Positions 1 through 30,628 of a stretch of DNA of 30,628 nucleotides are shown piece after piece; position 1 is the stretch's first letter; each line of letters opens with the position of its first letter. This DNA is from a virus, in IMG/VR virus record IMGVR_UViG_3300042507_006289, positions 1 to 30,628 of that record; one strand, given 5' to 3'. The notes under the pieces are model-generated. The model made no database searches. It was not told the origin of the DNA and saw only the letters and a program-made list of their open reading frames with translations. The translations under genes and the position numbers were made by a program.

Positions 1-2
1 CG

Positions 3-935
3 GATAGACTCACTATTCGTGGAGACAATGCTGAAGGAGCATTTTTTAAAGCCAGCGGACTTACTGGATCTGGTGACTGGAAAGCGGAGCTTGTTCTTGG
101 TTCAACAAATACTATTTTAACAATAAAGACCAATACCATTGAAGTCCCTTCTCTTGTTGGTGGATCTTTGATTGTTTCGGCTGGATCTGCTGGAAACTTG
201 ATTCGCAATCAATCGCTTAACACTGGATTTGGAACAACTAATTTTTTGGGAAACATTGGGGCCAATGTAGTAAACTGGCCAGTAGCTGAAGCTCGCACAA
301 ATCTTGGCCTCGGGTGGTCGGCGCTGACAAACACGAATGACGCCACATCTTTGCTTGGTGTGGATACTTCTGGGCGGGTCATTTATACGGTAACTAATCA
401 AATAACATTTACCAATCCTGTGAGATTTGGCACTGCCGCTACTACAAATGGCGCTTCATTTGAAGCATATATCAATGGTATTGGATATTTTTACAATGGA
501 AGTAACGTCTGGTCGGTGAGTACAAACAATATGGAGTTTTCCCAACCAAATGCCGTTCGTAATAATCTAGGAGTAGGAACAAACAGTGTTGTTCGTTTTG
601 GAGAGGTGTCTGCAACCAATTTATCGGGCGGGGCATTTATGTTAAGCGCCGACTCTGGTGGAACAATTTACGAGCAAACAAATTTTTCCTTTTTTAGTCC
701 AGGAACTACTTATTTTATAGGAGCAGTTGGACCTAACGCCACAAACTGGACCGCGCCAGTAGCAAGAACTAACCTCGAACTTCCTTGGAGCGGGCTAACC
801 AACACCAACGCCGCCACCTTCCAAGGCGCGCTGTTTGCAGCCACTAACGCCGCCCCGACCAATACGACCAACGTCGCTGCCTGGATCAATCTCCAGGTTG
901 GGACTAACACGTATAAATTACCGCTTTACCAGTGA
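3..935 (+). CDS. Tail fibre/spike protein, C-terminal part (5' end cut)
   Basis: The frame is open from base 3 with no stop before 935, so the gene enters from the left; the first internal start (TTG at 168) is not needed. The product is rich in Asn, Thr, Gly and Ser and lacks charged clusters, as expected for a beta-structured phage fibre. A motif of the form NW..PVA.RTNL.L.WS.LTNTN.AT occurs twice (about 273-362 and 744-830), with a weaker partial copy near 545-610. It ends in a short tail, VGTNTYKLPLYQ. The first ~700 bases are visibly more AT-rich than the last ~200, which suggests module exchange. A role in host-receptor binding is inferred from this style and from the virion context; no enzymatic motif was seen. 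The next gene starts inside its stop codon (GTGA). Confidence 0.7.
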   Translation, partial: DRLTIRGDNAEGAFFKASGLTGSGDWKAELVLGSTNTILTIKTNTIEVPSLVGGSLIVSAGSAGNLIRNQSLNTGFGTTNFLGNIGANVVNWPVAEARTNLGLGWSALTNTNDATSLLGVDTSGRVIYTVTNQITFTNPVRFGTAATTNGASFEAYINGIGYFYNGSNVWSVSTNNMEFSQPNAVRNNLGVGTNSVVRFGEVSATNLSGGAFMLSADSGGTIYEQTNFSFFSPGTTYFIGAVGPNATNWTAPVARTNLELPWSGLTNTNAATFQGALFAATNAAPTNTTNVAAWINLQVGTNTYKLPLYQ

Positions 936-1465
936 TACCTGCAGCCCGACCCAAACAGACGCGCAAGCAGACTGAAGAGCTGATCAAGGGCGTTGACGCT
1001 CCGGTGGTCATCGTCGGTGTCCGAGGCTACTACAAAGCAATGGGCTCGAATCCCAAGGCCAATGATATAAATATATATGATGACGCCCTGTTTGTCTGGT
1101 CGGCTAATGGGTACATGGCTTTCAACGCCAACACGGACCCGTCGATCAAACGGCCCCGTGTGGCCAAGCTCAAGGCCGGAACCTGGCAGTACCGGCTGGG
1201 CACCCACAACATAAGCAAGGCCAAAAAGCACCAATACCCGGCCCTGGTCCAAGCGGCCCCGGTGACTGTGGTCCGCCAAGGCGCGGGCGAAGACACCGGA
1301 TGGTTTGGGATAAACATCCATCGCGGCGGCAGAACCACGACCTCCTCTCTCGGGTGTGTTACCTTGCCATCGTCGCAGTACGATGGGTTTTTTCAATTGG
1401 TAAGGGCCGAGATGGCACGAGCCAAGGTGAGCCGCGTTCCGTTTGTTTTGGCCGAGAACGTCTAG
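932..1465 (+). CDS. L,D-transpeptidase (YkuD-like) domain protein, possible peptidoglycan-acting enzyme
   Basis: This 177-residue protein starts at a GTG that overlaps the fibre stop by four bases. Near the C-terminus, H130 is followed by the S139-x-G141-C142 signature (GINIHRGG then SSLGCVTLP). This matches the His/Ser-x-Gly-Cys active-site pattern of L,D-transpeptidase-fold enzymes, where Cys142 would be the nucleophile. No signal peptide or transmembrane segment was seen. The gene lies among virion genes, so the protein could be a virion-associated peptidoglycan enzyme or a lysis protein. L,D-transpeptidase fold members can crosslink or cleave, and the sequence does not decide which. The family call rests on the motif alone; the upstream half is not recognised. 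Confidence 0.6.
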   Translation: MIPAARPKQTRKQTEELIKGVDAPVVIVGVRGYYKAMGSNPKANDINIYDDALFVWSANGYMAFNANTDPSIKRPRVAKLKAGTWQYRLGTHNISKAKKHQYPALVQAAPVTVVRQGAGEDTGWFGINIHRGGRTTTSSLGCVTLPSSQYDGFFQLVRAEMARAKVSRVPFVLAENV

Positions 1466-1468
1466 GTT

Positions 1469-4400
1469 ATGGGGCAAAAGCGCATACTTTCCCCTGAGAC
1501 CCCGGTCCGGAGTTTCCCTACTCCGAACATCAAGGACCTAGTCGTCATCCAAGACGTCGACTCGCGTTTGCCCGGTTATAAGGCCCTGGACTACGGGACT
1601 CCCCATCCCGACCAGACCAAGTTCAAAGGGGCCAAGCTCGTCTACCAGGAGCCCTTGGAAAACTCGGACTCGTTTGTTCGCCGCATCTACGCCACGGATC
1701 GGTTGGACCAGGATGCGTACAACTACGCCGTCAAATACAGCGCGGGCAGCCCCAATCATCCGATTTACGTCCGGAGTTACGTGGTGCCCCGCGCGGACTA
1801 TTTTCCGTTGCCCGAAGGCACGGCCGACAGCTTTTTGGAAAACGCGTTCCTGGTCGAAGAGGAAATGGCCCCGGTCGAGGGCGAGCTGAACAGCCTGTAT
1901 GTGAGGGTCACGCGCGCGTACGAGACTTTGCCGGGGCCGGTGTTGACTAGTTTTGAGACCAATGACTCCGGGCAAAAAGTCACCGTCACCACCCAGCGCA
2001 AGTCTTCAGCGGGGTATAATTTACCAGCGGCCACGGCCACCAGCAGCCCCTCAGCCACGGCCGAGGACTCAGGGATTGTCACCGAGCAAATCCGGTCGGT
2101 GCCCACAGTCTTTACCCGCCAGCAGTTCAGCGCCGAACGTCCCGACCCGTTGCCTTCCAAATTCCGGGCCCGTGTTCCGGATTTGGAAACTAGTTCTATT
2201 GTGGCTGGCGCCGCCCAGCAGCCGACGTTGGCGGTTCCGCAGGATTTGTCAGCCAGTGAGACCCAGGAAACCCAGTTTCTGAAGCGGGTCAGCCGCAGGC
2301 TGCGCCCAGACCCCAACTACCCGGTTACGTTCATCGAGACAACCAGAACCAACACGGGGCAAGTCGCTACGGTCACCAGCGTCCTCGAAGATTTCATACA
2401 GAGCGCCGACAGCGGTCCGTTGGTCGAGTCAAGTGAGGTGACCGATCTAGGTGATGGCCGATCGATCAAAGTCACAACCACAGTCGATCAAGTCTTCGAC
2501 CAGCCGTCTTTTACACGGGCAAAGGAAGACATCACGCCCGTTAAATTTCGCGCGGCGGTTTCCGAGACCGTGGAGGAGCGGACTATTCCAGGCACAGCGG
2601 CTATGCCCGCGACGTTAGGCCCCAACGAGCTTTCCAAGACCGAAGAACAACTGACTCTTGACCGCAAGCGAGTCCGTACCCAAGAACGCAACATCACCAC
2701 TTCCGACCCGTTAGTTGAGCAGGTGGTGACGCCCGAGGGCCAGTTGGCCACACGCACTTTAACCTTGTCCGATCAACCCCAGTCCGTGACGCCCAGCGCG
2801 ACACTAATCCAGGGTGAAATCGAGCAATTGGGTGACGGTCGCACGGTAAAAACTGAAGTGCAGGTCGGGGCGGTTTTTGATGAGCGTCGAGTTGCCATCG
2901 AAAAACCTGATTTGGTTCCTCCTGAATTCCGGGGCGCGGTGCCAACTCAAACCACCGAAACGATCGTTGCCGGGACCACGGCGGTGATGCCAACTCTCGG
3001 CCCAGGCGAACTTTCGCGCACCGCGCAGCGAGTTACCGAACACAAAGTTCGTGAGGCTTTCACTGCCCGCCCTTCGGCCAATTTGCCGGTCACTTTGACG
3101 CCGTCGGATACATTGATCGACAACGACGGGGTGACCGTCACGCGGGTCAAGACTTTGGCGACAGGCGCGCAGACTTTGGCCCCCAGCGCCACTGTCAGTG
3201 GCTCGGTCGAGAACATCGGGGACGGGCTGACCGTCAGAACCCAGGACACCAAACAGGAAGTATTTGCCAGTGCCGCCTTTACCCGCACCAAGGAAGACCT
3301 GACCCCAGCCAAATTCCGCGCTTCGGTGGCCGAGCAAGTTGAAGAGTCCACAACTGCTGGAACAGCATTCATGCCTGCAGGACTGAGTCCTGACGAGTAT
3401 GAGAAGTCCGAACAACAAGTTACCAAATTTACCAAACGTACACGCGTGCGTCGCCGCCAGATTTCCGAGGCTGAAGAGCCTTTGGAAGAACAGATCATCA
3501 CCAACGACGGACAACTTGCCACCCGCGTTTTGACGCTTTCGGACGGGCCACAAACTTTGAGCACGGGGGCCACCGTAGTTTCCGGGGAAGTCGAGCAACT
3601 GGGCGACGGTCGCACGGTAAAAACTGAAGTGGTGGTGCCAAGCGTTTTTGCCCGGCCCTCTTTTTCGCAGGAACGGCCTGACATTATCCCCGTTGAGTTT
3701 CGCGATCAAATCCCGACTACCACGACCGAACTAACTGAGGCCGGTCAAGCAGCGGCAGTGACTCTCGTCGGGGACGAAATTGCCAAAACCCAAGAGCAAG
3801 TCACGGTGGACACGCGCCGCACGCGCGTGGTGACGCGGTCGAATTCGCTCACGACGGCGTCACTCACGGGGCGCGCTTTTAATACGGAGTGGGGAGTTCC
3901 CGAGCTTATTACCGACTCCATCGTAGATCCGGCCACGCAACCGGACACAAGCGGGCTGGTTTTACAGGACCAGATCACCCCCCTCAATTCGACCCGCAGT
4001 CGTCGCTTGCGCAGAACACTGCAATCGGTACCGACTAACTACTTCTACTACGAAGTCGCGCAAGACCAGGTCGTCCTGAAAAACGAGGTCTCGCTGCACA
4101 GGCGAGATATTACAAACCCCAACGACCCGACTTTTTTACCGGTGCCTGTGGTCACTGGGGCGGTGGCCGATATCACGGATACGCCGCTGGAGTTCCCTTG
4201 GGTGCGCCGCGTGACCAAGCGTTTGCCGACAGACGGCCAGGGAAATATTATCCTCCCGGCCTCGCGCACCGAGTACGACACCATCACGTACACATTTCCA
4301 GGTATTATTTACACTTGGAAAGCCCGGTTTACCGAAGACCAAGTCCGGGCCAACCTTTCGTTTTTTGAAAACCGCTATCCGGTCACTATGACGGTGGCTG

Positions 4401-4756
4401 CCCGGTACGAAACCTCTTATCACGTGTCCACGACGGCCGACCCCAACGACGACCCAGACTTGAATCTGTCCAATCCGGCGGCTCGCAATACTTTTGAGTT
4501 TTTCCGTGTGATCACACGTCCTTGGGCCCGTATATTTTTTAACATCCCCGACAACACAATCCACCCGCCCGCCCCCATCACCGTGGCCAAGGAGTCGGTC
4601 GAGCGCGGGGGCATAGCCTTCGACATCCAGGGAGGCCAAGCCAGCGAGCCGTCTTTCTACACTCCCGGCGACGAAATTTTAGTCGGCGGCGAAGTCAAGC
4701 GCTGGTGGGGTAACATTTACGTGAAACGGCTTGTGTTTGTACGCGAGCCGGTATAA
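1469..4756 (+). CDS. Large repeat-containing virion-type protein (1095 aa)
   Basis: The ATG lies 3 bases after the previous stop. The central part holds five diverged tandem copies of a unit of about 128 residues. The anchor VF followed by a variable stretch and then PxxF/KFR or EFR recurs near 2108, 2492, 2873, 3259 and 3640 (spacing 381-386 bases). A LGDGR(T/S)-type motif recurs near 2447, 2829, 3216 and 3601. Unit ends carry an AGT.A.P.LGP.ELSKTE-like motif. The last ~300 residues are non-repetitive and rich in Tyr, Phe and Trp, and may be an assembly domain. No signal peptide, coiled coil or catalytic motif was seen. Position next to the fibre suggests a tail or decoration protein, but I do not recognise the family. 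Confidence 0.75.
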   Translation: MGQKRILSPETPVRSFPTPNIKDLVVIQDVDSRLPGYKALDYGTPHPDQTKFKGAKLVYQEPLENSDSFVRRIYATDRLDQDAYNYAVKYSAGSPNHPIYVRSYVVPRADYFPLPEGTADSFLENAFLVEEEMAPVEGELNSLYVRVTRAYETLPGPVLTSFETNDSGQKVTVTTQRKSSAGYNLPAATATSSPSATAEDSGIVTEQIRSVPTVFTRQQFSAERPDPLPSKFRARVPDLETSSIVAGAAQQPTLAVPQDLSASETQETQFLKRVSRRLRPDPNYPVTFIETTRTNTGQVATVTSVLEDFIQSADSGPLVESSEVTDLGDGRSIKVTTTVDQVFDQPSFTRAKEDITPVKFRAAVSETVEERTIPGTAAMPATLGPNELSKTEEQLTLDRKRVRTQERNITTSDPLVEQVVTPEGQLATRTLTLSDQPQSVTPSATLIQGEIEQLGDGRTVKTEVQVGAVFDERRVAIEKPDLVPPEFRGAVPTQTTETIVAGTTAVMPTLGPGELSRTAQRVTEHKVREAFTARPSANLPVTLTPSDTLIDNDGVTVTRVKTLATGAQTLAPSATVSGSVENIGDGLTVRTQDTKQEVFASAAFTRTKEDLTPAKFRASVAEQVEESTTAGTAFMPAGLSPDEYEKSEQQVTKFTKRTRVRRRQISEAEEPLEEQIITNDGQLATRVLTLSDGPQTLSTGATVVSGEVEQLGDGRTVKTEVVVPSVFARPSFSQERPDIIPVEFRDQIPTTTTELTEAGQAAAVTLVGDEIAKTQEQVTVDTRRTRVVTRSNSLTTASLTGRAFNTEWGVPELITDSIVDPATQPDTSGLVLQDQITPLNSTRSRRLRRTLQSVPTNYFYYEVAQDQVVLKNEVSLHRRDITNPNDPTFLPVPVVTGAVADITDTPLEFPWVRRVTKRLPTDGQGNIILPASRTEYDTITYTFPGIIYTWKARFTEDQVRANLSFFENRYPVTMTVAARYETSYHVSTTADPNDDPDLNLSNPAARNTFEFFRVITRPWARIFFNIPDNTIHPPAPITVAKESVERGGIAFDIQGGQASEPSFYTPGDEILVGGEVKRWWGNIYVKRLVFVREPV

Positions 4757-4760
4757 TAAG

Positions 4761-4766
4761 AAAGGA
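4761..4766 (+). promoter_or_regulatory. Shine-Dalgarno site for the 4774 gene
   Basis: AAAGGA lies seven bases before the ATG at 4774. It is one of the few recognisable ribosome-binding sites on the + strand, where most junctions instead use stop/start overlaps. It fixes the start of the next gene. Confidence 0.6.
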
Positions 4767-4773
4767 CTAAAAT

Positions 4774-5505
4774 ATGATCGATCTGGTATCAGCCAATGAA
4801 TTTACATTTACGCCGAGCGCGTTCATCGCGGCGTATATTGAGCAAGAGTCGAAGACTGTCGTCTTGGAAACAACCGGAAACAGTGGTATGTTGCTTACCC
4901 AGCCGGATGACATCGATAATTTGACCAGCGTTGCTTCTAACGCGAATGACTCTTATGCTTATGTATCCGGCACGCTCCCGGTGTCGGTTCCTAACTCGTC
5001 CTTCTCACTGCCTACTTCGATTCTAGTTGATGCTCTGACTAATCAGAAAGTTACCTTTAACCAGTGGGCCACCACTAATATCCAGTATCAAACTGCTGAC
5101 TTAGACCCCGACTATGTAAATTCATCTAACACACTCACTACGAATCAAGCCTTTCCGGGACCGAGCGCATTAGGGGCTAGTTATCAACAGTTGGGCCCAC
5201 AAAGTTTAAGCGAGTTAACTTTGCACATGGGGGGGCCTTCTAACTCTACCACTAAGACCACAAAAGGTTTGGCAAGCCTCCCCGCAGAATCCACAGTTGC
5301 GGGATCTTTTATAGAACTGGTCGGACAAAAGATTACCGACACCCGCACGACCACCAAGACAACCACCACGACACTAGGCGTGTCTAATACAGTAGTCTTG
5401 GTTCTATCGTACGGGACTTTCAAGGCTAAGTGCGCTAATGCTCAAGCCACGGTGACCCTTATCTACGAACAGGTAGCAATCTATCTCAGTAGTCTTCAGG
5501 CATGA
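4774..5505 (+). CDS. Hypothetical structural-type protein (243 aa)
   Basis: The ATG is preceded by an AAAGGA ribosome-binding site. The protein is rich in Ser, Thr and Asn, has few charged residues, and shows alternating hydrophobic/polar stretches suggesting beta structure. A Thr/Lys-rich run (TDTRTTTKTTTTT) lies near residues 190-203. There is no Cys cluster, and no enzyme motif or membrane segment is clear. Codon use is more AT-rich than in the preceding 1095-residue gene. The stop overlaps the start of the next gene (ATGA). Its position between virion-type genes suggests a structural role; the family is not recognised. Confidence 0.65.
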   Translation: MIDLVSANEFTFTPSAFIAAYIEQESKTVVLETTGNSGMLLTQPDDIDNLTSVASNANDSYAYVSGTLPVSVPNSSFSLPTSILVDALTNQKVTFNQWATTNIQYQTADLDPDYVNSSNTLTTNQAFPGPSALGASYQQLGPQSLSELTLHMGGPSNSTTKTTKGLASLPAESTVAGSFIELVGQKITDTRTTTKTTTTTLGVSNTVVLVLSYGTFKAKCANAQATVTLIYEQVAIYLSSLQA

Positions 5506-5822
5506 TAACCGTACAAGCTCCGCTTAAACGCAGCGATTTCCAAGTAGTCAATTTCGGATCGCGTAATTACACGGCTGTCTCGGAGACCGGGGCGACTTTA
5601 TCGAAAACGACTAACACGGTCGATGAAATCCTGATCGCCAATGCTATTGAAGGCGATCCTAATCAGGTAGACTTCATCAAGCGCTACAACACTTGGTTCG
5701 TGTTCACCGACATTACCCAGTACCCGTTAATTCCCTACCGGCTTATCCTTATCCATTACGATCGTGCGGGCAGAATCGCCTACACCGACACCGACATGCT
5801 TAAGTTGATTCGTAAGCCGTGA
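5502..5822 (+). CDS. Hypothetical small virion-module protein (106 aa)
   Basis: This gene starts at an ATG inside the previous stop codon (ATGA) and ends in a GTGA that starts the next gene, so it is locked into the virion operon. The product is a compact mixed alpha/beta-looking protein with a hydrophobic, aromatic C-terminal half (around residues 60-90). No Cys cluster, signal peptide or known motif was found. A minor tail or connector component is possible from context only. Confidence 0.6.
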   Translation: MITVQAPLKRSDFQVVNFGSRNYTAVSETGATLSKTTNTVDEILIANAIEGDPNQVDFIKRYNTWFVFTDITQYPLIPYRLILIHYDRAGRIAYTDTDMLKLIRKP

Positions 5823-6199
5823 AGCCCAACCGGCCCAACACCGAGTTCGAGCCGAAGACATTTGCCAAACTTCCGGGGCTGAGCATTGTCGGTCGATCGG
5901 TAACACAGGCGCCGGTCGAGCAACCGGTTCCCTACTTTGACGAGGCTCGTGTGCGCAGAATTGCCCGAGGTCTTTTCGAGACCAATGCGCCTTCCTTGAT
6001 CAAAACTGGAGATAAAGGCGACAAGGGCGACAAGGGCGACCAGGGCGACCAGGGTGAGGTCGGGCCTCAAGGAACTCAAGGTCTGCAGGGTCCGCAGGGT
6101 CCGCAGGGGGAGTCTGGAATACCAGACGCCGAGATAATAACAATCACCGTTTGCAATGGTGGCACCACGGAAGAGATCCAAGTGTACGCCCCCGCTTAA
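5819..6199 (+). CDS. Collagen-like short fibre protein (126 aa)
   Basis: The start is a GTG overlapping the previous stop. Residues 64-102 form 13 uninterrupted Gly-X-Y triplets. The first five are charged or amide-rich (GDK, GDQ) and the later ones are rich in Gln and Pro (GPQ, GTQ). Collagen-like triplets of this kind are well known in phage tail fibres, where they trimerise and act as rigid stalks. The N-terminal ~60 residues would attach to the particle, and the last ~25 residues would be a small tip or trimerisation element. The triplet region is also a DNA-level repeat (gacaagggc, cagggtccg), prone to length change. Confidence 0.8.
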   Translation: MKPNRPNTEFEPKTFAKLPGLSIVGRSVTQAPVEQPVPYFDEARVRRIARGLFETNAPSLIKTGDKGDKGDKGDQGDQGEVGPQGTQGLQGPQGPQGESGIPDAEIITITVCNGGTTEEIQVYAPA

Positions 6200-6208
6200 T
6201 GTTGTTTG

Positions 6209-6724
6209 ATGAACTTGGTATGGTCAAATAATTGCGTTCCCAACGTAGTCAATGCAGACCGGGATAACAGTTACACCGAGTGCTGTAGTGCAAGGTTTAC
6301 GTTTACTTTAATTGGACTGGTAACACCCGGACCCTTTGGTAGCTACTTTCCGAACAGGTGTTTAGGTGTACCCTCGACGCCAACAGTAACAATTGGCCCT
6401 ATGGTAGTGGACATGGAAATAGTTAGCGATGGGATCGTTGTAGATGATCAACTACTGGTCAACGGCAGCGCTTTCCAAGCGGGCCAGCATCCAGTAATTC
6501 TGGGTGAGGGGACAACCGCGACCGGTGCCAATTTTCCCGGCGGGCTCTCGCTATGTAATGGTCAGCACTCCATACCTGCAGGGACCGTAATCGCAACTGT
6601 TCAACAAGGCGCGACTGTTACTTTAGCGGGCGGTGACAACCACGGCATCAATCTTTTTGTCGCCGGGAATTCTGCCAGAACAGCACCCGCTGCGATTATC
6701 CTACGCCCAGTCCAAGCACCATGA
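6209..6724 (+). CDS. Hypothetical virion-module protein (171 aa)
   Basis: I chose the ATG at 6209; a TTG one codon upstream (6206) is also possible. The protein is mostly hydrophobic and small residues with beta-like periodicity, and has a Cys-containing N-terminal segment (CVP...ECCSAR) and further Cys residues near positions 50 and 120. The C-terminal half is Gly/Thr/Val-rich, as in head-fibre or decoration proteins that follow collagen-like genes. It lies directly after the collagen-like protein, so the two may form one appendage (inference). The family is not recognised. Confidence 0.6.
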   Translation: MNLVWSNNCVPNVVNADRDNSYTECCSARFTFTLIGLVTPGPFGSYFPNRCLGVPSTPTVTIGPMVVDMEIVSDGIVVDDQLLVNGSAFQAGQHPVILGEGTTATGANFPGGLSLCNGQHSIPAGTVIATVQQGATVTLAGGDNHGINLFVAGNSARTAPAAIILRPVQAP

Positions 6725-7182
6725 TCAGTATATCTTTTCAGAGTTTTGAAAAAGCCTGCGCCTGCAGGCCGGAAGGCTACCGAAAGCACGTGCTTTCTTT
6801 GGCAAAAATCGTAGGAGACCGATTGTGGTTGACTCCCGAGGACCACACTTATTTGGCTAACTATTACCGAAGCAAAGCTCCACAGGAGGTCAGAATGAAA
6901 GACTCGGCCGCCCATCTGGCCGAGGCTCTGGGCCGCTGGGCTTTTGCCGGGTTTCCGGTAGCGACTTCAAAGGTGGTGGATGCGCGCAAGGCCGCTTGTC
7001 AAAAATGTGAGTTTTGGGACGGGTCGGCAAGATTAGGACTGGGTAAATGTAACCACGAGAAATGTGGCTGCACAAAACTGAAGTGGTGGTTGAGTACAGA
7101 AAAATGCCCGGACGGCCGTTGGCCCGAAATAAATATTGAAGAAGCTACTGATATAGATACAATAAACTCCGACTCCAAATGA
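6721..7182 (+). CDS. Cys-cluster (probable zinc-binding) protein, 153 aa
   Basis: The gene starts at an ATGA overlap. The C-terminal half carries C93-x2-C96, C110, C115-x-C117 and C129, a pattern consistent with one or two zinc sites. The N-terminal ~85 residues are helical with aromatic residues. The end is acidic. A second, longer protein with the same order of Cys pairs, including a CGC element, is encoded at 19674-20267, at the other end of the virion module. No nuclease or enzyme motif is seen. Assembly factor or minor virion protein are guesses from position. Confidence 0.65.
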   Translation: MISISFQSFEKACACRPEGYRKHVLSLAKIVGDRLWLTPEDHTYLANYYRSKAPQEVRMKDSAAHLAEALGRWAFAGFPVATSKVVDARKAACQKCEFWDGSARLGLGKCNHEKCGCTKLKWWLSTEKCPDGRWPEINIEEATDIDTINSDSK

Positions 7183-8138
7183 CCCTGGCCCAGGCACGAC
7201 AGCTTCTGCATCAACACATCAGCCCTGACGGACCTGAGAGTGTGATGGTGCCCGCGCGGATCAACGAAGTCTGTGAACGCTTTTTTGTCAGTGGCCGGTG
7301 GAAAGGGATGATAGTAGAAGTCGACCTCGACGCCTCTCAAGGCTACGTCACCCTTCCCCGGCGCTGCGAAGCTGTCCTGGGAATCACGGTGGCCAAAGCC
7401 CCCCGGACTCCGTTCGGGCGCTGGTACTCTTTTGTGCCTGGGGGTCCGGGGCAACTCGATGGATCCACATACAACGGGACAGATCTTGTTTTGGACGCGG
7501 GTGACAGTCACCCCGTGTTCCGCGACCCGCCTTATGAGTCTTTCCGTCTGCGTGTCAAAGTCCCTAGCACATCCGACCGGGATACGGGTAACTACATGGT
7601 GCTCAAGGGCAACGACGCTGGCGGAAATTCTGTGTTCGGTGCCGACGGCAGCGAAGGTCTGCAGCTCAATCTGACGGCAGCCGAGAACACCACGACCCAA
7701 TATTTTTCTGCTTTGACCGGGGTTCTCAAACCCTTGACCAACGGCTACGTGACCCTGTGGGCCGTGAATGCCTCCGGTGCGGAAACGCAAATTGGAGAAT
7801 ATGAGCCGGGCGAAACCAATGTCGGTTACCGTCGCTACATGGTGCAGCGCGCCAGTGGCAGCGAAATCCCGACCGTGCGCGCCCTGTGCAAACGCCGCTT
7901 TGTGCCGGTCCAATCCGAGCACGACGACATTATCCCCGACAATATGGGGGCCCTTAAGCTGGGTTTGATTTCATTGAAATACGAGGACACCAACGACTTG
8001 GAGCGTTCGACCGAGTATTTCAACAAAGCGTTGTCCCTATTGAACGCAGAGTTGCGGGAACAGAGGGGCAGCCAATTCAACACCGTTCGTTTTAGCCCGC
8101 ATGGATTCGGGTTGGGGCGGATCAACCGACAATATTGA
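7179..8138 (+). CDS. Conserved phage structural protein, possible neck/adaptor (319 aa)
   Basis: The gene starts at an ATGA overlap. An N-terminal helical segment (about 1-40) precedes a long beta-rich middle. The C-terminal segment is helical: DNMGALKLGLISLKYEDTND, then SLLNAELREQRGS. This closing pattern, in which a small-residue helix is followed by a helix ending in RGS, reminds me of phage head-tail connector/tail tubular A-like proteins. The middle contains the YEPGETN...YRRY signature that I recall from uncharacterised phage structural proteins. This assignment is tentative. It lies immediately before the presumed internal virion proteins, which fits a connector position. Confidence 0.55.
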   Translation: MTLAQARQLLHQHISPDGPESVMVPARINEVCERFFVSGRWKGMIVEVDLDASQGYVTLPRRCEAVLGITVAKAPRTPFGRWYSFVPGGPGQLDGSTYNGTDLVLDAGDSHPVFRDPPYESFRLRVKVPSTSDRDTGNYMVLKGNDAGGNSVFGADGSEGLQLNLTAAENTTTQYFSALTGVLKPLTNGYVTLWAVNASGAETQIGEYEPGETNVGYRRYMVQRASGSEIPTVRALCKRRFVPVQSEHDDIIPDNMGALKLGLISLKYEDTNDLERSTEYFNKALSLLNAELREQRGSQFNTVRFSPHGFGLGRINRQY

Positions 8139-8143
8139 CCACA

Positions 8144-8470
8144 ATGAACAGCATGCGCCAGGAGCTACTGAGAAACAATCCGACTTACTACAAGACAAAT
8201 GCCCAAGCATTGAATCGGGACGCCGAGGCTTACGCGCGTATGCGTATGGCGTATAATGACCCTCTGAGCCCAACAAAAGGGAATGCATTGACATCTGCGA
8301 TGAGGTCGATCGGTAACGAGGATATTGTCGGCGGAGTGACGGGTTCGCGTATCAAAGAGGATTTGGCGCGGAGGCAAAAAGCCACCAATACTCGCGCCAA
8401 GTTAAACAGCCTCAAAGGAAACGATCTCAACGACGAACTTAAGCGCATGGAAGCCATGACGCGCCTGTAG
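8144..8470 (+). CDS. Small helical virion-module protein (108 aa)
   Basis: I prefer the ATG at 8144; a TTG overlapping the previous stop (8135) would add three residues. The product is strongly helical, rich in Arg, Lys, Asn and Met, and lacks Cys. The C-terminal part (KLNSLKGNDLNDELKRMEAM) could form a coiled coil. It is the first of four consecutive genes (8144, 8476, 9495, 10908) with helical, charged proteins, typical of internal virion or ejection proteins. No known family is recognised. Confidence 0.6.
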   Translation: MNSMRQELLRNNPTYYKTNAQALNRDAEAYARMRMAYNDPLSPTKGNALTSAMRSIGNEDIVGGVTGSRIKEDLARRQKATNTRAKLNSLKGNDLNDELKRMEAMTRL

Positions 8471-8475
8471 ACAAT

Positions 8476-9489
8476 ATGAGCCGATTCGCAGACATGAGAG
8501 CGTGGGACAGGCGCCGCAGGCAGTGGGGCCCAACCAAAAACGAAGAAGAGATCACGGCTCTGGGGCAGCTTGCCGACGAGGGTTTTAACCCGAGTACCCG
8601 TCGAGAAGCTGCGGTAGGGATCAACGAGCGGGCCAAATCGAACCGCGCGGCGCGCGGCGAGATGGCTTATGACCAAGCTCAAGGCCGGTTAGTGCCTTCT
8701 TCGAGAAGGCCGGTTGCGGAGCAGGCGGAACCAGTGCAGCGCCTGGGGGTTAGCGCTGAAGACTACTGGGAGCGAAACCCCGAGTCCAAGCGTACGGCGG
8801 TTAACTCGCGCGGCGAGACTGTGGACGTGATGGACCTTAACCGTGCCTACGTGCAAGACCGGGAGGCCGACCGACGTCAAGCTGATCGCCGCGCAGAGGT
8901 TGTGGCGAACTATCGAAACAACCGGAAATTTGCAGAGGGGGAAAGACTGGCCAGCCGACTGGAGGCCAAGGGTGTGGATCAAATGCCAACCAAAGACAAT
9001 CGTCCTGATGTTGATAAAATGCGTGGTATGTTGTCTGCGTCTACTTTTCAGCAATGGGACGATGACAAAATGCTGGATCGCTCAGCCAAACAAGTTGAAA
9101 AAGATACCAGGCGCGAACTGCGTTATTGGACGCAAGCGCAGGACGGACGTTTCGGGGTTGGCGCTCAGAACGCCGCGATGTCACGAGAGAATCAAGCTCG
9201 CATCGCGCAGTTGCGTGCCGATGTTGATCAAGGTGAGAATAAGCGTCAATCGTTGTCGGGACCGCGTGGTTGGAGACAGATCGCGGAGCGGGAGTTAAGC
9301 AACAATGCTAAAAACGCGGCAGCGGCGACCAACCTTGAAAAAGCCGCGAACGCCCAAAAACAAACTTACGCTGAAGCAGCTCAAAATTTGGGGCTGACCC
9401 TGGAAGAATTGTTTCGAAAAATAAGGGGTGGCGAACTAACCCCCGAAGAACAAATGGCAGCTTTTGGACAAGCTGCAGCAGGTAACTAG
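8476..9489 (+). CDS. Charged helical protein, probable internal virion protein (337 aa)
   Basis: ATG 5 bases after the previous stop; no clear Shine-Dalgarno sequence. The protein is rich in Arg, Gln, Ala and Glu with almost no Cys, mostly helical, and with coiled-coil-like stretches towards the C-terminus. A short segment around residues 162-185 (KGVDQMP at 165-171, followed by DVDKMRGMLS) recurs in the next gene at 206-212 and after. This suggests a common module or duplication. The C-terminus (TLEELFRKIRGGELTPEEQ) resembles short helical segments with a conserved acidic/Pro pattern. Function inferred from order only. Confidence 0.6.
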   Translation: MSRFADMRAWDRRRRQWGPTKNEEEITALGQLADEGFNPSTRREAAVGINERAKSNRAARGEMAYDQAQGRLVPSSRRPVAEQAEPVQRLGVSAEDYWERNPESKRTAVNSRGETVDVMDLNRAYVQDREADRRQADRRAEVVANYRNNRKFAEGERLASRLEAKGVDQMPTKDNRPDVDKMRGMLSASTFQQWDDDKMLDRSAKQVEKDTRRELRYWTQAQDGRFGVGAQNAAMSRENQARIAQLRADVDQGENKRQSLSGPRGWRQIAERELSNNAKNAAAATNLEKAANAQKQTYAEAAQNLGLTLEELFRKIRGGELTPEEQMAAFGQAAAGN

Positions 9490-9494
9490 CGGAT

Positions 9495-10901
9495 ATGTCT
9501 GTATTCAACGCATTTAGAAGCGGCGGCCGCGTTAACAAGGGCGGCTATTTCGATTTTGAAGACGAGTTCGGACAGGACCCTATACGGACTCGTTACGCCA
9601 ATACTTCGCTCGCTCAAAGCGACTCTGATACCCGCGTGCGTCTAGCCGCTTCAGAAGCGCAACTTGCCAAGGCTTCTTTGGAAGCTATGACCGAGCCCGC
9701 CCGGCAGGCCGCTGACTTCTTTGGAAATCTGGAAAAAACAGCCCGAGTCAAAGATGACATGATGCGGCGCGCGCGAATAAGCGCCAAGTCTACCGGGCTG
9801 CGTGAACAAATTGATCAAGTTAAAGACTACAACAGCCTTCTTGCGTTGCGAACCGATCCTGACAACGCGGAGGCATTGCAGGATAGTCCCGAGCTGAAAG
9901 CTATTTATGACTCCAAAACTACCGCCGTAATGTCTGCTGGGCTGGCCGGTCTTAAGCTCGATTTGTCCAGAGCCATGAGCCGAGCTGAAGCGGATGACGC
10001 GGTCATGCGGTATTCATACTTGGTGGGAGAGCCCGAAGCCGACAAAATCATAAACACCTACACTCCTTTGGCTGAACGTCGCGGGGCCTCGATAAAGGGG
10101 CTGCAGGAAAAAGGAGTGCAGCAGATGCCAATAACGCGGGGCGGGGGGCTCGATGTTGACCGGGCTGAGACGGCTTTGTCTGGCGGGTATACCCGCGAGG
10201 ACGTTTCCACTTACCGCACTATTTTGAGCAATCTTAACGCTCAAAGAGCCAACATTTTTGACCCCGAAAGTCCGGAAGCCAAGGAACTGGATTCACAGAT
10301 CCAGTCAGTGAGCAGCCAATTACTTGCGGCGGGTAGCCAATCCACGCAGCAAGCTGCTCGGGCGCAGCTTGAGCTTCAAAGTCTGGGTGGTGGCGTCCCG
10401 GAGGATCAAGACGCTGAGTTCGACAGTTTAATTTTTGGTGGAGGCCGTCCCGCAAAAACAGGGCAGCCAGCGAGCAGCTCACAATCACCTCCCGCAGAAC
10501 CTTCTGCTGTGGAAACAACTCCGCAGCGAACCGTGCCAGCCGAGACGCCAAAACCACCGAGAGAAGCGGACATTAAGCGCCAAGAAGAGCAAGATAAAGT
10601 CAGTGAGCAGCGGGGTCGCGCGGCTCGGGATGTCGAAACTTTATCTGAAGAGCAGGCTCGCTTGTTCAAAAGCGGCTACAAGTTTTCACCTGATAAAGGA
10701 CAGCAAGAGCTGTATGGGCGCGTTGATACAGCGGTCGAAGAAGCTCGGACTGAAGACGCTCGCATCCGCCGAGATCGGATCAAACAAATTAACGCTAGAT
10801 TAAAACAGATTGGAAGTTTTCCGGCTAACCCGCAGTTACGCGAAGAAGCCACAGCGCTCACAGAGGAAAAACGTAGTTTGACTGGAGTCAAAATATTTTA
10901 A
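9495..10901 (+). CDS. Charged helical/low-complexity protein, probable internal virion protein (468 aa)
   Basis: ATG 5 bases after the previous stop. The N-terminal part is helical (DNA- or protein-binding character not resolved). Residues 206-212 (KGVQQMP) and the following DVDRAETALS repeat a segment seen in the previous protein. Residues ~310-370 are low-complexity (Pro, Ser, Glu, Thr), and the C-terminal ~100 residues are highly charged coiled-coil-like. There is no Cys and no catalytic motif. It directly precedes the giant protein gene, the usual place for internal core proteins in podovirus-like genomes. Confidence 0.6.
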   Translation: MSVFNAFRSGGRVNKGGYFDFEDEFGQDPIRTRYANTSLAQSDSDTRVRLAASEAQLAKASLEAMTEPARQAADFFGNLEKTARVKDDMMRRARISAKSTGLREQIDQVKDYNSLLALRTDPDNAEALQDSPELKAIYDSKTTAVMSAGLAGLKLDLSRAMSRAEADDAVMRYSYLVGEPEADKIINTYTPLAERRGASIKGLQEKGVQQMPITRGGGLDVDRAETALSGGYTREDVSTYRTILSNLNAQRANIFDPESPEAKELDSQIQSVSSQLLAAGSQSTQQAARAQLELQSLGGGVPEDQDAEFDSLIFGGGRPAKTGQPASSSQSPPAEPSAVETTPQRTVPAETPKPPREADIKRQEEQDKVSEQRGRAARDVETLSEEQARLFKSGYKFSPDKGQQELYGRVDTAVEEARTEDARIRRDRIKQINARLKQIGSFPANPQLREEATALTEEKRSLTGVKIF

Positions 10902-10907
10902 CTAGTC

Positions 10908-13900
10908 ATGCTACGCAAACCTCGTTCCTGGGTCGAAATTGAGGAGTCCGAGGATTATAAATCTTTGGACCCCGAAAAACGACTGCGCCTACTCGATCGC
11001 TGGTCGTCCAGCGTGCAACAGTACGGCACGGCCACTGGTGCGCTGGCTCGGGATTACAATGTCTCTAAACTTAATGAGTTTCGTACCCAAAAAACGCAGG
11101 AGATAAACTCTTTACTGACCCCTCCTGAGCAACCTTCGCTCGGCAAAGTTATTTCCGACCAGTTCCTCTCGGGCACTCGCGCATGGGACCAGGGTCTGAC
11201 AGCGGTCTCGGCGGCCAGCGGCTTGACCGATGTCGACGAGGCGGCCCAGAAAATCTCCGAGTCTGAACGCGCCAACCAGAACGTGGCGCAGACGGAGGAC
11301 ATGAAAAAGTTCCAGGAAGCCGAAGGCTTCGTCGAGTCGGCCAAGCAGATCCTTACTAATCCGATCGACGTAGCTTTGCCTTTGTTTGCCCAGAGCATGG
11401 GCAGTCAGATAACCCCGATGATCGCGGGTAGTGCGGCCGGTGCAGCGGTTGGCTCTGTCACCGGCCCCGGTGCGGCGGTGACCGGTTTGATCGGAGCGGG
11501 CGTTGGTTCTGGTGTTGGCGACGCAGTGGTTTCTTTCCCTGATTTTATTCGTGAGAAAGGCTACGACCTATCTGATCCGGAGCAGGTCAAAGCGGCGCTC
11601 AATGATCCTGATGTCGTAGCCGAAGCAGCCAAGAAATCGGCAGCTCGTGGCTTGATAGTTGGTGCCACGAGCGCCGTGGGCGGTGCAGTTGCTGGTAAGG
11701 CAACGGCGGCTGGCGTGGCGGCGGCGGCCGGTAAATCGGTTGGCCAACGCGCGCTTACTATCGGCGGCGCGTCGACAGCCGACGTGGCGATTCAGACCGG
11801 ACTCGAAGGTCTGGGCGAAGCGGGCGCGCAGTTGGCTTCGACCGGCAAGCTCAGTCCCAAGGACATCGCGGCGGAAATGTTCGTCCAGACTCCTGGTCAA
11901 TTGGCTGAAGTGGCCATTGGTACCGCCGCGCGGATTAAAGAGGTTGCGCCTCAGACTTCAGCGGAGTTGGAGAAGAAAGGAATTGTCAAAGCGCAAGAAG
12001 CCGCGATTGCTGCGCAGAATTTGGATGACTTGGCTACTGATCCAAAAGTTCAAAAAGTCATGGAGAGTACAACTCCACCTGACTCTGAGGAGCGGATTGA
12101 TGAACAGATTGATCTGCTTGAGGAACAAGTCGGCTTAGGTAGCGAAGGGCAGCAAGACTCGGCTGCGCAACTACCTCAGACTCAAGAACGGCCCACGCCT
12201 CCTACACTTTTAGAAACTACTGCTTTACCATCTCAGAGAACAGTAACCCAAACACTTCCCGACGTCTCTGTTTCTGCTCTTGGAGTTGCGGGGGATCAAC
12301 CTCTTGCGGAACCCGCTCAAGCCCCTGCGCCTGAACCGACCCAAGCTCCGGGCCGTTACACCCCTGAAGGACTGGCTGCGCTAAGCAATGAAGAACTGGC
12401 AGCGGACGAAACTGAACTTTCTTTGGCGGTAAACCGCGAAGCCACGGCGGCGACGCAACCGTCCGAAGGTGCGCGTGGTCAACAACAAGCTCAACAACTG
12501 GCCGAAGTTTCCCAGGAAGCACTGAACCGGGTGCGCGCGGAGCGACAGCGACGGGCCGGAGCTACGGTTACCGACCAAAGCGCTCCGCCGGAGCAAACTC
12601 CAGCCCCCGCGCCGCAACCTCAACAGCCCGTAGCAGCAAACGCGCCTGCAGAACCTACGCCAATTCAGCGCATTACTGGACCAAAACGCGCTGCAAATGT
12701 TAGCGACGAGACTGCACGGAAGATTCAAAACAGGGAACCTCTCACAGGCGACGAGTTTGGCAGGGCCGCTGTATCATTTGAGTTTGGCGATGCTATCCGT
12801 GAGTATTTTCCGAGTGGTGAGGGCGCAGTTTGGGTTGGCCGTGAAGAATCAGAACGGCTCGGCGCGCAGAGAAACGCAGGGATTGCGGCGACTTCTCGGA
12901 GAATCGATGAGAATATCGCAGCCCAACAACGTGCCGCAGCTACGCCGCCTGCACCCGCGCTTCTACCGCCGCCGCAGCAACCTAGCCAGCCGCCAGCGCC
13001 GACAGTCAACGTCCTCCCGACCGGCACTGATGCCGCGTTGCCCCCGCAACGCATGGCTCCGCAGCAGCTTTCCGACGACACGGCGACTGCGCCTGTGGTC
13101 GACGAAACAGGGGACGTGTTTTCAGGGGTCCAGGGGCGACCGGCAGTGACAGCGACCTCGGCGACGGCACTTCCGCCTGCTGCACCAGCACGGCCAACGG
13201 CTACCACTTCAAAACCAGCGGCGGTTGAGACGGCACCCGCACCAACACCGCCCGCAGCCGTAACGACTGTGCCCCTAACGGCAACTGAAACGGCGCCTGC
13301 ACCTGCACCAGCAAGTGCGCCATCACCTGCAGCTCCCCCGGTCGCTCCGGCTCCTACTCCCGATGCGCAGACGTTCGAGGACAGTCTGGTCGAGGAGGCC
13401 CGCAGTGCCGGGACTAATGTCACAGGGCGCACGAGTCTGGAGATCAAGGAGGCTGTCAAAGGTAAAGGTTGGTACCCGAAAACGAACATCAACAAAGTCG
13501 TAGCGGAGATCAAAGATCGTGTGCGCCAGCGCCGCGAGGCTGAGGTTGCTACGCCTACCCCCGCTCCCGCTCTTACTTCCGGCCCGGCACCCGCTACGCC
13601 TGAGACGGCAGCACAAGCTCTTCCTGAACCTGCGCGTCAGCTTATTCAAGAAAACCGCAACAAGGGTGCAGTCCCGACCAGCGCTACGATCAATACACGT
13701 TTTGCTGATGCTCCGGTTGAACAGCGCCAAGCCATTCGCCGCGAAGCCGTGCGTCAGGTAGCCCAAGACTTTGGTATCGCCTACAGCGATGATCTGGATT
13801 TCAACCCCGACTTCGACGGCAATGCTTCGATCCCGGTCCGGGTGTCGGCAACCGGCACCGAGCCGGTCTTTGTTAACAACCCGACCGTCACGGCCAAGCA

Positions 13901-16900
13901 AATCGACGCGGGTTTTACGCCGGTCGTCCCCGAGAACCAGCGGGCCAGCGTGGCCAAGGGCATCGAGTTTGACCCCGATACTGGCCGCGTGGCGTCCGCT
14001 TTTGCGCGTGGGGTGACTGTCACCCGCCCCGGCCAGTTGGAGAGCGCGGTCAAAGCCCAGCGCCCTGGGACCAGGGTCGAGCGGTCTTTGACAAAAGACG
14101 CTGACATCGAGCGGGAAGACGCGGCGATGAAGACTTTTACCGACGAGGACAAAGCAGAATACGAAATCGTTCGTCAGCGGTTGGAAAACATGGTCCCACG
14201 GTCACCGCAAATTGCCGCGCGTTTTGAGCAGGCGGACATGGTAGCCAAAGCAATTTCCAAGTGGGCGCATCAGCGCGCTTTGGACAAACGCCGCGCAAAA
14301 GGCGAGCGCAAGAATTACACGGCGTCTCAGGTCTGGAACTTCACCATGAAGGACGCGGGCGAGGATCTGAAGACTTTGCCCATGCAGGTGTCACTGGACG
14401 CTCCGGTCAACGAAACAAGCGGCGCGACACGCGGGGAAAACTTGGCCGACGAAGCGGACACCGACGCCGACACCGATACCGAAGATCGTGGTGCGTTTTC
14501 GGCCGCCGCCGAGGAAGCGGATTCTATTGAGGAGGGCGTGGCCAGGGACGAAGTGACCGAGGGCGGCACGGCCACGACAGACCGTTCGGGCACGGGCATG
14601 ACCTACTCCCAGGCTTTCAACATCGTCAACAATCCAAGGGTTAGGGGACAGGTGGGCAAGGGCAAAACGGCGCGGAATTTGCGTGCCGAGGCCCAGGAAC
14701 TTTTGGCGGCTGCGGAGCCAATGGTCGAGACCTTGGACAATGACGACGTCGACTACTGGGACTTCAAGATCGAGGACTTCCAAAACGTGGATGTCGGTAA
14801 CCCCGGCACGATCATTTCTTCCAGCCGCCAAGCCAAGAGTCCTTACATTGATCAGCAGCGTTCGTGGTTTGAGGACGTGGCCCGCGCCATGGGCGTGCGC
14901 CGCGCCAGTGCTTTGACTCCAGAGCAGCACGGCACGCTGGCCCGTTACTTTGCTGAGAAATACCGTCCGTTTTTCGAGGACGGTAACACGACGCTTCCCG
15001 TCGACGCGGTCGGTCAGGATTTGCCGGAACTGCAAGCGCGCATGGCTGCGACGGACGGTGCGGCGTCGGAATACCGCGCGGTAATCGACAAACTCAAAGC
15101 CGAGTTTCCGGGGGCCCGAGTTGTTTTCAGCGCTTCACAGAACGCCACAGCTTGGTACCACCCGCGCTATCGCGACACTATTTTTGTCAATCCTTTGCTT
15201 TTGGAACAAGAGCTGAACGGCCTGACCGACAGCGAGGCCACGCCGTTTATCCGCGCGTTGATGCAGGAGGAATACATCCACATGGCGGAGAGCCAGAACA
15301 TCCCGCGCGAGTGGGTCATGGCGATTAGCCAGCGTCTTGATGACCGTGTGCGTCAGCGGGTTATCGACGAGTACGTTGCGGCTGACATGTTCGATGACCC
15401 AGCCGAGAGACAAGCGGTCATCGACAGTCTGGATGACTACGCTATTGGCTCTGAGTACCTGCGCATGCTGATGCAGCGGATGCAGAGTGGCCGGTCCACG
15501 GAGGACCTGAGCCCGCAGAACCTGCCGCAAGATATTTTACAACGTATCATGGAGATGCTTCAGGCGGTGGTGCGCCGTCTGCGCGCCCAGCTCGAAGTGG
15601 CTCGTGATCCGGTGCTGGCACACACTATTCGGGCAATCGAAGCGGGGACGCGCAAGCTGGCAATTCAAGCCGAGGTTAATCAGTTATCTCCGCAAGACCG
15701 CGCGACTTTAGTCAACGACTTAGCTACAGCGCGCGACTTGTTCGCCCGACCGAGAGCGGCGACAACGCAAAGCAAGTCTCAATCTCCAAACTACGCAGAA
15801 GAAGCCGCAAAAGTTAAGCCGGGCAAAAGCTATTGGATCAACGCTGAGGGCAGGGTAATCGATGTTGTAGCTGAAGACACTGACGGGAAAAGTGCAACAC
15901 ACGGTCGTTATGTGCGCAATTGGGTAGACGCGCGCATTGGTAAATTTTTCCCAGGTGAAAGTGAAAAAGAAACCGCTCGCAGGATAGAAACACGGGCCCG
16001 AGAGCTGATGACTCAAGATCCATCTCTTCGTGAGGAATTGGATCAAGAAGCTATTGAGTTGGCTTACCAAGAAGCAGTCGATTTAGCGGAAGTGTTGGAT
16101 CAACCTGTTCCTGATATTGATGATTTTAGAGCTGATGCAGCACGACGTCTTGGTCCGAGTGACATGGCATATAATGAAGCGGCCATCGAGGCGGGATGGG
16201 TGAGAATCGCGGTTCCTGGAAAATTTTCTGCGGAAGCTCCTATTCAAGTTCAAACACGGAAAGGTGCTGTGTCTTCTAGGACAAACAGCACAATCAACGA
16301 ATTAAAAAGCCTCAGAAATATTTCGGTAGTTGAAGACGGGGCTATTACTAACAAAGCGGTTAACAGGTCTGACGTGGGACGCATGCTTCAATTCATTCGC
16401 TCATTGCCAGAGCCCCCGACTGGTCCGCGTTTCGCCCGTCCCGGCAACCGCATTCGGGGGCGCAGGGTTGGCGCTCCGGTGCGCGGCAAAGGCGGGCTTT
16501 GGAGCAATATCAAAGCGATCGTTACCGGTGACTTTTCGGCCACTAAGTCCCAGACCGGCGGGTGGTTTTCTTCGGGCAAGCTGACGCCGTTTGAACGCGA
16601 TATTGTCCAGAAGCCCCGGCAGAAGATCGCATCTGAAGCCGCTGCTGCCGAGTTCACTATTCAGGAATTTCGCCGGGCCATTAAGGCGACTTACGGCAAA
16701 AGCCCGGTGCCGACTGAAACAATCAACCGCGCTTTGGGATCTACCGAGAACCCGTTGACTGACACGCAGATGGCCGAGCTGCGCAAGATCCGAAATAAAG
16801 AAGAGCGCGAGGCCAAGAAGGCCGAGTTCAAATCGCTTAACCGCGATGCGGCGCGAGCCGACCGGGCCACGGCGCTCGGAGAACTGCCGCCCAAGGTGGC

Positions 16901-19571
16901 GTCGGCCCTCAGCCGCATGCGCGACAAAATCGACAGCTTGAGCCGACGCATGATCGAGGGCGGGTATATTCCGGAGACCCTGGTCCCCGTGTTCGATGAG
17001 AACATGGATATCTACCTCCACCGCGAATACCTCATTTTCCAAAACCCCGAGTGGAAAGAGAACATGCTCAACCCCAAAACGGAGGAGCAAGCCCGCGTCC
17101 GGGCGGCAGCCGAGCGTCTCTTTGTCGACCGGGCGGTCGCCGAGGAAGCTGTGCGTCTGCGTCGCATCGCCAAGGAACAGGGACAGCCGATCTCCAAGGA
17201 CGAGGCCAAGAAGCGCGCCAAGGCCAGCACTGACGTCATTGCCCGCCGGGCCAATGACCTGGCGCTGGAGTACCTGAGTGTGGCCGATGAAAATTCTCGC
17301 ATGTTCTTCATGGGCACTCTGCCTCCGGGCAAGCGCAACCTTTCGATCATCAAGGTGCGCGGTCAGATCCCGAAGGAGATCCGCGCGTTCTGGGGCGAGA
17401 TCAACGACGCCGAGACCAACTTTGCCCAGACCGTGGCCAAGATGTCAGCCTTCATGGCGCAGCACGACGCAGCTACCGAGCTTTTGCAGCACGGCATTGA
17501 AAACGGGTACATTTGGAAACGCGACCAGGACAACCGTTCGGTCTTTAATGGTGGGACCCGTAAATGGGATGTGATCTTGGCGGGCCAGCGTCAGACTGGA
17601 TTCGCGACCAAAGAAGACGCCGAAAAGTGGCGTTTGGCCGAGCTGCCCAAGGTGCAGGATAAACTGCAATCGGTCGCCCCTCCCGCAGGTTATACACACC
17701 TGATCAAGCCTGGTTCGGCCAACCCCAAAGCCATCGAACCCCTGAACGATGCGTATGGGCCGCCTGAGTTGGCTGAGGCTTTGGCTCAAATGGTTACGCC
17801 TAGGGAAAGCAGCGGCTTTTATCGCGGGGTGAGTTTCTTGACCGCGATGTTTATGGCTATGAAGACCGTGGGCTACTTCCCGCAAGCCTACGTACGCAAC
17901 TTCCTGAGCAACCCGTTTGGCCAACTGATCAGCGGCGGTATTAACGCTCAGAACTGGGGTAACATGCTTTCGGCTCTGCGCGAGGGCACGCGGGTGGCGC
18001 GGCTTAACTCAGGTCTGCGCGGAGCGATGGACAAGGTCGGGCCGACCCAGGAACTGCGCGAGAAACTTTTGCGCTTGGGTGTTTTGAGCGACAACCCACG
18101 CGGCACGATGCTTAAGGACCTCTACGAAAAGGGCATCGAGGGTCAGGCTATTCAGGAACTTTTGAACCGCAAAGATTTTAAGACCTTCGGCGAGAAGCTC
18201 GGAGTCAAAGCGGTGCAGACGGCTGACAAAGCGTTTCAAAAAATGGCCGATATTTATAACGGCATCGACGACCAGTGGAAAACTTTTGGTTGGATTATGG
18301 AGGTTCAAAACCAGCGCCGGGCACATCCGGACTGGACGCAGGACCGCGTCGAACAGAAGGCGGCCGAGAACATCCGCGACATGGTCTGGACTTACAGCAT
18401 GTCGCCGGAGATCACCAAGAACGTACGACGCATCCCAGTGCTGGCTCCGTTCATCACCTGGACCAGCGAAGTTATCCGCGCCACTTCTAACGCTGTAGCG
18501 ATCGCCAACGAAGAGATGCGGGTCGGCAAGGAGACCGGTAACAAGGCTATGTATCGCAACGGCATTAACCGCCGCGCCGGTCAAATTGCAGCTTTCACCG
18601 CGCTTCCCGCTTTGGCTTTGGCCATGCGTTCGATACTTGGCTACGACGAGGAAGACGAGGAAGCAGTGCGCTCGACACTACCTGAGTGGCAAAAGAACGC
18701 GCAGATTGTTTTGCTTCCAAGAAAAAGCGACGGCAAACAATTATTTGTTGATCTGAGCTACCTCGACCCGCTGCAAGTATTTAAGGAACCCGCGATCGCC
18801 ATGGTTCGAGCCATTCGAGGTGGCGATAACCCGTTTGATGTGGCGGCTGCGGGATTCACTGAAGCCCTGAAACCCGTATTCAGCGAGCAACTCTTTGCCG
18901 GGGCCATGTTTGACATCGCCCGCAATACCACGGCTGACGGCCGACGCATCTGGAATCCGACTGACACTGCGTCTAGCAAAACTTCGGCTATGATCTGGCA
19001 CGTCATTGAAAAGGGCGGCCCCGGCTTGGCTGTGGGCACCGTGCCCCGCATTTACAAGGCGGCGACCGGGACGGTCTCGCCTTCAGGCCGAAGCTTTAAT
19101 TTGTGGGCAGAAATTGGGGCTCCGATTTCCGGACAGCGCATCCAGGAAGTGGACGCACAGACTTCGTTGCGTCAAGCGGTCACGCGCTTCAAGTCTCTCG
19201 ACGCTGACTCTACTCAACTTCTCAGCAACTACATGACCAGTCGTGGCACGGTAAACCCTGGCGACATTCCGGCGGCGTATGACAATGCCAACAGAGCGAA
19301 ACGTGAGGCTTTCGAGGAACTGGCTAAGGTTTACAATTCGGCATTGCGTCTGGGCACTCCGGAGAACATTGCCCGCCAAACTTTGATGGGTGTGGGCCGC
19401 GACATGGGCTTATCCCGCGAAGACGCAGCCATGATCATCCGGGGCGACTACCAAAACTGGCGGCCATCTCGCCAGATGTTTGACCTGGCGCTTACCCGCG
19501 AAGGCGGGCGCGAGCGGATCAAGGCCCTGATGGATCACTTACGAGAAGTGAACCAACAAGAGCGGAATTAA
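10908..19571 (+). CDS. Giant internal virion / polyvalent-type protein (2887 aa)
   Basis: One uninterrupted frame of 8.7 kb. In order: a charged N-terminal helix region; Gly/Ala-rich hydrophobic stretches at about 163-211 and 245-298 that could insert in a membrane; a Pro/Ala/Thr/Gln-rich linker (about 460-820); a segment with SLDAPV (1162-1167) and LADE (from 1179) followed by an acidic run; a helical block with EEYIHMAE (H1458); an unusual more AT-rich segment (about 1618-1826); and a long helical C-terminal region with hydrophobic stretches near 2304-2330 and 2558-2578. The C-terminal part, including the segment RRIPVLAPFITWTSEV, resembles my recollection of LPD38-type C-termini of phage polyvalent proteins (not verified). 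Such proteins are carried in the particle and enter with the DNA. Catalytic activity is not established. Confidence 0.75.
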   Translation: MLRKPRSWVEIEESEDYKSLDPEKRLRLLDRWSSSVQQYGTATGALARDYNVSKLNEFRTQKTQEINSLLTPPEQPSLGKVISDQFLSGTRAWDQGLTAVSAASGLTDVDEAAQKISESERANQNVAQTEDMKKFQEAEGFVESAKQILTNPIDVALPLFAQSMGSQITPMIAGSAAGAAVGSVTGPGAAVTGLIGAGVGSGVGDAVVSFPDFIREKGYDLSDPEQVKAALNDPDVVAEAAKKSAARGLIVGATSAVGGAVAGKATAAGVAAAAGKSVGQRALTIGGASTADVAIQTGLEGLGEAGAQLASTGKLSPKDIAAEMFVQTPGQLAEVAIGTAARIKEVAPQTSAELEKKGIVKAQEAAIAAQNLDDLATDPKVQKVMESTTPPDSEERIDEQIDLLEEQVGLGSEGQQDSAAQLPQTQERPTPPTLLETTALPSQRTVTQTLPDVSVSALGVAGDQPLAEPAQAPAPEPTQAPGRYTPEGLAALSNEELAADETELSLAVNREATAATQPSEGARGQQQAQQLAEVSQEALNRVRAERQRRAGATVTDQSAPPEQTPAPAPQPQQPVAANAPAEPTPIQRITGPKRAANVSDETARKIQNREPLTGDEFGRAAVSFEFGDAIREYFPSGEGAVWVGREESERLGAQRNAGIAATSRRIDENIAAQQRAAATPPAPALLPPPQQPSQPPAPTVNVLPTGTDAALPPQRMAPQQLSDDTATAPVVDETGDVFSGVQGRPAVTATSATALPPAAPARPTATTSKPAAVETAPAPTPPAAVTTVPLTATETAPAPAPASAPSPAAPPVAPAPTPDAQTFEDSLVEEARSAGTNVTGRTSLEIKEAVKGKGWYPKTNINKVVAEIKDRVRQRREAEVATPTPAPALTSGPAPATPETAAQALPEPARQLIQENRNKGAVPTSATINTRFADAPVEQRQAIRREAVRQVAQDFGIAYSDDLDFNPDFDGNASIPVRVSATGTEPVFVNNPTVTAKQIDAGFTPVVPENQRASVAKGIEFDPDTGRVASAFARGVTVTRPGQLESAVKAQRPGTRVERSLTKDADIEREDAAMKTFTDEDKAEYEIVRQRLENMVPRSPQIAARFEQADMVAKAISKWAHQRALDKRRAKGERKNYTASQVWNFTMKDAGEDLKTLPMQVSLDAPVNETSGATRGENLADEADTDADTDTEDRGAFSAAAEEADSIEEGVARDEVTEGGTATTDRSGTGMTYSQAFNIVNNPRVRGQVGKGKTARNLRAEAQELLAAAEPMVETLDNDDVDYWDFKIEDFQNVDVGNPGTIISSSRQAKSPYIDQQRSWFEDVARAMGVRRASALTPEQHGTLARYFAEKYRPFFEDGNTTLPVDAVGQDLPELQARMAATDGAASEYRAVIDKLKAEFPGARVVFSASQNATAWYHPRYRDTIFVNPLLLEQELNGLTDSEATPFIRALMQEEYIHMAESQNIPREWVMAISQRLDDRVRQRVIDEYVAADMFDDPAERQAVIDSLDDYAIGSEYLRMLMQRMQSGRSTEDLSPQNLPQDILQRIMEMLQAVVRRLRAQLEVARDPVLAHTIRAIEAGTRKLAIQAEVNQLSPQDRATLVNDLATARDLFARPRAATTQSKSQSPNYAEEAAKVKPGKSYWINAEGRVIDVVAEDTDGKSATHGRYVRNWVDARIGKFFPGESEKETARRIETRARELMTQDPSLREELDQEAIELAYQEAVDLAEVLDQPVPDIDDFRADAARRLGPSDMAYNEAAIEAGWVRIAVPGKFSAEAPIQVQTRKGAVSSRTNSTINELKSLRNISVVEDGAITNKAVNRSDVGRMLQFIRSLPEPPTGPRFARPGNRIRGRRVGAPVRGKGGLWSNIKAIVTGDFSATKSQTGGWFSSGKLTPFERDIVQKPRQKIASEAAAAEFTIQEFRRAIKATYGKSPVPTETINRALGSTENPLTDTQMAELRKIRNKEEREAKKAEFKSLNRDAARADRATALGELPPKVASALSRMRDKIDSLSRRMIEGGYIPETLVPVFDENMDIYLHREYLIFQNPEWKENMLNPKTEEQARVRAAAERLFVDRAVAEEAVRLRRIAKEQGQPISKDEAKKRAKASTDVIARRANDLALEYLSVADENSRMFFMGTLPPGKRNLSIIKVRGQIPKEIRAFWGEINDAETNFAQTVAKMSAFMAQHDAATELLQHGIENGYIWKRDQDNRSVFNGGTRKWDVILAGQRQTGFATKEDAEKWRLAELPKVQDKLQSVAPPAGYTHLIKPGSANPKAIEPLNDAYGPPELAEALAQMVTPRESSGFYRGVSFLTAMFMAMKTVGYFPQAYVRNFLSNPFGQLISGGINAQNWGNMLSALREGTRVARLNSGLRGAMDKVGPTQELREKLLRLGVLSDNPRGTMLKDLYEKGIEGQAIQELLNRKDFKTFGEKLGVKAVQTADKAFQKMADIYNGIDDQWKTFGWIMEVQNQRRAHPDWTQDRVEQKAAENIRDMVWTYSMSPEITKNVRRIPVLAPFITWTSEVIRATSNAVAIANEEMRVGKETGNKAMYRNGINRRAGQIAAFTALPALALAMRSILGYDEEDEEAVRSTLPEWQKNAQIVLLPRKSDGKQLFVDLSYLDPLQVFKEPAIAMVRAIRGGDNPFDVAAAGFTEALKPVFSEQLFAGAMFDIARNTTADGRRIWNPTDTASSKTSAMIWHVIEKGGPGLAVGTVPRIYKAATGTVSPSGRSFNLWAEIGAPISGQRIQEVDAQTSLRQAVTRFKSLDADSTQLLSNYMTSRGTVNPGDIPAAYDNANRAKREAFEELAKVYNSALRLGTPENIARQTLMGVGRDMGLSREDAAMIIRGDYQNWRPSRQMFDLALTREGGRERIKALMDHLREVNQQERN

Positions 19572-19584
19572 AACAAAGGGTACG

Positions 19585-19647
19585 ATGGCCGCCAATGTCC
19601 AGAGCAAGGCAAAGACTAAAGCCTGGATCAAGACAGTGGCACGATAG
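19585..19647 (+). CDS. Possible 20-residue basic peptide
   Basis: In the 102-base gap after the giant gene, ATG at 19585 opens a 20-codon frame (MAANVQSKAK...VAR) preceded by AAAGGG at a plausible distance. It resembles in size and charge the 20-residue peptide at 20306. It is too short to judge by codon use, and the opposite strand has a competing 43-codon frame. Low confidence. Confidence 0.25.
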   Translation: MAANVQSKAKTKAWIKTVAR

Positions 19648-19673
19648 GTTACAGGTATTTTGGTTTTCATATT

Positions 19674-20267
19674 ATGTTGAGGTTATTACGTAGGGATGTG
19701 GTCCCGCACGGGGGTTGGGTTTACGCCCAGCCGCCCACGGGAACCGTCATTAAAGCACCGACATGGCAGGAACTTTTGCGGCGCGTTCGCCGTTTTCGAA
19801 TAGCGAACGGCATTCATGTCGAAAGAGATTTTGAGGAAGTGATGGGAGAGGAAATCTGCAAGCAGCAGAATTGGGGCTCCCCGACTTGTCAGGAAGAAGT
19901 GCCGCCAACTGTCGAACAGCGACAGTTGGGGACAATGGACGTGGTCAACTTTTTGAAAGTGCTCAAGCACTGGGTTTTCCATAACCCGGCGTTGGTCGAG
20001 TCGGAGGAGGCTGACCGGCGCGCGGCGATTTGCGCGACTTGCCCCTACAACGTGGACGCGGTCGGGTGCTTTGGCTGCACGAATATTGCAGGCATGATCT
20101 TTGACGTGGTCAAAGACCGGTCGACGCCTTACGATGGGCAGCTCAAGAATTGCCAGGTGTGTGGTTGTGTGAATCGTGCTCAAGTGTGGGTGCCCAAGGA
20201 AACCCTGGACAAAGGTGTGACAGCGGAGATGCGGGAAGATTTTCCCGTCCACTGCTGGAAGAAGTGA
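19674..20267 (+). CDS. Cys-cluster (probable zinc-binding) phage protein, 197 aa
   Basis: ATG at 19674; no Shine-Dalgarno sequence. The C-terminal half has C120-x2-C123, C132-x2-C135, C160-x2-C163-x-C165 and a final C194-W. This is the same order of Cys pairs and CGC element as in the 6721 protein, but with more ligands. The N-terminal ~85 residues are basic, with Pro/Trp residues. I recall similar sequences in phage genomes without a function. It is the last gene of the + strand block and is followed by a hairpin at 20271-20288. No enzyme motif seen. Confidence 0.65.
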   Translation: MLRLLRRDVVPHGGWVYAQPPTGTVIKAPTWQELLRRVRRFRIANGIHVERDFEEVMGEEICKQQNWGSPTCQEEVPPTVEQRQLGTMDVVNFLKVLKHWVFHNPALVESEEADRRAAICATCPYNVDAVGCFGCTNIAGMIFDVVKDRSTPYDGQLKNCQVCGCVNRAQVWVPKETLDKGVTAEMREDFPVHCWKK

Positions 20268-20270
20268 GAA

Positions 20271-20288
20271 GGGGGCCTTGCGGCCCCC
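20271..20288. terminator. Hairpin between convergent genes (likely bidirectional terminator)
   Basis: GGGGGCC, loop TTGC, GGCCCCC: seven-base-pair perfect stem immediately after the 20267 stop and about 18 bases beyond the end of the leftward lipoprotein frame at 20292 (and the mini-gene ending at 20306). The T-tract is poor on the + strand and moderate (TTCTCACTTCTT) on the - strand. Strong GC stem and placement between convergent blocks support termination. Confidence 0.7.
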
Positions 20289-20291
20289 GTT

Positions 20292-20609
20292 CTACTGTCT
20301 GGCGTCTAGCGGCGCTTCTTGATCGAAGGAGCTTTGACGGGTTTCATCGGTTTGGCTTTGCCTTTCATGTTGTTTCACCTCCTCTCTTAGTAATTTCCCG
20401 AAGTCGGGTTGATGGGTCCGCATCAGCGGATCGTAAATTGTTCCTGGCGGGGCCGTGAAACGGCGGTAGGTGTCGACGGCGTTGATCCACGAGGTTTCTA
20501 AGGGCGCATTCCATTCGTGGGCCGGTGGGAAGTTGTGCGGAGCGGTGTGCTTCCAGTTGGTGTCGGCACAGCCGACTAGAAGCCAGGGGACCAGGGGTAG
20601 AAATCTCAT
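20292..20609 (-). CDS. Small lipoprotein, possible o-spanin (105 aa)
   Basis: Starts at an ATGA overlap with the 20606 stop. The N-terminus is a short hydrophobic segment ending in a lipobox (LLVGC, Cys14), as expected for signal peptidase II processing. Only one basic residue precedes the hydrophobic part, so it is a weak but plausible signal. The rest is polar, with a charged, helical C-terminal half. Outer-membrane spanin is one possibility since small lipoproteins of this size are common in phage lysis cassettes, but no i-spanin is adjacent; other lipoprotein roles are equally possible. A separate mini-gene (20306-20368) lies in another frame inside its 3' part. Confidence 0.5.
   Translation of the reverse strand: MRFLPLVPWLLVGCADTNWKHTAPHNFPPAHEWNAPLETSWINAVDTYRRFTAPPGTIYDPLMRTHQPDFGKLLREEVKQHERQSQTDETRQSSFDQEAPLDARQ
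20306..20368 (-). CDS. 20-residue strongly basic peptide, nested gene
   Basis: ATG at 20368 opens a 20-codon frame with about eight Lys/Arg and no acidic residues (MKGKAKPMKP...KKRR). It is preceded by a perfect AGGAGGT (20377-20383) eight bases upstream, the strongest ribosome-binding site in this block. It lies inside the lipoprotein gene (20292-20609) in a different frame. Function unknown; a nucleic-acid or anionic-partner binder is only a guess from charge. Confidence 0.55.
   Translation of the reverse strand: MKGKAKPMKPVKAPSIKKRR
20377..20383 (-). promoter_or_regulatory. Strong Shine-Dalgarno site inside the lipoprotein gene
   Basis: ACCTCCT on the + strand reads AGGAGGT on the - strand, eight bases before the ATG at 20368. 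It falls within the lipoprotein codons and decides that the nested 20-residue frame is likely translated. Confidence 0.6.
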
Positions 20610-20800
20610 TCTGCGATGTCAAAGGTGGGGTTAGGCAGCACACGAAACTGCTCGGTGCGAAAGTGGCGGATGACTCCGTCTTTCTCCAGAACCACAGCGA
20701 AGACGTCGTTGGCGAACGTGCCGCCGTCGCGCACATACATGAGCCAGCCGTAGCCGATGTCAGTTTTCACCGGCACAGGGTTTTTGAATTCATGGATCAT
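20606..20800 (-). CDS. Conserved small phage protein (64 aa)
   Basis: I start it at the ATG at 20800, which overlaps the previous stop (ATGA); an upstream ATG at 20848 lies in the previous gene. It has a compact beta-rich pattern, with V.VKTDIGYGW then FAVVLEKDGVIRHFRTEQFRV. This kind of short protein (VKT..G.GW...HFR..QIRV) is familiar from uncharacterised phage proteins. No Cys, signal peptide or catalytic residue was seen. Linked by overlaps to the glycosyltransferase before and the lipoprotein after it. Confidence 0.6.
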   Translation of the reverse strand: MIHEFKNPVPVKTDIGYGWLMYVRDGGTFANDVFAVVLEKDGVIRHFRTEQFRVLPNPTFDIAE

Positions 20801-21492
20801 GGGACCAGGCGTTTGATCTCTTCTTCGTGATTCTCCAGGCCGTCCCAAGACCGGAACTGACGGACGAAGACCAGACCGTTGTGCGGGTTCATCCAGGCGA
20901 ACTTGTCGCGGTGTTTCTCGTAGGCGTAAGCGCCCAGCACATTGAACTCGGAGAAGCTGCGGTAGGGCCGGTTGGTGATGTATTGTTCGAGCGACATGCC
21001 GTGGCGCTCTTCGAGGAACTGCCGCACTTCGACGTGCAGCCAGCGCGGATACATGAACGGGTGCCGCCGCATGAACTCATACTTGGGCTCCCAGCCCAGC
21101 ACTTCGGTCACGATGGGTTGCCAGGGTTCGCGTCCAACTGTTTCGTAGGGCTCGTAGTAGACGATCGGCTTGCCATCAACCATGAGCGAGAGTGGGGACA
21201 TGGGCTTGAGGAGCACGGTGTCTGAGTCCCAGTGCAGGATGTATTCGGCGTCGGAGTAAACGTCGGCCATGAGCTTGCTGATTTGCTGACCCAAGTAGTC
21301 ATCGCCGTAGATCGGACACTCGTGAACTTTTTCAGCGGTCAGGTGCGCCAGGAGGTGGCTGTCACCCGCAGGCACAATAATATGGTAGTTGCGGATTCCA
21401 TGGACGTGGCGGTGCAGGGAACGAAGGGCGTAGGCGAGCCAGCCGAAATCGCCGCGATAGGAACGAAGGACTAGGTCTGTGACGGGGTGCAT
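20797..21492 (-). CDS. GT-A-type glycosyltransferase-like protein (231 aa)
   Basis: An N-terminal Rossmann-like half (TDLVLRSYRGDFGWL, then HIIVPAG) leads to D89-S90-D91 in the HWDSDTVLLKP motif, the metal/nucleotide-sugar binding DxD of GT-A fold glycosyltransferases. The overall style is close to DUF6492-type phage/bacterial glycosyltransferases. It overlaps the methyltransferase gene by about 22 bases and the next gene by 4. Substrate is not visible; candidates are sugars on phage DNA, a virion protein or a host surface glycan. Length is short but plausible for this family. Confidence 0.7.
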   Translation of the reverse strand: MHPVTDLVLRSYRGDFGWLAYALRSLHRHVHGIRNYHIIVPAGDSHLLAHLTAEKVHECPIYGDDYLGQQISKLMADVYSDAEYILHWDSDTVLLKPMSPLSLMVDGKPIVYYEPYETVGREPWQPIVTEVLGWEPKYEFMRRHPFMYPRWLHVEVRQFLEERHGMSLEQYITNRPYRSFSEFNVLGAYAYEKHRDKFAWMNPHNGLVFVRQFRSWDGLENHEEEIKRLVP

Positions 21493-22127
21493 AGAATATC
21501 GTATTGAGGACCACGGTCTTCCGGGTAGCAGGTGACGTCGTATCTGAATTCTTTTTCAATGAGCCAGTGCAGGTCGGACGGCGTCTTTTTGCGCCCGGCT
21601 AGGGCGCTCTCGTTGACTTCGACCCAAAGGACCGGTTTGTGCTGAGAGATGGTCTGGTGCGCGCCAACCAGGGCTTCATGTTCGCAGCCTTCGATATCGA
21701 GTTTGAAGAAGTCCAGCCGCCGGAGGTTCAGGGAGTCCAGGGTCGAGAGGGAAACTGAGCCGGTTCCCGAGCCAATTCGGCTCGCCCCGGCATTTTTGTC
21801 GAAGTGGTAGTCAGCCAGGAAGTCATGGTCAGAGAGCCCGGCATTGAAGGTCACGGCCTGCGGGCAGTTGTGGCAGAGGCAGGAGTAGGCGGCGGGGTTG
21901 GGTTCGAAGGCAAAGACTTTGCCTCCGGGGCCTACGGCTTTGAGGTAAGCGATCGTGTGGTCGCCAATGAAGGCCCCGGCATCCACGACCCAGTCGCCTT
22001 CTTGGATGTGTGGCAAGATTAAGCCGATTGAATAGACATCGTGGTCTAGACGGCGCTCTTCTTCAACCCACTTGGAGATGTGGGTGTCGCCCTCGATGAC
22101 CGCGATGCCGTTGTCCAGTATCTTCAT
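21471..22127 (-). CDS. FkbM-family SAM-dependent methyltransferase (218 aa)
   Basis: Class I methyltransferase motifs are clear: motif I VVDAGAFIGDHT (47-58), FAFEPNP (72-78), and the FkbM signature FFKLDIEGCEHEAL (140-153). The family methylates hydroxyl groups, often on sugars. It lies directly upstream of the glycosyltransferase with an overlap, and both may act on the same glycan or glycosylated target (inference). Start ATG overlaps the previous gene stop (ATGA). Confidence 0.85.
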   Translation of the reverse strand: MKILDNGIAVIEGDTHISKWVEEERRLDHDVYSIGLILPHIQEGDWVVDAGAFIGDHTIAYLKAVGPGGKVFAFEPNPAAYSCLCHNCPQAVTFNAGLSDHDFLADYHFDKNAGASRIGSGTGSVSLSTLDSLNLRRLDFFKLDIEGCEHEALVGAHQTISQHKPVLWVEVNESALAGRKKTPSDLHWLIEKEFRYDVTCYPEDRGPQYDILCTPSQT

Positions 22128-22390
22128 ATCGTGTAGCTGCTGTTCAGGAACATGGGCGTGCGCGGTCCGAGGTAGGCGCAGGAGATATTGAAGTCGAAAT
22201 ATTCGACCGCATCTTCGGGGGACATGTCGCGTCTAAGCACTTGAAGAACTCGAACAGTGTCGTAGACGACAACATCATTGCCGTCGGTTTTCTGCGCGAC
22301 GCCCAAAATGGCGTAGTCAAAATCTGAGCCGTCCAGAAACATAAGTTCTGGACCAAAGGTTTCGGATAACTTTTCACGAAGGTTGATCAC
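22124..22390 (-). CDS. Conserved phage hypothetical protein (88 aa)
   Basis: Starts at a GTG overlapping the previous stop (GTGA). Contains the string AVEYFDFNISCAYLGPRTP, which I recall in variant form from many phage small proteins of unknown function. It is mostly alpha/beta with no Cys pair, membrane segment or catalytic motif. It overlaps the methyltransferase start by four bases and may only share its operon. Confidence 0.65.
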   Translation of the reverse strand: MINLREKLSETFGPELMFLDGSDFDYAILGVAQKTDGNDVVVYDTVRVLQVLRRDMSPEDAVEYFDFNISCAYLGPRTPMFLNSSYTI

Positions 22391-22557
22391 TCAATACCGG
22401 CGAACTTGGAGAACTTGGTGGAGGCTAGGACACGGGCGCGTCGCTCCACGCGCTCTTCGTACTCGCGCCGGAACTCGCTCCATATGAAACGAAGAGCGAC
22501 CGTGAGGACTATCCCGACAGTAATCCCGCAGATAAAAGCTCCCATAGCTTCACTCAT
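22387..22557 (-). CDS. Single-pass small membrane protein (56 aa), possible i-spanin or lysis factor
   Basis: ATG at 22557 overlaps the previous stop (ATGA). An N-terminal hydrophobic segment (about residues 5-25, MGAFICGITVGIVLTVAL) is followed by a highly charged helix rich in Arg and Glu. This resembles small anchored phage proteins, including i-spanin-like ones, but is shorter than most. Its neighbour upstream is a second small membrane protein, so a lysis function is possible but unproved. Confidence 0.55.
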   Translation of the reverse strand: MSEAMGAFICGITVGIVLTVALRFIWSEFRREYEERVERRARVLASTKFSKFAGIE

Positions 22558-22700
22558 CTGGTCGCCAGGAAATACAGCCCAATGTTACTGAAAGCGTAGC
22601 CCGCGTAGGCCATACACATGCCTGCGTTGCCCTTGACCCCCTGTTCCAGGGAGACATAGGCGTAGATCAGGCCGGTCAGGATTATCAGGGTTCCGGACAT
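22554..22700 (-). CDS. Small two-segment membrane protein (48 aa), possible holin-like
   Basis: ATG at 22700; stop overlaps the start of the next gene (ATGA at 22554-22557). Two hydrophobic stretches (SGTLIILTGLIYAYVS and AYAGYAFSNIGLYFLA) are separated by a polar turn with LEQGVKGN. Tiny hydrophobic proteins of this sort can act as holins, but no experimental family match is visible. No Shine-Dalgarno sequence; preceded by CGGTAAACCTTTT. Confidence 0.5.
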   Translation of the reverse strand: MSGTLIILTGLIYAYVSLEQGVKGNAGMCMAYAGYAFSNIGLYFLATR

Positions 22701-22882
22701 AAAAGGTTTACCGGGGACGATGAGCGCTCACCTTTTCAGCGCACGGGTTGCCAAGGTTGCGGCTCACCATACGGTGCCCTCCCGACCTCGATGTGGCGCC
22801 CACCGTTCTGCGACTAAGGCCGAACCTCTGTCTCCCGATGTGGCGCTCATCCGTCTTACTACACTGCCCGGTAAAATCATTT
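22701..22882. other. 182-base gap with imperfect repeats, no convincing gene
   Basis: On the - strand two short frames (38 and 20 codons) and a 72-codon frame running through the region are open, but none has a good start signal or a recognisable product. Three similar blocks occur: CGATGAGCGCTCACC (22718-22732), CGATGTGGCGCCCACC (22789-22804) and CGATGTGGCGCTCATCC (22836-22852). They contain the palindromes GAGCGCTC and GGCGCC. They could be protein-binding sites or a small RNA region. Confidence 0.35.
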
Positions 22883-23065
22883 TCAGACCAACGCTTTACC
22901 CCGCACAAGGACACTGACGGCGGCACGCAGGAGTATCCCGGCCAGAATAAAACGTCCTCCGGGGGTCAGGGCTTTGGCGTAAAAAGCCGGTTCTTCTGTT
23001 TTAAGCGGGTAGGTCGGTTTGGGTTTACGACTACGTTTTGTTTTTGGTTTTGTTTTAGCTGTCAT
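22883..23065 (-). CDS. Lys/Arg/Pro-rich small membrane protein (60 aa)
   Basis: ATG at 23065, three bases after the previous gene stop. The N-terminal ~30 residues are strongly basic with prolines; then GGRFILAGILLRAAVSVLV forms a hydrophobic stretch with one Arg, which may be a single membrane segment. A charge-bearing cytosolic tail followed by a membrane anchor would fit a small phage membrane regulator. Function not recognised. Confidence 0.5.
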   Translation of the reverse strand: MTAKTKPKTKRSRKPKPTYPLKTEEPAFYAKALTPGGRFILAGILLRAAVSVLVRGKALV

Positions 23066-23068
23066 AAA

Positions 23069-23422
23069 TTATTTATTGAGCTTCTTGTGAGCTTCGGCGT
23101 AGAGAAATTGATCTAAGTTGGAGAGGGCTTCTTCGTCTCTGCAGCCGATGTTCTTCATGAACCCCCGCACAACATGGCCGAGTTCATGGACTAAAGTTCC
23201 GAAGGTTCCGTTCCTGTGGCACTCGGGCCACTGATAAAGGTAGATGAAAGCGTAGCAGCAGTTGACCACGGCCCAGCCGTTGGTGTCTTCCAGGTTGCCG
23301 GTCGGTTCGATGTCGCAACTACGCTCGCACTCCGCTTTGGCCGAGCGCGTGGTGCCGCCGACCTGAATACGGACGATGAGCCCGAAAGTTTTTTCGCGAA
23401 TGGTAATCCGACGGGCTTTCAT
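23069..23422 (-). CDS. Zinc metallopeptidase-like protein (HELGH, 117 aa)
   Basis: I start at the ATG at 23422, which overlaps the previous stop (ATGA); a longer frame upstream lies in the preceding gene. H79-E80-L81-G82-H83 is a zincin active site, followed by DEE at 96-98, a candidate third zinc ligand. The N-terminal ~55 residues are beta-like with several Cys residues. No signal peptide, so it probably acts in the cytoplasm. Substrate unknown; processing of a phage or host protein is possible. Family otherwise not recognised. Confidence 0.75.
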   Translation of the reverse strand: MKARRITIREKTFGLIVRIQVGGTTRSAKAECERSCDIEPTGNLEDTNGWAVVNCCYAFIYLYQWPECHRNGTFGTLVHELGHVVRGFMKNIGCRDEEALSNLDQFLYAEAHKKLNK

Positions 23423-23655
23423 TCTTCCCAGAAAGTTGTGCGGTAATACTCTTCCATGTTCTGCGCCGCCTGCATGGCGTGCGGGTCTTCGACGATGCGT
23501 TTCCAGTCCCAAGACAACGGAAAATGTTTGAGCCGACAGCGAGCTTCGTGCCGTACAGATTTCGGGATTCTGGGCGTTTTTCCGGGGACGCACAGCGACA
23601 CGAGGAACTGACGCGCGCCCACCAAAGCTCTGGCTTGTTCGTCGGGCAAACTCAT
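23419..23655 (-). CDS. Conserved small phage protein (78 aa)
   Basis: Start ATG at 23655, overlapping the 23652 stop (ATGA). The pattern (EQARALVGARQFLVSL, KTPRIPKSVRHEAR, LKHFPL) matches my memory of the BPSL0761-type proteins found in phages and prophages (not verified). It is a helical protein of unknown function. An upstream extension in the same frame is not supported because it is covered by another gene. Confidence 0.6.
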   Translation of the reverse strand: MSLPDEQARALVGARQFLVSLCVPGKTPRIPKSVRHEARCRLKHFPLSWDWKRIVEDPHAMQAAQNMEEYYRTTFWEE

Positions 23656-23834
23656 AGCGGCCACTTTTTCATGTGCTTGAAATCCCTGGGTTCGGTCACC
23701 TCGGTGTGCAGTCCGCAGATGCCGCAGATGTCCAGGTGCCAGGTGGCGACGTGTCCTTCGGGCATGCCTTTGCCATGCTCCTGGCCGCAGGTCAGGCATA
23801 CCCAATCGGGATAGGGCTGTTCTTTAGTCTTCAT
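23652..23834 (-). CDS. Small zinc-ribbon-like protein (60 aa)
   Basis: ATG at 23834. Two CxxC pairs (VCLTCGQ and DICGICG) enclose a His/Gly-rich middle, which fits a zinc ribbon. The ending EVTEPRDFKHMKKWPL resembles uncharacterised phage proteins I recall (CxxCg...CxxC...TEPRDF). It could bind nucleic acid or a protein partner. It overlaps the upstream gene stop at 23824 by eleven bases. Confidence 0.65.
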   Translation of the reverse strand: MKTKEQPYPDWVCLTCGQEHGKGMPEGHVATWHLDICGICGLHTEVTEPRDFKHMKKWPL

Positions 23835-24225
23835 GAATAAGATGCCAGGCTTCCAGGCAGTCATGGTGGTGAAGGGCTAAATCTAAGTGGGACGTGGCGA
23901 CTTGGTCGGTCGGCACAATAAACCAGTGGTTCAGGGGTGCAACGTACGCAGCCACCAGGTCGCAATCTTCCAGGGTGTAACTGGCGTGGGCGCTGCGACC
24001 ATATTTCATGTTAATACGGTACCGGCCTCTCGCGTCGGCTTTGTGACAGCTTTTGACTTGGATGCGGCGCAGGCCTTTCGGGGTGTCGACTACAACGTCA
24101 TATTTGCTGTCGTCCCCGAAAGGCATGTTGACTTTCCAGCCGCGTTTCATGCACTCAGCCATGAAGAGAAGTTCGTTTTTCCCTCCCAAATGTTTCCAGT
24201 TGGTTTCATGGTCCGGAGTCGGCAT
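23824..24225 (-). CDS. PD-(D/E)XK nuclease-like protein (133 aa)
   Basis: The string KYDVVVDTPKGLRRIQVKS contains Asp43 and Q56-V57-K58, the core (D...(E/Q)xK) of PD-(D/E)XK endonucleases (PF11645-type, from memory). A conserved acidic residue (E18 or E24) lies in the preceding helix. The protein is small, single-domain and soluble. Gln replaces Glu at the core position, which occurs in that family. Start ATG at 24225 follows the upstream stop by six bases. Function could be DNA processing or defence; not determined. Confidence 0.7.
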   Translation of the reverse strand: MPTPDHETNWKHLGGKNELLFMAECMKRGWKVNMPFGDDSKYDVVVDTPKGLRRIQVKSCHKADARGRYRINMKYGRSAHASYTLEDCDLVAAYVAPLNHWFIVPTDQVATSHLDLALHHHDCLEAWHLIHED

Positions 24226-24231
24226 AGCGGA

Positions 24232-24432
24232 TTACTTCTGGGTTAACGCGCCGTGGGCGTCGCCTGGCCAGCCACGATGTTCGTCTTCGCAACTACGGAC
24301 CAGGAAGACGAGAGCAACAATGGCCGACAACAGCACGATGATAGTAGCGATGGAGTTTTGCACTCGCTCGACACTGCGGGCCTGCTGTTTGGTGACGCGC
24401 AGATTATCGGGATCATAAGCGTATGGGCTCAT
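24232..24432 (-). CDS. Single-pass membrane protein (66 aa)
   Basis: ATG at 24432 overlaps the previous stop (ATGA). About residues 28-46 (SIATIIVLLSAIVALVFLV) form one hydrophobic segment, flanked by a polar, basic N-terminal part (VTKQQARSVERVQ) and a short polar C-terminus. It lacks a signal cleavage site. It may be a small holin-like or i-spanin-like protein; the evidence does not decide. Neighbours are an HNH-like and a nuclease-like gene. Confidence 0.55.
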   Translation of the reverse strand: MSPYAYDPDNLRVTKQQARSVERVQNSIATIIVLLSAIVALVFLVRSCEDEHRGWPGDAHGALTQK

Positions 24433-24644
24433 TTCATGCTCCTGTTTGAGGACTTGGAAGTGACACGCAGGTTGTGCGCGGCGTTGCTTAGTCCGCTGAC
24501 ATGGTGGACGTCTTTACCGTCTCCTTTCCGAACCAAGCCCTTGGCTGCCATCTTGCGACGGGCGGCGTTGCGAATGGCGCGACGCTTTTTTTGCTCCTCG
24601 GTACCTTGGTAATTGTCGTACTCGGCGCGGTAGTTCCTACTCAC
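24429..24644 (-). CDS. HNH-like small phage protein (71 aa)
   Basis: I start at the GTG at 24644 (VSRNYRAEYDNYQGT), because that is where phage proteins of this type usually begin. The longer frame upstream sits in the previous gene. The protein is basic (KKRRAIRNAARRKM) and ends with DVHHVSG...NLRVTSKSSNRS, the HNH-like tail seen in this family. Compared with the usual DHKDGNP.NN pattern, several positions are changed, so it may be a nonfunctional or divergent member. No other motif seen. Confidence 0.6.
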   Translation of the reverse strand: MSRNYRAEYDNYQGTEEQKKRRAIRNAARRKMAAKGLVRKGDGKDVHHVSGLSNAAHNLRVTSKSSNRSMK

Positions 24645-24888
24645 GGGGAGTGATGATGCTGGGCTCGACGTAAATAGCGGGCTCTTCGGCCGCCGGGGCT
24701 TCGTCGGGGCGGGCATCCTGCAACTTAGGAAGCTCGGCCTGGGCGTTGTAGTGGAGGACTCGGTCGGCAATCTGCAGTGACACAACGGCCAGTGCTTCGA
24801 TTTGCCATCCTTTGTCCGGTTCCTGGCTGGCCAGCAACCCATTTAGGGCGTGAGCCGCCACCATTATTCTTTGGTCTTCTTTACTCAT
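24637..24888 (-). CDS. Hypothetical protein (83 aa)
   Basis: ATG at 24888; overlaps the next start by eight bases. N-terminal half helical, C-terminal half acidic and Pro/Ala-rich (DARPDEAPAAEEPAIY). No Cys, membrane segment or motif. Leader has no Shine-Dalgarno sequence (CCAATATAACC before ATG). Located at the head of a chain of small genes; no function can be named. Confidence 0.55.
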   Translation of the reverse strand: MSKEDQRIMVAAHALNGLLASQEPDKGWQIEALAVVSLQIADRVLHYNAQAELPKLQDARPDEAPAAEEPAIYVEPSIITPRE

Positions 24889-24914
24889 GGTTATATTGGA
24901 CGCGTGTTGTTAAT

Positions 24915-24939
24915 TGACCGGATGCGCGTCCCCCGGTCA
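24915..24939 (-). other. Hairpin (TGACCGG/CCGGTCA), function unclear
   Basis: A seven-base-pair inverted repeat with an 11-base loop lies between the 31-residue frame and the next gene. It is followed by AATTAAC on the - strand, without a T-run, so it is not a typical terminator. It may attenuate, bind a regulator or stabilise an mRNA end. Confidence 0.35.
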
Positions 24940-25032
24940 TCTATCGAGAGCTACGAGTGTTGATGAAGTCAGTAGTGCCGTCGCCACGTAGTATGACGCC
25001 AGTCGTTGTCTGAGCTTTGTTATCGGTAGCAT
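24937..25032 (-). CDS. Possible 31-residue peptide with strong ribosome-binding site
   Basis: ATG at 25032 opens a 31-codon frame (MLPITKLRQR...LVALD). A good AAGGAGGT site (25042-25049) lies about ten bases upstream. A second ATG at 25040 is too close to the site. The middle is moderately hydrophobic (YYVATALLTSSTLVAL), so a short membrane-associated helix is possible. Too short for a family call. Confidence 0.45.
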   Translation of the reverse strand: MLPITKLRQRLASYYVATALLTSSTLVALDR

Positions 25033-25041
25033 GGAAGCATC

Positions 25042-25049
25042 ACCTCCTT
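25042..25049 (-). promoter_or_regulatory. Strong Shine-Dalgarno site
   Basis: ACCTCCTT on the + strand reads AAGGAGGT on the - strand, ahead of the ATG at 25032. It is the best ribosome-binding site in this section and marks a small gene or a leader. Confidence 0.55.
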
Positions 25050-25084
25050 TCTAGGCCTGGTTGGCTTTGGTGTGAGGAGGTTGG

Positions 25085-25972
25085 TTAGGCAGCCTCCTTC
25101 TGCTGGTTTGGTTGGCTAAAACCCATGGCGGCCAAGATGCCAGCCGCCTTCGACTTGAGGTCCTCGCGCACCGCTTCGTTCTCGCGCACGTCCTCGATGT
25201 CGAAGGGCGTGATGTCGCGCAGGACACGCTGGCGCAGGTTCTCCAGCTCCTGATCCTTGGTCACGTTGAGTGACGGGATAAGCTGGCACAGCTCGGCCAG
25301 GTTGGTGAGCAGCGACGCGTGAATGCGGGTGCCTTCCTTCTTGGCCGAGACCTCGGTCATGCGCTTGACGATGTGGTCAAGGCGCTCGGTAAGACGGCGG
25401 TACAGGTCGTTGCGGGCGTCATTGACTGCCTCGGCCACGCGCAAGTCAGCCTGAGCCCGCAGTTCGGACATGGCCTCCTCGGGCATGTCGTCGAGACGGA
25501 AGTCGCGGCTGTCGGGCATCGGCATATAGCTGACGTCGACGTAGAACTTGGTGCGGACCTCGGAGGTCGATGGATAGTCGGCGCGGTTGGCTAGGGCTCC
25601 AAGCTGCAGGATCGCGGTGTCGCGGTGCTTCTCGTAGTCAGCTATGAACTGGTCGAAGAGCGATTGCAGGGACGTGATCCTTGCCCTCAACTCGTCGGTG
25701 AATTTCTCCCACTGGGCCACGGGCAGGAGACGCACGGCGTCGTCGCCCCAGGGCAGGGTTTGAGTGTTGACCCAGGCCCGCAGCGCGGCGGCGGCGCTTT
25801 GGATGGGTTTGACGGACTCCTCGGGCAGGATGTTCTTGACGAACGCTCCGGCGTTGGAGTTGGCGTTTTTGCTGATCAGGACCTCACGGGTGACGTTGCG
25901 GTCGGTTTTCTTTGGGTTGAATAAGCCGATGTGCAGGCTTACCAACATCGCTTGATTGCGGATGGTGCTCAT
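25085..25972 (-). CDS. Coiled/helical protein, likely DUF3150-type partner of MoxR/VWA (295 aa)
   Basis: I start at the ATG at 25972 (MSTIRNQAMLVSLHIGLF); the frame is open 54 bases further but the upstream part is promoter. The N-terminal beta-like strand (AMLVSLHIGLFNPKKTD) and long helical body match my recollection of DUF3150-type phage proteins that travel with MoxR ATPase and VWA genes (not verified). No catalytic residues visible. A TTGACA-16-TATTGT promoter lies just upstream and an A/C-rich leader replaces a Shine-Dalgarno sequence. Confidence 0.6.
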   Translation of the reverse strand: MSTIRNQAMLVSLHIGLFNPKKTDRNVTREVLISKNANSNAGAFVKNILPEESVKPIQSAAAALRAWVNTQTLPWGDDAVRLLPVAQWEKFTDELRARITSLQSLFDQFIADYEKHRDTAILQLGALANRADYPSTSEVRTKFYVDVSYMPMPDSRDFRLDDMPEEAMSELRAQADLRVAEAVNDARNDLYRRLTERLDHIVKRMTEVSAKKEGTRIHASLLTNLAELCQLIPSLNVTKDQELENLRQRVLRDITPFDIEDVRENEAVREDLKSKAAGILAAMGFSQPNQQKEAA

Positions 25973-26022
25973 GGTGTGATTTTGTTGTGTTGTGTTTGGG
26001 TGGTTGTCACCTGAATATGGGA

Positions 26023-26050
26023 ACAATATGTCCCCAGCTCAGGGTGTCAA
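26023..26050 (-). promoter_or_regulatory. Sigma70-type promoter for the 25972 gene
   Basis: On the - strand, TTGACA (26050-26045) is followed after 16 bases by TATTGT (26028-26023). The -35 box is perfect and the -10 matches 4 of 6. It precedes the ATG by about 50 bases, with an A/C-rich leader (25973-26009) between. Confidence 0.55.
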
Positions 26051-26054
26051 CAGG

Positions 26055-26166
26055 AAATTTGAGGGGTCCCGTCTACCGTGGTTTGCCAGCAACGGACGGG
26101 CACGCTGTCGAGAAAACATGAGGCTTGCGCCTCTGGGCTCCGGGCACTCACGGCTTGCCCGATGGT
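26055..26166. other. Intergenic spacer between the VWA-peptidase gene and the 25972 promoter
   Basis: No gene is seen here. It holds the terminator hairpin at 26113-26133 and a second, weaker inverted repeat (CCCGTC at 26068-26073 with GACGGG at 26095-26100). Confidence 0.5.
26113..26133 (-). terminator. Terminator of the MoxR/VWA operon
   Basis: On the - strand GAGGC, loop GCAA, GCCTC is followed by ATGTTTTCT. A short GC stem with a GNRA-like loop and a T-run, 34 bases after the 26167 stop, fits an intrinsic terminator. Confidence 0.6.
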
Positions 26167-27450
26167 TTAGTTGGCGGTGTTGACCCGGACGACCTCGCCC
26201 CAAGGATACTCGGCCCCGCCGTAGTCGACCCAGATAACCGGGCAGTCGGGGGAGTCCTTGGGGAAGTCGCCGTAGCCGTCGGTGAAATAGACGATGGCCT
26301 CGGGCGGCTTGGTCATGTTGCGGGCGTGGTCGAAGACCGGCTTGAAGTCGGTGCCGCCGCCGCCCTTGGGTCGGAAGGACGTGATGTCGTCGCCGTCGCC
26401 ATACTCCTCGACCGTGTTGACCTGCGTGTCACAATCGATGACGGTGATACGCTCGGGGCGCACGGTGTCCATGCAGTATTGCACCTCGCCAAGAAACTTG
26501 GTGAGGAGACCGTCCTGGATGGAACCGGAGGTGTCGATGGCCACGATGAACTCGCCGACCCGCTCGCTGTAGAGCGTGGGCAGGTAGATGTCGTCCTCCA
26601 TGAACCGGCGGTCGGGGCGTTGCTCGTCGTAGTCGTCGGCGGCTGCAGCGGACAGGAGATCACGCAGGATGTGACGCCAGTCCTGCTGACCCTTGAGGTG
26701 CTTCTCCACGATGCGGGCGATGTTGCCTGCGCCGCGTCCTTGCAGCTTGGCCGAGTTGTGGCCCTCGACGAGGCGGTTCTGCCACTCGCCCTCGCTGTTG
26801 CCGGGCGCGTCGGCTGGCTCCATGAAGTCGCCCATGCCGCCGTCGCCAGGAGTCGGGTCGGGCTTGCCAGTGCCCTTGCCGTCACCGGGCTCATTGCTCG
26901 GGGTGCTGCCCTCGCCTTGGCCTTCGCCGTCTTGCGGCTCGCCCTCACCCTCACCGCCGGGCGGCGGTGGAGGTGGCTGCATGGGTTCGCCGAGCAGGGG
27001 ATAGATCTCCTCGCCGACCATGTTGTTATACTTGGCGTCGATAAGCGCGCCTTTGGGCAGCTTGAACGGAGCGACGCGACCGGCGGCCGACTCGTCCTCG
27101 TTATACTGCACGAGGTAGTTGTTGATCTCGTAGTCGGTGGCCATGTTCCACTTGGTCATGTCGCGGTCGCCCAAGCGCCAGAGATGCCCGAACGCGGGAT
27201 GCAGAACCTCGTGGGCCAGCACGGTCAGGATCTCTTGGTCGTCAAGCGAGGCGGAGAACGCGGGGTTGTAGAACAGGGTGATGCCGTCAGTACAGAAAGT
27301 CGGTACGGACGGTGTAGGTTTGAGGCTCATCTTGAGGATGAGCGTAGCGAAGAACGGATGGTCGACGACCATGCGCACGATCTGGCGCTCGATACGGAGC
27401 GCCTCGTCGTTGGCGTTGAACGTGGGCTTAGGTTTGGGTGTAATGGTCAT
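26167..27450 (-). CDS. VWA-like/metal-dependent peptidase (DUF2201, COG3864 type; 427 aa)
   Basis: HEVLH (80-84) plus H89 in the N-terminal domain is a zinc-peptidase motif, followed by WNMATDYEINNYL (101-113). Pro/Gly/Glu-rich linker about 157-225. C-terminal VWA-like domain: DTSGS (306-310, MIDAS), GGGTDF (364-369) and FTDG (389-392). This is the DUF2201_N/DUF2201 layout from memory, known to pair with MoxR AAA+ proteins. It could present or remodel substrates; catalytic activity unproved. Start overlaps the previous stop (ATGA). Confidence 0.85.
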   Translation of the reverse strand: MTITPKPKPTFNANDEALRIERQIVRMVVDHPFFATLILKMSLKPTPSVPTFCTDGITLFYNPAFSASLDDQEILTVLAHEVLHPAFGHLWRLGDRDMTKWNMATDYEINNYLVQYNEDESAAGRVAPFKLPKGALIDAKYNNMVGEEIYPLLGEPMQPPPPPPGGEGEGEPQDGEGQGEGSTPSNEPGDGKGTGKPDPTPGDGGMGDFMEPADAPGNSEGEWQNRLVEGHNSAKLQGRGAGNIARIVEKHLKGQQDWRHILRDLLSAAAADDYDEQRPDRRFMEDDIYLPTLYSERVGEFIVAIDTSGSIQDGLLTKFLGEVQYCMDTVRPERITVIDCDTQVNTVEEYGDGDDITSFRPKGGGGTDFKPVFDHARNMTKPPEAIVYFTDGYGDFPKDSPDCPVIWVDYGGAEYPWGEVVRVNTAN

Positions 27451-27659
27451 TGGATGATGGCAGTGCCGTTGCGGATTTCGATAGCGCCCGCCTCGCCCGC
27501 CATGACACAGCGGGGTTGGCGGGTGCGATCACGGGTTGTGATGGGCACACGGCAGTCGATGCCGGTGACCATGTGGCACGCCCCACGGTAGTGAACCGTG
27601 AGGACGTTGCGCTGTTGGGCCCGCGAAGCGGGTTTGTTGTAGTGAAACCAGAATTTCAC
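27447..27659 (-). CDS. Conserved small phage protein (70 aa)
   Basis: ATG at 27659; start and end both overlap neighbours by four bases. KFWFHYNKPAS..., CRVPITTRDRTRQPRCVM and the acidic/Gly segment resemble a small phage protein I recall with FHYNKPAS and RQP.C motifs, function unknown. Three Cys residues are spread apart, so no zinc cluster. Sits between the MoxR ATPase and the VWA protein, so may be part of the module. Confidence 0.65.
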   Translation of the reverse strand: MKFWFHYNKPASRAQQRNVLTVHYRGACHMVTGIDCRVPITTRDRTRQPRCVMAGEAGAIEIRNGTAIIQ

Positions 27660-27838
27660 AGGGTTTTTCCTTTTGAGGGTGCGCTGTCGACGATGTGTCG
27701 GCAGGCGGCACGGGCTGCGGCTTCGACCTTGTCGATCGCGGTCTGTGAGACGCGGGAGAACTTGTGCGCTCGCGACTTCGCAGCGTGATCGAGGATGAAG
27801 CGTTTGACTTTGGATGGACTGATGATGCTGTTACTCAT
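27656..27838 (-). CDS. Small basic helical protein, histone-fold-like pattern (60 aa)
   Basis: ATG at 27838 directly follows the MoxR stop. The string FSRVSQTAIDKVEAAARAAC resembles the second helix of histone-fold proteins (RVS..A...), and SKGKTL the second loop (RKT). A short first helix (SPSKVKRFILDHAA) precedes it; the third helix of a full histone fold is missing. Basic overall. A DNA- or protein-binding helper is an inference; similar short phage proteins ending in GKTL are known to me only as hypotheticals. Confidence 0.55.
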   Translation of the reverse strand: MSNSIISPSKVKRFILDHAAKSRAHKFSRVSQTAIDKVEAAARAACRHIVDSAPSKGKTL

Positions 27839-28882
27839 TTATTTGATACCGAGGATGATGTTGCCGTTCTTGTTGGCCCACTGGGCGAAGGCCGGGGACT
27901 TGACCGGAGACTCCGCGCCGGTCATGCGGCCACGGATGGCCAGCTTGACCGTCAGCACGTCGATCGGCTTGGGCAGCCGGGACGTGTAGCGGGTGACGCG
28001 GTCGAAGTTCTTCGACGTGGACTTGTTGGCGAGTGCCGTGGCCAGCGCATACTGCACGCTCGGCTCGGATGGCACGTCGGCCGTGTCGGGCGACAGCAGG
28101 ATGGCGTTGACGTCGGGCAGGTCGTTGTAGACCGAGCAGAAGGCGTTGAACTGCGTGCCGACAGCTTGGCCGATCAGACCGGCGACCATGGCGAGCCGGA
28201 CCTCCGACTGCGGGGAGACGCCGGAGCGGAGCAGGTCGCTCGTAAACTCCCACGAGCGGGGCGAGGCAAACGCGCCGCCCTTCCAACTTGCGCCGTCGAA
28301 GTCGGAGAGGTGGCCGGGGCACATCTGCAGGTAGGCGATGACCATCTCGTGCAGGTTGTTGTTGAGCGCCCAGGTGGTCCACTCGTCGTGGTCAACGGCG
28401 AGGGTGATCTCCATTAGGCGGTTCTGCGTGGCGCTGCCGAGTTTCTCGATGTGCACGCGGTCGATGGCGCGGTTACCGGCCAGCACGATCAGGGTGTTGT
28501 CGGGCACGCGGTAGTCGCCGATCGCCTTGTCGAGCAGGAGCTGGAGCGAGGCGTTTTGTGTGGCTTTGGCCGCACACGGGAACTCGTCGAGCAGCCAGGT
28601 GTTGCCCGGAGTGGTCGGATAGTCGGCCGGGATGGCGAACTTCATCATCGGGTTCATCGCATCGCTGCGGTCGATGTAGGGGAATCCCCGAACGTCGGTC
28701 GGCGCGGCGTAGCTAAGACGCGTGTCGATGAAGTTGAGGCCGTTGTCGTGCGAGAACTGACGCACGATGGTGGACTTGCCCACGCCGGGAGCGGCTTGGA
28801 TGAAGGGGACGATGCGGCCCTTGGAGGCGAGGCAGGCTTTGAGGACTTCGGTGAGTCCGGAGGGTTTGATGGTTAGTTGCAT
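27839..28882 (-). CDS. MoxR-family AAA+ ATPase (347 aa)
   Basis: Walker A APGVGKST (31-38), Walker B WLLDEF (96-101), sensor-like LAGNR (N137) and R155 fit a MoxR/CbbQ-type AAA+ module. The C-terminal ~180 residues are helical lid/substrate region without other motif. MoxR ATPases act as chaperone-like remodellers with VWA partners, here encoded two genes downstream. No Shine-Dalgarno sequence; the leader (28883-28904) is A/C-rich with almost no G. Confidence 0.9.
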   Translation of the reverse strand: MQLTIKPSGLTEVLKACLASKGRIVPFIQAAPGVGKSTIVRQFSHDNGLNFIDTRLSYAAPTDVRGFPYIDRSDAMNPMMKFAIPADYPTTPGNTWLLDEFPCAAKATQNASLQLLLDKAIGDYRVPDNTLIVLAGNRAIDRVHIEKLGSATQNRLMEITLAVDHDEWTTWALNNNLHEMVIAYLQMCPGHLSDFDGASWKGGAFASPRSWEFTSDLLRSGVSPQSEVRLAMVAGLIGQAVGTQFNAFCSVYNDLPDVNAILLSPDTADVPSEPSVQYALATALANKSTSKNFDRVTRYTSRLPKPIDVLTVKLAIRGRMTGAESPVKSPAFAQWANKNGNIILGIK

Positions 28883-28895
28883 AATGTGTGGTGTG

Positions 28896-29060
28896 TTATT
28901 TGTTGCGGGTGGTGGTCACCTGACGGCGCAAGAAAGCGCCGAGGCGTTCGATAAGACTGGGTTTGCGGTTGTAAGTGGAAGAACGACACAGATGGATATA
29001 GACAGCGGGGTCCAGCAAAGGACGGTCACTGTGGTATCCGGTTAAATATTTGGGGGTCAT
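28896..29060 (-). CDS. Small hypothetical protein (54 aa)
   Basis: ATG at 29060 overlaps the previous stop (ATGA). Product MTPKYLTGYHSDRPLLDPAV and onwards is a basic, Tyr/Arg-rich helical protein, with no Cys cluster or membrane segment. Gap of 13 bases to the MoxR start. Not recognised; its overlap with the upstream gene and intact frame suggest it is real. Confidence 0.55.
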   Translation of the reverse strand: MTPKYLTGYHSDRPLLDPAVYIHLCRSSTYNRKPSLIERLGAFLRRQVTTTRNK

Positions 29061-29224
29061 TCGTTGTGATGGAGGTTGTCGAGAAACTGCAAGTGCTCGA
29101 TGAGCTTCTCGATGTGGATGTCGTGGTGCTCGGCGCAGTCCATAAGGCTGCCGGATTCCAGGTGGCTGGCAAGAACCTCGCGGGCGAGGGTCATGCTGAG
29201 TTCGATGTGTTGGGCTAGGGTCAT
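29057..29224 (-). CDS. Small helical hypothetical protein (55 aa)
   Basis: ATG at 29224, three bases after the previous stop. The sequence is rich in His, Glu and Leu (HIELSMTLAREVLASHLE then CAEHHDIHIEKLIEHLQF) and predicted helical. Several His and Glu residues could bind a metal, but no pattern is decisive. It ends with ATGA overlap to the next gene. Confidence 0.55.
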   Translation of the reverse strand: MTLAQHIELSMTLAREVLASHLESGSLMDCAEHHDIHIEKLIEHLQFLDNLHHNE

Positions 29225-29227
29225 ATT

Positions 29228-29512
29228 CTAATTGTTATAGAATTTGGTTGGGTTGTTTTTGGGTAGCTGGTCCAGCGGCACGTACCGCTCCAGCATTTCA
29301 TGGGTGCTGTCCACCGGGATGGGGAATCCGGGGATGGCGTGGATCTCTCCGTCCGGGTCCATGGCCGGGACGAAGAGAACGTCGCACTCGTCGCCGGTCT
29401 TGGTGTCAAGACAGCGGATGAGTCCGAGTTCGTCGATTTGGTGGTTCATCATCACGCGGATCATGATGAGCCGCATCAGGGAACCAGGGTCTATGTTTTC
29501 GTCTACGTGCAT
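29228..29512 (-). CDS. Hypothetical protein (94 aa)
   Basis: ATG at 29512. Begins with a helical MHVDENIDPGSLMRLIMIRV segment and continues as a mixed alpha/beta protein, with an acidic MDPDGEIHAIPGFPIPVD stretch. Two Cys residues near the middle are not arranged as a zinc site. No Shine-Dalgarno sequence. Family not recognised. Confidence 0.55.
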   Translation of the reverse strand: MHVDENIDPGSLMRLIMIRVMMNHQIDELGLIRCLDTKTGDECDVLFVPAMDPDGEIHAIPGFPIPVDSTHEMLERYVPLDQLPKNNPTKFYNN

Positions 29513-29516
29513 TATT

Positions 29517-29888
29517 TCATTGTGCTAGTTTTTGAGCAGTTGCGGTTGCGAGCAGGCGGCCCCAGGTCTCTTGATCAAGATCACAGATTGTGACTTTTGG
29601 ATCAGAGAGAATGGGCAGCCACTCTTGGTATTTCTCCATGTTCGGCGTGCCATCTTGCCAGAGGCACACTTCACGGAGGAAAGCGATCAGGTCGTCGAAG
29701 TAGAAGTAAACGGCGCTGAGACAACCCTCGTTGTCGTCGATGTCGTAGAGCATGTCTTCGTCTTCGACCTCGTCGGCACGGGCAGCTTTGAGGTAGGTCG
29801 CCACGGTGTGCGGGTCGAGGTTGATGATCGGCCGGTAGCTCGGGTCGCGAGCCATGGCCAGGACTAGGCGGACTTCGTCGGTGCTCAT
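29517..29888 (-). CDS. Acidic hypothetical protein (123 aa)
   Basis: ATG at 29888 overlaps the stop of the upstream gene (ATGA). Acidic and helical (ARADEVEDEDMLYDIDDNEG), with no membrane segment or Cys cluster. Such acidic small proteins can be inhibitors or DNA mimics, but nothing specific is seen. Followed by a gap of four bases to the next gene. Confidence 0.55.
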   Translation of the reverse strand: MSTDEVRLVLAMARDPSYRPIINLDPHTVATYLKAARADEVEDEDMLYDIDDNEGCLSAVYFYFDDLIAFLREVCLWQDGTPNMEKYQEWLPILSDPKVTICDLDQETWGRLLATATAQKLAQ

Positions 29889-30541
29889 GCGGCAAGGATG
29901 ACGGCCGTGGCGGCGGTGGTGGCCATGTCGCGGTCGATCTCGGCCAGTTTTTGTTCCATCGCTTCGACGGAGGCCTTGCGCTCGACCTTGGTGTTGATGC
30001 GCTCCAGGTACTCGTCGGGGATGAAGGCTTGCAGGCCGGGCCAGGCTTTGAGCGCGGCGTTAAGCGACTTGGCTGAGTCGAGGAACGCGCGGATGTCGGA
30101 GCGGATTTTGCTCCACTTCTCGATCAGCGCAGTCTCCCGGACTTTGAGGTCGTAGAAACCTTTGATCTCGGGACAGATGTCGGAGGGCACGGTGAACCGG
30201 TGGCTGGTGGTGCAGCGCGGAGGCACGGTCACAGACTTGGTATCGCCCTGCACTTTGATGTCCACGGAATGGTATTTGTCGCCCTCGGTGACGGTAAGAC
30301 GCAGGTGAGCGTCCCCGCCGTAGGTCGACAGCGGTTCCAGCCACGTGCTGGGCATGAGGCTTTTGAGGTGAAGGTGCTCGCCCCAGGTGATCTTGGCTAT
30401 GATCGGGTGTGAGGCGGGCAGCTTGAAGGTGTCATGAATACGCTCGACGCCGAACTCCAGCCGGTAATCTTTGGGCTTGAGCCGGTTGTCGATGTAATTG
30501 CCGACGTCATATTTAAGTTCTTTGGATATTCTAACTAACAT
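29885..30541 (-). CDS. Possible Nmad5-like protein (218 aa)
   Basis: ATG at 30541. The N-terminal ~110 residues are beta-rich; the C-terminal half is helical, with the pattern FLDSAKSLNAALKAWPGLQA then IPDEYLERINTKVERK. That pattern (helix with s..LN.ALK.WP...  IP..YLERI) matches my memory of the Nmad5 proteins, named as putative nucleotide-modification-associated domains in phages. The comparison is from memory and covers only the C-terminal half. No Shine-Dalgarno sequence; the leader is A/C-rich (30542-30572). Confidence 0.45.
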   Translation of the reverse strand: MLVRISKELKYDVGNYIDNRLKPKDYRLEFGVERIHDTFKLPASHPIIAKITWGEHLHLKSLMPSTWLEPLSTYGGDAHLRLTVTEGDKYHSVDIKVQGDTKSVTVPPRCTTSHRFTVPSDICPEIKGFYDLKVRETALIEKWSKIRSDIRAFLDSAKSLNAALKAWPGLQAFIPDEYLERINTKVERKASVEAMEQKLAEIDRDMATTAATAVILAA

Positions 30542-30620
30542 AGGTTTGTGTGGGTTGTTGGGTTTGGGTTTCTTCGATGCGCTGTTGGATCACAGCTTCA
30601 TCATAAAAGCTGGGTGTCAT
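30531..30620 (-). CDS. Small hypothetical peptide (29 aa)
   Basis: ATG at 30620 gives 29 codons, overlapping the next gene start by about eleven bases. The sequence is rich in Gln, Thr and Glu (MTPSFYDEAVIQQRIEETQT). The frame runs open to the window edge, so a longer gene is possible. No Shine-Dalgarno sequence. Low information. Confidence 0.45.
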   Translation of the reverse strand: MTPSFYDEAVIQQRIEETQTQQPTQTYVS

Positions 30621-30628
30621 TTGATGAT

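Follow-up and report, generated by a model that had tools for sequence, protein, structure and literature searches.

A MoxR-type AAA+ ATPase, a DUF2201 protein with metallopeptidase-like and VWA domains, and a DUF3150-like partner constitute, as judged from sequence, a conserved three-gene module, for which we favour, with moderate confidence, a role as a ternary remodelling or protease machine acting in DNA metabolism and not only in virion assembly, the DUF3150-like protein being its third subunit. The module lies in a 30,628-base virus record (IMGVR_UViG_3300042507_006289, positions 1–30,628), the whole of which is hereafter called the window. A preliminary description had grouped five ORFs into a candidate undescribed system, and all five are present where it placed them on the minus strand; read along that strand they encode the MoxR-type ATPase (27839–28882), a 60-aa histone-like protein (27656–27838), a 70-aa basic protein (27447–27659), the DUF2201 metallopeptidase-VWA protein (26167–27450) and the partner, whose gene ends at 25085. 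The first four genes abut or overlap by no more than 4 bases and hence probably form one operon. Elsewhere in the window, two very long ORFs (10908–19571 and 1469–4756, 2887 and 1095 aa) have no Pfam match, adjacent DUF6492 and FkbM-type methyltransferase genes occupy 20797–22127, and 29885–30541 shows a weak, below-cut-off likeness to Nmad5, a nucleotide-modification associated domain (E 0.0034).

Linkage among the three proteins extends over distant loci. A search seeded with the partner retrieves 23 of these, and all 15 that are adequately flanked carry both MoxR and VWA genes. A search seeded with the VWA protein yields 42 non-redundant loci (the best 80 of 460 before redundancy was removed, a selection biased towards the window's kind), 18 of which are flanked on either side by 3.5 kb or more; MoxR is found in all 18 and the partner in 14, where it shares the orientation of the others at a distance of no more than about 4 kb, the gene order taking three forms. 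Because the genes remain co-oriented through three orders, their linkage outlives rearrangement and does not merely reflect one inherited arrangement. The pairwise distances of the three proteins are correlated (r 0.76–0.84, against a maximum of 0.27 when labels are shuffled), a correlation for which shared phage ancestry may account too, there being no control gene. On the VWA tree, presence of the partner changes state five times, whereas shuffled states average 11.5 changes and never fall below 8, as would be expected for an old trio with losses in some lineages, apparently old and stable rather than patchy. These results bear out the earlier view of MoxR, VWA/peptidase and partner as a unit.

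Loci without the partner include those of N4-like phages, phage G and phiFa, and an unfiltered hmmsearch of partner-less loci for a diverged copy gave nothing below E 0.27; the pair therefore works there either without the partner or with an undetected third protein. In four other loci (L057, at 3067–3903, L063, L065 and L074) the MoxR-VWA slot is filled by another protein, about 275 aa long, which has no match among deposited phages and is a possible alternative third component. The ATPase and VWA families are represented in 808 and 562 deposited phage records, respectively. The trio, which occurs in many other uncultivated phages besides that of the window, is easy to miss because isolated phages almost entirely lack it, the exception being a 65,014-bp type deposited three times.

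The ATPase (347 aa) matches phrog_1297 ('ATPase', E 3.5e-83) and has intact catalytic motifs, confirming the AAA+ assignment made previously. The MoxR-clade motifs examined are present, namely Walker A (APGVGKS, residues 31–37), Walker B (LLDE, 97–100), the sensor-1 asparagine (N137) and a candidate arginine finger (R155), and these residues are kept in 82–93 of the 87–93 homologues aligned at the respective columns. The protein scores 14.5 bits against Pfam AAA_3 (MoxR), below the gathering score of 27, and on its own has no match among PDB sequences; we therefore label it MoxR-type, not a Pfam member, its placement resting on phrog_1297 and on a profile of 13 phage and plasmid ATPases. Among solved structures this profile picks out Midasin, CobS, CbbQ and NorQ, matches that are favoured by the three plasmid CbbQ-type members it includes, and Midasin is matched more strongly than CobS.

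The second protein (427 aa) comprises an N-terminal zinc-peptidase-like domain with an HExxHx4H motif, an acidic Pro/Gly-rich linker and a C-terminal VWA domain with a MIDAS (D306-x-S308-x-S310, T367, D391). Both of its DUF2201 domains score far above their Pfam cut-offs (PF13203, DUF2201_N, E 1.4e-41, 143 bits against 23.2; PF09967, the DUF2201 VWA domain, E 4.6e-24, 85 bits against 26.4), which establishes it as a DUF2201 metallopeptidase-VWA protein and agrees with its earlier reading as a zinc/VWA protein. Among 111 homologues, the majority of which share about 30% identity with the window protein, and which were selected by peptide patterns that exclude the HExxH and MIDAS residues, H80, E81, H84 and H89 are kept in 109–111 and the MIDAS residues in 110–111. 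The HExxH site could be structural rather than catalytic. The corresponding family, phrog_1314, is named 'HNH endonuclease', a label carried by many RefSeq phage proteins (for example in record NC_019514.1); as it is contradicted by the DUF2201 metallopeptidase and VWA domains, it is probably a propagated misannotation.

Phage pairs of this kind have been read as CobST (Liu et al. 2021, PMC8651126), that is, as a viral cobaltochelatase borrowing the host CobN to raise cobalamin, and CobS is indeed among the solved structures matched by the ATPase profile. That match is nevertheless weaker than the one to Midasin, the VWA protein matches DUF2201 and retains its HExxH domain instead of matching CobT_C, the CobT-type VWA domain PF11775 is absent from its Pfam matches, and no CobN was found among the large ORFs scanned. 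The cobaltochelatase reading also leaves the partner unexplained, and we regard it as highly improbable for the window. The profile of the VWA family itself has no match among PDB sequences. More generally, CobST, NorQD, RavA-ViaA and Midasin all combine, as in the window, a MoxR-clade AAA+ protein with a MIDAS/VWA partner, but their clients differ and no fused HExxH domain together with a DUF3150-like protein is described for them in the literature searched.

The partner (295 aa, 25085–25972) is a remote relative of DUF3150 according to profile comparison. Its designation as a 'DUF3150-type' gene thus holds as kinship but not as membership, since the window protein has no match to DUF3150 (PF11348) in Pfam and only some of its relatives touch the family: 18 of 42 match at E<0.1 (best 1.1e-6), and the sole relative scored directly, that of L070, reaches 21.8 bits, below the gathering score of 24.9. 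The kinship is indicated by a single hhalign comparison of the partner profile with plasmid DUF3150 proteins that are Pfam-positive and lie in matching gene context (probability 96.8%, E 2.4e-10, 154 columns). An AF2 model of the partner is confident (pLDDT 91.5, pTM 0.84) and finds no fold counterpart in the PDB, STAND, FtsH and beta-propeller structures included, whereas in BFVD eight predicted viral proteins match at E below 1e-3; the five best have TM 0.76–0.86 and include the one named DUF3150. The fold therefore appears to be new. When the partner profile is searched against PDB sequences, the matches (apolipoproteins among them) seem to arise by chance from long helices, and they were rejected.

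The partner ORF is open to a TTG at 26026, but the start is probably the ATG at 25972, because a leader shared with the MoxR gene, TCAGGTGACnACCACC, lies at nearly matching distance (25–26 nt) 5' of the ATG in both. On the minus strand it occurs as TCAGGTGACAACCACC at 25999–26014, 26 nt before the partner ATG, and as TCAGGTGACCACCACC at 28908–28923, 25 nt before that of MoxR; allowing one mismatch at most, its core is found four times in the window, whereas shuffled sequences average 0.6 matches and none of 100 shuffles reaches four. Also upstream of the partner on this strand are a promoter (TTGACA-16-TATTGT, 26050–26023) and an overlapping palindrome (GGGAACA-ATA-TGTCCC), which together span 26019–26050. 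Neither the promoter proposed in the preliminary description (one match in the window, mean by chance 1.8) nor the palindrome exceeds chance by count, but the two elements are largely conserved in four relatives (L001–L004), which keep TTGACA and the GGGGA/TTCCC arms, and it is by this conservation only that both are judged probably real. Of the proposed terminator there is a terminator-like hairpin at 26133–26120, though a weak one.

The two-protein pair was known before. A MoxR-vWA pair with an N-terminal metallopeptidase has been reported in jumbo phages (group 2.2), with a proposed role in virion assembly (Iyer et al. 2021, PMC7824862), and gp24 and gp25 of N4 are listed as core genes and noted as middle genes (Chan et al. 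2014, PMC4193335). With these and the CobST reading (PMC8651126) in print, the statement that the role of such pairs in phages is not described does not stand. The pair of group 2.2 jumbo phages, N4 gp24/gp25 and the RefSeq combination of 'ATPase' and 'HNH endonuclease' all consist of the same phrog_1297 motor and the same phrog_1314 DUF2201 protein; the reported pair is made of two proteins, whereas the window's branch adds a DUF3150-like third, and the neighbours and plasmid copies of this branch point away from a purely virion role. Among the open-licence literature searched we found no description of the phage or plasmid trio with this third protein, nor any paper naming DUF3150, absence there being no proof. 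What survives of the claim to an undescribed system is accordingly the trio with its third protein, which we did not find described, whereas the MoxR-VWA pair is known and the small proteins fall outside it.

The trio is not confined to phages. All six Burkholderiales plasmid records inspected carry it as AAA–partner–DUF2201, and in five of them the three genes are adjacent; type IV secretion system (T4SS) genes follow just downstream in four of the six (four among the five with adjacent genes). In the VWA tree these plasmid copies cluster as a single group nested among the phage sequences, which suggests transfer between phages and plasmids. Parallel AAA–DUF3150–VWA clusters are found on IncP-7/IncC-type plasmids, several of those inspected adjoining Bet/exonuclease genes, and a search with the DUF3150 protein of pCAR1 returns 1,134 plasmid records, 982 of which are predicted to be conjugative. 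In pCAR1, ORF101 and ORF103 had been noted as MoxR and VWA (PMC2642839). The MoxR/CbbQ–DUF3150–VWA cluster (pCAR1 ORF101–103, IncC and relatives) is built on the same tripartite plan, and its third protein is related to the partner at profile level; the window trio differs from that of pCAR1, whose VWA domain is ordinary (CoxE/CobT-like) and without the DUF2201 peptidase domain, and whose AAA protein is CbbQ-type.

A similar logic, in which MoxR and vWA are joined by a third core protein and some vWA proteins are fused to peptidases, characterizes the cellular ternary MoxR-vWA conflict systems, which use other third proteins (VMAP, iSTAND, FtsH; Kaur et al. 2020, PMC7159879). This shared logic, including the vWA-peptidase fusion (PMC7159879; PMC12839542), and the carriage of the trio by two kinds of mobile element would be consistent with a defence or counter-defence system aimed at the host or at competitors. 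By domain and fold, however, the third protein appears to be a different one, the window partner having no VMAP, iSTAND, FtsH or beta-propeller Pfam domain and no match to solved structures, STAND, FtsH and beta-propeller folds included; moreover, no effector-associated domain was found in the window proteins scanned, and the trio sits on mobile elements as an old and stable assembly instead of a patchy one. A conflict function is therefore unlikely.

The genes surrounding the trio are mostly those of replication. In 25 trio loci (131 neighbouring proteins scanned), the families that recur most are those of DNA polymerase, primase, DnaB, helicase and exonuclease, and terminase occurs too; the neighbour genes of MinM2 agree with this replication-gene context, and in the N4-like phage S6 the pair lies beside Mu Gam-like and RNA polymerase genes, in agreement with a DNA-processing context. 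This bears on the possibility that MoxR-VWA is a virion-assembly chaperone or protease folding or processing structural proteins, as proposed for the identical metallopeptidase-VWA architecture by analogy with the archaeal virus ATV (PMC7824862). Although the terminase neighbours and the very long, possibly structural ORFs of the window would suit such a role, the module lies on the strand opposite those ORFs, N4 gp24 and gp25 are middle and not late genes (PMC4193335), replication genes predominate among the trio's neighbours, and the trio also occurs on plasmids, which make no virion. We consider virion assembly doubtful as its function, and since plasmids keep the trio, its client cannot be a virion protein alone.

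From the conservation of the trio, its motifs, its linkage and its distribution we infer a physical complex that would act as an ATP-driven protein-remodelling machine, probably proteolytic, an explanation which as a whole we hold to be somewhat favoured by the evidence. The MoxR-clade AAA+ ring would be the motor; the DUF2201 protein would provide a MIDAS docking site and an HExxH zinc-peptidase site, both intact in sequence; and the DUF3150-like partner would be the third subunit, most likely serving as adaptor or scaffold to hold or present the substrate. A substrate docked via the MIDAS would be pulled or unfolded by the motor and then clipped or released. The element would use the module during its own DNA-processing phase (replication, recombination or transfer) and not only for virion assembly. 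We prefer this target because the neighbours are mostly replication genes and because plasmids fit badly with a virion-only role, whereas the terminase genes among the neighbours and the T4SS genes after the trio in four of six plasmids count against it; the latter adjacency would suit a role in building a surface machine as well.

The two small genes between MoxR and VWA appear, on comparative grounds, to be passengers in a variable slot and not parts of the module. A place for them in the machine, whether as subunit or as substrate, would accord with their tight packing in one operon and with the position of the 60-aa gene, which adjoins MoxR/VWA in the window as well as in L001 and L004 and is close to VWA in L042. 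They fail, however, to co-occur consistently with the module, the outcome that the preliminary description had itself named as refuting. Among 16 records with the 60-aa gene that were searched whole, VWA and MoxR are found in L004 and in the L042/L134 contig and neither in the other 14, which reach 72.8 kb (three of about 70 kb, while many may be fragments); the partner is likewise absent from all 13 of these that were tested. The 70-aa gene, said to be conserved, is missing from both relatives in which the slot can be seen, replaced in L001 by an unrelated 137-aa ORF, although the rest of the module is 93–97% identical, and in L004 by an ORF of about 50 aa; its one homologue (47% identity) has an unrelated context in L133, a record without a VWA match. 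A subunit or substrate role for either small protein is thus very unlikely. By eye, the N terminus of the 137-aa ORF in L001 (542–955) resembles an excisionase/MerR-type helix-turn-helix.

The 60-aa protein had been called histone-fold-like, and its AF2 model (pLDDT 89) has two helices and ends directly after the second. Nearly all Foldseek matches are histones (HBb, TM 0.68), every E-value being above 1, and the best PDB profile match is 9F2C, the alpha3 histone HTkC (E 0.031, not significant alone). Its sequence has an RVS in the putative loop L1 and, close to the C terminus, a GKT (ending ..KGKTL), and its alpha3 would be truncated; the RxTxxxD motif is lacking, K replacing R and the D being missing. 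Fold, profile and motif, each weak as a single score, together make it a probable minimal alpha3-type histone; its pI of 10.7 is compatible with DNA binding and dimerisation. Its predicted fold, RVS L1, GKT and apparently truncated alpha3 resemble those of alpha3 histones (HTkC, HBb and the phage histones of Schwab et al. 2024). The latter also lack RxTxxxD and are defined by a C-terminal tetramerisation helix (PMC11390915), from which the 60-aa protein differs in lacking that helix and, indeed, any third helix. Apart from the contigs of two close relatives, the family is found in 17 more from uncultivated phages, and it has no match among deposited phages. One of its contigs, L117, carries two copies (4588–4845 and 7950–8180); another, the 70,776-base contig L004/L131, has ends that overlap each other within the 60-aa gene and so may represent an entire genome of about 70.7 kb, circular or circularly permuted.

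The MoxR-VWA pair belongs to the core gene set that N4-like phages share, and hundreds of deposited phages carry it; a third component with a confidently predicted, apparently new fold, and a trio that is also carried by plasmids, offer a concrete route to what this machine does, while the 60-aa protein adds a candidate family of minimal phage histones. It is conceivable, if a long shot, that a mobile-element-wide AAA+ protease with a new-fold third subunit strips or processes DNA-bound proteins and is here co-expressed with a minimal phage histone. If this were true, host DNA-binding proteins would be removed while the phage's own histone coats the phage DNA.
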